Shown here one piece after another: positions 1 through 64,000 of a stretch of 64,000 bases of DNA. Both the position numbers and the translations under genes were made by a program. Origin of the DNA: Variovorax sp. (GTDB lineage: Bacteria > Pseudomonadota > Gammaproteobacteria > Burkholderiales > Burkholderiaceae_C). The stretch's first letter is position 1; each line of letters starts with the position of its first letter. Under the pieces are notes generated by a model that had not been told where the DNA came from, made no database searches, and saw nothing but the letters and a program-made list of their open reading frames with translations. Location: the NCBI GenBank assembly GCA_025352265.1, contig JANXTS010000041.1:1-64000 (forward strand). Reading direction: 5' to 3'.

Positions 1-223
1 TGATTTCGCGGATGCGGCGGATGACGTCTTGCGCCATGCCGGGGGTGGCTTGCGTGTCGACGACCATGACGGCTTCGTCGCCGATGAAGACGCCGGTGTT
101 GGGGTCGCCTTCAGCGGTGCAGGCGTAGGCGTTTTCGGACAGGCGGGTGAAGCTGACGGTTTTCTCGGCGAGGTCGGCCTGGCTGGCGAAGACTTTGGGG
201 GTGCTCGTGGTGGGTTGCGTCAT
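1..223 (-). CDS. MBL-fold metallo-hydrolase (N-terminal part only)
   Basis: The first 74 codons of a leftward gene run off the window edge. The protein starts MTQPTTSTPKVFASQADLAE and continues with a beta-rich stretch ending VMVVDTQATPGMAQDVIRRI. This is the N-terminus of soluble MBL-fold hydrolases, in which a strand with a conserved Asp precedes the HxHxDH metal motif. That motif would lie beyond position 1 and is not seen, so the class rests on the N-terminal pattern alone. The ATG is preceded by GGAGA eight bases upstream. The gene diverges from the IclR regulator, which is its most likely regulator. The substrate is unknown. Confidence 0.7.
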   Translation of the reverse strand, partial: MTQPTTSTPKVFASQADLAEKTVSFTRLSENAYACTAEGDPNTGVFIGDEAVMVVDTQATPGMAQDVIRRIREI

Positions 224-247
224 TGCGCGTGTCTCCGGGTTGTAGCA

Positions 248-283
248 ATTCGTCTAAACAGAATCAATTTGCTCTGTGCGAAT
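248..283. promoter_or_regulatory. AT-rich divergent control region with nested inverted repeats
   Basis: The 128 bp between the MBL-fold gene and the iclR-type gene hold an AT-rich core unlike the flanking coding DNA. ATTCG at 248-252 pairs with CGAAT at 279-283, and inside it ACAGA at 258-262 pairs with TCTGT at 273-277. IclR-family proteins commonly bind imperfect palindromes next to their own genes, so this is a plausible operator. No confident -35/-10 pair could be assigned. Confidence 0.3.
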
Positions 284-351
284 CAAGAAGTTTAGGATGC
301 ACGTCCGACAATGTCTAATCCTTTTCACATGAACGAACCTGCCGCCAGCCA

Positions 352-1179
352 ATGAGCACCGACATCGACCGTACGCAACGCGGCATTCAGAGCATCGAAG
401 TCGGCGGCCAGCTGCTGCACGCACTCGTCCACAGCGGACGGCCGATGGCGCTGAAAGACCTCGCCCGCGAAGCCGACATGAGTGCCGCCAAGGCGCATCC
501 GTACATGGTCAGCTTCGGGCGGCTCGGGCTCATCGAGCAAGACGCCGTCAGCGGTCACTATCTGCTTGGCCCGCTCGCTTTGCAACTGGGGTTGATCGGG
601 CTGCAGCAGGCCAATCCGGTGCAGATCGCGACACCGATGATCGATGCGCTGGCGCAGCGAATCGGCCAGACGATCGCGATCGCGGTGTGGGGCGATCGCG
701 GTGCCACCATCGTTCGCATTGCGGAGTCGCCAGCGGCGGTGCACGTCGCCATGCGCCACGGCACGGTGTTCTCGCTGACCGACACGGCTTCGGGCCGGCT
801 CTTCGGCGCCTACCTCGATGCAGCCATCGTGAAGCAGCAACTCGATGACGCCCGAGCACGCCGCAAGCTGCGCGACCGCGAAGGGTCGGCCAAGGTCGTC
901 GGCATGCCGCCGCAGCCGCCTGTGCCGGCATGGAAAGACTTTGAAGTGCAGCTCGACGAAGTTCGTCGCCACGGCATCAGCCGCTCGGAAGGCGAGATCG
1001 TTCCGGGCGTCAACGCGATGTCGGCGCCGGTGTTCGACCACACAGGTGCGATCAAGTTGGCCATCACCGCGATCGGTGCGGCCGGCATCTTCGACAGCCG
1101 CTGGAACGGCGAACTGGCGAAGGCGCTCAAGGCGTGCGCCGATGCGGTGTCGCAGCGACTGGGTGCGCCGCGGCGCTGA
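352..1179 (+). CDS. IclR-family transcriptional regulator
   Basis: A 275-residue protein, the usual length for the family. Residues about 12-75 form the N-terminal winged helix-turn-helix (GIQSIEVGGQLLHAL, then LKDLAREADMSAAKAHPYM). The rest is the IclR effector domain, including GISRSEGEIVPGVNAMSAPV, the conserved segment close to the ligand pocket. These proteins regulate catabolic or transport operons in response to small organic acids or aromatics. The gene faces the MBL-fold hydrolase across 128 bp and ends one base before the stop of the convergent SDR gene. It could control the hydrolase, the neighbouring catabolic operon, or both. The ATG has only a weak ribosome-binding site. Confidence 0.9.
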   Translation: MSTDIDRTQRGIQSIEVGGQLLHALVHSGRPMALKDLAREADMSAAKAHPYMVSFGRLGLIEQDAVSGHYLLGPLALQLGLIGLQQANPVQIATPMIDALAQRIGQTIAIAVWGDRGATIVRIAESPAAVHVAMRHGTVFSLTDTASGRLFGAYLDAAIVKQQLDDARARRKLRDREGSAKVVGMPPQPPVPAWKDFEVQLDEVRRHGISRSEGEIVPGVNAMSAPVFDHTGAIKLAITAIGAAGIFDSRWNGELAKALKACADAVSQRLGAPRR

Positions 1180-1180
1180 A

Positions 1181-1954
1181 TCAGGTCATCAGCCAGCCGC
1201 CGGCGACATCGATGACCTGGCCCGTAACGAAAGCGGCGTCCGCAGACGTGAGATAGCAACACACGTCTGCGACCTCGGACGGCTCACCCAGGCGTCCCAG
1301 CGGCGTCACATCGACCACTGCGTTGTTGGCGGCGTCAGAGACCGTGCGAACGAGTGGTGTCGCGATGCGCCCCGGCGCAAGGGCGTTGACGGTGATGCCG
1401 TGAGGCCCGAGCTCGCCGGCGAGGTGCCGGGTGAAACCGATCAGGGCCGATTTGGTAGCACTGTAGTGGCAGGCCACGATATCGCCCAGGTAAGCCTTCC
1501 CGGCAACCGAAGACATCGACACGATCCGCCCGTAGCGCCGATCGATCATGCCGCCGGTCACCAGTCGCGAGAAGTTGAAGGCGCCGTTCAAGTTGACGCC
1601 GATCACGCGCTGCCACTCGGCCGGGTCCATGCGATGGACAGGCGCCGGCTTGCCGCCGTGTTTGGGCGAGATGCCAGCGTTATTGATCAGGACATCGATC
1701 GGACCAAGGGCCAATTCGATCTCGCGCTGGGCCTGCTCGCAACTGGCGTAGTCGGCCACGTCGGCCGCCGCGAAGTGTGCGCGGCACCCGCGGCTGCGCA
1801 GCTCGGCTGCTTGACGCTCTCCCGCCTCGCCGTTCAAGTCGACGATGCCCACGGCGGCACCTTCGGCGAGATAGCGCTCGACGAGCGCAGCCCCGATGCC
1901 GCCGCTCCCGCCTGTGACGAGCACGACGCGATCAGCGTGGCGCATCGGCGCCAT
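1181..1954 (-). CDS. SDR-family NAD(P)-dependent oxidoreductase
   Basis: A classical short-chain dehydrogenase of 257 residues. The cofactor motif TGGSGGIG is at residues 14-21, NNAG at 91-94, the catalytic serine in SMSS around 147-149, and the Tyr-Lys pair in YSATK at 164 and 168. An Asp after the second strand (IVDLN) favours NAD over NADP. It would oxidise or reduce a hydroxyl/keto group on the unknown substrate of this operon. It is the last gene of the nine-gene leftward operon and overlaps the reductase gene upstream by 23 bases, so translation is probably coupled. A second in-frame ATG three codons in is an alternative start. Confidence 0.9.
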   Translation of the reverse strand: MAPMRHADRVVLVTGGSGGIGAALVERYLAEGAAVGIVDLNGEAGERQAAELRSRGCRAHFAAADVADYASCEQAQREIELALGPIDVLINNAGISPKHGGKPAPVHRMDPAEWQRVIGVNLNGAFNFSRLVTGGMIDRRYGRIVSMSSVAGKAYLGDIVACHYSATKSALIGFTRHLAGELGPHGITVNALAPGRIATPLVRTVSDAANNAVVDVTPLGRLGEPSEVADVCCYLTSADAAFVTGQVIDVAGGWLMT

Positions 1955-2933
1955 CCTTCACGATCAGCATGATCTTGCCGATGTGCTTGCTGCTTTCCAT
2001 CAGCAGATGCGCTTCGGCCGCGCGCTCGAGCGGGAACACCGCGTGAATGACGGGCAGGCACCGTCCCTGCTCGAGCACCGGCCAGACCTTCTTTTGCAGC
2101 CTCGACACGATGGCCGCCTTCTGCTCGGCCGTGCGCGCACGAAGCGTAGAGCCGGTCAGCGTAAGGCGCCTGAGCATCACGGGCGTCGCGTCGAAGTCGA
2201 AGCGGCTGCCTTCAAGGAACGCCAGCTGCACCAGGCACCCTTCGAGTGCCAGGCTCGCGATGTTGCGCACGATGTAAGGCGCACCCACCATGTCGATGAT
2301 GATGTCGACGCCGCGGCCTTCAGTCTCCTGCGCCACCACGGCGGCGAAGTCTTCCTCGCGATAGTTGATGGCGCGCAGAGCACCGGCGGCCGCGCAAGCC
2401 TGCGCTTTCTCTGCGTTACCCACTGTCGTGTAGACGGTTGCGCCGAACTCGCGCGCCAGCTGAATCGCCGTGAGACCGATGCCGCTCGACCCGCCGTGCA
2501 CGAGAACCGATTGGCCCGACTCGAGCCGCGCGCGATCGAAGAGGTTCGCCCAGACTGTCAGGTACGTCTCCGGCAGCGCAGCGGCCTGCAGCAAGCTGAG
2601 GCCGCCAGGCACCGGCATGCAGTGCCGCGCATCGGTAAGGCAATAGTCCGCGTAGCCGCCGCCAGGCGTCAATGCGCAGACGCGATCGCCCACGCGCCAT
2701 GCGTCGACGCCTGCCCCTGTCGCCGCGATCACCCCCGCCACTTCGAGCCCGAGATGGGGCGATGCGCCCTTGGGCGGCGGATAGTTGCCGGAGCGTTGCA
2801 ACACGTCAGGCCGGTTGACGCCGGCCACGTGCACCTCGATCAATACCTCGCCAGGGCCGGGGACAGGACGCTCGTCGTCGACCAGTTTCATCACGTCGGC
2901 ATTGCCGCCTGCACCATGCACTATACGTTTCAT
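1932..2933 (-). CDS. Zeta-crystallin/PIG3-type NAD(P)H:quinone oxidoreductase
   Basis: A medium-chain reductase of 333 residues without the zinc ligands of alcohol dehydrogenases. The N-terminal GroES-like domain includes VAGVNRPDVLQRSGNYPPP, the signature of the TP53I3 (PIG3)/quinone oxidoreductase branch. The nucleotide-binding motif is HGGSSGIGLTAIQLA. Relatives reduce quinones or enoyl/enone compounds with NADPH. In this operon it lies between the LacI gene (11 bases away) and the SDR gene (23-base overlap). It therefore probably handles an unsaturated or quinone-like intermediate of the same pathway, but the substrate cannot be read from the sequence. Confidence 0.88.
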   Translation of the reverse strand: MKRIVHGAGGNADVMKLVDDERPVPGPGEVLIEVHVAGVNRPDVLQRSGNYPPPKGASPHLGLEVAGVIAATGAGVDAWRVGDRVCALTPGGGYADYCLTDARHCMPVPGGLSLLQAAALPETYLTVWANLFDRARLESGQSVLVHGGSSGIGLTAIQLAREFGATVYTTVGNAEKAQACAAAGALRAINYREEDFAAVVAQETEGRGVDIIIDMVGAPYIVRNIASLALEGCLVQLAFLEGSRFDFDATPVMLRRLTLTGSTLRARTAEQKAAIVSRLQKKVWPVLEQGRCLPVIHAVFPLERAAEAHLLMESSKHIGKIMLIVKDGADAPR

Positions 2934-2944
2934 GTCTGCTTCTC

Positions 2945-3985
2945 CTAGTTGGGTCTCTGTGAATTCAGTTCGACCCGGTTGAGGTCCTTAAGACTCTCGC
3001 GCATCGTCAATGTCGTCTGCAATGGACGCGTCTCGCCGAGCGCTCGACCCTCGATGAGGCTGACGATGCGTTCGGCCGACAAGCGACCGATCTCCGAAGT
3101 CGGCACGTGCACGGTCGTCAGTCTCGGCTCGACCAGGTTCGCGAGTTCGATGTCGTCCGAGCCGGTAATCGAGAGTTCATCCGGCACGCGAATGCCACGG
3201 TCGCGGCACTCACCGATGGCGCCCACTGCCTGGATGTCGGTTCCGCAGATCAATGCTGTCGGCCGGTCGGTCGTTCCGAAGAGTTGCGCTACGGCACTGC
3301 GACCGCCTTCGAAGGTGAAGGGGCGTTCGACGATCCAGTCTTCGCGCAGCACGAGACCGTGCGCCTTCAGCGCGGCGCGCGTTCCCTCGATGCGTGCGCG
3401 CACGCGTTCGTTCCCATCGGCGATGCCCGGGCACAGCGCGATTCGCATATGGCCGCGCTCGACAACGAGGCCTGCCATGCGCTGTGCGGCGTCGAGGTAC
3501 GAGAAACCCACGCACTGCCCTGGCCTCGTCTCATCGACGGCCCAACTCAATACGTAAGGCAAGCCGTACTGGCGCTGCAGGTCGTACACAGCGTCGGCGT
3601 GATCGGTGCCGACGAGCACGATGCCGTCGACGCCACGCTCGACGATCGCGCGCAGCAGATCGACCTCGCGCGCGGGCTCGTAGTCGTGGCTTGCGACGAG
3701 AACTTGATAGCCGAGACCCCAAAGCGTTTGCTGCAGGGACTGGATCGAGACCGCGAAGATGGGGTTGTCGAGTGTCGGGTAGATGGCCGCAATCGTCTTC
3801 GTGCGGCGCGAGGCCAGCGCCTGCGCTGCGCCGTTTCGCACGTAGCCCAGTTGCGCCACCGCACGCTGAACGCGCTCGAGAGTGTCGGGACGAACCTCGC
3901 GCGGCACCGAGAGCGAGCGCGAAGCACTGCCGAGCGAGACGCCTGCGAGGCGCGCGACATCCTGGAGAGTGGCGCGGTCCTTCAT
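2945..3985 (-). CDS. LacI-family transcriptional regulator, embedded in its operon
   Basis: 346 residues. The N-terminal helix-turn-helix is TLQDVARLAGVSLGSASRSL (about residues 6-25). A hinge helix with NGAAQALASRRT carries the leucine that the family uses to prise open the central CpG of its operator. The remainder is a periplasmic-binding-protein-like effector domain, with VDGIVLVGTD and LICGTDIQAVGAI as typical landmarks. The gene is seventh of nine in the operon, ten bases after the GMC gene. Two perfect TGAAGCGCTTCA palindromes with a central CG stand in front of the operon's first gene, which suggests an autoregulated repressor released by the imported substrate or a product of it. Confidence 0.93.
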   Translation of the reverse strand: MKDRATLQDVARLAGVSLGSASRSLSVPREVRPDTLERVQRAVAQLGYVRNGAAQALASRRTKTIAAIYPTLDNPIFAVSIQSLQQTLWGLGYQVLVASHDYEPAREVDLLRAIVERGVDGIVLVGTDHADAVYDLQRQYGLPYVLSWAVDETRPGQCVGFSYLDAAQRMAGLVVERGHMRIALCPGIADGNERVRARIEGTRAALKAHGLVLREDWIVERPFTFEGGRSAVAQLFGTTDRPTALICGTDIQAVGAIGECRDRGIRVPDELSITGSDDIELANLVEPRLTTVHVPTSEIGRLSAERIVSLIEGRALGETRPLQTTLTMRESLKDLNRVELNSQRPN

Positions 3986-3995
3986 CGGGATCTTT

Positions 3996-5591
3996 TCATC
4001 GCGGCCTGTCCGCCAGGATCATGTCGGCACCTTTCTCGGCAACCATCATCACGGCCGCCTGAATATTGCCCGACACGATCCTTGGAATCACCGATGCATC
4101 GACTACCCGCAGTCCCTGCAGACCGCAGACGCGCAGCCGCGAATCGACGACCGCATCGGCACCGCTGCCCATGCGGCAGGTCCCAACCGGGTGATAGATC
4201 GTCTGCCCGTTTCGGCGCGCGAACTCGAGCCACGCCGCATCGTCCCGAGTGGCATCGCCCGGACCCGTCTCATGCGCGATGTAGTGCTTCATCGCAGGCT
4301 GCCCGACGATACGACGCGCTATCTTCATCGCCTCAACGATGCATTCCTGGTCGACTGCACTGTCGAGAAAATTCGGCCGAATCGCCGGCTGCGTGTGCGG
4401 ATCGAGCGTCGTCGAATGCACGCTGCCGACCGACTCCGGGCGAAGCTGACTCACGCCGATCGTCATGCCCGGCTCGCGGTCGAGAATCCGCTCAGCCGCA
4501 TTCGCATAGCTCGCGTGCATGAAGAAATACTGCGCATCGGGTCGATCCATTTCAGGCCGCGTCTTCACGAAACCGTGCACGAGCCCGGTGCCCAGAGTGA
4601 GGATGCCGCGCCGTTGGGCGTAGTAACGCGCAACCTCACGCACGAGGCGCCAGCCGCGCGACATCTCATTGAGCGTCAACGTGTTTCGAACACGCCAATT
4701 CATGCGCGTGGCGTAGTGGTCGATGTAGTTCTCGCCGACGCCTGGCGACTCCACGCGCATCGTGATTCCAAGCGGGTCGAGCACATCCCTGCGACCGATG
4801 CCCGAGAGTTCGAGGAGCTGAGGCGATTGAAAGGCGCCGGCAGCGATGATGACTTCGAGCTGCGCGTCGACGGAGATTTGCTGCCCGGCCTGGCGATAGA
4901 CAACGCCCACGCAGCGCGTGCCTTCGAATCGCAAGCGCTGCACGTGGGCATCCGTCACGACGACGAGGTTAGACCGATGCCGTGCAGGCTGGAGGTATGC
5001 GTCGTACGCACTCCAGCGCCTGCCTCTGCGCTGATTGACCTGGTAGTACCCAAAGCCTTCCTGGTCGTCGCCGTTGTAGTCGGCGTTCATCGGCTGGCCG
5101 TCGTCCGCAGCGGCGGCAAGGAACCTTTCCGCGATCGGGAAACGCTCGCTCACCTGCTCGAGTTGCACCGGGCCTTCCTTGCCACGCATGGCGCCACCCG
5201 TGGCGTAGTTCTCCAGCTTGCGAAAGTAAGGCTCGACGTCTTTGTAGCTCCAGCCGGTGGCGCCTGCGCGCTCCCAGCTGTCGTAGTCCTCGCGCTGGCC
5301 GCGCACGTAGATCATCCCGTTGATCAGCGTGGAGCCGCCGAGGCCACGACCGCGCGGCACAGAGATTCGACGATCGTGCGTGTTCGGTTCGGGCTCGGTC
5401 TGAAAGAGCCAGTTGTAGCGTTTGTTCGTGAGCAACTTGCTGAAGCCGGCGGGGATGGCAATCCAGCGACTCGCCGGTTCGCCGCCTGCCTCCAGCATCA
5501 GCACCCGCTGCTTGCCGTCCGCGCTCAGCCGGTTGGCGAGCACGCAGCCCGCAGCGCCGCCGCCGACGATCACGTAGTCGAAGAGTTCCAC
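3996..5591 (-). CDS. GMC-family FAD-dependent oxidoreductase
   Basis: A choline-dehydrogenase-like flavoprotein of 531 residues. The FAD dinucleotide motif is YVIVGGGAAGCVLANRLS at the N-terminus, followed by the GMC signature around GRGLGGSTLINGMIYVRG. Near the C-terminus HPVGTCRMG provides the catalytic histidine region, and the family's second signature NIQAAVMMVAEKGADMIL follows. It oxidises a primary or secondary alcohol, most likely passing electrons to the quinone pool. I chose the GTG at 5591 because the FAD strand begins five residues later and GGAGAA lies just upstream. The open frame extends further but would overlap the preceding gene. It is the sixth gene of the LacI-controlled operon. 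Confidence 0.92.
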   Translation of the reverse strand: MELFDYVIVGGGAAGCVLANRLSADGKQRVLMLEAGGEPASRWIAIPAGFSKLLTNKRYNWLFQTEPEPNTHDRRISVPRGRGLGGSTLINGMIYVRGQREDYDSWERAGATGWSYKDVEPYFRKLENYATGGAMRGKEGPVQLEQVSERFPIAERFLAAAADDGQPMNADYNGDDQEGFGYYQVNQRRGRRWSAYDAYLQPARHRSNLVVVTDAHVQRLRFEGTRCVGVVYRQAGQQISVDAQLEVIIAAGAFQSPQLLELSGIGRRDVLDPLGITMRVESPGVGENYIDHYATRMNWRVRNTLTLNEMSRGWRLVREVARYYAQRRGILTLGTGLVHGFVKTRPEMDRPDAQYFFMHASYANAAERILDREPGMTIGVSQLRPESVGSVHSTTLDPHTQPAIRPNFLDSAVDQECIVEAMKIARRIVGQPAMKHYIAHETGPGDATRDDAAWLEFARRNGQTIYHPVGTCRMGSGADAVVDSRLRVCGLQGLRVVDASVIPRIVSGNIQAAVMMVAEKGADMILADRPR

Positions 5592-5605
5592 TGCTGTTCT
5601 CCGGT

Positions 5606-6433
5606 TCAGGCCACCACGGTCGGGATCGGCCGGTCGAGCATGAAGGCCGCCATGTGACGAATCTGGCTCGCGAGCATCGGTGCGCCTTCGTGCACGCGGC
5701 ATCCACGTGCACGAGCCGCCTTCAGCAGTGCGGTCTCTGCCGGATCCATGATGATTTCGGCGACGATCTGTGCGGGGTCGAGCCGCATGACGTCGAGCGG
5801 CAGCGCATCGCCCGGACGCAACCCCAACGAGGTCGCATTAACGACGATATCGTGGCCCGACGGGTCGTTGCTGCCGACCGATGCGACGAGGGCAGGATAC
5901 TTTGCGTGCAGCCGTTCGATCAGACTTTCGGCCTTGTCGGAGCTGCGATTCGCCACCGTGATGCGATCCGCACCTGCTTGCGCGAGCGAGAACGCAATGG
6001 CGCTCGCGGCGCCACCAGCGCCCGCGAGATACACGCTCCGGCCGGCCGGATCGATGCCCGCGCTCCGCAGCCCATCGACGAAACCAATGCCGTCGAGCAT
6101 GGCGCCATGCAGTCGTCCATCGGGCCTGCGATGCACGACGTTGACGGCGCCGATCTGCCGTGCCTCTTCGCTCACTTCGTCGCACAGTGCGAGCGCGCTC
6201 GTCTTGTGCGGCACTGTCACCACGCAACCGAAAAAATTCTGCATGCAACGCAAGGCATTCATCACGACCGGGAGATCAGCCGCGCTGATGTGCAGCGGCA
6301 CCATCACCGCATCGATGCCATGCGCGCGCACCAGGTCATTGATGCGCTGCGGGGTCTTCACATGGTGGATCGGGTCGGCCACGATCGCCAGAAAGCGCGT
6401 GTGTCCTGTGATCTCGAAAGGGCTCGAAAGCAT
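5606..6433 (-). CDS. Shikimate/quinate dehydrogenase family protein with altered substrate site
   Basis: 275 residues with the AroE fold: substrate domain at the N-terminus, then a Rossmann domain with AGAGGAASAI around 137-146. The catalytic Lys77 (VTVPHK), Asn98 (GAVN) and Asp114 (MLDGIGF) are kept. The serine pair that holds the shikimate carboxylate in AroE (HSxS) is replaced by HVKT at 24-27, and the usual NTDG is MLDG. It is therefore probably a dehydrogenase for another cyclic hydroxy acid or polyol rather than the biosynthetic enzyme, which agrees with its place in a catabolic operon between the transporter and the GMC oxidoreductase. It could still be a quinate-type enzyme. Confidence 0.85.
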   Translation of the reverse strand: MLSSPFEITGHTRFLAIVADPIHHVKTPQRINDLVRAHGIDAVMVPLHISAADLPVVMNALRCMQNFFGCVVTVPHKTSALALCDEVSEEARQIGAVNVVHRRPDGRLHGAMLDGIGFVDGLRSAGIDPAGRSVYLAGAGGAASAIAFSLAQAGADRITVANRSSDKAESLIERLHAKYPALVASVGSNDPSGHDIVVNATSLGLRPGDALPLDVMRLDPAQIVAEIIMDPAETALLKAARARGCRVHEGAPMLASQIRHMAAFMLDRPIPTVVA

Positions 6434-6449
6434 CGTGGGGGGATTTCGT

Positions 6450-7154
6450 TCAATGCCCGAGATAGGCCTTGCGGATATGCGGATTCACCAGCAACTCTTT
6501 GCCCGTGCCTGACAACACCACCTCGCCGTTCTCGAGCACATAACCGCGGTCCGCCAACTGCAGCGTATGAAATACGTTCTGCTCCACCAGCAGCACCGTG
6601 GTTCCCTGGTCGGCGACCTTTCGAACGATCTCGAACATCTGCTCCACGAGCAAAGGCGAAAGACCGAGCGAAGGCTCGTCGAAGATCAGCAGGCGTGGCC
6701 CGGCCATCATGCCGCGCGCGATGGCGACCATCTGCTGCTCACCGCCCGAGAGCGAGACGGCGAGTTGCTTCAGCCGTTCCTTGACCTTCGGGAACAGCAT
6801 CAACACGTCCTCTAGCCGCTGCGCGTGCGAATCGCGGGCAGACTTTTTGAACGACCCCATGCGCAGGTTCTCCTCCACGGTGAGGAATGGGAACAACTGC
6901 CGGCCTTCGGGAATCATCGTCACGCCGAGTTCGACGATCTCGTGAGGCTGGCGCGCGGCGAGCGGCACGCCGTCGAAGTCGATGCTTCCGGCGGTCGCGC
7001 GCACGATGCCGCAGAGCGTTCGCAGCGTCGTCGTCTTGCCGGCACCATTGGCGCCGACGATGGTGACGATCTCTCCGCGCTTCACATCGAACGAGATGCC
7101 GTGCAAGACTTCGCTCTTGCCGTATCCGGCGTGCAGATCACGAACCTGAAGCAT
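6450..7154 (-). CDS. livF: Branched-chain-amino-acid-type ABC transporter, ATPase LivF (system 1)
   Basis: 234 residues, the usual LivF size. Walker A is VGANGAGKTTTLR, the signature is LSGGEQQMVAIARG and Walker B is LLIFDEPSLGLSP. Together with the fused LivM-LivG protein it forms the ATPase pair of a HAAT-family importer. I placed the start at the ATG at 7154 because MLQVRDLHAGYG is the family N-terminus and GGAAAGGG precedes it. This overlaps the end of the LivM-LivG gene by 17 bases. The AroE-like gene follows after 16 bases, which ties transport to catabolism. Confidence 0.92.
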   Translation of the reverse strand: MLQVRDLHAGYGKSEVLHGISFDVKRGEIVTIVGANGAGKTTTLRTLCGIVRATAGSIDFDGVPLAARQPHEIVELGVTMIPEGRQLFPFLTVEENLRMGSFKKSARDSHAQRLEDVLMLFPKVKERLKQLAVSLSGGEQQMVAIARGMMAGPRLLIFDEPSLGLSPLLVEQMFEIVRKVADQGTTVLLVEQNVFHTLQLADRGYVLENGEVVLSGTGKELLVNPHIRKAYLGH

Positions 7155-8928
7155 GGGTATAGCCCTTTCCAAGATAGGCCTGGATGACGTCCACGTCGTT
7201 CGCGACTTCCGCGGGCAAGCCTTCCTTGAGCACCTTGCCAAGATGGATGACGACGATGCGGTCGGAGAGTGCCATCGTGGCCTGCATCAGGTGTTCGATC
7301 ATCAGCACCGACACACCGGACTCCCGGATGCGCCGGATCATCACGATGGCGCGCGCAACGTCGGCTGGGTTCAAACCGGCAAGCACTTCGTCCAGCAACA
7401 AGACGCGAGGCGAGGTGGCCAGCGCGCGTGCGATCTCGAGTCGCTTCATGCCGCCGACGGTAAGGCTGCGTGCTTCGGTGTCGAGCAACGGCGTCAGCTC
7501 CGTGAGCTCGGCCACGGAGCGGGCGAGGGCTTCGGCCTGGTCGCGGCCCTTGGTGCGCATGAAGGCGCCGAGCAGCAGGTTCTCCAGTACGGTCAAGCCG
7601 GCGAACGGCTGAACGATCTGGAACGTGCGCCCGACACCTGCGCGCGCAAAACCCTCGGGGCTTCGAGGGGCAGTCCAGTTGCCTGCGGCATCGCGGATCG
7701 TCACGGTGCCGCCGTCCGGCCGAAGGAATCCGGAGAGCTGGTTGAACACGGTCGTCTTGCCGGCGCCATTGGGCCCAATGACGCCGAGAATTTCGCCCTC
7801 GTGCAGCGTGAGAGTCACCTTGTCGGTCGCCTTCAAACCGCCGAAGCGCTTCTCGATGTTGTCTGCCTTCAGGATCGGCTGGCCGATGCTCGAGATATCG
7901 CGCAAAGTCGCGGGCAACGGTGCAACGGCAACGCGCCGGACACGCCCAAAATCAGGCAGCTTGTCGATCAAGCGAGCCACACGCCCCCCAAGCTGGCCGA
8001 CCAGTCCGCGCGGGAAAAAGAGCACCACAGCCACCAGCACTACGCCGTACACGAATCCGTGCGTGCCATTGCCGAAGGCGCTCAGCCACCCACGCGCCAG
8101 TTCTGCAATCGGCATCACGACGACCGCGCCGAGCACCGGCCCAGCGACTGTGCCGAGCCCGCCGATCAAGGCGAACATCGCGACCTGGATGGAGAGCTCC
8201 AGCGAGAAGGCGGAAGACGGCTCGATGAACGTCAGGTACATGCCGTGGAAGCTGCCGATCAGGCTCGTGAGGCAGGCCGATATGACGGCCGCCGCGATCT
8301 TCACCCGCACCGGATTGATGCCGATGGCGCGCGCCGCATCTTCGCGCTCGCGCACTGCGATGAGGTAGTAGCCGAAGCGCGAATGACGAATCGCATGGCA
8401 GATGCCGAGCACCACCATCAGGAAGCAGAACGCGACCAGAAGATAGGCCCACTTCTCGCGGAAGATCATCCACTTGAGGCCGATCTGCAGCGGCACGTTC
8501 AGTCCGCCTGCGCCGTGTGTCCAGGCTTCTTCGTGATTGACGAGCAGCCTTGCGACTTCGAGGAACGCGATCGACGCCAGCGAGAAGAACGGCCCGCGCA
8601 GGCGCAGGGTCGGATACGCGATCACGAGCGCGACGAGCGCCGATACGGCGACGCCCGCGAACATCCCTACCCATGGCGAGATACCGAAGTGCAGCACCAG
8701 GAGTCCAGCGGCGTAGCTGCCGATTCCGTAGTACACGGCGTGCCCGAGCGATAGCTGCCCCGCGAAGCCGCCGACGATGTTCCACGCAGAAGCCAACGCG
8801 GCGAAAACGCACACCTGGATTGCGAGGTGCATGACGAACGGCGACTGCGTTGCCAGAGGCAAGACGAGCAACGCGGCGAGTGCGAGATACGCGATGTATC
8901 CGCGTGGATTCAGTGGGTTGGGAATCAT
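7138..8928 (-). CDS. Fused LivM permease-LivG ATPase (system 1)
   Basis: A 596-residue fusion. Residues 1 to about 320 are a polytopic LivM permease (repeated hydrophobic helices, conserved GHAVYYGIGSYAAG and AARAIGINPVRVK). After a linker, residues about 350-596 are a LivG ATPase with Walker A GPNGAGKTT (near residue 385) and Walker B VLLLDEVLAGLNP. The ABC signature reads LTVGGMKRLEIARAL, which departs from the common LSxGQ form. Normally livM and livG are separate genes. Fusing them fixes the stoichiometry of one membrane subunit to one ATPase. It lies 13 bases after livH. Confidence 0.92.
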   Translation of the reverse strand: MIPNPLNPRGYIAYLALAALLVLPLATQSPFVMHLAIQVCVFAALASAWNIVGGFAGQLSLGHAVYYGIGSYAAGLLVLHFGISPWVGMFAGVAVSALVALVIAYPTLRLRGPFFSLASIAFLEVARLLVNHEEAWTHGAGGLNVPLQIGLKWMIFREKWAYLLVAFCFLMVVLGICHAIRHSRFGYYLIAVREREDAARAIGINPVRVKIAAAVISACLTSLIGSFHGMYLTFIEPSSAFSLELSIQVAMFALIGGLGTVAGPVLGAVVVMPIAELARGWLSAFGNGTHGFVYGVVLVAVVLFFPRGLVGQLGGRVARLIDKLPDFGRVRRVAVAPLPATLRDISSIGQPILKADNIEKRFGGLKATDKVTLTLHEGEILGVIGPNGAGKTTVFNQLSGFLRPDGGTVTIRDAAGNWTAPRSPEGFARAGVGRTFQIVQPFAGLTVLENLLLGAFMRTKGRDQAEALARSVAELTELTPLLDTEARSLTVGGMKRLEIARALATSPRVLLLDEVLAGLNPADVARAIVMIRRIRESGVSVLMIEHLMQATMALSDRIVVIHLGKVLKEGLPAEVANDVDVIQAYLGKGYTHASGS

Positions 8929-8941
8929 GTTTTATATCCCC

Positions 8942-9814
8942 TCACTCGGAACCACGACCCAGGCCGAACAGACCGGTCGGTCGCACGATCAGGATCACGA
9001 GGAAGATGACGAAGTAGACGACCTCCTTGAGGTCGGGGCCGACGTAGAAGCCGGCAAGGCTGTCGATCAGGCCGATGAACATCGAGCCGATCACGGCGCC
9101 TGGCAGGCTGCCCATGCCGCCGAGCACGACGATCACGAACGCGGTCAGGACGAAGTAGGAGCCGACCGTCGGGAAGACCGGGTATTGCAACGAAAGGAGG
9201 CACGAAGCAATGCCGACGAGGGCTGCGCCGATGCCGAAGGCGAGCACGTAGGTCCGGTTGACATCCACGCCCATCAACGCGGCCGCGGTGCGGTTCTGCG
9301 CAAGCGCACGAAACGCCCGGCCTGTGTAGGTATGCGTCAGATAGAAATGCATGGCGAACGCGACCGCGATCGCCACGACGAAGGTGAATATCTGGCCACT
9401 GACGAATGTCAGCGGACCAAGGCTCAGGTTCTGATTGCCGAAAGAGAATTCGACCTTGCGGATATCGGCACCGAACAGCAGCAAGGCAAGGTTCAGCAGC
9501 GCCGTCGAGACCCCGACGGTCGCGAACACCTGGATGTGCGCGTCGGCGGACAGCAATGGCTGGATCACGTAGCGCTGCATGAGCGCGCCGATCACGAAGA
9601 GAAAGACCACGACGATCGGGACCGCGAGGTAGGGGTGCAGGCCCAGGCGACTGGCACAGAGCCACGCCACGTACATGCCCACCATCAGGAATTCGCCGTG
9701 CGCGAAGTTGACCACTCGCACGACCCCGAAGATCAGCGTCAGACCGATGCTGATGATCGCGTAGGCGCCGCCGAGCAGCAGGCCGTTCGCTACCAGCTGA
9801 AGCAGCAATGACAT
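8942..9814 (-). CDS. livH: Branched-chain-amino-acid-type ABC transporter permease LivH (system 1)
   Basis: 290 residues and strongly hydrophobic, with about eight predicted membrane segments. The N-terminus (LLLGGAYAIISIGLTLIFGV, then VVNFAHGEFLMVGMY) is the classic LivH opening. The cytoplasmic coupling loop that contacts the ATPase is visible as RALAQNRTAAALMGVDVNRT. It pairs with the LivM part of the downstream fusion to form the membrane channel of the importer. The gene is second in the operon, 61 bases after the binding-protein gene. Confidence 0.93.
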   Translation of the reverse strand: MSLLLQLVANGLLLGGAYAIISIGLTLIFGVVRVVNFAHGEFLMVGMYVAWLCASRLGLHPYLAVPIVVVFLFVIGALMQRYVIQPLLSADAHIQVFATVGVSTALLNLALLLFGADIRKVEFSFGNQNLSLGPLTFVSGQIFTFVVAIAVAFAMHFYLTHTYTGRAFRALAQNRTAAALMGVDVNRTYVLAFGIGAALVGIASCLLSLQYPVFPTVGSYFVLTAFVIVVLGGMGSLPGAVIGSMFIGLIDSLAGFYVGPDLKEVVYFVIFLVILIVRPTGLFGLGRGSE

Positions 9815-9875
9815 GAGAAATCCTGAGTGCGGGGCGAACCGCGCACGTTGGTTTGCTGGTTGCCAGGAAGGCTGA

Positions 9876-11084
9876 TCAGTTTGTGGCGACGGGTTTCGCG
9901 TTGGCGACCCCTTCAGGGAACACCGTCGCGAGCTTGCCCTGCTGCCACTGCATCAGGTTGAGCGTTGCGGCCGTGTTCTGGCCGGTCTCGTTGAACTGGA
10001 TGCCCCAGCCGGCGGCCGTGCTGCCCATTGGCGCGCGGTAGGCCAGTGCTGCGTCGCGGATCTTGTCCTTGTCGGTCGACTTGGCGCGTGCCAGCACCTC
10101 GAGCATCGCCTTGGCGCCGACGTAGTTGGCGAGGCTGTGGCCGGAGCGCGGCGCCATAGAGAACTTCTTCTGGTAAGCAGCGACGAAGTCGCCCAGACCG
10201 GGCGCACCGGCCGCGTTCATCGTGATCTGCGGGAAGTCGACGTCGTACACGCCTTCAATCGGCGCACCGACGGCTTGCGCCGTGTCGGTCAGCGAATGAC
10301 CACCACCGCCGCCGATCACCGCCTTCGGTTTGTAGCCGGCAGCAGCCGCCTGGCGGAAGAAGAGCACCGCGTCGTTCTGGTAAGCGGTGTGCAAGACCAC
10401 GTCGGCCCCGGCGCCCTTCAGCCGCAGGATCACCGACGACAGATCGACCGTCTTTGCAGAGTAGGCCTGCACCTCGACGACCGTGATGCCGAGCTTCGCG
10501 GCGCCTTCCTTCTGCGCCGCGGCGACCAGCGAGCCGTATGGGCCGTCCTCATGAATGATCGCGAGCTTCAACGTCTTGGGATCGACCTTGAGCGTTGGGG
10601 CGACCACCTTGACAAGCCCCTCGAGCGTGCGATCACCGATGTTCTTGGCAGTGGGGTTGATGCGGAACAGGTACTTGAAACCGCGCTGCGTGATCGTGTC
10701 GGCGGTTGCGCCGAGCTCGAAGTACGGAACGCCTGCCAGTTCGGTGACCTGGGTGGCCGCCTGCGAGATTCCCGATGCATAGCTGCCAAAGACCGCGACA
10801 ACGTTCTCGACAGACGTCAGCCGGCGCGCTTCGCCGACCGCCTGGCTCGCGTCGACCGCATCGGCTTTCACCAGCGTGATCTGTCGGCCGTTGATTCCAC
10901 CCGCGGCATTTCGCTCATCGACCGCGAGCTGCACACCGCGATAGCTTTCGTCCCCCAGCAAGGCAAGTCCCCCGCTGAAGGGGTACAGCGCCCCGAGTTT
11001 GAGTTCCTGAGCGTATGCGGGCGCACTGGCTAGTGCGAACGCAATACCGACCCCTGCCGTGACCCGGCGCAAAGCATTGAACAT
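9876..11084 (-). CDS. Periplasmic substrate-binding protein of ABC transporter (system 1)
   Basis: 402 residues with a Sec signal peptide (MFNALRRVTAGVGIAFALAS, cleavage likely after APAYA). The mature part has the LivK/type I periplasmic-binding fold, beginning ELKLGALYPFSGGLALLGDE. It captures the substrate in the periplasm and hands it to LivH/LivM. I chose the ATG at 11084 because of AGGAGA seven bases upstream and the proper signal-peptide n-region. It is the first gene of the nine-gene operon, directly behind the two LacI-type operators. HAAT binding proteins take amino acids, amides, urea or aromatic and cyclic acids, so the ligand is open. Confidence 0.9.
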   Translation of the reverse strand: MFNALRRVTAGVGIAFALASAPAYAQELKLGALYPFSGGLALLGDESYRGVQLAVDERNAAGGINGRQITLVKADAVDASQAVGEARRLTSVENVVAVFGSYASGISQAATQVTELAGVPYFELGATADTITQRGFKYLFRINPTAKNIGDRTLEGLVKVVAPTLKVDPKTLKLAIIHEDGPYGSLVAAAQKEGAAKLGITVVEVQAYSAKTVDLSSVILRLKGAGADVVLHTAYQNDAVLFFRQAAAAGYKPKAVIGGGGGHSLTDTAQAVGAPIEGVYDVDFPQITMNAAGAPGLGDFVAAYQKKFSMAPRSGHSLANYVGAKAMLEVLARAKSTDKDKIRDAALAYRAPMGSTAAGWGIQFNETGQNTAATLNLMQWQQGKLATVFPEGVANAKPVATN

Positions 11085-11113
11085 GGCTTGTCTCCTGATG
11101 GTTTTAGTGCGGA

Positions 11114-11125
11114 TGAAGCGCTTCA
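11114..11125. promoter_or_regulatory. LacI-type operator, proximal copy
   Basis: A perfect 12-bp palindrome TGAAGCGCTTCA with a central CG step, 30 bp upstream of the binding-protein start codon. LacI-family regulators recognise palindromes with central CpG. An identical copy lies at 11182-11193, centre to centre 68 bp. A LacI-family gene lies inside the operon that follows. Position between promoter and start fits repression, possibly by looping. I found no third copy elsewhere in the window by eye. Confidence 0.65.
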
Positions 11126-11181
11126 GACCCACCAGATCGAACCGTCCAGCTTTCAGGTCATTGCCGGAGACAAATTTAACT

Positions 11182-11193
11182 TGAAGCGCTTCA
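11182..11193. promoter_or_regulatory. LacI-type operator, distal copy
   Basis: The second identical TGAAGCGCTTCA. The shared match extends to 13 bases (ATGAAGCGCTTCA) when one copy is read on the opposite strand. It lies about 98 bp upstream of the binding-protein start, where a leftward promoter is expected. TTGCAG and GATAGA with an 18-bp spacer just upstream form a weak leftward promoter candidate that would put this operator immediately downstream of the start point. The 160-bp interval 11085-11244 holds no gene. Confidence 0.65.
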
Positions 11194-11244
11194 TTTCTCT
11201 ATCGGGGTTCACCCGTGATGCCTGCAACAAGCCACCACGCACTG

Positions 11245-11556
11245 CTACGCGCGCACCTTGGAGATCTGCGTGACCGGCTTCAGATTGGTGTAATTAGCGA
11301 CGTCGTTGCGGATGTCCTTGGCGTGCGGCGAGAAGGCGGCATAGAAGGCCTCGGTCGAGTCGAAGTACATGTGCACCGCGGCCACGAAAGCCGGTCGGCT
11401 GCCCGGCGCCGGGCCAGAAACGCCTTCGTCGATCTCGACCTTCTTCAAGGCATCGCCGAGCAACTTCTGAATCATCGTCACGTGCTTGTCGGCGTAGTAG
11501 TTCATGTCGAAGGTACTGCCTTCGTCATTGGGGTAAAGAACGCTTACTTTGATCAT
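11245..11556 (-). CDS. EthD-like small ferredoxin-fold protein
   Basis: 103 residues starting MIKVSVLYPNDEGSTFDMNY and including YYADKHVTMIQKLLGD, the EthD/dimeric alpha-beta barrel pattern with the conserved His in the DKH segment. EthD proteins are small helpers of oxygenase pathways, first seen with ethyl tert-butyl ether degradation, and their reaction is unclear. It is the last gene of the second transporter operon, five bases after livF, with GAGG before the ATG. A much longer frame in phase with it lies inside livF on the same strand and is not coding. Function here is unknown; a role in aromatic acid breakdown is a guess from context. Confidence 0.8.
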   Translation of the reverse strand: MIKVSVLYPNDEGSTFDMNYYADKHVTMIQKLLGDALKKVEIDEGVSGPAPGSRPAFVAAVHMYFDSTEAFYAAFSPHAKDIRNDVANYTNLKPVTQISKVRA

Positions 11557-11561
11557 CTGGA

Positions 11562-12332
11562 TTACCTCTTCGGCTGGGGAAAAATGGTCGGCGCAACGGT
11601 CGCAGCGCGTTGGGCTCCGATGCCCAGATACGTATCGATGATGCGTCGGTCGTGCAGCAGATCGCGGGCCGCACCGGTGAGCGCGACAGCGCCCATCTCG
11701 AGCACATAGCCGCGGTCGGCCACCTGCAGCGCGGCGCGCGCGTTCTGCTCGACCAGCAGCACCGACACGCCATGCTGCCGCAAAGACGACACCACCTGCA
11801 AGACCTCGCGCACGATGAGCGGCGCAAGGCCTAGCGAAGGTTCGTCGAGCATCAAGAGGCGCGGCCGCGCCATCAATGCGCGGCCGATGGCGAGCATCTG
11901 GCGCTCGCCACCCGACAGCGTCGAGGCCATCTGGCCGCGCCGTTCGCGCAGCCTCGGAAAGATCTGAAAGACCTCGTCCATGCGCTCCTTTTGGTCGCGC
12001 CGTCCGGTACGCCAGCGATAGAAGCCGCCGAGCAGCAGGTTGTCTTCGACCGACATCTCGGCGAACAACTCGCGCCGCTCCGGCACCAAGGAGACGCCGC
12101 GCGCAACCATCGCCTCGACGCTCGGGCGCGCGATGCGTTCGCCGTTCAGCGACAGCGCGCCCTTCGCTGGCAGCAAGCCCATCGCGGCGCACAGCAAGGT
12201 TGTCTTGCCGGCGCCGTTCGGGCCGATCACGGTGACGATTTCGCCCTCGTTCACCTCAAGCGCGACGTCATGCACGGCTTCGACCGCCCCGTAGGAGACG
12301 CTGAAGTTTTCGAGCCGGAGCAACGGGATCAT
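11562..12332 (-). CDS. livF: Branched-chain-amino-acid-type ABC transporter, ATPase LivF (system 2)
   Basis: 256 residues with Walker A GPNGAGKTTLLC, signature LSGGERQMLAIGRAL and Walker B LLMLDEPSLGLAP. It completes the second HAAT importer with the LivM-LivG fusion, whose stop codon it overlaps in an ATGA arrangement (12329-12332). It is clearly diverged from the LivF of system 1. The transporter lies directly downstream of the paa genes on the same strand, which suggests uptake of phenylacetate or a related aromatic acid rather than leucine. Confidence 0.92.
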   Translation of the reverse strand: MIPLLRLENFSVSYGAVEAVHDVALEVNEGEIVTVIGPNGAGKTTLLCAAMGLLPAKGALSLNGERIARPSVEAMVARGVSLVPERRELFAEMSVEDNLLLGGFYRWRTGRRDQKERMDEVFQIFPRLRERRGQMASTLSGGERQMLAIGRALMARPRLLMLDEPSLGLAPLIVREVLQVVSSLRQHGVSVLLVEQNARAALQVADRGYVLEMGAVALTGAARDLLHDRRIIDTYLGIGAQRAATVAPTIFPQPKR

Positions 12333-14197
12333 GCGTTGCGCCTCACTGCTTCCAGTACTTCCAATGGTTCGTTGTCGGCGACGCCCAGATAGGCCTCCAG
12401 CACCTTCGGATCGGCCTGTACTTCGGCTGGCGTGCCGGCAGCGATGATGGTGCCGAACTCGAACACCGTGATGCGATCGGCCAGGTTCATGACGAACTCC
12501 ATATCGTGCTCGACCACCAGAATGCCGAGCCCCTCATCCCGCAACTGCGACAGCAGGTCGGCCAGCGCGCGCTTCTCCAGATGGCGCAGGCCGGCGGCCG
12601 GTTCATCGAGCAGCAGCACCGCGGGCTGGCTCGCCAATGCGCGGGCGATTTCGACCACGCGCTGCTGCCCCAATGCCAGCGAGGCTGCCGGCGCATCGGC
12701 ATGCGCGCCGAGGCCGCAACGCTCGACCTGCAAGCGCGCTTCAGTCAGCAACGCAGCCTCTTCGGCGCGGTCGAGACGCAGCATCGAAGCAACCCAGCCA
12801 CGCCGCGCCCGACGGTGCGCACCGAGCGCCACGTTCTCGATCACGCTGCGCTGGCCGAGCAGCCGCACGTGCTGGAAAGTGCGGCTCAACCCCAGCGCGG
12901 CGAAGGCGCGCGAAGGTTGCATGTGCATGGTGCGGCCCATCAGCTGAACCTCGCCTTCCGTCGGATCGTCGACGCCCGAGATCACGTTGAAGAAGGTGCT
13001 CTTTCCCGCCCCGTTGGGTCCGATGAGCGCATGGATCTCACCGGCCTTGCAGTCCATCGTCACCGCATTGTTCGCGATGAGGCCGCCGAAGCGCTTGGTC
13101 ACCGCGGTCGCCTGCAACAGCACTTCGCCGCGCGCCGGCAACGTGCGCTGCGTCAACGTCGCGACACCGCTTGGCGCACGCGTTGTCTCGGGCCGAAGAT
13201 ACCGCTGCGCCAGGCGCCCCAGGGTCGGCCACAGTCCGTCGGCGAAACGCTGCAGCACCAGCACCATCAGCAGGCCGAACACGATCACCTCGAAGTTGCC
13301 GCTGGTGCCGAGCAGGCTCGGCAACACGTCCTGCAGCTTCTCTTTCAACAGCGTGATGACGGTCGCACCGAGCACCGCGCCCCACAGATGCCCGGACCCG
13401 CCGACCACCGCCATGAAGAGGTACTCGATGCCGATGTTCAGGTTGAAGGGCGTCGGGTTGACGAAGCGCTGCATGTGCGCATAGAACCAGCCGGAGATCG
13501 CCGCCATCAGCGCGGCCAAGACGAAGAGCTTGACGCGGTAGTGCGCTGTGTCGACGCCCATCGATTCCGCCATCAGGCGCCCACCTTTCAATGCACGGAT
13601 GGCACGGCCTTCACGCGAGTCGAGCAAGTTGTGCAACAGCCACAAGCCGACCAGCAGCGCCGCCCAGACCGCGATGCCGAGAGCACGCGGTGACGCCAGC
13701 GAAACGCCGGCGATGACCAGCGGTGGCACGCCGGTGATGCCGGTCTGCCCGCCGAGGAAATCCATGTTTCCGAACAGGTAGTACAGGCTCAGACCCCAGG
13801 CGATGGTGCACAGCGGGAGGTAGTGCCCCGACAGCTTGACCGTGACCGCGCCGAGCGTCCAAGCGACCGCGAAAGTCAGCACCAGCCCGAGCAGCAACCC
13901 GACCCAAGGTAGACCCGCTTCACCCACGATGCCGCCGAGCGCAGCGACCGCCATCGGCGAGGTGCAGACCCACGCCGTCGCATAGGCGCCGATGCCCACG
14001 AAAGCAGCCTGGCCGAAAGACGTCATGCCGCCGACGCCGGTCAACATCACCAGCCCGACCGCGACCAGCGAATAGAGCCCGATGTAGGTCATCACCACCA
14101 CCGTGAACTCAGGCAGAAAACCCCATGCCATTGCGAGCGCCAGAATGGCCAGCGCGGTGAGATGACGGCCTGTGAGCCAACGTTTGTCCACCGTCAT
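12329..14197 (-). CDS. Fused LivM permease-LivG ATPase (system 2)
   Basis: A 622-residue fusion with the same architecture as the protein in system 1. The LivM half carries multiple membrane helices (conserved GGMTSFGQAAFVGIGAYATA and AESMGVDTAHYRVKL). The LivG half follows a linker around residue 345 and has Walker A GPNGAGKSTFFNV (near 395), signature LALGQQRVVEIARAL and Walker B VLLLDEPAAGL. The ATG at 14197 overlaps the LivH stop as ATGA and has GGAGG upstream. An earlier in-frame start would cut into livH and is less likely. Confidence 0.93.
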   Translation of the reverse strand: MTVDKRWLTGRHLTALAILALAMAWGFLPEFTVVVMTYIGLYSLVAVGLVMLTGVGGMTSFGQAAFVGIGAYATAWVCTSPMAVAALGGIVGEAGLPWVGLLLGLVLTFAVAWTLGAVTVKLSGHYLPLCTIAWGLSLYYLFGNMDFLGGQTGITGVPPLVIAGVSLASPRALGIAVWAALLVGLWLLHNLLDSREGRAIRALKGGRLMAESMGVDTAHYRVKLFVLAALMAAISGWFYAHMQRFVNPTPFNLNIGIEYLFMAVVGGSGHLWGAVLGATVITLLKEKLQDVLPSLLGTSGNFEVIVFGLLMVLVLQRFADGLWPTLGRLAQRYLRPETTRAPSGVATLTQRTLPARGEVLLQATAVTKRFGGLIANNAVTMDCKAGEIHALIGPNGAGKSTFFNVISGVDDPTEGEVQLMGRTMHMQPSRAFAALGLSRTFQHVRLLGQRSVIENVALGAHRRARRGWVASMLRLDRAEEAALLTEARLQVERCGLGAHADAPAASLALGQQRVVEIARALASQPAVLLLDEPAAGLRHLEKRALADLLSQLRDEGLGILVVEHDMEFVMNLADRITVFEFGTIIAAGTPAEVQADPKVLEAYLGVADNEPLEVLEAVRRNA

Positions 14198-15222
14198 TCT
14201 TCGTCCTCCACGTGATGGCTCTTGAGCGAGCGCCACCACAGCACCGGAATGATCAACGTGAACACCAGAACCTCCTTGAACGCACTGGCCCAGAACGACG
14301 AGAACGCCTCGAGTTGGCCGACAAGCAACGCGCCGGCCAGCGCCATCGGGTAGCTGCCCAGTCCGCCGACGATCGCAGCGACGAAGCCCTTCAGGCCGAT
14401 GAGAAATCCGGTGTCGTAGTACACGGTCGTCAACGGCGCAATGAGCAAGCCGGATACGGCAGCGATCAACGCCGACAGCGCGAAGCTGACGTCACCCGAC
14501 AGCTCCGTCGGGATGCCCATCAACCGCGCGCCGACGCGGTTCATCGCAGTGGCGCGCAAGGCTTTGCCGACCATCGAGCGACCGAAGAAAAGAAACAGCG
14601 ACACGACCAGTACGAACGTGACGCCCACGACCACCAGCGACTGCCCGCTGATTTGCAGGCCGCCGACCTCGAAGCGCGCATCCGAGAACGCCGGCGTGCG
14701 CGAACCTTCGGCGCCGAAAAAGAGCAAGCCCAACCCGGTGAGCACGCCGTGCAGCGCGACCGACACGATCAGCAGCATCAGCACCGAGGCGTTAGCCAGC
14801 GGTCGGAACGCCAGCCGGTAGATGAGCGGCCCGAGCGGTGTGACGATGATCAACGTGTTGGCTGCCTGTGCCCACAATGAAGCGGGCCGCCAAGCGAGCG
14901 CCAAAACGCAGGCCAGCGCCGGCAAAGCGACGCACCAAACCATTGCCGAGGTCCAGTCGACCGTGGCGCCACGCTTCCAGCGCCAGGCCTCGACCACCAG
15001 CACCATGACCGCCAGCGCGAGCAACAGCCACAGGGTCGGCGGGATGCGACCGGCCTGCATTGCGGCCATCGACAACGCGCCGAACGCGACCAGCTCGCCT
15101 TGCGGGATGAAGATGACGCGCGTCACCGAGAAAACCAGCACGAGGGCCACTGCCATCAGCCCGTACACCGCGCCGTTGACCAGGCCGTCCTGCATCAAAA
15201 GCAGGGCGATCTGAGAATCCAT
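14194..15222 (-). CDS. livH: Branched-chain-amino-acid-type ABC transporter permease LivH (system 2)
   Basis: 342 residues, longer than the typical 290-300 because of an extra hydrophobic insertion around residues 75-130. The N-terminus LLMQDGLVNGAVYGLMAVAL and the coupling loop KALRATAMNRVGARLMGIPT are LivH hallmarks. Membrane component of the second HAAT importer. It starts 33 bases after the binding-protein gene and overlaps the downstream fusion gene by four bases. Confidence 0.92.
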   Translation of the reverse strand: MDSQIALLLMQDGLVNGAVYGLMAVALVLVFSVTRVIFIPQGELVAFGALSMAAMQAGRIPPTLWLLLALAVMVLVVEAWRWKRGATVDWTSAMVWCVALPALACVLALAWRPASLWAQAANTLIIVTPLGPLIYRLAFRPLANASVLMLLIVSVALHGVLTGLGLLFFGAEGSRTPAFSDARFEVGGLQISGQSLVVVGVTFVLVVSLFLFFGRSMVGKALRATAMNRVGARLMGIPTELSGDVSFALSALIAAVSGLLIAPLTTVYYDTGFLIGLKGFVAAIVGGLGSYPMALAGALLVGQLEAFSSFWASAFKEVLVFTLIIPVLWWRSLKSHHVEDEE

Positions 15223-15255
15223 TGCTTACTTTCTGGAGTCACGCCTAAAGGCTGC

Positions 15256-16401
15256 TCAGGGCTGGTATTTCCAGGCGCCGTTTTCTATCTTGACCATCAC
15301 ACGCGCGCGCTGATCGAGGCCGAGGTGATCGGTGGGCGACAGCGTGAAGATGCCGTGCGCGCCGGGCATTTCCTTGGTCTGCTCGAGCGCGTCGCGCAGT
15401 GCTGCGCGAAACTCGGGCGTGCCGGGCTGCGCCTTCTTGAGCGCGATGGGCACAGCAGCGGTCATGAGAAGGCCGGCGTCCCACGCATGCGCGCCGAAGG
15501 TCGACACCGTCCCCTTGCCATAAGCCGCTTCATACGCCGCGACATAGGTCTGCGCGCTCTTGCGCACTGGGTTGGAAGCCGGCAGCTGCTCTGCCACCAG
15601 TACCGGTCCCGCGGGCAGGAAAGTGCCTTCGAGATCCTTGCCGCCGACGCGCAAGAAGTCGGCATTGGCGACGCCGTGCGTCTGGTACATCTTGCCGGCA
15701 TAGCCGCGTTCCTTGAGCGACTTTTGCGGCAGCGCCGCGGGCGTGCCGGAGCCGGCGACCAGCACCGCATCGGGCTTGGCAGCGATGAGCTTCAACGTCT
15801 GGCCAGTGACCGATGTGTCGGACCGTGCGAAGCGCTCGTTGGCGACGATGGTCAGGCCCTTGAGGCCGGCAGCCTTGGCGAACTCCTGCGACCAGCCTTC
15901 GCCGTACGCATCCGAGAAACCGATGAAGCCGACGGTCTTGATTCCGTTCTTCTGCATGTGCTCGGCGATGGCGAGCGACATCATGATGTCGTTCTGCGGC
16001 GTCTTGAAGACCCACTTGCGCTTGGCATCCATCGGTTCGATGATGCGCGCCGAAGCAGCCATCGAGATCATCGGCGTCTGGGCTTCAAACGCCACATCGA
16101 TCATCGCCAGCGAGGCCGGGGTGATGGTCGATCCCAGGATGATGTCGACCTTGTTTTCAGCCAGCACCTTGCGCGTGTTGGTCACCGCGGCCGTGGTGTC
16201 CGATGCGTCGTCCAGCACGATGTAGTTGATCTTTTGCCCGCCAATGGTCTTGGGCATCAACGCGATGGTGTTCTTCTCGGGAATGCCAAGTGATGCGGCG
16301 GGGCCAGTGGCCGAGAGCGTGACGCCGACGTTGATGTCGGCATGTGCAGACAGCGCCGCAGCCAGCAGGCCGGCCAGCAGCAAGGGGTTCAAAAGCTTCA
16401 T
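15256..16401 (-). CDS. Periplasmic substrate-binding protein of ABC transporter (system 2)
   Basis: 381 residues with a signal peptide (MKLLNPLLLAGLLAAALSAHA) and a type I periplasmic-binding fold (DINVGVTLSATGPAASLG at the mature N-terminus). Its overall pattern is closer to the aromatic-acid-binding HAAT proteins than to leucine-binding LivK, which agrees with its place behind paaE. The ATG at 16401 is chosen for GGAGA and a compact signal peptide; an in-frame ATG seven codons upstream is less likely. The 139-bp gap to paaE may contain a separate promoter (weak TTGAAT-N18-TATCCT). Confidence 0.88.
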   Translation of the reverse strand: MKLLNPLLLAGLLAAALSAHADINVGVTLSATGPAASLGIPEKNTIALMPKTIGGQKINYIVLDDASDTTAAVTNTRKVLAENKVDIILGSTITPASLAMIDVAFEAQTPMISMAASARIIEPMDAKRKWVFKTPQNDIMMSLAIAEHMQKNGIKTVGFIGFSDAYGEGWSQEFAKAAGLKGLTIVANERFARSDTSVTGQTLKLIAAKPDAVLVAGSGTPAALPQKSLKERGYAGKMYQTHGVANADFLRVGGKDLEGTFLPAGPVLVAEQLPASNPVRKSAQTYVAAYEAAYGKGTVSTFGAHAWDAGLLMTAAVPIALKKAQPGTPEFRAALRDALEQTKEMPGAHGIFTLSPTDHLGLDQRARVMVKIENGAWKYQP

Positions 16402-16540
16402 TCTTGTCTCCAGGATATTCAACGCAAAACAGAAAATTCAAGACGACTGGCGCAGTGCACGCCGATGTCGGGGAGAGGCGTAGTAGAGAGGCTTGCAGGC
16501 GTTGCCGCCATCGGGATTGACCCCGGCCCACGTGAACATT

Positions 16541-17638
16541 TCAACGTTCGTCGAAGGACAGCACCACGCGGTCGGTCAATGGATGGGCCTGGCACGTCAA
16601 TACGAATCCGGCGGCGACTTCCTGCTTGTCGAGCGCGAAGTTGCGCTCCATGCGCACCTCGCCTTCGACCAGCTTGGCGCGACAGGTTCCGCACACGCCC
16701 GATGTGCACGAAAAAGGCACTTCGAGCCCGGCGGCGGAAGCCGCATCGAGGATGCTCGGCTGGCCTTTGCGAAACGAGATCTCGCGCTGCAGTCCATCGC
16801 GCACGATGACGATGCGCGCCTGCTCGGCATCACCGGGAAGTGCTTCATGCAGCACCGCGCCCACTGCTGTGCCGGCTACAGCGCCAGTCGGAAGCGCGAC
16901 GCCGAAGCGTTCGATGTGAATGCGTTCTTCAGGCACGCCGGCCGCGAGCAGGGCTGCCTCGGCCTCGTCGTTCATCTGAAACGGACCGCACACGAACACC
17001 TGGTCGATCTGCCCGGCCGGCACCACGCTTTTGAGAAACTCGCCGACCTTATCGCGGTTCATCACGCCGTGGTTCAGTGCCGCATCGGTCTGCTCGTCGG
17101 AGAACACATGCTGCAGCACCAGCCGCGTCATGTAGCGATTCTTCAGGTCTTCGATTTCTTCCTTGAACATCGTCGACTGCAGCTGCCGGTTGCCGTAGAT
17201 GAGCGTGAAGCGGCTGAGCGGCTCACGCGCCAGCACCGTTTTCATGATCGACAGGATCGGCGTGATGCCGCTGCCCCCCGCAATGCCGACGTGGTGCCGC
17301 TTCGCAGTCGGATCGAGCGGCACGAAGAAGCGGCCCTGCGGTGCCATCACGTTGAGCGTGTCGCCGGCTCGCAGGTGCGCGTTGATCCAGTTGGAGAACA
17401 CCCCGCCGCGCACCTTGCGCACGCCGACGCGCAACTCCCCATCGTCGACGCCGGCGCAGATCGAATAGGAGCGCCGCAAGTCCTGCCCGTCGATGTCGGT
17501 TCGCAGCGTGAGGTACTGGCCCTGCGTGAAGCCGAACACTTCGCGCAGTTCGGTCGGCACGTCGAAAGAAACCACGACCGCCTCTTGAGTGTCGGGCTCG
17601 ACCGTGCGCACGCGCAGTGGATGAAAGATGACGCTCAT
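16541..17638 (-). CDS. paaE: Phenylacetyl-CoA 1,2-epoxidase reductase subunit PaaE
   Basis: 365 residues. The N-terminal ferredoxin-NADP reductase part has FAD-binding RRSYSICAG and NADPH-binding GIAGGSGITPILS. The C-terminal plant-type [2Fe-2S] domain has CTSGVCGTCRAKLVEG and a later cysteine in VLTCQAHP. It moves electrons from NADPH to the di-iron PaaA subunit of the PaaABCE epoxidase. The ATG at 17638 overlaps the paaD stop as ATGA. The frame is open further upstream inside paaD, but the family starts at MSVIFHPLRV. Last of the eight paa genes in this direction. Confidence 0.96.
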   Translation of the reverse strand: MSVIFHPLRVRTVEPDTQEAVVVSFDVPTELREVFGFTQGQYLTLRTDIDGQDLRRSYSICAGVDDGELRVGVRKVRGGVFSNWINAHLRAGDTLNVMAPQGRFFVPLDPTAKRHHVGIAGGSGITPILSIMKTVLAREPLSRFTLIYGNRQLQSTMFKEEIEDLKNRYMTRLVLQHVFSDEQTDAALNHGVMNRDKVGEFLKSVVPAGQIDQVFVCGPFQMNDEAEAALLAAGVPEERIHIERFGVALPTGAVAGTAVGAVLHEALPGDAEQARIVIVRDGLQREISFRKGQPSILDAASAAGLEVPFSCTSGVCGTCRAKLVEGEVRMERNFALDKQEVAAGFVLTCQAHPLTDRVVLSFDER

Positions 17639-18165
17639 ATCGGCTTGAAATGTTCGAAGGGTTCCTTGCACGCGAGGCAGCGATAGAGCGCCTTGCATGC
17701 GGTGGAACCGAAGGCCGACAGCCGCTCGGTTTGGCGGCTCTCGCAACGCGGGCATTCGAGTCGTTGCGCGTCGAGTCCGCGACCGAAGAAGCGGATCGGT
17801 ACCGCCTCGCCTGCAGCGATCACATGCGGTGGCGCGATGCCGTACTCGGCCAGCTTGCGTTTGCCTTCGGCACTGATCCAGTCGGTCGTCCATGCGGGCG
17901 CGCGCCGCAGCGTCACACGCGCAGGGCCGAGGCCAGCGGCAGCGAGTGCTGTCAGCACGTCGTGCTCGATGACCTCTGTGGCAGGGCAGCCGGAGTACGT
18001 TGGCGTCAGCACGATTTCGAGTCCGTCGTCATGCGCGATCACCTCGCGCACGATGCCCAGGTCGCGCACCGACACGGCCGGCACTTCGGGGTCGAGCACG
18101 GTCGCAAGCACGTCCCATGCGGCTTCGATTTGTGCGGCATTCGGTGCGAACACCGCGGCAGTCAC
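17635..18165 (-). CDS. paaD: PaaD, iron-sulfur assembly-type protein of the epoxidase operon
   Basis: 176 residues. The N-terminal MIP18/DUF59 domain includes DPEVPAVSVRDLGIVREV and TYSGCPATEVIEHDV. The C-terminus is a zinc-ribbon-like segment with CPRCES, then CKALYRCLACKEPFE. PaaD is required for epoxidase activity and is thought to help mature its metal centres. The start is uncertain between two adjacent GTG codons. I prefer 18165, which overlaps the paaC stop as GTGA and stands six bases after GGAGG. Confidence 0.93.
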   Translation of the reverse strand: MTAAVFAPNAAQIEAAWDVLATVLDPEVPAVSVRDLGIVREVIAHDDGLEIVLTPTYSGCPATEVIEHDVLTALAAAGLGPARVTLRRAPAWTTDWISAEGKRKLAEYGIAPPHVIAAGEAVPIRFFGRGLDAQRLECPRCESRQTERLSAFGSTACKALYRCLACKEPFEHFKPI

Positions 18166-18935
18166 CACACGCCTCCGGGAAACGCTCGCTGCAGGTACTG
18201 CATGTCGGCCAGGATGAAGCCCATGTGCTCGCTGTGCCGGCCGCGCTTGCCGTCGCTGCGGAAGGCGGACTCTTTCGGAATCACCATGCAGGCTTCGTCG
18301 AGGATGAGCTTCATGTCGGCCATCCAGGACGCCTGCAGGTCGGCCCAGCGTGGGCCGATGCCGGCAGCGCTCGCTGCATCGTCGATCGCGTCGGTGTCGA
18401 ACAGCTCGGGCACATAGCGCCACAGGTCGATCAGCGCCGCGTCCATGCGGCGGCGCGATTCCTCTGTGCCGTCACCCAAACGCACGACCCAGTCGCCGGA
18501 ATGCTGCTGGTGGTAGCGCGCTTCCTTCACCGCCTTGCCGGCAATGGCCGCAAGCTCTGCGTCGTTCGACGTGGCGAGTCGCTCCCACAGAAGCTTGAGC
18601 CAGGTCGCGATCATCGTGTTGCGCAGCACGCTGAACGCGAAGTCACCGCGCGGCAACTCGACCATCGTGAGGTTGAGGTAGTCGCGCTCGTTGCGCAAGA
18701 AGGCAAGCTGGTCTTGGTCGTGCGGCGTGTCTTCCAACTCACCGGCACGGGTCAACACCGCACGCGCCTGGCCGAGCAGATCGAGCGCGATGTTGGACAT
18801 CGCAATGTCTTCTTCGAGCACCGGTGCATGACCACACCACTCGCCCAGACGTTGCGCGAGGATGAGGCAGGTGTCGCCGATACGCAGCAGGTACTGCGTG
18901 GCGGGCTTGCGATCGAGTTCGATGGAGGATTGCAT
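18162..18935 (-). CDS. paaC: Phenylacetyl-CoA epoxidase structural subunit PaaC
   Basis: 257 residues of ferritin-like four-helix type, beginning MQSSIELDRKPATQYLLRIG. PaaC pairs with PaaA as its non-catalytic partner; it shares the fold but has lost the di-iron ligands. Landmarks include DLLGQARAVLTRAGELE and KEARYHQQHSGDWVVRLGDG. The ATG at 18935 gives the family length and leaves seven bases to paaB; a GTG one codon upstream is possible. The frame stays open through paaB, but that part has no family match. Confidence 0.95.
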   Translation of the reverse strand: MQSSIELDRKPATQYLLRIGDTCLILAQRLGEWCGHAPVLEEDIAMSNIALDLLGQARAVLTRAGELEDTPHDQDQLAFLRNERDYLNLTMVELPRGDFAFSVLRNTMIATWLKLLWERLATSNDAELAAIAGKAVKEARYHQQHSGDWVVRLGDGTEESRRRMDAALIDLWRYVPELFDTDAIDDAASAAGIGPRWADLQASWMADMKLILDEACMVIPKESAFRSDGKRGRHSEHMGFILADMQYLQRAFPGGVW

Positions 18936-18942
18936 CACCGGC

Positions 18943-19260
18943 TCACATGTGGTCCACAGCTTTGGGCAACGCATAGAACGTCGGATGTCGATACACCTTG
19001 TCTTCCGCCGGATCGAAGTACGCGGCCTTCTCGCCCGGGTCGTTGGCGACGATCTGGTCGGAGCGCACGACCCAGATGCTGCTGCCTTCTTGCCGCCGCG
19101 TATACACATCGCGCGCCATCTGGATCGCCATCTTCGGGTCGGCTGCATGAAGGCTGCCGCAGTGCTTGTGATCGAGACCGGCCTTGCTGCGCACGAAGAC
19201 CTCCCACAGCGGCCACTCCGGTTGCGCCGCGACGTTAGCGGGCAAAGCTTCGGTCGTCAT
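18943..19260 (-). CDS. paaB: Phenylacetyl-CoA epoxidase subunit PaaB
   Basis: 105 residues. The core [20 protein letters not shown] and [20 protein letters not shown] is the PaaB signature. PaaB bridges the PaaAC heterodimers in the epoxidase assembly and is required for activity in vivo. The ATG at 19260 overlaps the paaA stop as ATGA, so expression is coupled to the catalytic subunit. Confidence 0.96.
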
Positions 19261-20273
19261 GCGGCCTCCTTCATCGGCTGTTTGCGTGCGTGCGCCATCG
19301 CCGCCTCGCGCACCCAGGCGCCGTCGTCCCACGCCTTGACGCGCGTGGCGAGGCGCTCACGGTTGCATGGCCCGTCACCGCCGACCACGCGCCAGAACTC
19401 GCTCCAGTCGATGGTGCCGTGGTCGTGCGCCTGGCGCGCTTCATTCCACTTCAGGTCGGGGTCGGGCAAGGTCACGCCGAGGATGCGCGCCTGCTCTACT
19501 GCCGCATCGATGAACTTCTGCCGCAGGTCGTCGTTCGTGAATCGCTTGATGCCCCAACGCATCGATTGCGCGCTGTTGGGCGACTGGTCGTCGGGTGGAC
19601 CGAACATCATGATCGACGGCCACCACCAGCGATCTACCGCGTCTTGCACCATCGCCTTTTGCGCGTCGGTACCTTGGGTCATCATGGTCAGCAGTGCTTC
19701 GTAGCCTTGCCGCTGATGGAAGCTTTCTTCGCGGCAGATGCGGATCATCGCGCGCGCATACGGCGCATACGAGCAACGGCAGATCGGCACCTGATTCATG
19801 ATCGCTGCGCCATCGACGAGCCAGCCGATCGTGCCCATGTCGGCCCACGTCAGCGTCGGGTAATTGAAGATCGAGCTGTACTTCGCTTTGCCGCTGTGCA
19901 GCGCGTCGAACATCTGGTCGCGCGAGGTGCCGAGCGTCTCTGCCGCGGCGTAAAGATAGAGGCCGTGACCGCCTTCGTCCTGCACCTTGGCCAGCAGGAT
20001 GGCCTTGCGCTTCAAGGTCGGGGCGCGGCTGATCCAGTTGCCTTCGGGCAGCATGCCGACGATCTCCGAGTGCGCATGCTGACTGATCTGCCGCACCAGC
20101 GTCTTGCGGTAGTGGTCGGGCATCCAGTCCTTGGCTTCGATGAAGTCGCCGGCATCGATGTGCGCGTCGAAGCGCTCCTCCAGGCGCATCTCTTCGGCGG
20201 AGCGAATGGCCTTCTTCTTGCCATCCGCATCACTACCGTCTTTGCCCATCGTGTCCATCGCTTGCGTGTACAT
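19257..20273 (-). CDS. paaA: Phenylacetyl-CoA epoxidase catalytic subunit PaaA
   Basis: 338 residues, starting [13 protein letters not shown] after an AAGGAAAG ribosome-binding site. It is the di-iron monooxygenase subunit that epoxidises the ring of phenylacetyl-CoA. Iron ligands are visible in the helix [13 protein letters not shown] (ExxH) and in [14 protein letters not shown] (second ExxH). The longest open frame begins 47 codons earlier but has no family similarity there. It lies 14 bases after paaK. Confidence 0.97.
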
Positions 20274-20287
20274 ATGCTTTCCTTTGT

Positions 20288-21613
20288 TCAGCGGGGTCGG
20301 GTGTCGACCACGCGGCGCGCCTTGCCTGTTTGAGTTCGCTCGATGCTGTTCGGGTCGAACACGCGCACTTGCGTCGAAATGCCGATCAGCGTCTTGACTC
20401 GTTGCTGCACCCACTGCGCGATCGCGCTGCGATCGGCTTCGCTTACGGCGCCGGTGGCGCTGCCGGTGGGCTGCAGTTCGCAGTGCACTTCCACTTGGTC
20501 GAGCAAACCATCGCGGCTCACGTGCACTTGATAGAGCCCCGACAGGCGCTCGTGCGAAAGCACGATTTCTTCGACCTGCGTCGGGAACACGTTGACGCCA
20601 CGGATGATCATCATGTCGTCGCTGCGCCCGACGATCTTGCCCATGCGGCGGAAGGATCGGGAGGTCGGCGGCAGCAGCCGGGTGAGGTCGCGCGTGCGGT
20701 AGCGGATCACCGGCATCGCCTCTTTGGTGAGCGAGGTGAAGACCAGCTCGCCCTCTTCACCATCGGGCAGCAACTCGCCGGTGTCGGGGTCGATGATCTC
20801 CGGATAGAAATGGTCTTCCCACACCACCGGACCGTCCTTGCTCTCGATGCATTCGCTCGCGACACCGGGCCCCATCACTTCCGACAGGCCGTAGATATCG
20901 ACAGCGTCGATGCCGGCCTTGTTCTCGATCTCGTGGCGCATCGCTTCGGTCCACGGTTCAGCGCCGAAGATCCCGATCTTGAGGCCGCTCTCGCGCGGAT
21001 CGACGCCCTGACGCACGAACTCTTCCATGATCACCTGCATGTAGCTCGGCGTGACCATGATGATGTCGGGCTTGAAGTCGCGGATAAGTTGCACCTGCTT
21101 TTCGGTCTGCCCGCCCGACATCGGGATGACGGTGCAGCCTGCCCGCTCCGCACCGTAATGCGCGCCCAGTCCGCCGGTGAAAAGACCGTAGCCATAGGCG
21201 ACATGGATCATGTCGCCGGCCCGGCCGCCGGCCGCTCGAATCGACCGTGCGACCAGGTCGGCCCAGATGTCGATGTCGTTCTTCGTATAGCCGACCACGG
21301 TCGGCTTGCCCGTCGTGCCTGACGACGCATGAATGCGCGCCACCTGTGTGCGCGGCACCGCGAACATGCCGAACGGGTAGTTGTCGCGCAGGTCGCCTTT
21401 GACGGTGAACGGGAACCGGGCGAGGTCGCTGAGCTGCTTCAGGTCTTCGGGCTTCACGCCCTTGGTGTCGAAGGCGTTGCGGTAGTGCGGCACGTGGTCG
21501 TAGGCACGTTGCAGCGTCGCCTGCATGCGTTGCAGCTGCAGCGCGACGATCTCATCGCGACTGGCGGTTTCGATCGGCGACAGGTCGCCGGGCTCGGGAC
21601 GCTTCGCTGTCAT
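20288..21613 (-). CDS. paaK: Phenylacetate-CoA ligase PaaK
   Basis: 441 residues, the typical length. The AMP-binding P-loop is [15 protein letters not shown], the adenine-binding motif [14 protein letters not shown], and the C-terminal lid has [20 protein letters not shown]. It activates phenylacetate to phenylacetyl-CoA, the committed first step. The start overlaps the paaI stop as ATGA. Confidence 0.97.
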
Positions 21614-22101
21614 GGGGTGTCTCCTCCTGAAGCGGCGACGGCTTCGATTTCCATCGCCGTCGAACTCACCGCCGGCTTGCCTTTCATGGTGTGCGAGCGG
21701 CCGCGGAAAACCGCGATGCGCTCACCGCGCTGATTGGTCACTTCGGTGTCGTAGACGCCTGTGCGGCCGCTCTTCGAAATCTCGATGCAGCTTGCAGTGA
21801 GCTGATCGTCTCGCTGCGCCGGCGCAATGAAGTCGATGCCGAACGACGACGCTACCGTGAGCTCGTCGTACGAGTTGCAAGCGAAGGCGAAAGCCGAATC
21901 GGCGAGCGTTGCGATGAAGCCACCGTGGCAAGTGTCGTGGCCATTCAGCATGTCTTCGCGTACACGCATCGCCAGCGTGGCAGCGCCGGGCGCAACGGCG
22001 AGCACCGCCATCCCCAAGGTGCGGGTCGCGCGGTCGCGGCGCAGCATGCCCTCGGCCACGCGCTCGGCGATTTGTTGCGGTGTCGGCTGCAACGTTGGCA
22101 T
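21610..22101 (-). CDS. paaI: Hydroxyphenylacetyl-CoA thioesterase PaaI
   Basis: 163 residues with the hot-dog fold. DTCHGGFIATLADSAFAFAC contains the helix with the catalytic Asp of PaaI, and SGRTGVYDTEVTNQRG is the later strand pair. It hydrolyses dead-end hydroxylated CoA esters and so rescues CoA. I start it at the ATG at 22101, four bases after the paaG stop; earlier in-frame starts lie within paaG. Confidence 0.93.
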   Translation of the reverse strand: MPTLQPTPQQIAERVAEGMLRRDRATRTLGMAVLAVAPGAATLAMRVREDMLNGHDTCHGGFIATLADSAFAFACNSYDELTVASSFGIDFIAPAQRDDQLTASCIEISKSGRTGVYDTEVTNQRGERIAVFRGRSHTMKGKPAVSSTAMEIEAVAASGGDTP

Positions 22102-22105
22102 GGCT

Positions 22106-22888
22106 TCAGCGGTCGGTGAAGCGCGGCGCGCGCTTGTTGCGGAAGGCGTCGACGCCTTCGAGGTAATCGTGTGCGGCGCCAAGGCGGCTTTGCAGCTGCG
22201 CTTCGTTGGCGAGTGCACCGGCCAGGTTCATGTCTTGCGCAGCCGACAGCGCTTGTCGCGTCGCGACCAACGCCTGCGTCGGCATGCCGGCGAGGCGCGT
22301 CGCCAATGCGGTAACCGTATCGACAAGCGCGGCGTCGTCGACGCACTGCCAGATCATTCCCATGGCTGCCGCATCTGCCGCCGGGACCTTGTCACCGAGC
22401 ATCGCCAAACCCAGCGCACGCGCATTGCCCACCAAGCGTGGCAGCAGCCACGTGCCGCCGGTGTCGGGTACGAGGCCGATCTTGGAGAACGCCTGGATGA
22501 AGCTGGCCGAGCGCGCCGCGATCACGAAGTCGCAGCACAGCGCGAGGTTGGCGCCGGCGCCCGCGGCCACGCCGTTGACGGCGGCGATCACCGGCACTGG
22601 CATCGACCGGATCCGTTCGACCAGCGGTGCGTAAGTGCCGGCGATCAGGTGGCCCAGGTCGTTGCCCGGTGCAGCCATCGGATCGCTCAGGTCCTGCCCG
22701 GCGCAGAAGCCGCGTCCAGCGCCGGTGATGACGACGCAACGCACTTCGGCGTCGTCGGCGGCAACGTTCAACGCCGCAATCAGCTCGGCGTGCATGGCGG
22801 TGGTGAAGCTGTTCATCGCAGCCGGACGGTTGAGGGTCAGAGTGGTGACTGCGCCGCTACGGGCTGCAAGTATCGAAGGCTCCGTCAT
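22106..22888 (-). CDS. paaG: Ring-1,2-epoxyphenylacetyl-CoA isomerase PaaG
   Basis: 260 residues of the crotonase superfamily. The oxyanion-hole segments are GRGFCAGQDLSDP and NGVAAGAGANLALCCDFV, and the conserved Asp follows in KIGLVPDTGGTWLLPR. PaaG turns the epoxide into the seven-membered oxepin-CoA. It is the first gene of the leftward paa operon; GGAGA precedes the ATG. Its promoter overlaps the paaY promoter. Confidence 0.95.
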   Translation of the reverse strand: MTEPSILAARSGAVTTLTLNRPAAMNSFTTAMHAELIAALNVAADDAEVRCVVITGAGRGFCAGQDLSDPMAAPGNDLGHLIAGTYAPLVERIRSMPVPVIAAVNGVAAGAGANLALCCDFVIAARSASFIQAFSKIGLVPDTGGTWLLPRLVGNARALGLAMLGDKVPAADAAAMGMIWQCVDDAALVDTVTALATRLAGMPTQALVATRQALSAAQDMNLAGALANEAQLQSRLGAAHDYLEGVDAFRNKRAPRFTDR

Positions 22889-22921
22889 GGTGGTTTGTCT
22901 CCATCGCTCGGAAAAACACTA

Positions 22922-22950
22922 TTGACCGACCGTCCGGTAGATTTTAAGAT
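22922..22950 (+). promoter_or_regulatory. paaY-paaR promoter
   Basis: TTGACC at 22922-22927 and TAAGAT at 22945-22950 are separated by 17 bp, close to the sigma-70 consensus. The element points toward paaY (start 23020). The palindrome at 22925-22938 lies across its -35 box and spacer. Confidence 0.55.
22925..22938. promoter_or_regulatory. Probable PaaR (TetR) operator
   Basis: The imperfect palindrome ACCGACCGTCCGGT (five to six matching positions per arm) stands alone in the 131-bp paaG-paaY gap. TetR repressors favour ACCGnnCGGT-like sites. It covers the expected start point of the leftward promoter and the -35/spacer of the rightward one, so one bound dimer could shut off both. Confidence 0.6.
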
Positions 22951-22970
22951 TCGACGATTGCGTTGCGCAA
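22941..22970 (-). promoter_or_regulatory. paaG operon promoter
   Basis: On the minus strand TTGCGC (22970-22965) and TAAAAT (22946-22941) are 18 bp apart. The predicted start point near 22934 falls within the palindrome at 22925-22938. The -10 boxes of the two divergent promoters overlap by two bases. Confidence 0.5.
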
Positions 22971-23019
22971 GCCCTCGACGTCGCATTGACGTCAGTGCAA
23001 ACCCTGAGGAGACAAAAAC

Positions 23020-23634
23020 ATGCCCTGCTATGCAATTGAAGGCGTCGTGCCCGTGGTCGACCCGACCGCCTATGTGCACCCGACTGCCGTGCTCATCGGC
23101 GACGTGATCGTGGGTGCGGGTTGCTACGTCGGGCCGCTCGCCAGCCTGCGCGGCGACTTCGGCCGGATCGTGATGAAGACCGGCTCCAACGTGCAGGACA
23201 CCTGCGTGGTACATGGCTTTCCGCTGCGGGACACGGTCATCGAAGAGAACGGCCACATCGGCCACGGTGCGGTGCTGCACAGCTGCATCGTCCGGCGCGA
23301 CGCGCTGGTCGGCATGAACGCGGTGGTGATGGACGAGGCCGAGGTCGGTGAAGCATCCTTCGTCGCGGCCTGCGCTTTCGTGCCCGCGGGGATGAAAGTA
23401 CCGCCGCGCAGCCCGGCCGCCGGCATGCCGGCCAAGGTCAAGCGCGAACTGAGCGACGCCGAGATTGCGTGGAAGCTCGAAGGCACCAAGACGTATCAAG
23501 AACTTACGCGCCGCTGCCTCGCAAGCATGGTCGAAGTGCAGCCGCTGACCTCCGTGGAAGCGAACCGGCCGACCGTGCAGCGTTCATCGGTCCGATCGCT
23601 GGTCGACACCAAACGCAACGCCGAGACGGACTGA
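23020..23634 (+). CDS. paaY: PaaY, gamma-carbonic-anhydrase-fold thioesterase
   Basis: 204 residues with a left-handed beta-helix of hexapeptide repeats ([20 protein letters not shown] and onward) and the metal-binding histidines in [17 protein letters not shown]. PaaY is a thioesterase that removes toxic CoA intermediates, complementing PaaI. AGGAGA lies upstream of the ATG. It diverges from paaG and is followed four bases later by the TetR repressor gene, so the two form a short operon. Confidence 0.95.
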
Positions 23635-23638
23635 CTCG

Positions 23639-24280
23639 ATGGCACGCGGAAGGGCCGCCAACTACGACGACCAGCGCGACATGATCCTCGCGCGCGCGGC
23701 CGGGTTGTTCGCACAGCGCGGCTATCCGTCGACGTCGATGAACCAGGTGGCCGAGGCGTGTGGCCTGTCGAAGGCGACGCTGTATCACTACTACCGCGAC
23801 AAGTACACCTTGCTGGTCAGCATCGCCGACGACCACGTATCGCGGCTGGCCGCGCTGGTGGAAGACGAAAACGCGCTCGCGCTGCAGGGCGAGGCGCGCT
23901 TGCGGCACTTCATCCAGCGCATCGTCGCGGAATATGCCGATGCGCAGGACGCGCACCGCGTGCTGACCGAAGACGTCAAGTTTCTAGAGCCGACCGACCG
24001 CGAGCGCGTGCTCGGCAAGGAGCGCAAGGTGGTCGCCGGCTTTGCCAAGGCAGTGGCCGAAATGCGCACCGACAAGCCGGGCGCGCCACCTAGCATTCAA
24101 TTGTCGAAGCCGCTGACCATGCTGCTCTTCGGCATGATCAACTGGATGTTCACCTGGATGAAGCCGGGTGGCGATCTCGACCATGCGGCGATGGGGCCGA
24201 TCGTGGCCGACCTGTTCATCGGCGGCATCGGTGCGGTCGCTGCGCCGGTTTCGCCGGTGAACGTCAGGCCGGCTTCATGA
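23639..24280 (+). CDS. paaR: TetR-family repressor PaaR
   Basis: 213 residues. The N-terminal helix-turn-helix includes LARAAGLFAQRGYPSTSMNQ and EACGLSKATLYHYYRDK, the standard TetR pattern. The C-terminal half is the ligand domain. In many betaproteobacteria a TetR-type PaaR represses phenylacetate genes until phenylacetyl-CoA binds. Co-transcription with paaY and the shared palindrome support that role. Its last 17 bases overlap the end of the convergent DUF1501 gene. Confidence 0.9.
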   Translation: MARGRAANYDDQRDMILARAAGLFAQRGYPSTSMNQVAEACGLSKATLYHYYRDKYTLLVSIADDHVSRLAALVEDENALALQGEARLRHFIQRIVAEYADAQDAHRVLTEDVKFLEPTDRERVLGKERKVVAGFAKAVAEMRTDKPGAPPSIQLSKPLTMLLFGMINWMFTWMKPGGDLDHAAMGPIVADLFIGGIGAVAAPVSPVNVRPAS

Positions 24281-25766
24281 ACCCGACATCACTCGGGTAG
24301 GCGTAGGTCGTGCCGTTCACCACCAGCGTGTTGCCGTTGAAGTTCTTCAGGTTGGGCAGGATGTTGAGCAACTCCGCATCGTTCAGGCCGAACCACTTGC
24401 CCATCGTTCCACCGTACTGGTCGACCGAGGTCGTCGGAATCAGCCGGCCCTGGCCAACGTGGCCTTCGTAGTCGGCTGAGGTCGACGTGTTGTTGGTGCT
24501 CACCGGTGGCGGGGTGCCGTAGACCATCTTGCCTTTGACGGCACCACCGACCACGAAGTGGTGGTTGCCCCAGCCATGGTCCGCGCCGTCGCCGTTAGAG
24601 GCCAGCGTGCGGCCGAAATCGGATGCGGTGAATGTGGTGACCTTGTCGCCGAGACCTTCGGCCACCATCGCGAGATGAAAGCTGCTCATGGCATCGCTCA
24701 GCTGCTTAAGCAACGGTGCCTGGTTGTTGATCAGGTTGTCGTGCAGGTCGAAGCCACCCATCGACACCATGAACACCTGTCGTTTGCTGCCCATTGCGGT
24801 GCGCCCGCGAATCAGGCGCGCCACCATGGCGAGTTGATTGCCGAGGTTGGTGGGCGGCACCGGAAACGTTCCGGCTGCATAGGGCTGCGCGATCGCCGTC
24901 GTTACCGTGCCTTCAGCCTCGACGGCGCGCTTGGTGACCTTGTTGTATTCGTTCTCGAGCTTGTGCGTGCGGGCTTGCTGGGTAAGCGCCTGCATCGCCG
25001 ACTTGACCGTGGCCGAACCATACAAGGTGGTGCCGGAGGCCGGACTCACGCTGTTGATGCGCACGGCACCGCCGCTGCTCACCTGGTATTGCAGCGCACT
25101 GTCGCCGGACAGGAACACCGCGTTGCCCGAGACTGAAATACAGGTGAAGAGCGACGTGCTGTTTCGGCTCAGCACCAGATCACCGATGTTGCCGCCCCAG
25201 CCCACGGTGGAGCCTTCGGGCGACGACGATTGCCAGGTCGACTGCTGGTCGTTGTGCGAGAACAGCTTGGGCGGTTGCGGATAGAGCTTCTTGTTGCTGT
25301 TGTTGTACGTGGCTCGGCTAAGCGGCACGACCAGTGGTCCGACGTTGAGCTGCACCGCCGCGTTGCCGGCATCGAACAGGCCCTTCATGGCCGTCATCGA
25401 CGGATGCAATGCGTACTGGCGATTGCCCGACAGCGGCGTAGTCGGGCTGAGCGCAGTGGCGGCCAGGTCGGCCTTGGCGATCGCGATGCCGCCGGCCGAC
25501 TGGACACCACCGCGGATCGCGCTGTACTTCCCGTAGCTGTCGTCGTCGTAGGTAACGACGGTGTTGGCGTAGTCACAGCCTCCGTACAAGAACACGCAGA
25601 CGAGCGCCTTGTAGTCGGCGGGGTCGGCAGCGGCCGACTGTGCGGCCGCCTCGCCCATGGCGGCCAGATTGAGCGCGAACGGCAATGCGGTGCCGGCCAG
25701 TGCGAGCGAACTGGAACGCTTTAGAAACGCGCGGCGCGAATGGCCCGTCGGGTCGATGTAATGCAT
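24264..25766 (-). CDS. DUF1501 protein with twin-arginine signal
   Basis: 500 residues. The N-terminus has the Tat motif SRRAFLKRSS followed by a hydrophobic stretch and an AxA-like site (EAAAQS), so the folded protein is exported. The body has the sulfatase/alkaline-phosphatase-like DUF1501 features: KALVCVFLYGGCDYANTVV near the start, VSMGGFDLHDNLI in the middle and FTASDFGRTLASNGDGADHG with HHFVVGG near the end. These resemble metal-binding segments, but the reaction is not known. It is seven bases after the DUF1800 gene, its habitual partner. Confidence 0.85.
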   Translation of the reverse strand: MHYIDPTGHSRRAFLKRSSSLALAGTALPFALNLAAMGEAAAQSAAADPADYKALVCVFLYGGCDYANTVVTYDDDSYGKYSAIRGGVQSAGGIAIAKADLAATALSPTTPLSGNRQYALHPSMTAMKGLFDAGNAAVQLNVGPLVVPLSRATYNNSNKKLYPQPPKLFSHNDQQSTWQSSSPEGSTVGWGGNIGDLVLSRNSTSLFTCISVSGNAVFLSGDSALQYQVSSGGAVRINSVSPASGTTLYGSATVKSAMQALTQQARTHKLENEYNKVTKRAVEAEGTVTTAIAQPYAAGTFPVPPTNLGNQLAMVARLIRGRTAMGSKRQVFMVSMGGFDLHDNLINNQAPLLKQLSDAMSSFHLAMVAEGLGDKVTTFTASDFGRTLASNGDGADHGWGNHHFVVGGAVKGKMVYGTPPPVSTNNTSTSADYEGHVGQGRLIPTTSVDQYGGTMGKWFGLNDAELLNILPNLKNFNGNTLVVNGTTYAYPSDVGFMKPA

Positions 25767-25773
25767 GGGGCGC

Positions 25774-27651
25774 CTATTTCTGGATCAGGTATTCAGGGGA
25801 GGCCAACACCATCAGGATTGCCGCCCAAATGCGGTTGTTCTTGAGGCTGTCGTTGGTGCTGCCGGCAGGGACCGGCGGCGTGGCGAGCGCATTGGTAATC
25901 AACGACACCGTGGCGGCTGAAAGCTGGTTGGCGCACATCACGAGGTTGAGCCGGCGCACCAGCGCATCGGCGTCGAACACCAACGTCTTTTCGACCGCGT
26001 AGCTTGCGCTCACATCCTTCGTGTCGTAGCCGTTCTGCAGGATGTTCTGCATGTAGTTGAGGTACCCGCCCACGCTGGTCTCGTTGACCAACTGGAACTC
26101 CGGCGCGACCTTGCCTTCACTGGCCAGCACCGTCGACGGCGGCACATAACCGGGCCTGAAAAAATTGAATACCGAAGGCGAGCGCAGCGGGCTCTGGCCG
26201 AGCCGATTGGCCGCATCCGAGGTGTTGTCGACCTTCCATGTGTCCTTGACCGAGGTCACACCGAAGCTGCGCGCCCACTGCACGAGGCGAAGCATCGGTT
26301 CGCGCAGGCGGCCGAAGCCAGGGTCGGTCAGGCCGGCCGGGCTGCGTGCTTCGTTGTCGAGCAACACGGCAGCGAAGACGCTCTTCATGTCGCCGCGGAC
26401 ACCGGCACCGTTATCGACGAATACCGCCGCGACGCGCGCGATGTAGGCCGCGCTCGGGTTGCTGGTAATGAGCCGCTCGATCAGCTGCTTGCAGATGAAG
26501 GGCGCGGTGTTCGGATGATTGGTCAGCGTGTCCAGCGCCGTCTTGAGTGCAGCTGCGCCTTTGGTGCCGGCGGCAACTGTGTTGCCAAGAAAGGTCGACG
26601 CCAGCGTCGAGTGGTTGTTCTCGGTCAGCACCATGGGCCGTTGGGTCCATTGGTTGCTCTCGATCGTGTAGGTCTGGCCTGGGGGCGTAACGGCGCCTTT
26701 TTCGGCCGTCTTGATGTCGAGGTCGTAGCCCGTGAAGATACGCGCGATATTCGTCACGTCGTCTTGCGTGTAAGTGTCGAGCGGCGTGCCGTCGGCTGCG
26801 CGTTTGATGCTGCCGTCGGCGTTGAGTTGGTACAAGCCCAGCGTCATCAACTGCATGACCTCGCGGCCGTAGTTTTCGTCGGGCTGACGGCCAGACGAGT
26901 TTTCTTTCATGTTGCCGCGCGTGTTCAGGTAGAAGCCCATCGCCGGACTCAGCGTGATGTCTTCGAGCAGCTTGCGGAAGTTGGTGGTAACGCCTGCGAC
27001 CACCGTGTCCCAGTACTGCGCCATCATCAGGTCGGGCCAGCTTGAGCCGATGTCGTTGGCCGACACCACGAAAATCTCGGTGAATACCAGCGCCATTCGC
27101 TTGCGGAAACCGTCGGGCGACGTCATGAGCTGGTTCCAGATCATGTTGTCGGTGTAGGCCGTGTTCGTCGGCTTGCTACTGAGCCACTGCCAACCGGTTT
27201 GCGATGGCGCTAGGTCAGCCTGCTCTCCAAGCCAGGTCAGGTAGCCCTTGGCGCGGACAGCCGCAATGTCGGTTTCGGTTGCCGAGAACTGCGCCTGCAG
27301 CAAGAAGCGCGCGGCTTCGTCGTCGCTCTTGGCCGTGGTGTAGATGTAGGTACCGGCAGTCGGCGTGTCCTGCAACGCGGTGAGCGAACCGGCCGCGACC
27401 TGGGTGCTGCCCGTCGATGTCGTACCGTTGGTCCCGCCGGATCCCAGAAAGGCAGCGCTACCGCTGCCACCGCCGCCTCCGCCGCCGCACGCTGCCAACG
27501 CTGCCGCTGTTGCTGCAAGCGCAGCGGTCAGCGAGAGACGGCTGCCGTGTTCGACGCCGTTGGTTGCATCGCTAGAACTTTCGTTTGACGAAAGGGCGCG
27601 CGTTGTTTCTTCGGTCGCGATTTCGCGACCGGTCTGCAAGTCTTCGACCAT
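25774..27651 (-). CDS. DUF1800 protein, probable lipoprotein
   Basis: 625 residues. After a long hydrophilic n-region (residues 1-38) comes a short hydrophobic segment and LAACGGGGGGG, a lipobox with Cys55 and a glycine run, indicating a membrane-anchored lipoprotein. The remainder is the helical DUF1800 domain, with LGLYQLNADGSIKRAADGTP and KQLIERLITSNPSAAYIARV as landmarks. DUF1800 and DUF1501 proteins nearly always come as a pair in many phyla, but the function of neither is established. The 36-residue n-region is unusually long, and no later start codon in frame offers a better one. Confidence 0.83.
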   Translation of the reverse strand: MVEDLQTGREIATEETTRALSSNESSSDATNGVEHGSRLSLTAALAATAAALAACGGGGGGGSGSAAFLGSGGTNGTTSTGSTQVAAGSLTALQDTPTAGTYIYTTAKSDDEAARFLLQAQFSATETDIAAVRAKGYLTWLGEQADLAPSQTGWQWLSSKPTNTAYTDNMIWNQLMTSPDGFRKRMALVFTEIFVVSANDIGSSWPDLMMAQYWDTVVAGVTTNFRKLLEDITLSPAMGFYLNTRGNMKENSSGRQPDENYGREVMQLMTLGLYQLNADGSIKRAADGTPLDTYTQDDVTNIARIFTGYDLDIKTAEKGAVTPPGQTYTIESNQWTQRPMVLTENNHSTLASTFLGNTVAAGTKGAAALKTALDTLTNHPNTAPFICKQLIERLITSNPSAAYIARVAAVFVDNGAGVRGDMKSVFAAVLLDNEARSPAGLTDPGFGRLREPMLRLVQWARSFGVTSVKDTWKVDNTSDAANRLGQSPLRSPSVFNFFRPGYVPPSTVLASEGKVAPEFQLVNETSVGGYLNYMQNILQNGYDTKDVSASYAVEKTLVFDADALVRRLNLVMCANQLSAATVSLITNALATPPVPAGSTNDSLKNNRIWAAILMVLASPEYLIQK

Positions 27652-27826
27652 GGGTGTCCTCGTCCTCGACGCTTTTGCGTCACTCCGCTCAAGGCAAATG
27701 CCGTGCCCGACCGTTGGTGGGCCACGAGAACTCTAAAGGACGTCTGTAGGACAAGGACTGTAAGAAGATGTGACTTTTTTCGTCACTTCGATACAACTGA
27801 CCATTGCAACTGCCGAGAAATGTCGG

Positions 27827-28651
27827 TCAGTTCTTGGCGGCTTCGAGCGCGTTTCGGGTGTGCAGCGCGACCGCCCTGGCCGCCGCCGCAAAGTCGTCCT
27901 TGTCAGAGGCGTAACAGATTGCGCGAGACGAATTGACGACGATCGGCGCGTCAACCCGCCAACCTGCGCGGACGGTTGCGACAGCATCACCGCCTTGGGC
28001 GCCGACCCCCGGAATAAGTAACGGAACCGTCGGCGCTAAAGCACGCACCCGTTCAATTTCCGCCGGGTAGGTCGCACCGACGACCAGGCCGAGTTGACCG
28101 TTCAAATTCCACGGACCCTGCGCAAGCCGTGCAACGTGTTCATACAAATAAGGTTCTCCGTCTATGCCGGCGAGCCGCTGGCCCTGCAGATCGTCACCGC
28201 CCGGATTGCTGGTGCGGCACAACAAAAAGGCGCCTTTGCCGTCGTGACGTAGATACGGTTCGACCGAATCGAAACCCATAAAAGGTGACAACGTGACCGC
28301 ATCAGCGCCGTATCGCTCGAAAGCTTCGCGCGCATACTGCTCGGCCGTCGAACCGATGTCGCCACGCTTGGCGTCGAGGATGACCGGCACGTGGGGTACG
28401 TTGCGGCGCAAGTGCTCCATCAACTGTTCGAGCTGGCCCTCCGCGCGGTGGGAGGCGAAGTAGGCGATCTGCGGCTTGAAGGCGATCGCCAGGTCGGCAG
28501 TGGCGTCCACGATGCGGGCGCAAAACTCGTAAATTTTGCTGCTGTCGCCCTTGAGGCCTGCCGGGAAGCGGGCCGGTTCCGGATCGAGGCCGACGCACAG
28601 GAGCGAGCCATTCTGGCGCTCGGCGGCGCGCAACTTATCGAGGAATGTCAT
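27827..28651 (-). CDS. pyrF: Orotidine 5'-phosphate decarboxylase (type 2)
   Basis: 274 residues, the long type-2 form. The catalytic motif is [16 protein letters not shown] with Lys95 and the neighbouring Asp; the substrate loop begins [14 protein letters not shown]. It carries out the last step of UMP synthesis. It follows the UDG-like gene by nine bases and is the last of the tsaB-rimI-UDG-like-pyrF set. The 175 bp beyond its stop hold no gene and must contain the promoter of the DUF1800 gene. Confidence 0.96.
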
Positions 28652-28660
28652 GGGCCGATT

Positions 28661-29437
28661 CTAGGAAGCGACGCGCTCGAACTCGACAGCGGCCAGACAG
28701 AGATCGGCCCAGGCCCTTGCCTTGTCGGCCGGGTTTCGCAACAAATAGGTGGGGTGGTAACTGACGACCAGCGGCGTTTCAGGAGAATCTGGGCCGACCC
28801 GGACTTGCGCCACCCGACCGCGCAACTTGCCGAGCGGCTCGTCGCTTTGCAACAGGCCTTGCGCAGAGAGCGGGCCCAGCGCCAGCACCAGACGGGGCGT
28901 TAGCGTTGCCGCCTGCTTGGCGAATCCGGTGCCCAGTGGCGCTCCGTCCCCGGGCAGCACACCGGTGCCAAAGCGGTGGACCCGGGCCAGATGCACCGGC
29001 GTCGTACCCCGATCGAGTTGCAGCGCGTGCAGCATGTTTTGCAGCAGACGCCCGGCCTCTCCGGCAAAGGGTTCGTCGTCGTGGCGCCCATCGGTCGACG
29101 GCGGCGTGTCGACCACCAGCAGCCAGCCGTTTTCGGGAGAGCCGATGCCGTCGTAGAGGCGGATAGCGGATTCGATCAGGATGGAGGCGGCTTGGGCCGA
29201 GCCGGGCGCGCGTCGGGCGACAGGAGCTGCCGCACCTGCGGTTGCCGAAAGCGCCACCGGCGCGTCCACCTCGATCGGCGCGACGGCGACGCGTTCGCGC
29301 GCTGCTACGGGAACCTGCGCATCGCTTGCAGCCGTTCGCGCCAAGGCCTGCTCCGCCGTCGGCCACCAGACCTTGACGCCCATTTCTTCGAGCATGGCGT
29401 GCTGCCGCGCGTCGAGCTGTAGCGTCCCGTCGGTCAT
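28661..29437 (-). CDS. UDG-superfamily protein, probable DNA polymerase III psi (HolD-like) subunit
   Basis: 258 residues. The C-terminal two thirds match the uracil-DNA glycosylase fold (DDEPFAGEAGRLLQNML, LALGPLSAQGLL, SYHPTYLLRNPADKARAW). The iron-sulfur cysteines of family 4 enzymes are missing; the only cysteine is in WADLCLAA. The catalytic loop reads VVDTPPSTDG rather than GEAPGxxED, so glycosylase activity is doubtful. The N-terminus RQHAMLEEMGVKVWWP resembles E. coli HolD (LQQLGITQW), and the C-terminal LRNPADKARAWADLC resembles its LRANPTARAALWQQIC; both comparisons are from memory. holD precedes rimI in E. coli, and this gene overlaps the rimI stop as ATGA. A low-complexity Ala-rich linker separates the two parts. 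Confidence 0.75.
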   Translation of the reverse strand: MTDGTLQLDARQHAMLEEMGVKVWWPTAEQALARTAASDAQVPVAARERVAVAPIEVDAPVALSATAGAAAPVARRAPGSAQAASILIESAIRLYDGIGSPENGWLLVVDTPPSTDGRHDDEPFAGEAGRLLQNMLHALQLDRGTTPVHLARVHRFGTGVLPGDGAPLGTGFAKQAATLTPRLVLALGPLSAQGLLQSDEPLGKLRGRVAQVRVGPDSPETPLVVSYHPTYLLRNPADKARAWADLCLAAVEFERVAS

Positions 29438-29934
29438 TGCAAGGCACCCCACGCGCTGCCGGTTTCGTCGAGCCTGAAGCTCATCACCACCGCGTCTTCG
29501 CGACGGTTGCCAAGATCCGGGTAGTAGGCCTTGCGAACGCCGACGCGACGGAAGCCTTGGCGCGCGTAGATGTCGAGGGCACGTTGGTTGCTCTGGCGCA
29601 CTTCGAGCCAAAGCCATTGCGCCATCTGGACGCGCGACCAGCCGCAGAGCGCTTCGAGCATCAGCGGCGCCCAGCCCTGGCGCTGAAAAGCCGGCGCGAC
29701 GGTGAAATTGAGCAGATGGACCTCATCGACGCCCTTCATCGCGACGAAGTAGCCGAGAAGCGTGTCGCCGCCCATCAGCAACCGGCAGTGGTAGCCGGCC
29801 GTCAGCGAATCAGAAAAGTTTGTAGGCGTCCAGGGATGGCTGTACGCAGCGCGCTCGACCAGGCAGACCGGGTCTATCCACTCGGCGGTCAGTGGTTCGA
29901 GCCGGGCTTCGAGGGGTTGGAGAACGGCGCTCAT
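29434..29934 (-). CDS. rimI: Ribosomal protein S18 alanine N-acetyltransferase RimI
   Basis: 166 residues of the GNAT fold. The acetyl-CoA loop is in FTVAPAFQRQGWAPLMLEAL, followed by LWLEVRQSNQRALDIYARQGF, the standard RimI segment. It acetylates the N-terminus of ribosomal protein S18. It overlaps tsaB upstream and the UDG-like gene downstream, each by four bases, so all three are translationally coupled. Confidence 0.92.
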   Translation of the reverse strand: MSAVLQPLEARLEPLTAEWIDPVCLVERAAYSHPWTPTNFSDSLTAGYHCRLLMGGDTLLGYFVAMKGVDEVHLLNFTVAPAFQRQGWAPLMLEALCGWSRVQMAQWLWLEVRQSNQRALDIYARQGFRRVGVRKAYYPDLGNRREDAVVMSFRLDETGSAWGALQ

Positions 29935-30647
29935 TTCAATGCAGTAGCAACAACGGCGCCAGCTTTGATGGCGGCGCGTTCTTCCGTGGTCTGGGCGACT
30001 TTATCGCGGACGTACAGCGGCGCTGCGTCGGCCGGAGCGACGCTTCGGCCGATGGCGAGCAGCGCCGGCGCGAGGCGCAACATGGCGACGGCGGTGGGCA
30101 GCACAGGGTAGCGCGCGGTGGCTGCGGCCAGGCGCTCGCCGTAGGCGGCGAAGGCGTTGCCGGCAAGGGCGAAACCAGGTGGGACGAGAAGTGCTTCCGG
30201 CGCCAGCAGATGTACTTCCGCGAGGTTGCGACTGTCGGCGTCGACATTTTGGTCATCGAAGACGTAGCGCGCCGCATAAACCTGGTCCATCCGCGCATCG
30301 AGCACCGCCACCACCCGAGTCACGCCGAAGCAATGGCGCGCTTCTTCGGCCACCGCATGCAGTGTGTCGACCGGCAGCAACGGCACACCTGCGCCGAAGC
30401 CGAGCCCCTGCGCCACCGCGCAAGCCGTGCGCAACCCGGTGAACGACCCGGGGCCGCGGCCGAAAACGATCGCGTCGAGTTCGCGCAGCGTGAGCCCAGC
30501 TTGGGCCAGGAGCTGCAGGATCAGCGGAAGCAGCGTGGTCGAGGATTGCGCCCCGCCGGCGCCGCTGTGCTCGATAAGCAAGTCGCCGTTTTGCACCGCG
30601 ACCGACAAATGGTCGGTGCTGGTGTCGAAGGCGAGCAGCTTTAGCAT
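29931..30647 (-). CDS. tsaB: tRNA threonylcarbamoyladenosine biosynthesis protein TsaB
   Basis: 238 residues of the ASKHA fold, starting MLKLLAFDTSTDHLSVAVQN, with IVFGRGPGSFTGLRTACAVA as the TsaB hallmark. TsaB works with TsaD and TsaE to add the t6A modification at position 37 of ANN-decoding tRNAs. The frame stays open for another 1.2 kb on this strand opposite dacB, but that is antisense shadow. The start is 42 bp from the divergent dacB. Confidence 0.95.
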   Translation of the reverse strand: MLKLLAFDTSTDHLSVAVQNGDLLIEHSGAGGAQSSTTLLPLILQLLAQAGLTLRELDAIVFGRGPGSFTGLRTACAVAQGLGFGAGVPLLPVDTLHAVAEEARHCFGVTRVVAVLDARMDQVYAARYVFDDQNVDADSRNLAEVHLLAPEALLVPPGFALAGNAFAAYGERLAAATARYPVLPTAVAMLRLAPALLAIGRSVAPADAAPLYVRDKVAQTTEERAAIKAGAVVATALK

Positions 30648-30689
30648 TCCGCGATTATCGAGGCGCAAGCCGATCGGGATAATCCAGCG

Positions 30690-32111
30690 ATGCTTTTTGC
30701 CTTTCCAGCGTTGCTGCGCCACACCCTCGCTTTCGCCTGCGCCCTGGTGCTTGCCGCGCACGCCGCCGCGCAAGCACTTCCGGCCGAAGTCGATGCCGCC
30801 CTGGCGCGCGCCAAAGTGCCGCGCGATGCGGTCGTCATGCTGGTCGCCGATGCCGACGGCGTGCGCCCGCCGCGGCTCGCCTGGCGCACCCAAGTGCCGG
30901 TCAATCCGGCATCGATCATGAAACTGGTCACGACCTATGCCGCGCTCGATCTGCTCGGGCCGGCCTTCACCTGGACTACGCCCGTCTATGTCGACGGTCC
31001 GATCGTCAACGGCGTGCTCAACGGCAATCTGTACATCAAGGGCCAGGGCGACCCCAAGCTGGTGATCGAGCGCATGTGGCTGCTGCTGCGGCGCATTCAG
31101 GGCCTGGGCATCAACAGCATCGCGGGTGACATCGTGCTCGACCGCAGCGCATTCGAAACCGTGGAGGCCGACCCGGCCGCATTCGACGGGGAAGGCTTGC
31201 GCCCCTACAACGTGGCGCCCGATGCGTTGCTGCTCAACTACAAATCGGTCGTGATGACATTCGTGCCGAACCGCGCCTCGCAAACCGCCCAGGTCAACTT
31301 CGAGCCATCGCTCGCCGGGGTGACGATGCAGCGCACCGTACCGCTGTCGGCCGGCGAATGCGGCGATTACCGCGCCACGCTGGCCGCCGACTACGCCGAT
31401 GGTGCGCGCATCGGTTTTACCGGCAGCTACCCGGCCAGTTGCGGTGAAAAGGTCTGGGCTGTCGCCTATGCCGACCCGCGCAGCTACGCGGTGCGTGCCA
31501 TCGGCGGGCTGTGGGGCGAGATGGGCAGCCAGCTCAAGGGCCAGGTGCGCGAAGGCCGTGTGCCGGCCGGGCTCAAGCCGGCATTCGAAGTCGCCTCGCC
31601 GCCGCTCGCCGAGGTGATTCGCGACATCAACAAATACAGCAACAACGTGATGGCGCAGCAGCTCTTCCTGACGCTCGGGCTGCAGCAGAAAAACCGCGGC
31701 ACGCTCGATGGCGCTCGCGACACGGTCAAACAATGGTGGAACGACCGCATCGGCACCGGCGAAGGTCAACCCGTGTTCGACAACGGCTCGGGCCTGTCGC
31801 GCAACGAGCGCATCAGCGCCGCGGCGCTGGCCAAGATGCTGCAAGTGGCATGGCGCTCGCCGGCCATGTCGGAACTGATGTCTTCGCTGCCGGCCTCCGG
31901 CGTCGACGGCACGTTGCGCAAGCGCGCATTGCGCTCAGGCGGCGCGGCGCACCTGAAGACCGGCACCTTGCGCGACGCGGCTGGGGTCGCAGGCTTCGTC
32001 GATGGCGCCAGTGGCCGGCGCTACATCGTGGTCGCCATTGCCAACCACGCCAATGCGGGTGCGGCACGGCCGGCGTTCGATGCGCTGGTCGACTGGGCGA
32101 CGCAGGACTGA
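30690..32111 (+). CDS. dacB: D-alanyl-D-alanine carboxypeptidase/endopeptidase (PBP4, DacB)
   Basis: 473 residues with a signal peptide (cleavage near AAHAAAQA). The three penicillin-binding motifs are S75-IMK-78, S317-NN and K423-TG (LKTGTLRDAAGVAG). A long insert between the first two is typical of class C type-4 PBPs. It trims peptidoglycan stem peptides and cleaves cross-links in the periplasm. It has a short divergent promoter region with tsaB. The downstream tsaC gene is convergent. Confidence 0.95.
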   Translation: MLFAFPALLRHTLAFACALVLAAHAAAQALPAEVDAALARAKVPRDAVVMLVADADGVRPPRLAWRTQVPVNPASIMKLVTTYAALDLLGPAFTWTTPVYVDGPIVNGVLNGNLYIKGQGDPKLVIERMWLLLRRIQGLGINSIAGDIVLDRSAFETVEADPAAFDGEGLRPYNVAPDALLLNYKSVVMTFVPNRASQTAQVNFEPSLAGVTMQRTVPLSAGECGDYRATLAADYADGARIGFTGSYPASCGEKVWAVAYADPRSYAVRAIGGLWGEMGSQLKGQVREGRVPAGLKPAFEVASPPLAEVIRDINKYSNNVMAQQLFLTLGLQQKNRGTLDGARDTVKQWWNDRIGTGEGQPVFDNGSGLSRNERISAAALAKMLQVAWRSPAMSELMSSLPASGVDGTLRKRALRSGGAAHLKTGTLRDAAGVAGFVDGASGRRYIVVAIANHANAGAARPAFDALVDWATQD

Positions 32112-32128
32112 AAGTCTGGCTGACTGAT

Positions 32129-33127
32129 TCAGGCCGCGGCGCGCTGCAACCTGTCGCGCACGCCTTCCCACTCCGCGTCGGCCGGCGGCGTTTCGACCCA
32201 GATCAATTTCACGCCTTGTGCGTCGAAAGACCGCAGCACGGCGAACAGCTGGTGCGCGCTGGCGACCGCGTCATCGGGCATGCGCCGTTGCACGATGTAC
32301 GGCGACGGGCTCTTGAGCACGCTGCGCGACCACACCGCAATATGGCGCGCGTCGGCACCGAGCACGTCCAGCCCGGTCTGCATCGCGCGGGCGTCCATCA
32401 GGCGCAGCTTGGCGACCGGGGCGTAGTGCGATTCGAGCGTGCCGGATGCACGCGGGTCGGGCGACGCCAGCTCTTCCTTGCTGCGCAGCGGCTGGCCGCA
32501 TGCCGCCTCGATCTGCGCCCGCGTGATGACGCCGGGCCGCAGCAGCACCGGCGCGCCGCGGCTGCAATCGACGATGGTCGATTCGATGCCGACCTCGCAC
32601 GGCCCACCATCGAGCACCAGCAAGGCGTCGCCGAACTCTTCGTACACATGCTGCGCGGTAGTGGGGCTGACCCGACCGAAGCGATTGGCGCTAGGGCCAG
32701 CCAGGCCGGGAACGCCCAGTTCGGCGCAGGCGATCAGAAGGGCTTGCGCGACCGGGTGCGCCGGGCAGCGCAGGCCGATGGTGTCTTGGCCTCCGGCGGC
32801 CGCGGCGCCAACGCCGGGCTGCCGAGTGACGATCAAGGTGAGCGGACCGGGCCAGAACGCATCGGCGAGCGCCTTGGCAAACTTGGGCAGCGGCTGCGCG
32901 AAGCGCGACAGCGACTCTTCGCCCTTGATGCCGGCCGCGATGTGGACGATCAACGGATGGTCGCTCGGCCGGCCCTTGGCCTTGAAGATGCCAGCCACCG
33001 CAGCGTCGCTGGCGGCGTCGGCACCGAGGCCGTACACCGTCTCGGTCGGAAAGCCGACCAGCCCGCCGGCCCGCAGCACGTGTGCGGCTTGCTGAATGGC
33101 CTCGGTGGCCTTGCCATCCAGAGTCAT
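32129..33127 (-). CDS. tsaC: L-threonylcarbamoyladenylate synthase (Sua5/TsaC type)
   Basis: 332 residues, the two-domain Sua5 form. The YrdC domain shows LVGFPTETVYGLGADAASD and KAKGRPSDHPLIVHI, and GLAGPSANRFGRVSPTTAQH further on. The C-terminal domain begins around residue 210 after an RPGVITRAQIE linker. It makes threonylcarbamoyl-AMP, the donor for t6A, so two genes of that pathway (tsaB and tsaC) lie within 3 kb. It follows purK by 34 bases in a leftward purE-purK-tsaC set. The longest open frame adds about 30 N-terminal codons with no family match. Confidence 0.93.
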   Translation of the reverse strand: MTLDGKATEAIQQAAHVLRAGGLVGFPTETVYGLGADAASDAAVAGIFKAKGRPSDHPLIVHIAAGIKGEESLSRFAQPLPKFAKALADAFWPGPLTLIVTRQPGVGAAAAGGQDTIGLRCPAHPVAQALLIACAELGVPGLAGPSANRFGRVSPTTAQHVYEEFGDALLVLDGGPCEVGIESTIVDCSRGAPVLLRPGVITRAQIEAACGQPLRSKEELASPDPRASGTLESHYAPVAKLRLMDARAMQTGLDVLGADARHIAVWSRSVLKSPSPYIVQRRMPDDAVASAHQLFAVLRSFDAQGVKLIWVETPPADAEWEGVRDRLQRAAA

Positions 33128-33161
33128 CGCCGGCCTCGCCGGGGGAAAGCGGTGCGCTGAT

Positions 33162-34355
33162 TCATTCGGAAAGCGGAATCGGCAAGCCCAGCAATGCGGC
33201 CGCGAAATCCGCGGTGCCACGCACTTCGTCGATGTCGGCGCCGGTGATGTTCAGGTGTCCCATCTTCCGGCCGCGCCGCGCCTCGGTCTTGCCGTAAAGA
33301 TGCAAGTGCACGCCCGACAACGCAAGCACGTCCGCCCACTCCGGCTCCATCGGCTCGTCGGCCGATGGGCTGGCGCTCGCGTTCCTGAACCACAGGTCGC
33401 CCAGCAGGTTGAGCATGACCGTCGGACTGTGTTGGCGCGGCTGCGTCAACGGCAGGCCGGTGAGGGTGCGCACCTGCAACTCGAACTGCGACACGTCGCA
33501 CGCGTCCATTGTGTAGTGGCCGCTGTTGTGCGGGCGCGGCGCCATTTCATTGACCATCAGCGCGCCGTCGGCCAACACGAAGAACTCGACGCACAGCACG
33601 CCGACATAGTCGAGCCCGGTGGCGATCGACTTGGTCGCGGCGATGGCACGCGCCGCCAGATCGGCCGACATGCTGCCTTCATGCACTTCGGTGACGGCGA
33701 GGATGCCGTCGCGGTGCAGATTGCGCTGCGCCGGAAAGTTGACGACCTGGCCGTCGTGCCCGCGCGCGACGATGACCGAGCATTCGAACTCGAGCTGCAG
33801 GCGCTTTTCCAGCACGCACGCCACGCTGCCGGTGTCGGCCCAGGCATCGGCAAGTTCGGCGCGCGTCGTGACGTGGCGCTGGCCCTTGCCGTCGTAGCCG
33901 AGGCGCGCTGTCTTGAGGATGCCGGGAAGCAGGTCGTCGCTCACCGCGTCGAGTTGGTCCGCCGATTCGAGCACTGCGTACGGTGCGTACGGCACGCCGC
34001 AGCGAATGAAGTGCGCCTTCTCGGCGATGCGATCTTGCGCGATGGCGACGGCGGCTGCGGCGGGCGACACGGGCCGCGCGGCTGCGAGGTGGTCGAGTGA
34101 CGGCGCCGGCACGTTTTCGAACTCGGTCGTGATGGCATCGGCCAAACCTGCGAGCCGCGCCAGGCCGTCGATATCGATGTAGTCGGTCTGGATGAAGTGG
34201 TGGCTGACCCGGCCGGCCGGGCTGGCGACGTCGGGGTCGAGCACCACGGTGAAGTAGCCCATGCGCTGTGCCGCATGCACGAACATGCGGGCCAACTGGC
34301 CGCCGCCGAGCACGCCCAGCGTGGCACCGGGCATCAGCGGCAGGCCGCGGATCAC
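33162..34355 (-). CDS. purK: N5-carboxyaminoimidazole ribonucleotide synthase PurK
   Basis: 397 residues from the GTG at 34355, which overlaps the purE stop as GTGA and has GGGAG upstream. The ATP-grasp enzyme begins [20 protein letters not shown]. It contains [15 protein letters not shown] and the metal site [20 protein letters not shown]. It carboxylates AIR with ATP and bicarbonate. An internal ATG seven codons later is possible but lacks a ribosome-binding site. Confidence 0.95.
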
Positions 34356-34879
34356 AGTGCGCTCCCGCCCTGAGGACCTTGCGTCGCAAGCGGCGGCAGC
34401 GTCATTGCCGTGGCCGCTTCGGTCTGCCGCGCCCTGAAGGCGTCGAGCTTCGCGCGCATCGGCGCATCGTTGACCGCCAGCATGGCCACCGCGAAAAGCG
34501 CCGCGTTGGCCGCGCCCGCGTTGCCGATAGCGAAAGTCGCGACCGGCACACCCTTGGGCATCTGCACGATGCTGTAGAGCGAATCCACCCCTTGCAAATG
34601 GCGGCTGGCGACTGGCACGCCCAGTACAGGCACGGTGGTCTTGGCTGCCAGCATGCCCGGCAAATGGGCCGCGCCGCCTGCACCTGCAATGATCGCAACG
34701 AGCCCCCGACCGGCAGCGGCTTCGGCATACGCGAACAGTTCGTCCGGCATGCGATGGGCTGACACCACGCGCGCTTCGTAACGGATGCCGAATTGCACGA
34801 GAATCTCGACCGCGTTGTGCATCGTCTCCCAATCGGAGCTCGAGCCCATCACCACACCGACCTGAATGATTTCGTTCAT
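34352..34879 (-). CDS. purE: N5-CAIR mutase PurE
   Basis: 175 residues with [14 protein letters not shown] at the N-terminus, SAHRMPD for the catalytic histidine and [14 protein letters not shown]. It converts N5-CAIR to CAIR in purine synthesis and is coupled to purK. The start ATG at 34879 is 36 bp from the divergent thioredoxin-TPR gene, so the two share a very compact promoter region. Confidence 0.96.
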
Positions 34880-34915
34880 GGTTTCAATTTTACGTTTCAC
34901 ACTTGCGTATTCCCG

Positions 34916-35836
34916 ATGATCGACATCACCCTCGAAAACTTCCAGTCCGAACTCGTCGAAGGTTCGACGCCAATTCCGGTGCTGCTCGACATCTGGGCCG
35001 AATGGTGCGGCCCGTGCAAACAGCTCGGCCCGGTTCTCGAAAAGCTGGAAGCCCAATACGCCGGCCGCTTCCGGCTGGCCAAGCTCGATGCCGACGCGGT
35101 GCCGCAAATCTCGGCGCAGCTAAGTCAGATGTTCGGCGTGCGCAGCATCCCGTTCTGCGTAATGTTCAAGGACGGTCAGCCGGTCGACGGCTTTGTCGGC
35201 GCGCTGCCGGCCGAAAAAATCCGCGAGTTTCTCGACAAGCATGTGCCGGCCGTGGCCGAACTCGAAGCCGCTGAAGAAGAAGACGCAGCCCTGCAGGCGA
35301 TGGCCGAGGGCGACATCGAAGGCGCACTCGAAAAGCTGGAACACGCGGTCGCGACCGATCCGGCCAACGACGATGCCCGCTTCGACTTCGTAAAGCTGTT
35401 GCTGCAGGAAGGCCGCACCGATGAAGCGAAGGTCGCCTTCGCACCGGTCATCGAAAAAACCACCTCGGTGCGCCGTTTCGATGCGCTGCAACGCTGGATG
35501 TCGGCGATTGATTTCGCGGCGCCGCCGGTCGGCGAGTTGCGCCAGGCCGCCGAGTTCGATTCGAAGATCGCCGCCAACAAGCGCGACTTCGAAGCCCGCT
35601 TCGGCCGTGCCCAGGTGCTCATGGCCGAACAGCGCTGGACCGAGGCGATGGACGAGCTGCTCGACATCCTCATGCGAGACAAGACCTGGAGCGAAGAACT
35701 CGCCCGCAAGACATACATCGCCATCCTCGAATTGATCGAGCCACCGCGGGTGAAGGTCGCCGACGGGCAGATTCCACCCGTCGATCCAACGGTGGCGACC
35801 TATCGGCGCCGCCTGAGCAGCGTGATCCTCAGCTGA
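34916..35836 (+). CDS. cnoX: Thioredoxin-TPR co-chaperone (CnoX/YbbN family)
   Basis: 306 residues. Residues 1-110 are a thioredoxin domain with the active site [19 protein letters not shown], followed by tetratricopeptide-like helices ([20 protein letters not shown] and onward). CnoX protects proteins from chlorine-induced aggregation and passes them to GroEL or DnaK. In E. coli the CxxC is degenerate; here CGPC is intact, so a redox function is likely. I start at the ATG at 34916 because the thioredoxin fold begins directly after it. Confidence 0.9.
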
Positions 35837-35852
35837 AAGCGGAACCTTCGCC

Positions 35853-36308
35853 ATGCGCCTCTCGATGATTCGTCTCGCACGCCTTTCCATCGCAACGTTG
35901 ATGCTTGCTGCCGTCGGCGCTTGCGGCAGCGGTATCAGCCTCGACGAGCCGATCGAAGGGCCTTCGTGGTTGCTGGTGCAGCTTGGCGATCAACCCGTAG
36001 GAGCAGGCGGCGATCCGCGGCGCGATGCGCAAATCGTGTTCGACCAAAGCAGCGGCCGGGTCAGCGGTTCGGGCGGTTGCAATCGCTTTTCCGGCGCCTT
36101 TACGCGGACCGGCAGTCAACTGCAGATTTCGCAATTGGGAGCGACCAAGATGGCGTGCCTGGATGGCGCACGCACCACCAATGAGATGCAGTTCTTGCAG
36201 GCTCTGCAGACGACTGCGAGCTACCGGCTGAATGCGCCGGGCCGGATGCTGCTGATCGACGCAGGCGGACAGACGCTGGCCACGTTGACAGGCGCCACGG
36301 CGCGCTGA
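35853..36308 (+). CDS. META-domain (HslJ-like) lipoprotein
   Basis: 151 residues. A lipoprotein signal ends AAVGAC with Cys24. The META domain follows, with GSGGCNRFSGAFTRTGSQLQ and LGATKMACLDGARTTNEMQF as its two conserved blocks. HslJ-type proteins sit in the outer membrane and have been linked to heat and novobiocin tolerance in E. coli; the molecular role is not settled. It lies 16 bases after the chaperone gene and is probably co-transcribed. Confidence 0.88.
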   Translation: MRLSMIRLARLSIATLMLAAVGACGSGISLDEPIEGPSWLLVQLGDQPVGAGGDPRRDAQIVFDQSSGRVSGSGGCNRFSGAFTRTGSQLQISQLGATKMACLDGARTTNEMQFLQALQTTASYRLNAPGRMLLIDAGGQTLATLTGATAR

Positions 36309-36330
36309 GTCCGCGCGACCGGCCCGCCGT

Positions 36331-37236
36331 TCAGCCGGTCAGCCGCTGCAGCGCTTCGCGGTACTTCGCCGCCGTCTTTTCGATGACCTCGGCCGGCAGA
36401 CGCGGCGCCGGAGGCGTCTTGTCCCAGGGCTTGCCGTTGATGCGGGTCGCTTCCAGCCAGTCCCGCACGAACTGCTTGTCGTAGCTTGGCGGATTGGTGC
36501 CTGCAGCGAACGCCGCCTCGTAGCCTTCGATGGGCCAGTAGCGCGAGCTGTCGGGTGTCAGCACTTCGTCCATGAGCACCAGCGTGCCGGCTTCGTCCAG
36601 ACCGAACTCGAACTTGGTATCGGCAATGATCATTCCCTTGCCGAGTGCGATGGCAGCGGCCGCTTCGTAAATAGCGATGCTGGTTTCGCGAATCTGTTGC
36701 GCCATCAATGGACCGACAACCTCGACCACGCGGTCATAGCTGATGTTCTCGTCATGCTCGCCCGCAGCCGCTTTGGCGGCCGGCGTGAAGATCGGCCGCG
36801 GCAGCTTGCTCGCGTTGCGCAACCCCGAAGGTAGAGGCACGCCGCACACCGCCTGGTTCTCCTGATATTCCTTCCAGCCGCTGCCAGCGAGGTAGCCGCG
36901 AACAACCGCCTCGACCGGTATCGGCTTCAGGCGCTTGACCAGCATCGAGCGGTCTTTCACCTGCGCCACCTCGTCAGGCGTAACGACGCTTTCAGGCGCC
37001 TCGCCGGTCAGGTGATTCGGGCACAGATGGCCGAGTCGATCGAACCACCACAGCGCCATTTGCGTGAGGATGGCGCCCTTGCCCGGGATCGGCTCGCCCA
37101 TGATCACGTCGAACGCCGAAAGCCGGTCGCTCGCCACCATCAGGATGCGGTCGTCGCCCACCGCATAGTTGTCGCGCACCTTGCCGCGCGCGAGCAGGGG
37201 CAGGCTCTGGATGGAGGAAGTGTGGACGGTGGTCAT
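36331..37236 (-). CDS. purC: SAICAR synthetase PurC
   Basis: 301 residues, the long PurC form found in proteobacteria and yeast. It includes [20 protein letters not shown] near the N-terminus, [14 protein letters not shown]-type sequence ([14 protein letters not shown]) and [20 protein letters not shown]. It joins aspartate to CAIR. It lies behind the aldolase gene but after a strong terminator, so it must have its own promoter in 37237-37307. Confidence 0.96.
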
Positions 37237-37307
37237 GGGCGGATGCGGTGCAAAAACGGTACGGCGACGCGCCGGAATAATTCAGTGAAATCGAATTGTG
37301 CGCGCAG

Positions 37308-37331
37308 AAAAAAGCCACCGCGAACGGTGGC
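37308..37331 (-). terminator. Rho-independent terminator of the aldolase gene
   Basis: On the minus strand a perfect 7-bp stem GCCACCG-TTCG-CGGTGGC is followed directly by six T residues. It stands 40 bases after the aldolase stop codon. It is the clearest intrinsic terminator in the window. Confidence 0.9.
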
Positions 37332-37370
37332 TGACGTTGCAGGCCGCGGCGGCGCCCTGCCGTCTTTGGC

Positions 37371-38258
37371 TCAGCCGATCGATGCGCGGTAAATCGACTC
37401 GATGGCAGCGTCCAGCGCGCTGTTGAAGTCAGCGTCGGACTGCTGCGCGCTCAGGCCTTCGGTCAGCGCACGGCTGAAACTTGCGATGACGCCGGGGTTG
37501 CGCAGCAAACGCGCATTGGCTTTGTCACGCTCGTACCCGCCCGACAGCGCCACCACCCGCACCACCTGCGGATGAGCGACGAGTTCCTTGTAGAAACCGT
37601 CGATCGTTGGGAGAGTCAGCTTGAGCATGACCTTGGTGGACGAAGGCAGCGCATTCAGGCGCTCGATGAAGCCCTTCTTCAAGATGGCTTCCGCCTGTTC
37701 CTTATCGGCGGCACCGATCGAGACTTCGGGCTCCAGGATCGGCATCAGACCGGCCTTCAGGATCTGCAGGCCGACGGCAAACTGCTGGTCCAGCACGGCA
37801 GCGATGCCTTTTTCATTGGCGCCGTTGACCACCGAGCGCATCTTGGTACCAAAGACGCCTTTGCCAGCGGCGCGGTCGAGAAGTGCGTCGAGTTCAGGCA
37901 TCGCCTTCATGAGCTGCACGCCGTCGACTTCGTTCGCCAGGCCCTTGTCGACCTTGAGGAACGACACGACCTGCTTTCGCATCCAGAGGTATTCGGCCGA
38001 GTCGACGCCGTCGATCTGACGGTCCATCGTGGCCTCGAACAGGATGGCGCCGAGCACGCGACGGCCGTCGAACGCCGGGCTGGTGACGATGCGGGTGCGC
38101 ATCGCGTGTACCAGGTCGTACATCTCGGCGTCGCCCTTGTACGCACTCTCTTCGATGCCGTACAGCTTGAGCGCCTTCGGTGTGCTGCCGCCGCTTTGAT
38201 CGAGTGCGGCAATGAAGCCCTTGCCTCGGCTGACCTTGTCGAGTTGTTCGTGATTCAC
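37371..38258 (-). CDS. fba: Fructose-bisphosphate aldolase, class I
   Basis: 295 residues from the GTG at 38258. The N-terminus VNHEQLDKVSRGKGFIAALD followed by QSGGSTPKALKLYG matches the short bacterial class I aldolases of the Staphylococcus type in both length and sequence. The Schiff-base lysine should be in VMLKLTLPTIDGFY or nearby. It cleaves fructose 1,6-bisphosphate without a metal ion. The open frame extends 36 codons upstream but has no family match. AAGAGAG is upstream of the GTG. A single-gene unit is likely, with its own promoter and terminator. Confidence 0.93.
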   Translation of the reverse strand: MNHEQLDKVSRGKGFIAALDQSGGSTPKALKLYGIEESAYKGDAEMYDLVHAMRTRIVTSPAFDGRRVLGAILFEATMDRQIDGVDSAEYLWMRKQVVSFLKVDKGLANEVDGVQLMKAMPELDALLDRAAGKGVFGTKMRSVVNGANEKGIAAVLDQQFAVGLQILKAGLMPILEPEVSIGAADKEQAEAILKKGFIERLNALPSSTKVMLKLTLPTIDGFYKELVAHPQVVRVVALSGGYERDKANARLLRNPGVIASFSRALTEGLSAQQSDADFNSALDAAIESIYRASIG

Positions 38259-38310
38259 TGCGTCGCTCTCTTGTTCAAGCCGTGGCACGGCGGTATTTGG
38301 ATGATGAAAG

Positions 38311-38316
38311 ATTGTA
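38311..38316 (-). promoter_or_regulatory. Possible -10 box of the aldolase gene
   Basis: On the minus strand TACAAT lies about 53 bases upstream of the GTG start, within an AT-rich patch of the 117-bp gap. The -35 region is poor, so this is only a suggestion. Confidence 0.3.
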
Positions 38317-38375
38317 ATGATGGCCCGTTCCGCGCCTGTCCGCCATGATGCCGCGGCTGGCGACGGCAAACAAAC

Positions 38376-39326
38376 TCAATTGCCGCTCGGCGCGCGCGCA
38401 CCGACGTCTGCCAAGGCTGCAGAAACCGCCGACGCTGGTACCGAACCCACGAAATCCATGATCGGCGGAAGCACCGGACCGCCCAGCCATTGCAGCGGCT
38501 TGGCGACCGCACCGATCAGCGTGATGTGGCTCAGGTCGTTGAACTCGTGAAGCTCGACCGGCACCCCGACCGCACGTAACCGGCTCGCCATTTGCTCGGT
38601 GTTTTGCACGTAGTCGACCAGCTTGTCCTTGGTCGTCGCGATCAGCAGCGTGCGCGGTGCAGCGGCCGAGACGTGCGCCATGGGTTGCGAATCCGGCGGC
38701 GTGCCCGGCCAGTTGAAGGCGGCCTTCACCTGCGGGTCGATGGGCGGGAGAAAGTCGAACGGCCCGGCCAGTGCGATCCATCCGGCCAGCTGTTTAGGGC
38801 TGGCGCCGACATCAGCCAGCCAGCGGCCGTCGAGCGCGACCATGGCCGCGTTGTAACCGCCCGAGCTGTGGCCCATCACGTAGACCTTCTTTGGATCGGC
38901 GCCCAGCCGCGCCGCATTGTCGAGGGCCCATTTGGTGGCCAGCGCACTGTCTTGCACAAACACGGGGTATCGAAAGTCAGGCGACAGACCATAGTCCGGA
39001 ATCACCGCCGTCACGCCCCGCGCGGCCAGCGCCTCGCCGACGAACTTGTACATGGCCCGCTCTCCGCTGCTCCAGGTGCCGCCATAAAAGAACACGACGA
39101 GCGGCCGCGCGCCGTTCGCCGCCATCGCAGGCGCCAGCGGCTTGTAGATATCGAGACGCTGACGCGCCGCGGCGCCGTAAGCCACGTCTCCTTCGAACCG
39201 GTAGGTGCTCGTTGGCACCAACCCATTGACGATCTTGACCGGAGAACAAGCCGCCAACAAGGCGGTGAGCAGCGCTGCGAGCACGACGCAACCCAGGGAG
39301 CGCAATGGCAAAAGAGTGAAGTTCAT
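38376..39326 (-). CDS. Alpha/beta-hydrolase (esterase) lipoprotein
   Basis: 316 residues. A lipoprotein signal ends LLAAC at Cys27. The enzyme has the oxyanion loop VVFFYGGTWSSGER, the nucleophile elbow GHSSGGYNAA and a late His in NDLSHITLIG, giving a complete BD-FAE/carboxylesterase-type triad. It should hydrolyse esters on the periplasmic side of a membrane; the substrate is unknown. I chose the ATG at 39326 because it begins a proper lipoprotein signal peptide; the longer frame runs into the intergenic repeat. Confidence 0.88.
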   Translation of the reverse strand: MNFTLLPLRSLGCVVLAALLTALLAACSPVKIVNGLVPTSTYRFEGDVAYGAAARQRLDIYKPLAPAMAANGARPLVVFFYGGTWSSGERAMYKFVGEALAARGVTAVIPDYGLSPDFRYPVFVQDSALATKWALDNAARLGADPKKVYVMGHSSGGYNAAMVALDGRWLADVGASPKQLAGWIALAGPFDFLPPIDPQVKAAFNWPGTPPDSQPMAHVSAAAPRTLLIATTKDKLVDYVQNTEQMASRLRAVGVPVELHEFNDLSHITLIGAVAKPLQWLGGPVLPPIMDFVGSVPASAVSAALADVGARAPSGN

Positions 39327-39420
39327 GGGGCATGTACGCAGAACAACGCGCACTAGTTTCGAAAGGTGCGTGAGCGTGCACATTTCTGCGCTCCAGATCG
39401 GTAGGACGCCCTTCCAGAGA

Positions 39421-39513
39421 CACCGCGGAACTGGCTTCGCCAGGCCGCTGGTGTCGCCCCCGGCAGGGGGCGGGAGTCGCGACACGCAGTGCGCAGCGAC
39501 CTGGGGGCGAGCA
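39421..39513 (-). repeat. Structured intergenic repeat-like element after pyk
   Basis: A run of hairpins fills the gap between pyk and the esterase gene. TGGC-TTC-GCCA is at 39432-39442. CGCCCCC-GGCA-GGGGGCG at 39455-39472 is a perfect 7-bp stem, and GTCGC at 39477 pairs with GCGAC near 39498. A final GGGGGCGA can also pair with TCGCCCCC. I recall similar elements scattered between genes in Comamonadaceae genomes. Only this copy was seen here. It may end pyk transcription or protect the mRNA 3' end. Confidence 0.55.
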
Positions 39514-39514
39514 A

Positions 39515-40969
39515 CTAGCTAGCGATGCAGATTTTCAGCATGTTGGTGCCGCCCGGCGCGCCCATCGGTTCGCCGCAAGTGATCGCATACACATCTCCGC
39601 TCTGCACGATCCCGCGCTGCTTCAGATGCGCTTCGGCTTGTTCCAGTGCGGTGTCGCGATCGGTCTGCGAATCCATCAGCAACGGCCGTACGTTGCGGTA
39701 CAGCGCCAGCTTGCGCTGCGTCGCCAGCCGCGAGGTCAGCGCGTACATGGGGATATGCGCGCGATGGCGGCTCATCCAGAGCAGCGTCGAGCCCGACTCG
39801 GTCAAAGCGACGATGGCCTTGGCGCCCAAGTGATGTGCGGTGAAAAGCGCGCCCATCGCGATCGACTGATCGATGCGCGTGTAGTTCTTGCCGCTGAAGT
39901 CGGCGTCGAGCTGCAGGTCTTCGGCAGCCTCGGCGGCCTCGCAGATGCGGCTCATCTCCTGCACGGTCTCCAACGGGTAGCGACCCGACGCCGTCTCGGC
40001 CGACAGCATCACAGCATCCGTACCGTCGAGCACCGCGTTGGCCACGTCGCTCACCTCGGCGCGGGTCGGGACGGGGTTGGTGATCATCGACTCCATCATC
40101 TGGGTGGCGGTGATGACGACCTTGTCCAGCTCGCGTGCCATGCGAATCATTTTTTTCTGCAGCGCCGGCACCGCCGCGTTGCCGACCTCGACCGCCAGGT
40201 CGCCGCGCGCCACCATGATGCCGTCGCTGGCACGGATGATTTCTTCCAGCTTGGGAATGGCTTCGGCACGCTCGATCTTGGCGATCATGCCGGGGCGATG
40301 GCCGTACTCGGAACCGGCCACGTTGCATAACTGGCGCGCCATTTCCATGTCGGTGGCGTTCTTGGGAAAGCTCACCGCCACGTAGTCGGCCTGGAAGCTC
40401 ATCGCGGTCTTGATGTCTTCCATGTCCTTGGCAGTCAGCGCTGGCGCGGTCAGTCCGCCGCCCTGCTTGTTGATGCCCTTGTTGTTCGACAGCTCGCCGC
40501 CGAGCTTGACGGTGGTCATGACCAGCTCGCCCTTGACCGCATCGACCACGAGCACGATCAGACCATCGTTCAGCAGCAGCCTGTCGCCCGGTTTGACGTC
40601 CCGCGGCAGGTCTTTGTAGTCGAGACCGACGCCGTCGATGTCGCCCGGCTCCGTGCGCGCCGCATCGAGGACGAACTTGGCGCCCGGCTCCAGAAAGACC
40701 TTGCCTTCGGCAAACTTGCCGACGCGGATTTTCGGGCCCTGCAGGTCGGCCATGATCGCCACCTCACGCCCGGTCTTGCGTGCCGCCTCGCGCACCATCG
40801 CCGCCCGGTTGATGTGGTCCTGCGCCGTGCCATGGCTGAAGTTCAGCCGCACCACGCTGACCTTGTTCAGAATCATCTGCTCGAGGATCTCGGGCGTGTT
40901 GGAGGCCGGACCAAGTGTGGCGACGATCTTGGTGGCGTGGCGGGGAACGCGGGGGGCGGGAGTGTTCAT
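39515..40969 (-). CDS. pyk: Pyruvate kinase
   Basis: 484 residues. Landmarks are TKIVATLGPASNTPEILEQM at the N-terminus, MADLQGPKIRVG, the catalytic IAKIERAEAIPKLEEIIRAS and GIMVARGDLAVEVG. It makes pyruvate and ATP from phosphoenolpyruvate. It follows pgk by 51 bases on the same strand, an unusual pairing of two substrate-level phosphorylation steps that is common in this bacterial group. Confidence 0.97.
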   Translation of the reverse strand: MNTPAPRVPRHATKIVATLGPASNTPEILEQMILNKVSVVRLNFSHGTAQDHINRAAMVREAARKTGREVAIMADLQGPKIRVGKFAEGKVFLEPGAKFVLDAARTEPGDIDGVGLDYKDLPRDVKPGDRLLLNDGLIVLVVDAVKGELVMTTVKLGGELSNNKGINKQGGGLTAPALTAKDMEDIKTAMSFQADYVAVSFPKNATDMEMARQLCNVAGSEYGHRPGMIAKIERAEAIPKLEEIIRASDGIMVARGDLAVEVGNAAVPALQKKMIRMARELDKVVITATQMMESMITNPVPTRAEVSDVANAVLDGTDAVMLSAETASGRYPLETVQEMSRICEAAEAAEDLQLDADFSGKNYTRIDQSIAMGALFTAHHLGAKAIVALTESGSTLLWMSRHRAHIPMYALTSRLATQRKLALYRNVRPLLMDSQTDRDTALEQAEAHLKQRGIVQSGDVYAITCGEPMGAPGGTNMLKICIAS

Positions 40970-41020
40970 GGGCTTGTCTCGTGTTGTCGTTGTTGGTTGT
41001 AAGTTGTTCGTTTTTCCGGA

Positions 41021-42214
<1,194 letters not shown>

Positions 42215-42258
42215 AGGCCGATTCTAGGAGTCGCCCATGGCGGCGTCGGATTCGAAAG

Positions 42259-42609
42259 CTACCAGCCAAGCCAGAGATGCAACGGCAAATACACCGCCAT
42301 GCCGACGAGCATCGTGCCCAGCACGCCGTGCTTCCAGAAGTAATACGCGCCGCCAGCAATCGCGGCGTAGATGCGAGCATCGTGCAAGGTGGTCACCAGG
42401 TGGCCTTGCGACATGACGATTTCGGGCGCGATCACCGCCGCCAGCGCAGCGACGGGCGCGTAGTGCAGCGCGCGATGCGCCCAATCGGGCAGCCCCCACG
42501 GCCGGTCGAGAATGAAGAAGAAACAGCGCGTGACGACCGTGACGCATGCGAGGCCGACGATGATGGCCATCGTGCCGATGTCGGTGCCCAGAAACGAGAA
42601 GCCGGCCAT
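42259..42609 (-). CDS. azlD: AzlD-family membrane protein, small subunit of branched-chain amino acid exporter
   Basis: 116 residues with about four hydrophobic segments. The core VTVVTRCFFFILDRPWGLPD, then RALHYAPVAALAAVIAPEIV, is the AzlD pattern. With AzlC it forms a small amino acid exporter of the AzlCD/YgaZH type. The ATG overlaps the azlC stop as TGATG, so it is translationally coupled. Confidence 0.9.
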   Translation of the reverse strand: MAGFSFLGTDIGTMAIIVGLACVTVVTRCFFFILDRPWGLPDWAHRALHYAPVAALAAVIAPEIVMSQGHLVTTLHDARIYAAIAGGAYYFWKHGVLGTMLVGMAVYLPLHLWLGW

Positions 42610-43349
42610 CAGGTGTCGTCCTCTGCGCTCGGGTCGAGCCCCAACTGTTTCTCCAGCCAGAAGCACAGCAGTACTGCGACGCCGATGCCGACCACGATGT
42701 TGAGCTTGAGCGGCAACGCATAGGCCGCGACGGCAGTGGCGCCAGCGATCAGCGCGGCCAGCACACGCAGCCTGGTTGTCGCCATCGAACACAAGATACC
42801 GACCAGGCTAAGCACGCCGGCGAAAGCCAGGCCCCACGACTGCGGGATCAATTTAGCGAGAAAGACCCCGAGCAGGCTCATGCCCATCCAGGACGACCAA
42901 GTCATGAAGTAGCCGCCCGCGAGGTACGCCTCCTGGCCGATCTGTTCGGCCGGCGTGGTCGGAGGCGCCGGATACTTGCGGGTGAACATCACGTAGCTCA
43001 GGTCGGCCGTGAGATAGCCGTGCGTCATGCGGCGCCAACGCGGCATGTGCATCAAGTAAGGACGCAGGTGAAGGCTGAACACGACGAAGCGCAGGTTGAC
43101 GCAAAAACCCGTCGCAAGAATGACCCACGCTGGGGCCCCGGCCGCGAGCAGCGGAATCGCCGCGAGTTGCGAGCTTCCGGCGTAGACGAGTAGCGTCATC
43201 GCGACCGATTCGATCAGGCTCATGTCGGACTTGACCATGGCCACGCCGGTCATCAGGCCCCAGGCGCCGATGCCGAGCGCGAGCGGCGCCATGTTGCGGG
43301 CAGCTTCGCGAAACTCGGGCTGGCGTCGGATCGACGGGAGAAAGAACAT
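42609..43349 (-). CDS. azlC: AzlC-family permease, large subunit of branched-chain amino acid exporter
   Basis: 246 residues, strongly hydrophobic. AMTLLVYAGSSQLAAIPLLA and NLRFVVFSLHLRPYL are the conserved AzlC blocks. It is the large subunit of the exporter and is coupled to fmt upstream and azlD downstream by TGATG overlaps. Confidence 0.92.
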   Translation of the reverse strand: MFFLPSIRRQPEFREAARNMAPLALGIGAWGLMTGVAMVKSDMSLIESVAMTLLVYAGSSQLAAIPLLAAGAPAWVILATGFCVNLRFVVFSLHLRPYLMHMPRWRRMTHGYLTADLSYVMFTRKYPAPPTTPAEQIGQEAYLAGGYFMTWSSWMGMSLLGVFLAKLIPQSWGLAFAGVLSLVGILCSMATTRLRVLAALIAGATAVAAYALPLKLNIVVGIGVAVLLCFWLEKQLGLDPSAEDDT

Positions 43350-44332
43350 CAGCCGCCGAAAACCCGGCCGGGCTGGATGTTGAAGCCGCGCAGGAAGTCC
43401 GCTGCCGGCAGGCGCTTGCCGCCCGCGCGTTGCAGTTCGGTCAACAGCACGATGCCGTCGGCGACCGCCACGGCAATGCCGGTAGGCGTTACGGCGACAA
43501 CGGTGCCGGGCACTTGGCTGACTGTGGCGGTCACATCATTCGCGTGCGGCGGCTGCACTTGTGCTGCCCATAGCTTGATCGACTCGCCGCCCAGCACAGT
43601 GGTGGCACCTGGAAACGGATCGAAGGCGCGGATGCGGCGCGCGATGGCCGAGGCGGGTTGCGTCCAATCGACCGCGGCCTCGTGCTTTTCGACCTTGTAC
43701 GCATAGGTCGTGCCCTCATCGGGCTGCGGCGTCGGGGTCAGCGTACCGGCCTCGGCGCGGCGCAGCACGTCGATGATCAGCCGCCCGCCAAGTTCGGCCA
43801 GCCGGTCGTGCAATCGTGCGGTGCTGTCGTCGCCGATGTCGATCGCCTCGACCTGCAGCATGGCGCCGGTGTCGAGGCCGACGTCCATCTGCATGATGGT
43901 GATGCCGGTCTGCATGTCGCCTGCTTCGACGGAGCGGTGAATTGGAGCCGCGCCGCGCCAGCGCGGCAGCAAGCTCGCATGAATGTTGAGGCAGCCGAGG
44001 CGCGGCACATCGAGCACCCATTGCGGCAGGATCAGTCCGTAGGCGGCGACCACCATCACGTCGGCTTGCGCGGCTTCAAGGGTGGCGCGTGCAGCGAGGG
44101 CGTCGTCGGGATACTTGCCGTCGACGCGCAGGCTGCGCGGTTGCGCGACGGGCCAGCCGCGCTGCAAAGCCAGTTGCTTGACCGCGGACGACTGAAGTCT
44201 CATGCCGCGGCCGGCCGGGCGATCGGGCTGCGTCAGCACCAACGCGATCTCGAAACCCGCTGCGGCAATGGCGTCGAGCGCGACGCGTGCGAACTCGGGC
44301 GTGCCCGCAAAAACGATGCGCAGGTTGCTCAC
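43349..44332 (-). CDS. fmt: Methionyl-tRNA formyltransferase
   Basis: 327 residues from the GTG at 44332. [20 protein letters not shown] opens the protein; [20 protein letters not shown] and [20 protein letters not shown] hold the catalytic Asn-His-Asp region with the SLLPxxRG loop. The C-terminal anticodon-type domain follows from about residue 207. It formylates initiator Met-tRNA and works upstream of Def. The GTG overlaps the stop of the lipoprotein gene as GTGA. Confidence 0.96.
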
Positions 44333-44868
44333 GAGGGCAGCCGCTCGAACTCGAGGTCGTCGCCCGTGTGATAACGCGCCACGACGCCCTGAGGGTCGAG
44401 GTAGATATAGAGAAGACGGCGGGTGTTCATCGACTTGTAGTGCCAACTCCAGACCACGCCGTCAAAGGACGAAACGCGGGTGATCTCGAACGGCCGCCCA
44501 TAGGTGCGCAGCACGTCGGCCTCGCGCCAGACGCCCGGTCGGATATCGCTATCGAAGGCCCGGTCCTGGAGCACCTGCCGAATCGAAACGACGCGGCCGC
44601 TGGCGTCCAGGTCGACATCGTTGACCTCGAAGCCCGCTGGGGCGCGCGAGTACTGAAGCCTTTCGCCCCCGCCCGGCAGGGAGTAAGCAGCGGTCGGCTG
44701 GCAAAGGCGCTGCAGCGCTTCAGCCCGCGATGTGCCCAAGGGAAGATTGGTCGGCTCGCTGGCACAGCCGGCCAGAATGGAAAGCGCGGTCGCGATCGAC
44801 AAAGCGCTCGCTGCAAATCTTCGCGCGGACGCTCCACCGCAAGACGAAATCGAAGCGCTCAAAAGCAC
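44329..44868 (-). CDS. Lipoprotein of BamE/SmpA-like type between def and fmt
   Basis: About 179 residues with a lipobox SILAGC. The mature part begins [20 protein letters not shown] and has a two-strand/helix repeat resembling the small BamE (SmpA/OmlA) fold, with [10 protein letters not shown] and [14 protein letters not shown] near the end. No closer family is recognised. The start is uncertain: the GTG at 44868 follows GAGGG and lies ten bases after def, but a TTG two codons later would also work. The position between the two N-terminal Met-processing genes looks incidental. Confidence 0.7.
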
Positions 44869-44878
44869 ACAGGCACCC

Positions 44879-45400
44879 TCAGGACTGGGTTTCGCGCAAC
44901 TCTTCGCGCTGAGCCTTGAGCATCTTGCTTTTGATGCGGTTGCGCTTGAGCGGCGACAGGTATTCGACGAACACCTTGCCGAGCAGATGGTCCAGCTCAT
45001 GCTGGATGCAGACGGCCAGCAGGCCATCGGCTTCGATGGTCTGCGGCCGGCCTTCGGCGTCCAGCGCTGTCGCCCTGACCAAGGTCGACCGCATCACGCC
45101 GTCGTAGATGCCGGGGACCGACAGACAGCCCTCTTCATTGAGCACCTTCTCGTCGCTGGCCCAGACGATCTCCGGGTTGATCAGCACGATCGGCTCGTCG
45201 CGATGTTCGGAAATGTCGATCACGACCACGCGTTCATGTACGTCGATTTGCGTCGCGGCCAAGCCGATGCCTTCCGCGTCGTACATCGTCTCCAACATGT
45301 CGGCAACCAGCGTTTTAATGCGTGCGTCGACGCCCTGCACCGGTTTGGCAACGGTGTGCAGGCGTTTGTCAGGGAAACTCAGGATCGTTCTTTTGGCCAT
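44879..45400 (-). CDS. def: Peptide deformylase
   Basis: 173 residues with all three metal-site motifs: [17 protein letters not shown] and QHELDHL. It removes the formyl group from nascent proteins. It is the first gene of a tightly packed leftward run (def-lipoprotein-fmt-azlC-azlD-pgk-pyk), divergent from the LysM gene across 162 bp. Confidence 0.97.
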
Positions 45401-45562
45401 GAAAGCGGGGAAAAATTGTCTCTATTTTCGCCATTTCCGCGACGCGGAGACGGCTTGCGACCTGATAAACGTTGCCCAATCAAGGGCTTCAGCGCAAAAT
45501 TCGTTGCAAATTGTGAGAAAACGTTTGTCCGGCGCGGCACTGTGCGCGTACATCATAAAACC

Positions 45563-46783
45563 ATGAAAAAACTCCGAACCAACGCCCGTTTGCGGCCAAC
45601 CCTGCTGACGACACTCGTGGCCTCCGCGCTTTTCAGCGCCGGCCTTGGCATTGGAACGGCGGCTTCTGCGCAGAATTATCCGATCACCCCCGAGCAACGC
45701 GCCGTGGCGCAACAGACCGCTCAGGCGGGCATTCCGGTCAGCGAACTCGCGCCCAATGCACCCGACGAATACACCATCAAGCCCGGCGACACGCTGTGGG
45801 CGATTTCGCGTATGTACCTCAAGAGTCCGTGGCGCTGGCCCGAACTCTGGGGCATGAACATCAACGAGATCAAGAACCCGCACCGCATCTACCCGGGCCA
45901 GGTGCTTTATCTGGACAAGACCGGCGGCCGTGCACGCCTCAGTACGCGCCGCGGTTCCGGTTTGCCGGACGGCACCATCAAGCTGACGCCGCGGACCCGC
46001 TACGAATCGCTTGCAGGTATGGCGTTGACGACGCTCAGCCCGGCGCTGATCGATCCTTTCCTCAGCGAAGCGATCATCATCGACGAAAACACCTTGATCA
46101 CCGCGCCGCGCATCGTCGCCGGCAACGACGACCGGGTGCTGCTGGCGCGCGGCGATCGCGCCTATGCCCGTGGCGAAATCAACTCACCGCTGGTCGAAAC
46201 CAACGGCCCGATCAAGCAGTTCCGGATCTACCGGAACGCGACTGCGCTGAAAGACCCGGCCACTGGCGAGATCCTCGGCTACGAGGCCGCGTATCTCGGC
46301 CGCGCCCGCATGGAGCGCGGCGAATCGACGATCACCCAACTCGAAGGAGGCAAGGAAGTGACCAGCGTGGTGCCTGCCACGATCGACATCGTGGCGGCAC
46401 GCGAAGAAATGCGCGCTGGCGACCGACTGCTGCCCGAGCCCACGCGTGAGGTGCAGAGCTACGTGCCACGCGCTCCATCGCAGGAAGTCAATGGCCGCAT
46501 CGTCTCGGTCTATGGCGACGCGGTGACCTTCGCGGCAACGAACCAGATCGTCTCCATCAACAAGGGACTGCGTGACGGCATGGAGAGCGGCCAGGTGCTG
46601 GCCATCCTCAAGAACGGCCAGACCATCGTCGACAAGACCAATGGCGCCAAGGAAACCCTGAAATTGCCCAACGAACGCATCGGCTTGCTGATGGTGTTCC
46701 GCGTGTTCAACAAGGCTTCTTACGCGCTCATCCTCGGCTCCAGCGACACGCCCCGGGCTGGCGACCTCCTGGTCAATCCGTAA
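45563..46783 (+). CDS. LysM peptidoglycan-binding exported protein
   Basis: 406 residues starting MKKLRTNARL with a signal peptide ending near TAASAQN. A LysM domain occupies about residues 69-118 (YTIKPGDTLWAISRMYLKSP then IYPGQVLYL). The remaining 280 residues are a conserved region of uncertain function, often found with LysM next to dprA in betaproteobacteria. It probably binds the cell wall. The longest open frame begins 830 bp earlier, antisense to def, and is not credible. Confidence 0.88.
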   Translation: MKKLRTNARLRPTLLTTLVASALFSAGLGIGTAASAQNYPITPEQRAVAQQTAQAGIPVSELAPNAPDEYTIKPGDTLWAISRMYLKSPWRWPELWGMNINEIKNPHRIYPGQVLYLDKTGGRARLSTRRGSGLPDGTIKLTPRTRYESLAGMALTTLSPALIDPFLSEAIIIDENTLITAPRIVAGNDDRVLLARGDRAYARGEINSPLVETNGPIKQFRIYRNATALKDPATGEILGYEAAYLGRARMERGESTITQLEGGKEVTSVVPATIDIVAAREEMRAGDRLLPEPTREVQSYVPRAPSQEVNGRIVSVYGDAVTFAATNQIVSINKGLRDGMESGQVLAILKNGQTIVDKTNGAKETLKLPNERIGLLMVFRVFNKASYALILGSSDTPRAGDLLVNP

Positions 46784-46792
46784 GTCGTAAGT

Positions 46793-47968
46793 TTGGAACG
46801 TGACGAACTCGCCGGCTGGCTTCGGCTCACGCTGACGCCAGGCATCGGCGACATCACCGCTCGCAAGCTGCTGGCCGCCTTCGGCTTGCCGCCGCAGGTG
46901 TTTGCGCAGCCTGAAGCCGCGCTGCAGCAGGTCGTATCGCAGGCCCAGGCGGCAGCGCTTCGTCAAACACCGTCCGGCTTGTCCTCGATGGTCGACGAAA
47001 CCTGGGACTGGCTGCAGGCCGTTGAGCCGTCCGGTGTCACGCGGCGCCTCTTGACGCTGGCCGACCTTACTTATCCAGCCTCGCTGCTCGACATGGTCGA
47101 TCCGCCGCTGATGCTCTACGTGATCGGTGCTCCGCAGTTCGATCTGACCGCGCTCGACCGGGCGCTCGCCATCGTCGGCAGTCGCAATCCAACGCCGCAG
47201 GGCACGTTGAATGCGCGCTATTTCGGTCGCGCTCTGGGCGAAGCCGATATCACCGTGGTCTCGGGCTTGGCGCTGGGCGTCGACGGTGCGGCGCACGAAG
47301 GCGCGTTGGATGCCGCCGAGGGTACGGGGCGGTTCGCGACCATCGCCGTGGTCGGCACCGGACTCGATCGGGTGTACCCCGCTCGCCACCGTGATCTGGC
47401 GCATCGCATCACCGCGCAGGGCTTGATCGTCAGCGAATTCCCGCTAGGCACACCGCCGCTGAACCAGAATTTCCCGAAGCGTAACCGCATCATCGCGGGC
47501 CTGACCCGCGGCACGCTGGTGGTCGAAGCGGCGCTGCGTTCCGGCTCGCTGATCACGGCACGGCTGGCTGTCGAGCAGGGCAAGGAAGTCTTCGCCATTC
47601 CGGGTTCGATCCATTCGCCGCAATCACGCGGCGGCCATTTGTTGATCCGGCAAGGCGCCAAACTGGTGGAGTCGGTGCAGGACATTCTTGAAGAACTGCG
47701 CTTCGATGGTGCCGAGATTTCTTCGACTTCTTCGACTTTCCCAGCTGCAGCCGGTGCAGCCGGCCGTATCGACGACGAAGACGGCGAAGACGAACCGTCG
47801 TCAGGCCTGTTGCACGACCTCGGCTTCGACCCGGTGAGCCTGGACGCGCTGTGTGCACGCACTGGCTACAGCGCGGCCGAGTTGCAAGGCCGGTTGCTCG
47901 AACTGGAACTCGACGGACACGTCGCGCGCCTGCCTGGCGGCCTGTTTCAGCGAGTCGCCGTCGGCTGA
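46793..47968 (+). CDS. dprA: DNA-processing protein DprA
   Basis: 391 residues from a TTG start nine bases after the LysM stop. The N-terminal SAM-like segment (LTLTPGIGDITARKLLAAFG) is followed by the Rossmann core: VGSRNPTPQGTLNARYF, VVSGLALGVDGAAHEGAL, NQNFPKRNRIIAGL and SLITARLAVEQGKEVFAIPG. A Ser/Asp/Glu-rich linker leads to a winged-helix DML1 domain. It loads RecA on incoming single-stranded DNA in transformation. No ribosome-binding site is obvious and the TTG is chosen because the family N-terminus follows at once. Confidence 0.93.
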   Translation: MERDELAGWLRLTLTPGIGDITARKLLAAFGLPPQVFAQPEAALQQVVSQAQAAALRQTPSGLSSMVDETWDWLQAVEPSGVTRRLLTLADLTYPASLLDMVDPPLMLYVIGAPQFDLTALDRALAIVGSRNPTPQGTLNARYFGRALGEADITVVSGLALGVDGAAHEGALDAAEGTGRFATIAVVGTGLDRVYPARHRDLAHRITAQGLIVSEFPLGTPPLNQNFPKRNRIIAGLTRGTLVVEAALRSGSLITARLAVEQGKEVFAIPGSIHSPQSRGGHLLIRQGAKLVESVQDILEELRFDGAEISSTSSTFPAAAGAAGRIDDEDGEDEPSSGLLHDLGFDPVSLDALCARTGYSAAELQGRLLELELDGHVARLPGGLFQRVAVG

Positions 47969-48043
47969 CTTCCAAGTCGATTTTGGCGTCGCGTCGGCAC
48001 AACGAGCCCGGGTTGACCCGAGCAGGTGGGCTATATTGAGTCC

Positions 48044-48559
48044 ATGTTCGAAGTGCTTGTATTCGTCTACGAAAATTACTGGCGCGGCGACGCTTGCCCT
48101 GAGCCGGAGCAGCTGGGCCGTAAGCTCACTGCCCACGGCTTCGAGCCGGACGAAATCCGCGACGCGTTGCAATGGCTCGATGGCCTTACGGTCGCTACGC
48201 AGGGCATCCAGCTCACGCGGCATGTCGACGAGACGACCGCCACCGTCGGAGTTCGTGGCGCCGGCGAAGCGTCACTGCCCCAAGCGGCCGACTCCATGCG
48301 CGTCTACTCAGCGACCGAGCAAGACCACCTCGGTGCCGATTGCCTGGGTTTCATCACCTTCCTCGAAACGGCGAACGTGCTCTCACCGGGCCTGCGCGAG
48401 ATCGTCATCGAGCGAGCCATGGCAGCACCGGGCAATCCGGTGGCGCTCGACGAGCTGAAAATCATCGTGCTGATGGTCCACTGGAGCACCGGCATCGAGC
48501 CCGATGCGCTTGTGCTGGACGAACTATGCGACGGCCGCGAAGGCAGGGTCGCGCACTAG
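48044..48559 (+). CDS. smg: Smg family protein (DUF494)
   Basis: 171 residues starting MFEVLVFVYENYWRGDACPE, the family N-terminus; earlier in-frame codons add MGYIES and are less likely. All-helical, with ALDELKIIVLMVHWSTGIEP near the end. Smg is conserved beside def, dprA and topA in beta- and gammaproteobacteria and has no settled function. topA does not follow here; the next gene, DUF1631, is convergent with a 24-bp gap. Confidence 0.92.
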   Translation: MFEVLVFVYENYWRGDACPEPEQLGRKLTAHGFEPDEIRDALQWLDGLTVATQGIQLTRHVDETTATVGVRGAGEASLPQAADSMRVYSATEQDHLGADCLGFITFLETANVLSPGLREIVIERAMAAPGNPVALDELKIIVLMVHWSTGIEPDALVLDELCDGREGRVAH

Positions 48560-48583
48560 AGCGCCGTCGGCCGCCTCCGCGCG

Positions 48584-51040
48584 CTAGTTGAGCAGGCGTT
48601 CGGGGTTGGCGTCCAGCTTGGCCAACGCTTCGCGCGTGGCGCGCACTGTCAAGGTTTCTTCCTCTGCGGGCACCAGCAGTCCGGCTTGCAAGTACGACGC
48701 CAGTCGACCTGCCTGAATCAAAAAGCTGCGGCCGTCGCTCGATGCGAACAGGTGCAGTTGCTTGCGATCGCTACGCCAGACGAACTGCACCTGGCTCGGA
48801 CGGCTGTTGTGGTCGAGCATGAACCAGTTGCCGACCTGCAGTTCATGCGCCCAGGCCAGCATCTCTTCGGCGACCTTCTGGCCGGTGTCGGGCACCACTT
48901 CGATCGAAGCGGCGTCGACGCCCAGCAGCAGCTCGATGCTGGCAGCGTCGATCGGAAACTCGGCCGTGCCTTCATCGCTGACGAAATCCTCGATGTTGGC
49001 GAGCCGCTGGGCCATCGCCTCGATCTTTGCCGGCGCAATTGCCTCGGTCTTGGACATGAAGGCGTCCGACAAGGTCGCGCCGATGATCTTGATCTGAGCT
49101 TCCTGCGGGTCGCCGATGATGCCGAGCAGGGTCATGCCTTGTCGCAAGCGCTGCAACAGCTTGGGCAGGTCCTGAATGACGCGGGTGCGGTCATTGCGGT
49201 TGGGCTTGGCGCTGGCCGCCCAAACCAGGTCGGATGCCGCGCGCTTCAGCGTCACGGTTTGCTCGTCTTGCGCACCGTAACGCAGCGCTGCGATGGCCAA
49301 AACCTCGGCCCAGACCTTGAACAGGAACTCCCGGATCTCGTCCCGAACCGGCATATCGTTGAGCATCTTCCGAAGCTCGATGGTGTACTGGATCGCCATC
49401 GTCTCCTTCTGCTCGACCTGCTGCGCCACGCTCATCACGCGCTGCGTGGCATCGCTCTGCGTCAGGTACTTGCTCAGGAAAGCGACGAACTCGTCGAACA
49501 CCAGCTTGAAGACGCGTTGACCAGTTTCCGGATACTGCTCGATGACCTGCACCACACGGCGGATTTCACCCTCCAGCGCGCTGCCCGAAATGGCGGCAGC
49601 GTCGAAACCCATCACACATGAACCCATGCGGTCAATCAGCATCCGCGCAGGATGCTGCAGCGTGCCGAAGAACTCCGGCTCGGCAATAGCGACGCGCAGC
49701 ACCGGCATCTGCAGGCGCGCGAACCAGACCCGCGCCGAGAACGGAATGCGCTCTTCAGCAAGGATGGCCTGAAACATCAGCGCGACGATTTCCACTGTCG
49801 CCTTGTCGGCGGTGGTGGGCGCCTTCTTTTTGAGTTCCGTAGTGCGTCGGCGCAGATCGGCGGCCGTCTGCTGCAGCGCGGTTGCCTCTTCGCCAACCAC
49901 GTACTGCGACGACGCCATCTGGTAGGCGGCCTCGGCATCGGCGATAGCCGCGGCGAACGCTGCTGGCGAGGCCCCGCCCGCGCCGCGCGCCATAACGCCG
50001 TTCGTGTAGCCACCGCCCGGCACCCCGGCTCCCGCGACATGCTGAATCCCGCTGTTGTTTTCAGTTCCGAGCCGCGCCGAGACGAACCGCTTTAGGTTTA
50101 GCAGCACGCCTTGAGCGCGCTGACGCGCCATCAAAAGCGGGGAGCCACCAGTTGGAACGACACCTTCATGGCCGCCCCCTTGCGAATTGCCGGCACCGCC
50201 GCCCCAGCCCATGCCCACCCCGATGGCGGCGGGCGCAAAGCTTCCGGGCGGGGCGATGCCCTGCATTCCCCTGGGCGCGCCTCCACCGCCGTACTGTCCG
50301 GCGGGACCTGGGCCGGATGCGCCGCCCGACTGCGCTCCGCCGTAGCCATTCCCACCGCCGCTCCCCAACGACATCGTTCCAGATGCAGCGTTGCCAGTGC
50401 GCTTGACGAAGCTTTTAAGATCGATCTCGGGCATCACACCCTTGCTGATCAGGAAAGCGTTGGCTTCCTTGTACGCCTTGACAATCGCCTCGACCAGCTT
50501 TGCCTGGATCGAATCCTGGACCTTGGTCCACATGGCTCGGGTCAACCCGGCCGCTAGCCACTGCTCGACCAGCAGCTTGGCGAGCGTTTCAGGCTTGAAA
50601 ACGTCCTTGGCATCGAGTTCGTTGGTGCCTTCGAGATGTTGAATGCGCAACCGCAAGTCGTTAAGTTCGAAGCTGGCCTTGTCGGCGATGAGTTGGGCCA
50701 GTCGCGACGACAGGATGTTGTTTTCCACTACCTCGTCGCCGATCAGTTCCAGGCGCGACAACGAATTCTGAGTGGTGCCGCCCGTGCTGGTTGCGAGAAC
50801 CTTGCGCCAGCTGGCCTGCGACAGCGCAACCCAGTTCGACGCCTGACTTTGAAACGACAAAAAGTCGTCGCGGTTTTCCTGCATCGCGCGCGCGTTGCCG
50901 GTTTGCGCAGCCAGTGAAGAAAGGCGCTCGCGTATCGTGAGCGCCGCAGGGGCGATCACGGCTTCGGTTGCGGTGACGAAACGCTCACGCGTCCCGCGGG
51001 CGAGCAGCATGGAGGTGGCGAGAGGTCGCGACGTACTCAT
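48584..51040 (-). CDS. DUF1631 protein with Gly-rich linker
   Basis: 818 residues, without signal peptide or membrane segments. The first 220 residues and the last 420 are helical and match the DUF1631 pattern (VEQWLAAGLTRAMWTKVQDS, VWFARLQMPVLRVAIAEPEF, DHNSRPSQVQFVWRSDRKQL). Between them, residues about 225-305 are dominated by Gly, Ala, Ser and Pro. The C-terminal end has a PilZ-like look (VGNWFMLDHNSRPSQVQFVW). Many DUF1631 proteins are suspected c-di-GMP-linked factors, but this is inference. It is flanked by smg and secF, with no operon partner. Confidence 0.8.
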   Translation of the reverse strand: MSTSRPLATSMLLARGTRERFVTATEAVIAPAALTIRERLSSLAAQTGNARAMQENRDDFLSFQSQASNWVALSQASWRKVLATSTGGTTQNSLSRLELIGDEVVENNILSSRLAQLIADKASFELNDLRLRIQHLEGTNELDAKDVFKPETLAKLLVEQWLAAGLTRAMWTKVQDSIQAKLVEAIVKAYKEANAFLISKGVMPEIDLKSFVKRTGNAASGTMSLGSGGGNGYGGAQSGGASGPGPAGQYGGGGAPRGMQGIAPPGSFAPAAIGVGMGWGGGAGNSQGGGHEGVVPTGGSPLLMARQRAQGVLLNLKRFVSARLGTENNSGIQHVAGAGVPGGGYTNGVMARGAGGASPAAFAAAIADAEAAYQMASSQYVVGEEATALQQTAADLRRRTTELKKKAPTTADKATVEIVALMFQAILAEERIPFSARVWFARLQMPVLRVAIAEPEFFGTLQHPARMLIDRMGSCVMGFDAAAISGSALEGEIRRVVQVIEQYPETGQRVFKLVFDEFVAFLSKYLTQSDATQRVMSVAQQVEQKETMAIQYTIELRKMLNDMPVRDEIREFLFKVWAEVLAIAALRYGAQDEQTVTLKRAASDLVWAASAKPNRNDRTRVIQDLPKLLQRLRQGMTLLGIIGDPQEAQIKIIGATLSDAFMSKTEAIAPAKIEAMAQRLANIEDFVSDEGTAEFPIDAASIELLLGVDAASIEVVPDTGQKVAEEMLAWAHELQVGNWFMLDHNSRPSQVQFVWRSDRKQLHLFASSDGRSFLIQAGRLASYLQAGLLVPAEEETLTVRATREALAKLDANPERLLN

Positions 51041-51142
51041 GAAAGGTCAGGGGGGCAAGGGAGCGGTTCCACAGTAGCGAGCTTGCATCGAGAAACAATT
51101 GCGCACAAGAGACAAGAGTATCCGATACACGAATCACTTGGG

Positions 51143-52096
51143 TCACACCGTTGCGCCCGCATTCGGGCCGTCCGGATCGCCTTCGCGCTTGGTCGGCCCC
51201 TTGATCAGGTCTTCTCGCTTGACGCCGAGCCACATCGCGATGGCCGCGGCGACGAAGGCCGACGAATAGATACCGAACAGGATGCCGATGGTCAGCGCCA
51301 ACGCAAAGTAGTGCAGCGTCGGTCCGCCGAAGAAGAACATCGACAGCACCACGAGTTGGGTTGAACCGTGCGTAATGATGGTCCGGCTGATGGTCGAGGT
51401 GATCGCGTTGTCGATGATCTCGACCGTAGACAACTTCCGATAACGCCGGAAGTTCTCGCGAATCCGGTCGAAGATCACCACCGATTCATTTACCGAGTAG
51501 CCCAGCACGGCCAGCACGGCCGCCAGCACCGCCAGCGAAAACTCCCACTGGAAGAACGCGAAGAAGCCCAGGATGATCACCACATCGTGCAGATTGGCCA
51601 GCACCGTGGCCAGCGCGAACTTCCACTCGAAGCGAAAGGCGAGATAGATCATGATGCCGACAACCACCATGCCGAGTGCTTTCAGCCCGTTGGTGGTGAG
51701 TTCTTCGCCGACCTGCGGGCCGACGAACTCGGTGCCGCGCAGCGTGGCGGTCGCATCGCCCGCCTTCAGGGCGTCGATGACCAGCGCGCTCTGCTGGGTC
51801 GCGTTCATGCCCTTTTGCGCCGGCAGCCGGATCTGCACGTCGCGCGACGAACCAAAGGCCTGAACCTGCACATCGGGGTAACCGAGCTTGGCGACGGCCT
51901 CGCGCACCTTGCCGATGTCTGCCGACTGCGCGTAAGCGACCTCCATCACCGTACCGCCGGTGAACTCGACCGAAAGGTGCAGCCCGCGGTGCAGCAGGAA
52001 AAATACCGCCAGCGCAAAGGTGACGAACGAAATGATGTTCAGCACCAGCGCGTGGCGCATGAACGGGATGGTCTTGTGGATACGGAAGAATTCCAT
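51143..52096 (-). CDS. secF: Protein translocase subunit SecF
   Basis: 317 residues with six membrane helices. FFRIHKTIPFMRHALVLNII leads into the first helix, VEFTGGTVMEVAYAQS starts the periplasmic domain, and VLGYSVNESVVIFDRIRENF is the conserved cytoplasmic-side segment of the RND-type channel. With SecD it uses the proton gradient to help exported proteins clear the translocon. It follows secD by 15 bases. Confidence 0.97.
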   Translation of the reverse strand: MEFFRIHKTIPFMRHALVLNIISFVTFALAVFFLLHRGLHLSVEFTGGTVMEVAYAQSADIGKVREAVAKLGYPDVQVQAFGSSRDVQIRLPAQKGMNATQQSALVIDALKAGDATATLRGTEFVGPQVGEELTTNGLKALGMVVVGIMIYLAFRFEWKFALATVLANLHDVVIILGFFAFFQWEFSLAVLAAVLAVLGYSVNESVVIFDRIRENFRRYRKLSTVEIIDNAITSTISRTIITHGSTQLVVLSMFFFGGPTLHYFALALTIGILFGIYSSAFVAAAIAMWLGVKREDLIKGPTKREGDPDGPNAGATV

Positions 52097-52111
52097 GGCC
52101 TGTTCTTCTTT

Positions 52112-54010
52112 TTATTTACCCGAGGCCACGGCGGTACCGACATCGGTATCGGTATCGACCTTGGGTCGCCACACGGTACCGATCGACACCGACTTGAGCT
52201 TCTTCTTGCCGCCGTACCAGAAGTTGACCAGCCCGCGCGAGAAGAACACAGCAGAGAACATCGAAGTCACGATGCCGATGCAGTGCACCACCGCAAAGCC
52301 ACGAATCGGCCCGGAGCCGAAGGCCAGCAAGGCAATGCCTGCTATCAGCGTGGTCACGTTCGAATCGAGGATCGTGCCCCAGGCGCGGTCGTAGCCCGAG
52401 TGGATGGCAGCTTGCGGCGAGGCGCCATTGCGCAACTCTTCCCGCACCCGCTCGTTGATGAGCACGTTGGAGTCGATCGCAACGCCGATGGCCAGCGCCA
52501 TGGCGGCGATACCAGGCAATGTCAGCGTGGCCTGAAGCATCGACAGGATCGCCACTAAAAGCAGCAGGTTGACAGCCAGGGCGATCGATGAGAACGCGCC
52601 GAACAACGCGTAGTAGAAGCACATGAACACCATGATCGCGACAAAGCCGTACATCACGCTGTCGAAACCCTTCTTGATGTTGTCCGCACCCAGGCTCGGG
52701 CCAATGGTGCGTTCCTGGATGATTTCCATCGGCGCAGCCAGCGAGCCGGCGCGCAGCAAAAGGGCGAGGTCGTTGGCTTCGACTACGTTCATCGAGCCCG
52801 AAATCTGGAATCGGTTGCCAAGCTCGCCGTTGATCGACGGCGCGGTCAGCACTTCGCCCTTGCCCTTCTCGAAGATCAGCATCGCCATGCGCTTCTTGAA
52901 GTTTTCGCGGCTGACGTCGCGCATGATGCGGCCGCCCTTGGCGTCCATCGTCAGGTCGACCTTGGGCTGATTGTTCTGCTGGTCGAAGCCGGGTTGCGCG
53001 TCTGTCAGGTTCTCGCCAGTGACGAGCACCTGCTTCTTGACAATGACCGCACGGCCAGTGCGGTCGAGGAATTTCTCGGAACCGAACGGCACCGGGCCAC
53101 TGCCGGTTTCAGCCGCACGGCCTTCGGCACTTTCATCGACCAGCCGCATCTCGAGCGTGGCGGTGCGGCCCAGGATGTCCTTGGCCTTGGCAGTGTCCTG
53201 CACGCCCGGCAGTTGCACCACGATGCGGTCGATGCCCTGCTGCTGGATCACCGGTTCGGCCACGCCGAGTTCGTTGATCCGGTTGTGCAGCGTGGTGATG
53301 TTCTGCTTGAGCGCTGCGTCCTGCAGGCGGCGAGCCGCCTCGGGCTTGATGCTCGCCGACAGTTTGAAGTTGTCGCCGTCTTGCGTCGCAGTGCCGGTGA
53401 GATCGGGGAACTGATCCTGCACGAGACCACGTGCGGCTTCGAGACTGGCCGCATCGCGAAAAGTCACCTCGATGGTCTGGCCGTTGCGGCTGACCGCGCT
53501 GCCGCGGATGTTCTTGTCGCGCAAAGCGCTTCGAACATCGCTCGCAAACGTTTCGGCGCGCTTGTCGAGGGCGCCTTTCAGGTCGACCTGCAGCATGAAG
53601 TCGACACCGCCGCGCAAGTCGAGGCCGAGGTACATCGGGTAGGCATGCAGCGCGGCGAGCCACGCCGGCGAACGCGGCACCAGATTGAGCGCCACCGTGT
53701 AAGAAGGATCGTTCGCGTCGGGCACCAGCGCGTGCTGGATCACGTCGCGGGCCTTCAGCTGTTCGTCCGGCGTCAGGAAACGCACGCGCAGCGACATCGC
53801 GTCGAGCGTTTGCATGTCCGGCACCAGGTTCGCCGCCTTGAGCGCCTCGTCGATGCGCGCCTGCGTGGCGCTGTCGACCTTGGCGGTCGACTTGGCGGCC
53901 GAGACCTGCACCGCGGGCGCTTCGCCGAAGAAATTGGGCAGGGCATAAATGAGCCCCACGAGCAGCACGATCACGATGATCGCGTACTTCCAGACCGGAT
54001 AACGGTTCAT
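52112..54010 (-). CDS. secD: Protein translocase subunit SecD
   Basis: 632 residues from the ATG at 54010 (MNRYPVWKYAIIVIVLLVGL, the family N-terminus). LGLDLRGGVDFMLQVDLKGA marks the periplasmic P1 domain, ELGVAEPVIQQQGIDRIVVQ the adjoining segment, and ALAIGVAIDSNVLINERVRE the conserved membrane motif. It is paired with SecF. A TTG five codons earlier is a less likely start. Confidence 0.97.
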   Translation of the reverse strand: MNRYPVWKYAIIVIVLLVGLIYALPNFFGEAPAVQVSAAKSTAKVDSATQARIDEALKAANLVPDMQTLDAMSLRVRFLTPDEQLKARDVIQHALVPDANDPSYTVALNLVPRSPAWLAALHAYPMYLGLDLRGGVDFMLQVDLKGALDKRAETFASDVRSALRDKNIRGSAVSRNGQTIEVTFRDAASLEAARGLVQDQFPDLTGTATQDGDNFKLSASIKPEAARRLQDAALKQNITTLHNRINELGVAEPVIQQQGIDRIVVQLPGVQDTAKAKDILGRTATLEMRLVDESAEGRAAETGSGPVPFGSEKFLDRTGRAVIVKKQVLVTGENLTDAQPGFDQQNNQPKVDLTMDAKGGRIMRDVSRENFKKRMAMLIFEKGKGEVLTAPSINGELGNRFQISGSMNVVEANDLALLLRAGSLAAPMEIIQERTIGPSLGADNIKKGFDSVMYGFVAIMVFMCFYYALFGAFSSIALAVNLLLLVAILSMLQATLTLPGIAAMALAIGVAIDSNVLINERVREELRNGASPQAAIHSGYDRAWGTILDSNVTTLIAGIALLAFGSGPIRGFAVVHCIGIVTSMFSAVFFSRGLVNFWYGGKKKLKSVSIGTVWRPKVDTDTDVGTAVASGK

Positions 54011-54063
54011 CGATTCAACCTTCAAGACGCGTGGCGCAAAGCACCCGCGTTATCACCGACTTA

Positions 54064-54396
54064 TTACTTGATTGCGCCCTTGGGCAGAACCTGGACGACA
54101 GCACTGCGCTGCACCTGAACTTCGACGCCGGAGGCGATCTCGACGCTCAGGTACGTGTCGCCGATCTTGGTGATCTTGCCGAGCAAGCCACCTGAGGTAG
54201 CCACTTCATCGCCCTTTGCAAGCGCCTCGATCATGGCGCGCGCTTCTTTCTGGCGCTTCATTTGTGGGCGAATCATGACGAAGTACAGCACCACGAACAT
54301 GAGCACCAGCGGCAGCATGCTGCCCAGCGACGAAAACATGTCGCCAACCCCGGCAGCAGCGGGCGCGGTCTGGGCGAAAGCAGAAGAAATGAACAA
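54064..54396 (-). CDS. yajC: Preprotein translocase accessory subunit YajC
   Basis: 110 residues. One membrane helix (LPLVLMFVVLYFVMIRPQMK) is followed by the soluble YajC domain (MIEALAKGDEVATSGGLLGK). It is the first gene of yajC-secD-secF. In many relatives queA-tgt precede it, but here the 223 bp upstream hold no gene, only a weak GCCCGG/CCGGGC inverted repeat at 54499-54524. Confidence 0.95.
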   Translation of the reverse strand: MFISSAFAQTAPAAAGVGDMFSSLGSMLPLVLMFVVLYFVMIRPQMKRQKEARAMIEALAKGDEVATSGGLLGKITKIGDTYLSVEIASGVEVQVQRSAVVQVLPKGAIK

Positions 54397-54619
54397 GGGG
54401 AAGTCTCCAACTGATTAGAACAATACGGACAAAACGGGAATGCGAGCCGGAATGAAGCTTCCGGTCGCTGGCAGGCGGCCAAAGGACCGCATGACACAGC
54501 CCGGGGCTGCGCTCAGCACCGGGCATTGTATTCGTCGGGGCCGAGCTCCCCGGAAGGCTTACCCGGCGAGCCGAACGGGGCTTTCAGCGCGCCGAATCGG
54601 ACGGCGATGGGGCTGGGGA

Positions 54620-57600
54620 TCAGGCCGCTGCGCGCCCGTTTTGCTGGCTCTTGTGCGGATTGCGCCACTGGTCCAGCAAAGCCGCCCAGCGGGTGCGCGC
54701 CGCCGCCAGATTGCGATCCTTCACGTGGCCGTAACCGCGAATCTGCTCGGGCAAGGCGGCGATTTCCAGCGCGAGCGCGTGGTTGCCGACGTTCAGCCCG
54801 GTCAGTACCTCGTCGATGGCGGCGCGGTATTGACCGATGAGCGCGCGCTCGGTTTGCCGCTCTTCGCTACGGCCGAAGACATCGAACGCCGTGCCGCGCA
54901 GACCCTTCAGCTTCGCCAGAAACCGGAAGCCGGTCAGCATCGCCGGGCCGAACTTCTGCTTTTGCAGTTCGCCCTTGGCGTTCTTCTTCGCGATGATCGG
55001 TGGCGCCAAGTGGTAGTTGAGTTTGAAGTCGCCTTCGAACATGCCGTTGACGCGGTCGAGGAACGATTTGTCGGTGTGCAGGCGTGCCACTTCGTACTCG
55101 TCCTTGTACGCCATCAGCTTGAACAGGTAGCGTGCGACGGCTTCGGTCAGGCTGGTCTTGCCGACGACCAGCGACGATTCCGACTGCTGCACCTTGGCGA
55201 CAAAGCTCTTGTATTGCTCGGCATATGCCGCGTTTTGGTAGGCCGTCAAAAACTCGACCCGGCGCTTGACCAGGCTTTCGATCGTCTCGCGCTTTTTGAA
55301 CTCGATGACTTGCCCAGGCGACACCAGCTGCTGCACCAAAGCCAAATCGTGCGCCGCGCGACGGCCCCATTCGAAGGCCGTCTTGTTGTTGTCGATCGCG
55401 ACGTTATTGAGATCGATCGCGCGCATCAGCGATTCGTATTCGAGCGGCAGCCAACCGCGCTGCCACGCAAAGCCGAGCAGCATCGGGTTGGCATACAGGC
55501 TGTCACCCATCAAGGCAACGGCGAAGGCATCCGCGTCGAAGGCACCGAGGTTGTCGATCCCCACTGCGCGCGCGATTTCGTTGGCGCAGTCGTCTTGCGG
55601 GTTGACCCAGTTCGCATTGCGCACAAAGGCAGCTGTCGGCGTGCTGTGCGTGTTGAGCGCGACGTGCGTGCGCCCTTCGCGCATGCGTGCGAGTGTCTCG
55701 GCATTGATCGCCACCAGGGGGTCGGCCGCCAGAATCAAATCGGCCGCCGCGGTGCCGACGCGCGTCGTGCGGATCGCGTCTTGCGATTCGCCGATGAGCG
55801 CGTGGCTCCAGGTCGCTCCGCCCTTTTGTGCCAGGCCTGCCGCATCTTGCGTGACGATGCCCTTGCCTTCGATGTGAGCGGCCATGCCGAGCAGTTGCCC
55901 GATCGTGATGACACCGGTGCCGCCGACGCCCGCAACCACGACGCCCCAGACCTGGTCGCGCGCCAGCTGCGGCACGGCCGGTTCAGGCATCGCGCCCATC
56001 TCGAAAGGCGAATTGGCTTTGCCCTTCGACTTCTTCTTGAGCGCGCCGCCTTCGACGGTCACGAAGCTCGGGCAAAAGCCTTTGAGACAGCTCATGTCCT
56101 TGTTGCAGGTGCTCTGATTGATGGCGCGCTTACGACCGAACTCGGTTTCGAGCGGCTCGACCGACAGGCAATTGCTCTGCACGCTGCAGTCGCCGCAGCC
56201 TTCGCACACAAGCTCGTTGATGACCACCCGCTTGGCCGGATCGACAGCCGTGCCGCGCTTGCGGCGCCTGCGCTTTTCAGTCGCGCAGGTCTGGTCGTAG
56301 ATGATCGTGGTCGTGCCCTTGATCTCGCGGAACTCGCGCTGGATCTCGTCGAGATCGTCGCGATGGCGAATGGCCACGCCTTTGCCGGCGTAGCTGCCCG
56401 GCACCGTGACGCCGTCATATTTCTCGGGTTCGTCGGTGACGATGACGACCTTCATGGCGCCTTCGGCATGCAGGCTTTCGGCGATCTGCAGTACCGAATG
56501 CCCTTCAGGTCGCTCGCCGATCGCCTGGCCACCGGTCATCGCGACCGCGTCGTTATAGAGAATCTTGTAGGTGATATTCACCCCCGCCGCGATCGACTGC
56601 CGAATGGCGAGCAGGCCACTGTGAAAGTACGTTCCGTCACCTAGGTTGGCAAAGATGTGCTGGTCGGTAGTGAAGGGCTGCTGCCCAACCCACGGCACGC
56701 CTTCGCCGCCCATTTGCGTGAAGCCGATAGTGCTGCGGTCCATCCATGTCGCCATGAAATGGCAGCCGATGCCAGCCATCGCGCGTGAGCCTTCCGGCAC
56801 CACGGTGCTGGTGTTGTGCGGGCAGCCTGAACAGAACCAGGGCTGACGACCTTCAGTCACTCCGCCGGCCTGCATGACCTCCATCGAGCGCTCCTTGGCA
56901 TCGAGGATGGCCATCTGCGCCTCGACCCGCGCGCGCATATCGGCGCCGGCCAAGTCAAGGATGCCGAGCTTCCTCAACCGTTGCGCGATCGCCTTGGCGA
57001 TGAGTGCCGGATTCAGGTCGGCGTTGGCGCGCAGCAGCGTGTTCGCGGTCGGGTTCGACATCGACCATTCGCCGCCCGAGAAATCACCATCGTCGAGTTC
57101 GTTGAACTTGCCCACGACATGGGGCCGGACGTCCGAGCGCCAGTTGTACAGCTCTTCCTTCAACTGGTATTCGATGACCTGGCGCTTCTCTTCGACCACC
57201 AGAATCTCTTGCAGCCCGGTCGCGAACTCGCGCGTGAGTTGCGCTTCGAGTGGCCACACCACGCCGACCTTGTGCAGACGAATGCCGAGCTGGCGGCAGG
57301 TCGCATCGTCCAAGCCCAGGTCCATCAAAGCCTGACGCGTGTCGTTGTAGGCCTTGCCGCTGGCCATGATGCCGAAGCGATCGTGGTCGCCTTCGATCAC
57401 GTTGTAGTTGAGGCGGTTGGCGCGGATGTACGCCAGGGCGGCGTACCACTTGTAATGCATCAAGCGTGCTTCTTGTTCCAGCGCGTGGTCGGGCCAGCGA
57501 ATATGCAAGCCGCCCTGCGGAACCTGAAAGTCGGTCGGAATCACGATGTCAACGCGCTCCGGGTCGATCATGGCCGTCGCGCTCGACTCGACGATTTCCT

Positions 57601-58243
57601 GGATCGTCTTCATGCCTGACCAGAGGCCCGAGAACCGGCTCATCGCGAAGGCGTGAATGCCGAGGTCGAGGATTTCCTGCACGTTGGCCGGAAAGAACAC
57701 CGGCGTGCCACAGGCCTTGAAGATGTGATCGCTCTGGTGCGCCGCGGTCGAACTCTTGGAGATGTGGTCGTCGCCCGCCACCGCGATCACGCCGCCGAAC
57801 TCCGTCGTGCCTGCCATATTGGCGTGCTTGAAGACGTCGGAGCAACGGTCCACGCCCGGCCCCTTGCCGTACCAGATGCCGAAGACGCCATCGAACTTGT
57901 TGGTGCCCGGCGGCGAGAAGCCCAATTGCTGCGTGCCCCACAAGGCGGTGGCCGCCAGCTCTTCGTTGACGCCCGGCTGAAACACGATGTTCTGCGCCTT
58001 CAGGTACTTGCTGGCCTTCCACAAGGCCTGGTCGTAGCCGCCCAGCGGCGAGCCACGGTATCCGCTGATGAAGCCCGCCGTGTTCTTGCCGTTCTGCTGA
58101 TCGCGAAGCCGCTGCAGCATCGGCAGCTTGACCAGCGCCTGCACCCCACTCATGAAGGCGCGACCGTAGTCGAGCGAATATTTATCGTCGAGCGTGACGG
58201 TCTCTAGTGCCTTGCGAATGTGCTCGGGCAGTGGTGCATTCAT
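54620..58243 (-). CDS. Indolepyruvate ferredoxin oxidoreductase, single-chain form
   Basis: 1207 residues, fusing the alpha, ferredoxin and gamma parts into one chain. The N-terminal domain opens with FISGYRGSPLGGYDQALWKA. The thiamine pyrophosphate part has GIGCHFMATWMDRSTIGFTQ, then NLGDGTYFHSGLLAI. An iron-sulfur segment has CEGCGDCSVQSNC and a further Cys cluster, and the gamma part begins VGGTGVITIGQLLGMAAHIE. It oxidises aryl pyruvates (indole-, phenyl-, hydroxyphenylpyruvate) to the aryl-acetyl-CoA. The ATG at 58243 follows AGGAGA. The divergent Lrp gene is the likely regulator. Confidence 0.94.
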   Translation of the reverse strand: MNAPLPEHIRKALETVTLDDKYSLDYGRAFMSGVQALVKLPMLQRLRDQQNGKNTAGFISGYRGSPLGGYDQALWKASKYLKAQNIVFQPGVNEELAATALWGTQQLGFSPPGTNKFDGVFGIWYGKGPGVDRCSDVFKHANMAGTTEFGGVIAVAGDDHISKSSTAAHQSDHIFKACGTPVFFPANVQEILDLGIHAFAMSRFSGLWSGMKTIQEIVESSATAMIDPERVDIVIPTDFQVPQGGLHIRWPDHALEQEARLMHYKWYAALAYIRANRLNYNVIEGDHDRFGIMASGKAYNDTRQALMDLGLDDATCRQLGIRLHKVGVVWPLEAQLTREFATGLQEILVVEEKRQVIEYQLKEELYNWRSDVRPHVVGKFNELDDGDFSGGEWSMSNPTANTLLRANADLNPALIAKAIAQRLRKLGILDLAGADMRARVEAQMAILDAKERSMEVMQAGGVTEGRQPWFCSGCPHNTSTVVPEGSRAMAGIGCHFMATWMDRSTIGFTQMGGEGVPWVGQQPFTTDQHIFANLGDGTYFHSGLLAIRQSIAAGVNITYKILYNDAVAMTGGQAIGERPEGHSVLQIAESLHAEGAMKVVIVTDEPEKYDGVTVPGSYAGKGVAIRHRDDLDEIQREFREIKGTTTIIYDQTCATEKRRRRKRGTAVDPAKRVVINELVCEGCGDCSVQSNCLSVEPLETEFGRKRAINQSTCNKDMSCLKGFCPSFVTVEGGALKKKSKGKANSPFEMGAMPEPAVPQLARDQVWGVVVAGVGGTGVITIGQLLGMAAHIEGKGIVTQDAAGLAQKGGATWSHALIGESQDAIRTTRVGTAAADLILAADPLVAINAETLARMREGRTHVALNTHSTPTAAFVRNANWVNPQDDCANEIARAVGIDNLGAFDADAFAVALMGDSLYANPMLLGFAWQRGWLPLEYESLMRAIDLNNVAIDNNKTAFEWGRRAAHDLALVQQLVSPGQVIEFKKRETIESLVKRRVEFLTAYQNAAYAEQYKSFVAKVQQSESSLVVGKTSLTEAVARYLFKLMAYKDEYEVARLHTDKSFLDRVNGMFEGDFKLNYHLAPPIIAKKNAKGELQKQKFGPAMLTGFRFLAKLKGLRGTAFDVFGRSEERQTERALIGQYRAAIDEVLTGLNVGNHALALEIAALPEQIRGYGHVKDRNLAAARTRWAALLDQWRNPHKSQQNGRAAA

Positions 58244-58304
58244 CGTCTCTGTCTCCTGATATGGCGTGGCCTTGTGGGCCTGGCTGACGGGTCTGTGCCC
58301 GGTA

Positions 58305-58316
58305 GGGCATATGCCC
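58305..58316. promoter_or_regulatory. Perfect palindrome in the oxidoreductase-lrp gap
   Basis: GGGCATATGCCC lies in the 176-bp divergent gap, 62 bp upstream of the oxidoreductase start. It could bind the Lrp-type regulator or another factor. A 12-bp palindrome is not rare enough on its own to be convincing. Confidence 0.3.
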
Positions 58317-58419
58317 GGGTATTGCACGCAAAGTGTATGCCTGCGTCCGGGACAGGTGTTTGCGTTCTTTGCCTTCAAAAGGCCCCTTGCAGAATGAATC
58401 TTTCTTAAAATGTCGTCTT

Positions 58420-58896
58420 ATGGGAAGCATCGACAAGTTCGACCTCGCGATCTTGCAAGAACTGCAGACCGACGGGCGCCTCACCAACGCTGAACTTGCG
58501 CAACGCGTCGGCCTGTCCGCCGCGCCATGCTGGCGCCGCGTGCGTGCGCTCGAAGAGGCCGGCTTCATCAAGGGCTATCACGCAGAAATCGACCGCCACA
58601 AGATCGGCCTCGGCGTGCTGGCGTTCGTGCGGGTCGACACCGAGCGTGTGCAGGGCGATGCCACTCGAAAGCTCGAAGACGCCATCCGCAAGTTGCCCGA
58701 AGTCGTGGCCTGCCACTACATCAGTGGCACCGGCACCTTCGAGCTGCAGGTGGTGGCGCAAGACCTCGACAGCTTTTCGACCTTCGCTCGCCAGCACCTG
58801 ATGAACCTGCCCAATGTGAAAGACCTGCACACCAGTTTTTCGCTGGGGGAGGTGAAGGCGAACAGTGCGCTGCCGCTCGGGCATCTGAAGAAATAG
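58420..58896 (+). CDS. Lrp/AsnC-family transcriptional regulator
   Basis: 158 residues. The helix-turn-helix is in ILQELQTDGRLTNAELAQRV and GLSAAPCWRRVRALEEAGFI; the RAM ligand domain follows, with ACHYISGTGTFELQVVAQDL. These regulators sense amino acids. Lying back to back with the indolepyruvate oxidoreductase gene, it very probably tunes aromatic amino acid breakdown. The ATG at 58420 is chosen because the family begins a few residues before the first helix; no clear ribosome-binding site is visible. Confidence 0.92.
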   Translation: MGSIDKFDLAILQELQTDGRLTNAELAQRVGLSAAPCWRRVRALEEAGFIKGYHAEIDRHKIGLGVLAFVRVDTERVQGDATRKLEDAIRKLPEVVACHYISGTGTFELQVVAQDLDSFSTFARQHLMNLPNVKDLHTSFSLGEVKANSALPLGHLKK

Positions 58897-58974
58897 GGCC
58901 CAGCCACGCCCGAGGAAGCCAGTTACGCGGCGTTCTTGAATAACGCGTCAGCCGCGCTGGGACAATAGCAGTCG

Positions 58975-60621
58975 ATGTCGCCCAATAGCCCCAGTCAGAC
59001 TGCAGACCCGGACGCTCCCGAGCCAGTCGTGGAACCCCACCCACCCCGCGTCGGCGCGTTCGACCCGCTGAGTCGGCCGGTGTTCCGCATGCTGTGGAGC
59101 ACCTGGCTCATCGCCAACGTCTGCATGTGGATGAACGACGTGGCGGCGGCGTGGATGATGACCACCTTGACGACGACGCCGATCTGGGTGGCGCTGGTGC
59201 AGTCGGCCTCGACCTTGCCGGTGTTCCTGCTCGGCCTTCCGAGCGGTGCCCTGGCCGACATCCTCGACCGCCGGCGCTGGCTCATCGCCACGCAGTTCTG
59301 GCTGGCGGGAACCGCGGTCGTGTTGTGCGCAGCCAGCGTGCTCGACCTCATCAACGCCCCGCTGTTGCTGGCGCTCACCTTCGCCAACGGCATCGGCCTC
59401 GCGATGCGCTGGCCGGTGTTCGCGGCCATCGTGCCGGAGCTGGTGCCGCGCACCCAGCTGCCGGCGGCGCTCGGGCTCAATGGCATTGCGATGAACGCAT
59501 CGCGCATCATCGGCCCGCTGTTGGCGGGCGCACTCATCGCGAGTGCGGGCAGCGTCTGGGTGTTCGGGCTCAATGCGGTGCTGTCAGTGGCTTCAGGCTT
59601 CGTCGTGATGCGCTGGCGGCGCGAGCACACACCGAGCCCGCTGGGCCGCGAAAAGCTCATCGGTGCGATGCGCGTCGGTGTGCAGTTCGTGCGGCAATCG
59701 CAGCGCATGCGTGCGGTGCTCGTGCGCATCTCGATCTTCTTTCTGCATTCGACCGCGCTGCTCGCACTGCTGCCTTTGCTGGCGCGCGGCCTGCACGGCG
59801 GCGATGCCGGCACCTTCACGCTGCTGCTTGCTTCGATGGGTGCGGGTGCGATCGTCGTGGTGCTGTTCTTGCCGCGGCTGCGCCAAGCTTTCGACCGCGA
59901 TCAGCTCGTGTTGCGCGGCACGCTCATCCAGTCGGCCGCGACTGCGGTGATGGCCTATGCGCCCAGCACCTGGGTCGCGGTGCCGGCGATGTTCTTCGCC
60001 GGGGCCGCCTGGATCACCGTGGCCAATTCACTCTCGGTATCGGCCCAGCTCGCGTTGCCCGACTGGGTGCGAGCCCGCGGCATGTCGATGTACCAGATGG
60101 CGATCATGGGTGCGACCGCGTTCGGTGCCGCGGTATGGGGCCAGATCGCAACCGTCGGCACGTTGCAGACCGCGTTGCTGATCGGCGCCGTCAGCGGCAT
60201 CCTGATGATGGGCCTGGCGCTGCGCTACGTGGTCGATGACGCCAGCAGCGACGCAGACGACGACCTGAGCCCAGCACGCGAAGGTTGGGCGCAGGCGCCC
60301 GCGCACCCGGCACCTGGCGAGGGCCGCGTCGTCATCACGGTCCAATACATCATCGAGCCGGCACGCGCCGCAGCTTTTCATCTGGTGATGCAGCAGACCC
60401 GCCGCACGCGGCTGGCCGAAGGCGCGATCGGCTGGGAGCTGCTCAACGACATTCGGGAGCCCGAGCGCTATGTCGAGGAGATCGTCGACGCCTCGTGGAC
60501 GGAGCATCTGCGGCGCTTCAACCGGGCGACCGCCGCAGACCTGGCGCTGCGCGAACGCCGGCTCGCGTTTCATCTGGGCGAAGACCCGCCGGTAGTGACG
60601 CGCTACGTAGTCAAGCGCTGA
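58975..60621 (+). CDS. MFS transporter (MFS_3/EntS type) with C-terminal dodecin/ABM-like tail
   Basis: 548 residues. The first 430 hold about 12 membrane helices with the MFS loop GLPSGALADILDRRRWLIAT between helices 2 and 3. LGLNGIAMNASRIIGPLLAG is typical of the MFS_3 exporter group that includes the enterobactin exporter EntS. The last 100 residues (VITVQYIIEPARAAAFHLVM then RYVEEIVDASWTEHLRRFNR) form a soluble domain resembling antibiotic-biosynthesis-monooxygenase folds. This tail is usual in the group. The substrate is unknown; no siderophore genes are nearby. Confidence 0.88.
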   Translation: MSPNSPSQTADPDAPEPVVEPHPPRVGAFDPLSRPVFRMLWSTWLIANVCMWMNDVAAAWMMTTLTTTPIWVALVQSASTLPVFLLGLPSGALADILDRRRWLIATQFWLAGTAVVLCAASVLDLINAPLLLALTFANGIGLAMRWPVFAAIVPELVPRTQLPAALGLNGIAMNASRIIGPLLAGALIASAGSVWVFGLNAVLSVASGFVVMRWRREHTPSPLGREKLIGAMRVGVQFVRQSQRMRAVLVRISIFFLHSTALLALLPLLARGLHGGDAGTFTLLLASMGAGAIVVVLFLPRLRQAFDRDQLVLRGTLIQSAATAVMAYAPSTWVAVPAMFFAGAAWITVANSLSVSAQLALPDWVRARGMSMYQMAIMGATAFGAAVWGQIATVGTLQTALLIGAVSGILMMGLALRYVVDDASSDADDDLSPAREGWAQAPAHPAPGEGRVVITVQYIIEPARAAAFHLVMQQTRRTRLAEGAIGWELLNDIREPERYVEEIVDASWTEHLRRFNRATAADLALRERRLAFHLGEDPPVVTRYVVKR

Positions 60622-60633
60622 TCGCGCACTGCG

Positions 60634-61545
60634 TCAGGGCTTCTTCTTGGGCAACTCGATGCCCGGAAATATCTTGATCACCGCGCTGTCATCTTCCTTG
60701 GCGAAGCCAGCGGTCGATGCCTGCATGAACATCTGGTGCGCAGTGCTCGAAAGCGGCAACGGAAACTTGGTCGCGCGAGCCATGTCGAGCACGATGCCGA
60801 GGTCCTTTACGAAGATGTCGACCGTTGACAACGGCGTGTAGTCGGCGGCCAGCACGTGGGCCATGCGGTTCTCGAACATCCAGCTGTTGCCGGCGCTGTG
60901 CGTGATGACTTCGTACAGCGCTGCAGCGTCGACGCCCTCGCGCAGACCCAACGCCATTGCCTCGGCGGCCGCCGCAATGTGCACGCCGGCCAGCAGTTGA
61001 TTGATGACCTTGACCTTGCTGCCAGCGCCGGCCTTGTCGCCGAGGCGGTAGACCTTGGCGGCCATCGCCTCCAGCACTTCACCAACTTTGGCATAGGCCT
61101 CGGGCGTCGCGGCCGTCATCATCGTCATCTCGCCGCTGGCGGCTCGCGCTGCACCACCGGAAATTGGCGCGTCTATGTAGAGCAGGCTCAAGGCCGCCAG
61201 CCGAGCCTCGAAGGCGATCGACACGTTTGGATCGACGGTGGAACACATCACGAACACGCTGCCGGGCTTCATCGTGGACGCAACGCCGCCGGTGCCGTTG
61301 TTTGCGACGTCACCGAACAGCACACTCTCGGTCTGCGCCGCGTTGACGACCACCGACACCACCACGTCGCACTGCGCGCCCAGCTCGGCCAACGATGCGC
61401 AGGCCGCTCCGCCGTCTTTCACAAAAGCATCGGCGACCTCCTTGCGCACATCGAACACGCGCAAGTCGAAGCCCTTGCGGCGCAATGACTGCGCCATGCC
61501 GCCGCCCATGGCGCCGAGGCCGATCAACCCAATCGTCAGAGTCAT
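60634..61545 (-). CDS. ltnD: L-threonate dehydrogenase-like (beta-hydroxyacid dehydrogenase)
   Basis: 303 residues of the HIBADH family. The NAD motif IGLIGLGAMGGGMAQSLRRK opens the protein, DAPISGGAARAASGEMTMMT is the substrate loop, and GAGSKVKVINQLLAGVHIAA contains the catalytic Lys. The C-terminal HSAGNSWMFENRMAHVLAAD is characteristic of LtnD (YgbJ). It would oxidise L-threonate to 2-oxo-tetronate. The partner kinase and aldolase genes are not nearby, so it stands alone or serves another hydroxy acid. AGGAGA precedes the ATG. Confidence 0.85.
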   Translation of the reverse strand: MTLTIGLIGLGAMGGGMAQSLRRKGFDLRVFDVRKEVADAFVKDGGAACASLAELGAQCDVVVSVVVNAAQTESVLFGDVANNGTGGVASTMKPGSVFVMCSTVDPNVSIAFEARLAALSLLYIDAPISGGAARAASGEMTMMTAATPEAYAKVGEVLEAMAAKVYRLGDKAGAGSKVKVINQLLAGVHIAAAAEAMALGLREGVDAAALYEVITHSAGNSWMFENRMAHVLAADYTPLSTVDIFVKDLGIVLDMARATKFPLPLSSTAHQMFMQASTAGFAKEDDSAVIKIFPGIELPKKKP

Positions 61546-61569
61546 CCTGTCATCTCCTTTTGTTGTCTG

Positions 61570-61599
61570 GTTCAAGTTCGAGTTCAAGTTCAAGTTCAG
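61570..61599. repeat. Hexanucleotide tandem repeat (five units)
   Basis: Five consecutive 6-bp units GTTCAA/GTTCGA/GTTCAA/GTTCAA/GTTCAG lie between the histidine kinase stop and the ltnD ribosome-binding site, overlapping the kinase stop codon. Only three of the five are identical. Slippage could change the spacing ahead of ltnD or alter the kinase C-terminus. Confidence 0.7.
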
Positions 61600-63722
61600 G
61601 CCAGCAGTTTCTGCAGCTCGAGATCGACCCGCGTCGATTCACGGTCGAGCACGTTTACGCAGTAAAGCACCTCGATCCATTCCTGTGCGCGCACTGCGGC
61701 TTCCAGATGGCGTGAAGCCTGTGCCGCGCCAACCGCGAAGATGGCCGAAAAGGCGCCTTTGAGCGCGTGAACGTGCTGCAGCAGGACTGGCACATCACGC
61801 GCTATCGAGGCCGTGCGAATTGCGCGGCGCCGCAGCGCGATATCTTCGCGCATCACGCCAGCGAGTTCACGCACCGACGCCATGTCGTTGCCCATCGTCT
61901 GCATCAGTTGCGCAAGGTCGAGCGCCGCTCCGGCCTTGGGCGGAAAAGCCGGCACCGCTGGCGCCTGCCTGCTTGAGTAGGCGCTCAGGTCAAAGTCGAG
62001 TTCAGGCACGAGCACTTCGGGCACTTCGCTCGACGCGCGCATCGACGACTGCATTGCCTCGGCCAGCCGCGCAGGCGACACGGGCTTAGAGACATAGCCG
62101 TCCATGCCCGCGGCAAGGCAGCGCTCGCGATCACCGGCCATCGCATGCGCGGTGAGCGCGATGATGGGCGTGCGCAGACGGCCAGGCATCACTGCCTCGC
62201 GCGCGCGAATTTGCGCGGTTGCATCGAAGCCGCTCATGACCGGCATCTGCACGTCCATCAGCACCAGGTCGAAGCGCTGCCGCTGCCACGCGCTCACGGC
62301 TTCTTCGCCGTTACGCACGACCACGAAGGTGCACCCCATGCCGCCCAACAGCCTGCGCATCAACAACTCGTTGACAGCATGGTCTTCAGCCAGCAGCACG
62401 TTCAAGCCGTGCACTGTCAACATGTCGAGCGGGGCCGGTTCCGACAGCGCGCTGAAGTCGTCGCTGGCTTCGTCGAACACAGCGGTGAAACTGAAGGTAC
62501 TGCCCTTGTGCGACTGACTCGTGACCCAGATCTTGCCCTCCATCATGTTCACCAGCCGGGCGCAAATCGCCAGGCCCAGGCCGGTGCCGCCGTGTCGCCG
62601 CGTGGTCGATGCATCGGCCTGCGTAAAGGCCTCGAAAATCTGCAGCTGCTTGTCCTCCGGGATGCCGATGCCGGTATCGCGCACCGAGAACAGCAGCCGC
62701 TGCCGACGCGGCGGCACATCGTCCTGGTCATCGTCGACAGCCAGCGTGACAAGAATACTGCCGCGTTCGGTGAACTTGATGGCGTTCGAAATCAGGTTCG
62801 ACATCACCTGGCGCAGCCGTCCGGGGTCGCCCACGATGACGGGCGGCACATCGGGCGCGATGTCGATGGCGACGCTCACGCCCTTGCTCTCGGCAGCCGG
62901 TACGTGCATCGCGACCACGTCGTTGGTCCAGCGCTCGACATCGAACCGGATCTGCTCGAAGACCAGTTTGCCCGCCTCGATCTTCGACAGGTCGAGAACG
63001 TCGTTCAGCAAACCCAGCAAGGCGGTCGCAGAGCTGTCGACCAGTTGCAGATAGCGCCGCTGCTCAGTGTCTAGCTTCGACTGGTGCAACAGCCGGGTGA
63101 GCCCGAGGATGGCGTTGAGCGGCGTGCGCACCTCGTGACTCATGTTCGCCAAAAATTCACCTTTGACGCGGTTGCTCTCTTCGGCCTCGGCGCGCGCCTT
63201 GTCGATTTCGGCCAGCATCTCGCGGCGCGCCGTAATGTCGCGGTTGTAGCCGGTGAGCTTCAGCGGGTCACCGGCAGCATCGCGCTCGGTGATCATGCCG
63301 ATGCTCTCGATCCAGATCCACCCTGCCGCTGCGGCCACGCGGTGCTCCACTGCGTAACGATCGTTGCTGCCGCTGAGGGCAGCTTCGAACGCGGCGCGCA
63401 CCGCCTGCACATCCTCGGGGTGCACTCGCGACAGCAGTTCACGCAAATCCCAAAGACTGTCGGGCGCGGCATCGCCGATCATCTCGTCCCAGCGGGTGCT
63501 GAGAAAAATGCGGCCGCTCGGTACATCCCACTCCCACTGCGCGACCCGCGCCGCATCGGTGACCAGCATGTGCCGCCGAGCAGACACCAGCGTCTTGTGT
63601 GCGGCTTCGATTTCTTCGGCCTGGCGCTGCGTCAACGCCGCTAGCGCACCGCGCTCTTCGGACAGCCGCGCGATGCGGGCCAGGGCATCTTGCAGGGCGT
63701 TGTGGTGCTCAGCATTTGTCAT
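61596..63722 (-). CDS. Hybrid sensor histidine kinase with PAS, HisKA, HATPase, REC and Hpt domains
   Basis: 708 residues, no membrane segment, so cytoplasmic. A coiled-coil N-terminus (1-50) precedes a PAS domain (about 55-165, QWEWDVPSGRIFLSTRWDEM). HisKA follows with His196 in FLANMSHEVRTPLN, then a HATPase (NLISNAIKFTERG, GTGLGLAI). The receiver domain has LLAEDHAVNELL and the phospho-Asp in DLVLMDVQMPVMSG. A C-terminal Hpt domain has HALKGAFSAI. It can run a full phosphorelay internally. It diverges from the WspR-like regulator gene across 114 bp, the likely partner. Confidence 0.93.
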   Translation of the reverse strand: MTNAEHHNALQDALARIARLSEERGALAALTQRQAEEIEAAHKTLVSARRHMLVTDAARVAQWEWDVPSGRIFLSTRWDEMIGDAAPDSLWDLRELLSRVHPEDVQAVRAAFEAALSGSNDRYAVEHRVAAAAGWIWIESIGMITERDAAGDPLKLTGYNRDITARREMLAEIDKARAEAEESNRVKGEFLANMSHEVRTPLNAILGLTRLLHQSKLDTEQRRYLQLVDSSATALLGLLNDVLDLSKIEAGKLVFEQIRFDVERWTNDVVAMHVPAAESKGVSVAIDIAPDVPPVIVGDPGRLRQVMSNLISNAIKFTERGSILVTLAVDDDQDDVPPRRQRLLFSVRDTGIGIPEDKQLQIFEAFTQADASTTRRHGGTGLGLAICARLVNMMEGKIWVTSQSHKGSTFSFTAVFDEASDDFSALSEPAPLDMLTVHGLNVLLAEDHAVNELLMRRLLGGMGCTFVVVRNGEEAVSAWQRQRFDLVLMDVQMPVMSGFDATAQIRAREAVMPGRLRTPIIALTAHAMAGDRERCLAAGMDGYVSKPVSPARLAEAMQSSMRASSEVPEVLVPELDFDLSAYSSRQAPAVPAFPPKAGAALDLAQLMQTMGNDMASVRELAGVMREDIALRRRAIRTASIARDVPVLLQHVHALKGAFSAIFAVGAAQASRHLEAAVRAQEWIEVLYCVNVLDRESTRVDLELQKLLA

Positions 63723-63836
63723 GTCGGGAACGATTGGCAGTGATCAAGGCGTGATAATCAAAACGACCGAATGCTTGGGCAACAAGCCTTCGCTGAATCA
63801 ATCCACTGCGCCCCGTGGCGCGTATTCGAGACGAGT

Positions 63837-64000
63837 ATGCACGCGAACGTTGCGCTGAAAATGGAAGACGAGGACACCGAGGCGGAGAGCGTCACGGTGC
63901 TGCTCGTCGACGATCAGCCGGTCATCGGCCTCATTGTTCGCAAGATGCTTTCGAGCGATGCGAACATCGTTTTCCACGAATGCAACGACGCCATCGCAGC
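63837..64000 (+). CDS. WspR-like response regulator, N-terminal part
   Basis: The first 54 codons before the window ends. VTVLLVDDQPVIGLIVRKML contains the acidic pair of a receiver domain, and the following SSDANIVFHECNDAIAA closely follows the WspR pattern (LLVDDQAMIG, later IDFHFC; from memory). WspR is a diguanylate cyclase, so a GGDEF domain may follow beyond position 64000. The gene faces the hybrid histidine kinase. Start at the first ATG of the frame; a second ATG lies eight codons on. Confidence 0.8.
   Translation, partial: MHANVALKMEDEDTEAESVTVLLVDDQPVIGLIVRKMLSSDANIVFHECNDAIA

Follow-up and report, generated by a model that had tools for sequence, protein, structure and literature searches.

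A putative uptake and oxidation operon of Variovorax sp. with an internal LacI-family repressor gene and twin predicted operators

Background

ABC importers of the Liv/HAAT class, such as those of LivJ and SAR11_0655, combine a periplasmic substrate-binding protein (SBP) with two permease domains and two ATPases. For the LacI family, PMC4052901 reports that 176 of the 182 groups to which a pathway was assigned regulate carbohydrate metabolism. The local carbohydrate regulons described there have even palindromic operators with a central CG, located 30–140 bp upstream of the start, and the repressor gene lies within the regulated operon; tandem operators show spacing peaks at 13, 22 and 32 bp. 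GMC alcohol dehydrogenases include choline dehydrogenase and a chloramphenicol-inactivating oxidoreductase. The AroE family includes the 5-ketofructose reductase of PDB 7cok, which acts on a keto-sugar and not on shikimate.

Here we describe an operon of Variovorax sp. in which members of all these families occur together. The window analysed was a stretch of 64,000 nucleotides (contig JANXTS010000041.1). No description of such a pathway was found in the open-licence PMC papers searched with combinations of the gene names; the listing for the one gene-name match, a Mesorhizobium transcriptome, did not contain 'shikimate dehydrogenase', and PMC6365646 and PMC9007349 contained none of the terms sought. 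Among the matches listed for the operator string in open-licence PMC, no title concerned bacterial regulation.

Results and discussion

The ORF coordinates confirmed to the base the nine leftward genes and intergenic distances reported by the first-pass annotation (Table 1). With the chosen starts, the gaps of 61, 13, 16, 14, 10 and 11 bases and the overlaps of 17 and 23 bases were reproduced. The SBP gene was started at the ATG at 11084, its longest ORF beginning at a GTG at 11132; the longest ORFs of the LivF and GMC genes extend to 7241 and 5702, respectively, and the GMC gene has a GTG start. The protein families were confirmed with Pfam and NCBIfam profiles. The earlier reading of a dedicated import-and-oxidise operon with an internal LacI gene is supported.

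Table 1 Features of the operon and its upstream region (positions in the window)
Feature	Position	Strand	Basis or remark
Operator O1 TGAAGCGCTTCA (predicted)	11182..11193	.	Inside promoter spacer
Operator O2 TGAAGCGCTTCA (predicted)	11114..11125	.	Centre 35 bp upstream of first ATG
-35-like hexamer TAGAGA	11196..11201	-	Placed by alignment of 15 upstream regions; spacer of 17 bp
-10-like hexamer TAAATT	11173..11178	-	Same 15-region alignment
Liv-type substrate-binding protein (SBP)	9876..11084	-	PF13458 (on longest ORF)
LivH-type permease	8942..9814	-	PF02653
LivM-LivG permease/ATPase fusion	7138..8928	-	PF02653 + PF00005
LivF-type ATPase	6450..7154	-	PF00005 (on longest ORF)
AroE-family dehydrogenase/ketoreductase, probably not shikimate dehydrogenase	5606..6433	-	PF08501, PF01488
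GMC flavin alcohol dehydrogenase/oxidase	3996..5591	-	PF00732 + PF05199 (on longest ORF)
LacI-family repressor	2945..3985	-	PF00356 + PF13377
PIG3-family NAD(P)H quinone oxidoreductase-like enzyme (QOR)	1932..2933	-	TIGR02824
FabG-like short-chain dehydrogenase (SDR)	1181..1954	-	PF00106; NF009466 above cut-off

The operon is adjoined by genes of aromatic catabolism: in genome G026 a homogentisate dioxygenase gene lies on one side, and in the window the opposite flank holds another Liv operon along with genes for an AMP-ligase and an enoyl-CoA hydratase. The IclR gene at 352–1179 was rejected as a member of the operon, as its counterpart in G026 is divergent to other genes, namely those of an MBL-fold protein, an FAD-binding (PF01494) enzyme and the homogentisate dioxygenase.

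The importer set is complete and resembles the Liv/HAAT systems in all its parts, except that LivM and LivG are fused. The position of the SBP aligned with LivJ Glu226, the acidic residue for the alpha-ammonium group, is a Gly in all 35 rows (position 261, assigned from a single sequence alignment in which positions 260–262 are all Gly). The AlphaFold2 model of the SBP had a pLDDT of 88.9. A fold search for the SBP gave entries for amino acids, aromatic acids, urea, amides, fatty acids and pyroglutamate; since the ligands of these matches are mixed, the fold search does not fix the ligand.

The AroE-like enzyme contains both the N-terminal substrate domain and the Rossmann domain. It scored 161 bits with TIGR00507, below the curated cut-off of 200.2, while another aroE locus in the genome scored 211 bits; the operon copy was therefore rejected as the housekeeping enzyme. 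The catalytic dyad (K77 and D114, presumably E. coli K65 and D102) was invariant in 13/13 rows. In the same rows, the positions that we assume to match Ser14, Ser16, Asn59 and Thr101 of the E. coli shikimate site are Val25, Thr27, Val/Ala72 and Leu113, of which the Ser to Thr change at 27 is conservative; the site retains Thr73, Asn98 and Gln257. Among solved structures, the AroE profile matched PDB 4k28 best (230 bits), an AroE-family protein from Pseudomonas putida. The 5-ketofructose reductase of PDB 7cok shares the AroE fold, with a score of 167.8 bits that is a profile match only. Members of the same AroE subfamily were also found in other contexts (L037–L039).

Both GMC domains were found in the GMC enzyme, as in the choline dehydrogenase and the chloramphenicol-inactivating oxidoreductase that were its best solved matches. 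However, its scores were below the choline dehydrogenase cut-offs (478.8 bits with TIGR01810, BetA, against 732.1). The QOR scored 465.6 bits with TIGR02824 (cut-off 296.8). The SDR passed the subfamily profile NF009466 (251.1 bits, cut-off 222) but not the equivalog NF004198 (276.8, cut-off 296).

The enzyme module recurs among proteobacteria of the alpha, beta and gamma classes. GMC was present no more than 4.5 kb downstream of AroE in 72/80 loci, LivMG and SDR in 51/80 each and QOR in 39/80. The enzyme set proposed earlier is kept as a module, but the exact AroE-GMC-LacI-QOR-SDR order was seen only in close relatives; elsewhere rearrangements occur, or no importer lies nearby. Even within the genus its distribution is patchy, with the operon in 4 of 36 other Variovorax genomes. 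Two Rhizobiaceae loci combine an RbsABC-type sugar importer and a lactonase-type enzyme with the GMC/ALDH/FabG/AroE set; their AroE, SDR and GMC are only 53–60% identical, so that their substrate may differ. Salipiger, another relative, has a regulator of the SorC type that includes a sugar-binding domain. Of the enzymes added in relatives, the aldehyde dehydrogenase was sought elsewhere in the Variovorax genome, where homologues of 59% and 62% identity were found (that at 62% being partial). Across the family survey of 96 loci (L035–L050 and L060–L139), a gene for a beta-keto-acid cleavage enzyme was near the operon in 9 (7 distinct genomes) and it is absent from the operon in the window; these are too few for a pathway of the deoxyribonate type, which was rejected.

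The two TGAAGCGCTTCA palindromes ahead of the first gene, with centres 68 bp apart, were found exactly as first annotated. They are the only exact copies in the window, and the 4.53-Mb genome has only 4, against 1 copy of the backwards pattern used as a control. Their occurrence as a pair at this distance within a single intergenic region is far beyond chance. The centre of O1 lies 103 bp upstream of the SBP ATG, within the 17-bp spacer of a putative sigma-70-like promoter, and O2 would lie about 45 bp downstream of the transcription start. Over 15 upstream regions this promoter geometry gave a mean of 7.40 of 12 consensus matches, a score equalled at none of 91 other anchor offsets (maximum 5.67), with a weak match (at most 5/12) in 4 of the regions.

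The LacI protein has the HTH domain (PF00356, 45.5 bits, cut-off 27) and the periplasmic-binding-like effector domain (PF13377, 106.8 bits, cut-off 26.5). In palindrome type, operator distance and location of the repressor gene the operon resembles the described local regulons, whereas its operator spacing of 68 bp differs from the peaks reported there. The operators are conserved ahead of orthologous LacI-bearing operons: TGAAnCGnTTCA was present ahead of the SBP gene in 16/16 regions from loci with the operon's LacI, 13 of them with two copies, and the pair is retained in relatives. It was absent from 42 of the 43 regions from loci in which that LacI was not seen. Two Pseudomonas loci, one of them L098, have TGAACCGGTTCA at both sites together with an altered LacI hinge. 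The spacing is 64–68 bp in betaproteobacteria and 76, 99 and 98 bp in Pseudomonas, a variability that speaks against a rigid loop.

It is very likely, judged from these patterns, that the operon's LacI acts through the two identical sites by binding them. That the palindromes serve another LacI-family protein, the operon's own LacI acting elsewhere, appears very improbable to us. LacI-family operators do resemble one another, in OV700 the same site occurs twice near the start of a paralogous LacI, and an additional intergenic copy in G064 has no gene assigned to it. However, the sites track the presence of the operon's LacI and co-vary with its hinge, and the remaining exact copies in G026, G024, G006 and the genome itself, where the other two were rejected as regulon members on this ground, lie within ORFs according to a crude ORF caller.

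Regarding the substrate, the first-pass annotation had suggested a hydroxylated cyclic compound or a polyol. The polyol or sugar-like class is favoured by the LacI-family precedent, the SorC-type regulator in one relative and the RbsABC-type importer in two; a carbocyclic compound appears less likely. The substrate most likely belongs among the sugars, polyols, aldonates or lactones rather than the amino acids. An unlikely alternative is an alicyclic or aromatic acid (quinate- or shikimate-like, or lignin-derived), which a Liv system of the aromatic-acid type would import and the AroE-like enzyme would oxidise: fold neighbours of the SBP bind 4-hydroxybenzoate, vanillate and p-coumarate, genes of aromatic type lie on both flanks, and the AroE dyad and some ligand residues are intact. 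Yet several shikimate ligand positions are substituted in every row, relatives carry a sugar-type importer and regulators, and no ring-cleaving enzyme was recognised among the profiled families found in at least 6 of the 96 loci (all but f21). The nearest solved relative of the SBP binds L-pyroglutamate. A further alternative is a small carboxylic acid without an amino group, such as pyroglutamate or a lactone acid, with the redox enzymes acting on its hydroxy or keto products. This seems improbable: the ligand is not settled by 32% identity, no oxoprolinase was recognised among the profiled families found in at least 6 loci (again all but f21), and the LacI precedent favours carbohydrates.

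We consider it probable, from the genes and sites described, that the nine genes make up a single operon, under a LacI repressor, by which a small hydroxylated, sugar- or polyol-derived compound is taken up and oxidised along a non-phosphorylative route. When the substrate is absent, LacI would sit both on O1, which falls between the -35 and -10 hexamers, and on O2, located in the 5' leader immediately upstream of the ribosome-binding site; a short loop may bridge the two. The compound would enter through the Liv-type importer, and it or an early product would act as the inducer, releasing LacI so that the operon, including LacI itself, is expressed. The GMC flavoenzyme, the AroE-family NADP(H) enzyme, the FabG-like SDR and the PIG3-type reductase would interconvert alcohol and carbonyl groups, with cofactor use and reaction order as yet putative. 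Other lineages add an aldehyde dehydrogenase, a GlcD-like 2-hydroxyacid oxidase and a thiamine-diphosphate enzyme, which may finish the route.

Conclusions

Soil, plant-associated, rhizobial and marine bacteria all carry loci with AroE and GMC, whose genes are at present labelled piecemeal as shikimate dehydrogenase, choline dehydrogenase and branched-chain amino-acid transport, three labels that are probably misleading. Tentatively, and at a little short of an even chance, the loci may represent a widespread, undescribed proteobacterial pathway for a natural sugar- or polyol-like compound. In it an AroE-family enzyme would have been re-purposed as a sugar dehydrogenase or ketoreductase beside GMC, with exchangeable importers (Liv, Rbs), regulators (LacI, GntR, SorC) and thiamine-diphosphate enzymes (acetolactate-synthase-like, fused E1, transketolase-like). 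The identity of the substrate would lead to the re-annotation of many genomes, and the repressor with its predicted operators offers a ready inducer assay and possibly a biosensor.

Operon layout and gene order in relatives

ORF coordinates confirmed the nine leftward genes of the first-pass annotation, with all their gaps and overlaps, and Pfam and NCBIfam backed the family assignments: binding protein, LivH, a LivM-LivG fusion (LivMG), LivF, AroE-like protein, GMC oxidoreductase (GMC), LacI, PIG3-type quinone reductase and SDR. The binding-protein start, preceded by AGGAGACAAGCC, and the GMC start in the table are the most likely ones. The twin palindromes ahead of the first gene were found as TGAAGCGCTTCA (O1 and O2); only two more exact copies occur in the genome, each within an ORF. 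The upstream neighbours look like genes for acyl-CoA/aromatic-acid catabolism.

Coordinates of features in the window and in compared loci
Feature	Location	Position (strand)	Remark
Operon	window	1181-11193 (-)	nine genes
Operator O1	window	11182-11193	in promoter spacer
Operator O2	window	11114-11125	nearer first ATG
Binding-protein start	window	11084 (-)	ATG
GMC start	window	5591 (-)	GTG
IclR gene	window	352-1179 (+)	convergent with operon
Upstream neighbours	window	11245-22888 (-)	EthD-domain protein, second Liv operon, which also has a LivM-LivG fusion; farther along, AMP-binding ligase and enoyl-CoA hydratase
IclR region	L047 (G026)	282-4541	IclR divergent to MBL-fold gene, FAD-binding (PF01494) enzyme and homogentisate dioxygenase
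IS5-family transposase gene	L035 (Acidovorax temperans plasmid copy)	11152-12240	separates GlcD-like gene from GMC
Second binding-protein copy, then iron-containing alcohol dehydrogenase	L067	318-2870	under same operator(s)
As preceding	L068	13963-16608	under same operator(s)
Apparent split transketolase genes	L099 (Bordetella)	7831-9995	immediately before AroE
Apparent split transketolase genes	L124 (Bordetella)	8058-9913	immediately before AroE
Operator copies at paralogous LacI	L160 (OV700)	10820, 11022	202 bp apart

The gene order, which was to be sought in relatives, was identical for all nine genes in genome G026 (92-99% identity) and was also identical in Variovorax J22P271 (74-94%); portions of it were present on two MAG contigs (L060 and L061). 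In G026, IclR may control the genes divergent to it. AroE of at least 65% identity was found in just 4 of 36 other Variovorax genomes (92, 75, 67 and 65%; some genomes are incomplete), and the operon is therefore patchy in the genus. A second arrangement, LivKHMGF-SDR-(aldehyde dehydrogenase)-AroE-(GlcD-like 2-hydroxyacid oxidase)-GMC-LacI, was found in Variovorax N23 and OV700, Acidovorax, Rhodoferax and others, at some loci with an OYE-family enzyme next after LacI. Two loci, L035 and L082, contain recognisable ETF genes.

Operators and promoter

We scanned 450 bp upstream of each binding-protein match of at least 50% identity, excluding duplicates and loci from L140 on; LacI was scored as present when matched at 45% identity or more within the locus. 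TGAAnCGnTTCA occurred in all 16 upstream regions of LacI-encoding loci, and in two copies in 13 of them. These regions, from 14 loci, are not independent (G026 is near-identical to the window). Three regions had one exact-pattern site, with a degenerate second copy visible in L036 and L065. Among loci without LacI the pattern occurred in 1 of 43 regions; this was L060, whose contig ends right after AroE, short of where a LacI would be. Paired sites lay 64–68 bp apart in betaproteobacterial loci and 76, 99 and 98 bp apart in three Pseudomonas loci. The second binding-protein copy and iron-containing alcohol dehydrogenase of L067 and L068 are a regulon extension.

Fifteen upstream regions were anchored on O1 and scored against the -35/-10 consensus (12 positions). 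A pair with a 17-bp spacer spanning O1 gave a mean of 7.40 matches, and all 91 other offsets scored lower (maximum 5.67). The hexamers were near-perfect in L066 (TTGACA/TATATT) and L072 (TTGACA/TATAGT); the window has TAGAGA/TAAATT (8/12), and the weakest were J22P271 (4) and three others (5). With O1 occupied, the promoter would be blocked; O2 lies some 45 bp downstream from the inferred start and would serve as roadblock or loop partner.

At both sites the Pseudomonas loci L098 and L101 read TGAACCGGTTCA. Their LacIs keep the HTH segment GSASR and have the hinge ALALRR, versus ALASR(R/K) in the other 16 of 18 distinct LacIs. A base change beside the central CG together with a hinge change is consistent with LacI-family recognition, with n = 2 only. 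In P. ovata (L086), whose hinge is the usual one, the two sites read TGAAGCGCTTCA and TGAATCGATTCA. The 14 exact stray sites inspected with their surroundings, from a set of ten genomes, lay within ORFs apart from one intergenic site in genome G064 and one at a paralogous LacI (57%) in OV700, 12 kb from the operon. The operator pair of this paralogue sits at or just upstream of the LacI start, one copy overlapping a short ORF. Control by a LacI encoded within the operon, as originally suggested, is thus well supported by comparison.

The AroE-centred module

An AroE profile search gave 191 candidate loci, of which the best 80 were taken; counts are conditional on AroE, the query. GMC (at least 55% identity) lay within 4.5 kb downstream of AroE in 72 of these 80 and was not seen there in 8, some at contig ends. 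LivMG was found in 51, the binding protein in 49, SDR (at least 50%) in 51 and quinone reductase (at least 45%) in 39. Among 65 well-flanked loci, GMC, LivMG and SDR occurred jointly in 40, 30 of which also had quinone reductase; 23 had no LivMG nearby, and therefore the importer is not obligatory.

Many alphaproteobacterial loci have an extra acetolactate-synthase-like thiamine-diphosphate enzyme, often with a Zn-alcohol dehydrogenase. Loci of the Xanthobacter, Microvirga and Bosea types, along with a few more, carry an additional fused E1 alpha/beta. The apparent transketolase halves of the two Bordetella loci were judged from sequence by eye; upstream, genes resembling an SDR and a dehydrogenase accompany one for a beta-keto-acid cleavage enzyme.

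Substrate and pathway

The operon AroE-like protein scores under the AroE cut-off, and a separate aroE in the genome scores over it. All 13 aligned rows retain the catalytic Lys and Asp, and also Thr73, Asn98 and Gln257; they carry Val, Thr, Val/Ala and Leu in place of Ser14, Ser16, Asn59 and Thr101 (E. coli numbering), which bind shikimate. In the binding protein, Gly replaces the ammonium-binding Glu of LivJ in 35 of 35 aligned rows, and the nearest fold match of its model (pLDDT 88.9) was SAR11_0655 with L-pyroglutamate. Like the operon enzyme, 5-ketofructose reductase (7cok; PMC7954740) belongs to the AroE family, and it acts on a keto-sugar; the same source also reports an AroE-like protein inactive on 5-ketofructose.

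Three lines point to a carbohydrate-like substrate: LacI, the SorC-type sugar-binding regulator adjoining the Salipiger version, and loci with an RbsABC-type importer. The latter, in Agrobacterium Q15/94 and Rhizobium ruizarguesonis TP15, combine GMC (60% identity), aldehyde dehydrogenase, FabG and AroE with the importer and a lactonase-type gene; profile checks covered the genes in Agrobacterium and, in Rhizobium, the binding protein. Given this identity level, their substrate may differ from that of the operon. In L037, L038 and L039, same-subfamily AroE (54–56%) lies beside DHDPS-family, altronate-dehydratase-family and aldehyde dehydrogenase genes without GMC, perhaps a sugar-acid pathway with the same AroE chemistry.

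Because relatives have aldehyde dehydrogenase, 2-hydroxyacid oxidase and a thiamine-diphosphate enzyme, all three absent from the window operon, we propose a route that would run from alcohol through aldehyde and 2-hydroxyacid to 2-ketoacid, in this inferred order, followed by C-C cleavage. The import-and-oxidise pathway of the first-pass annotation is plausible, and the operon apparently encodes a metabolic variant new to description.
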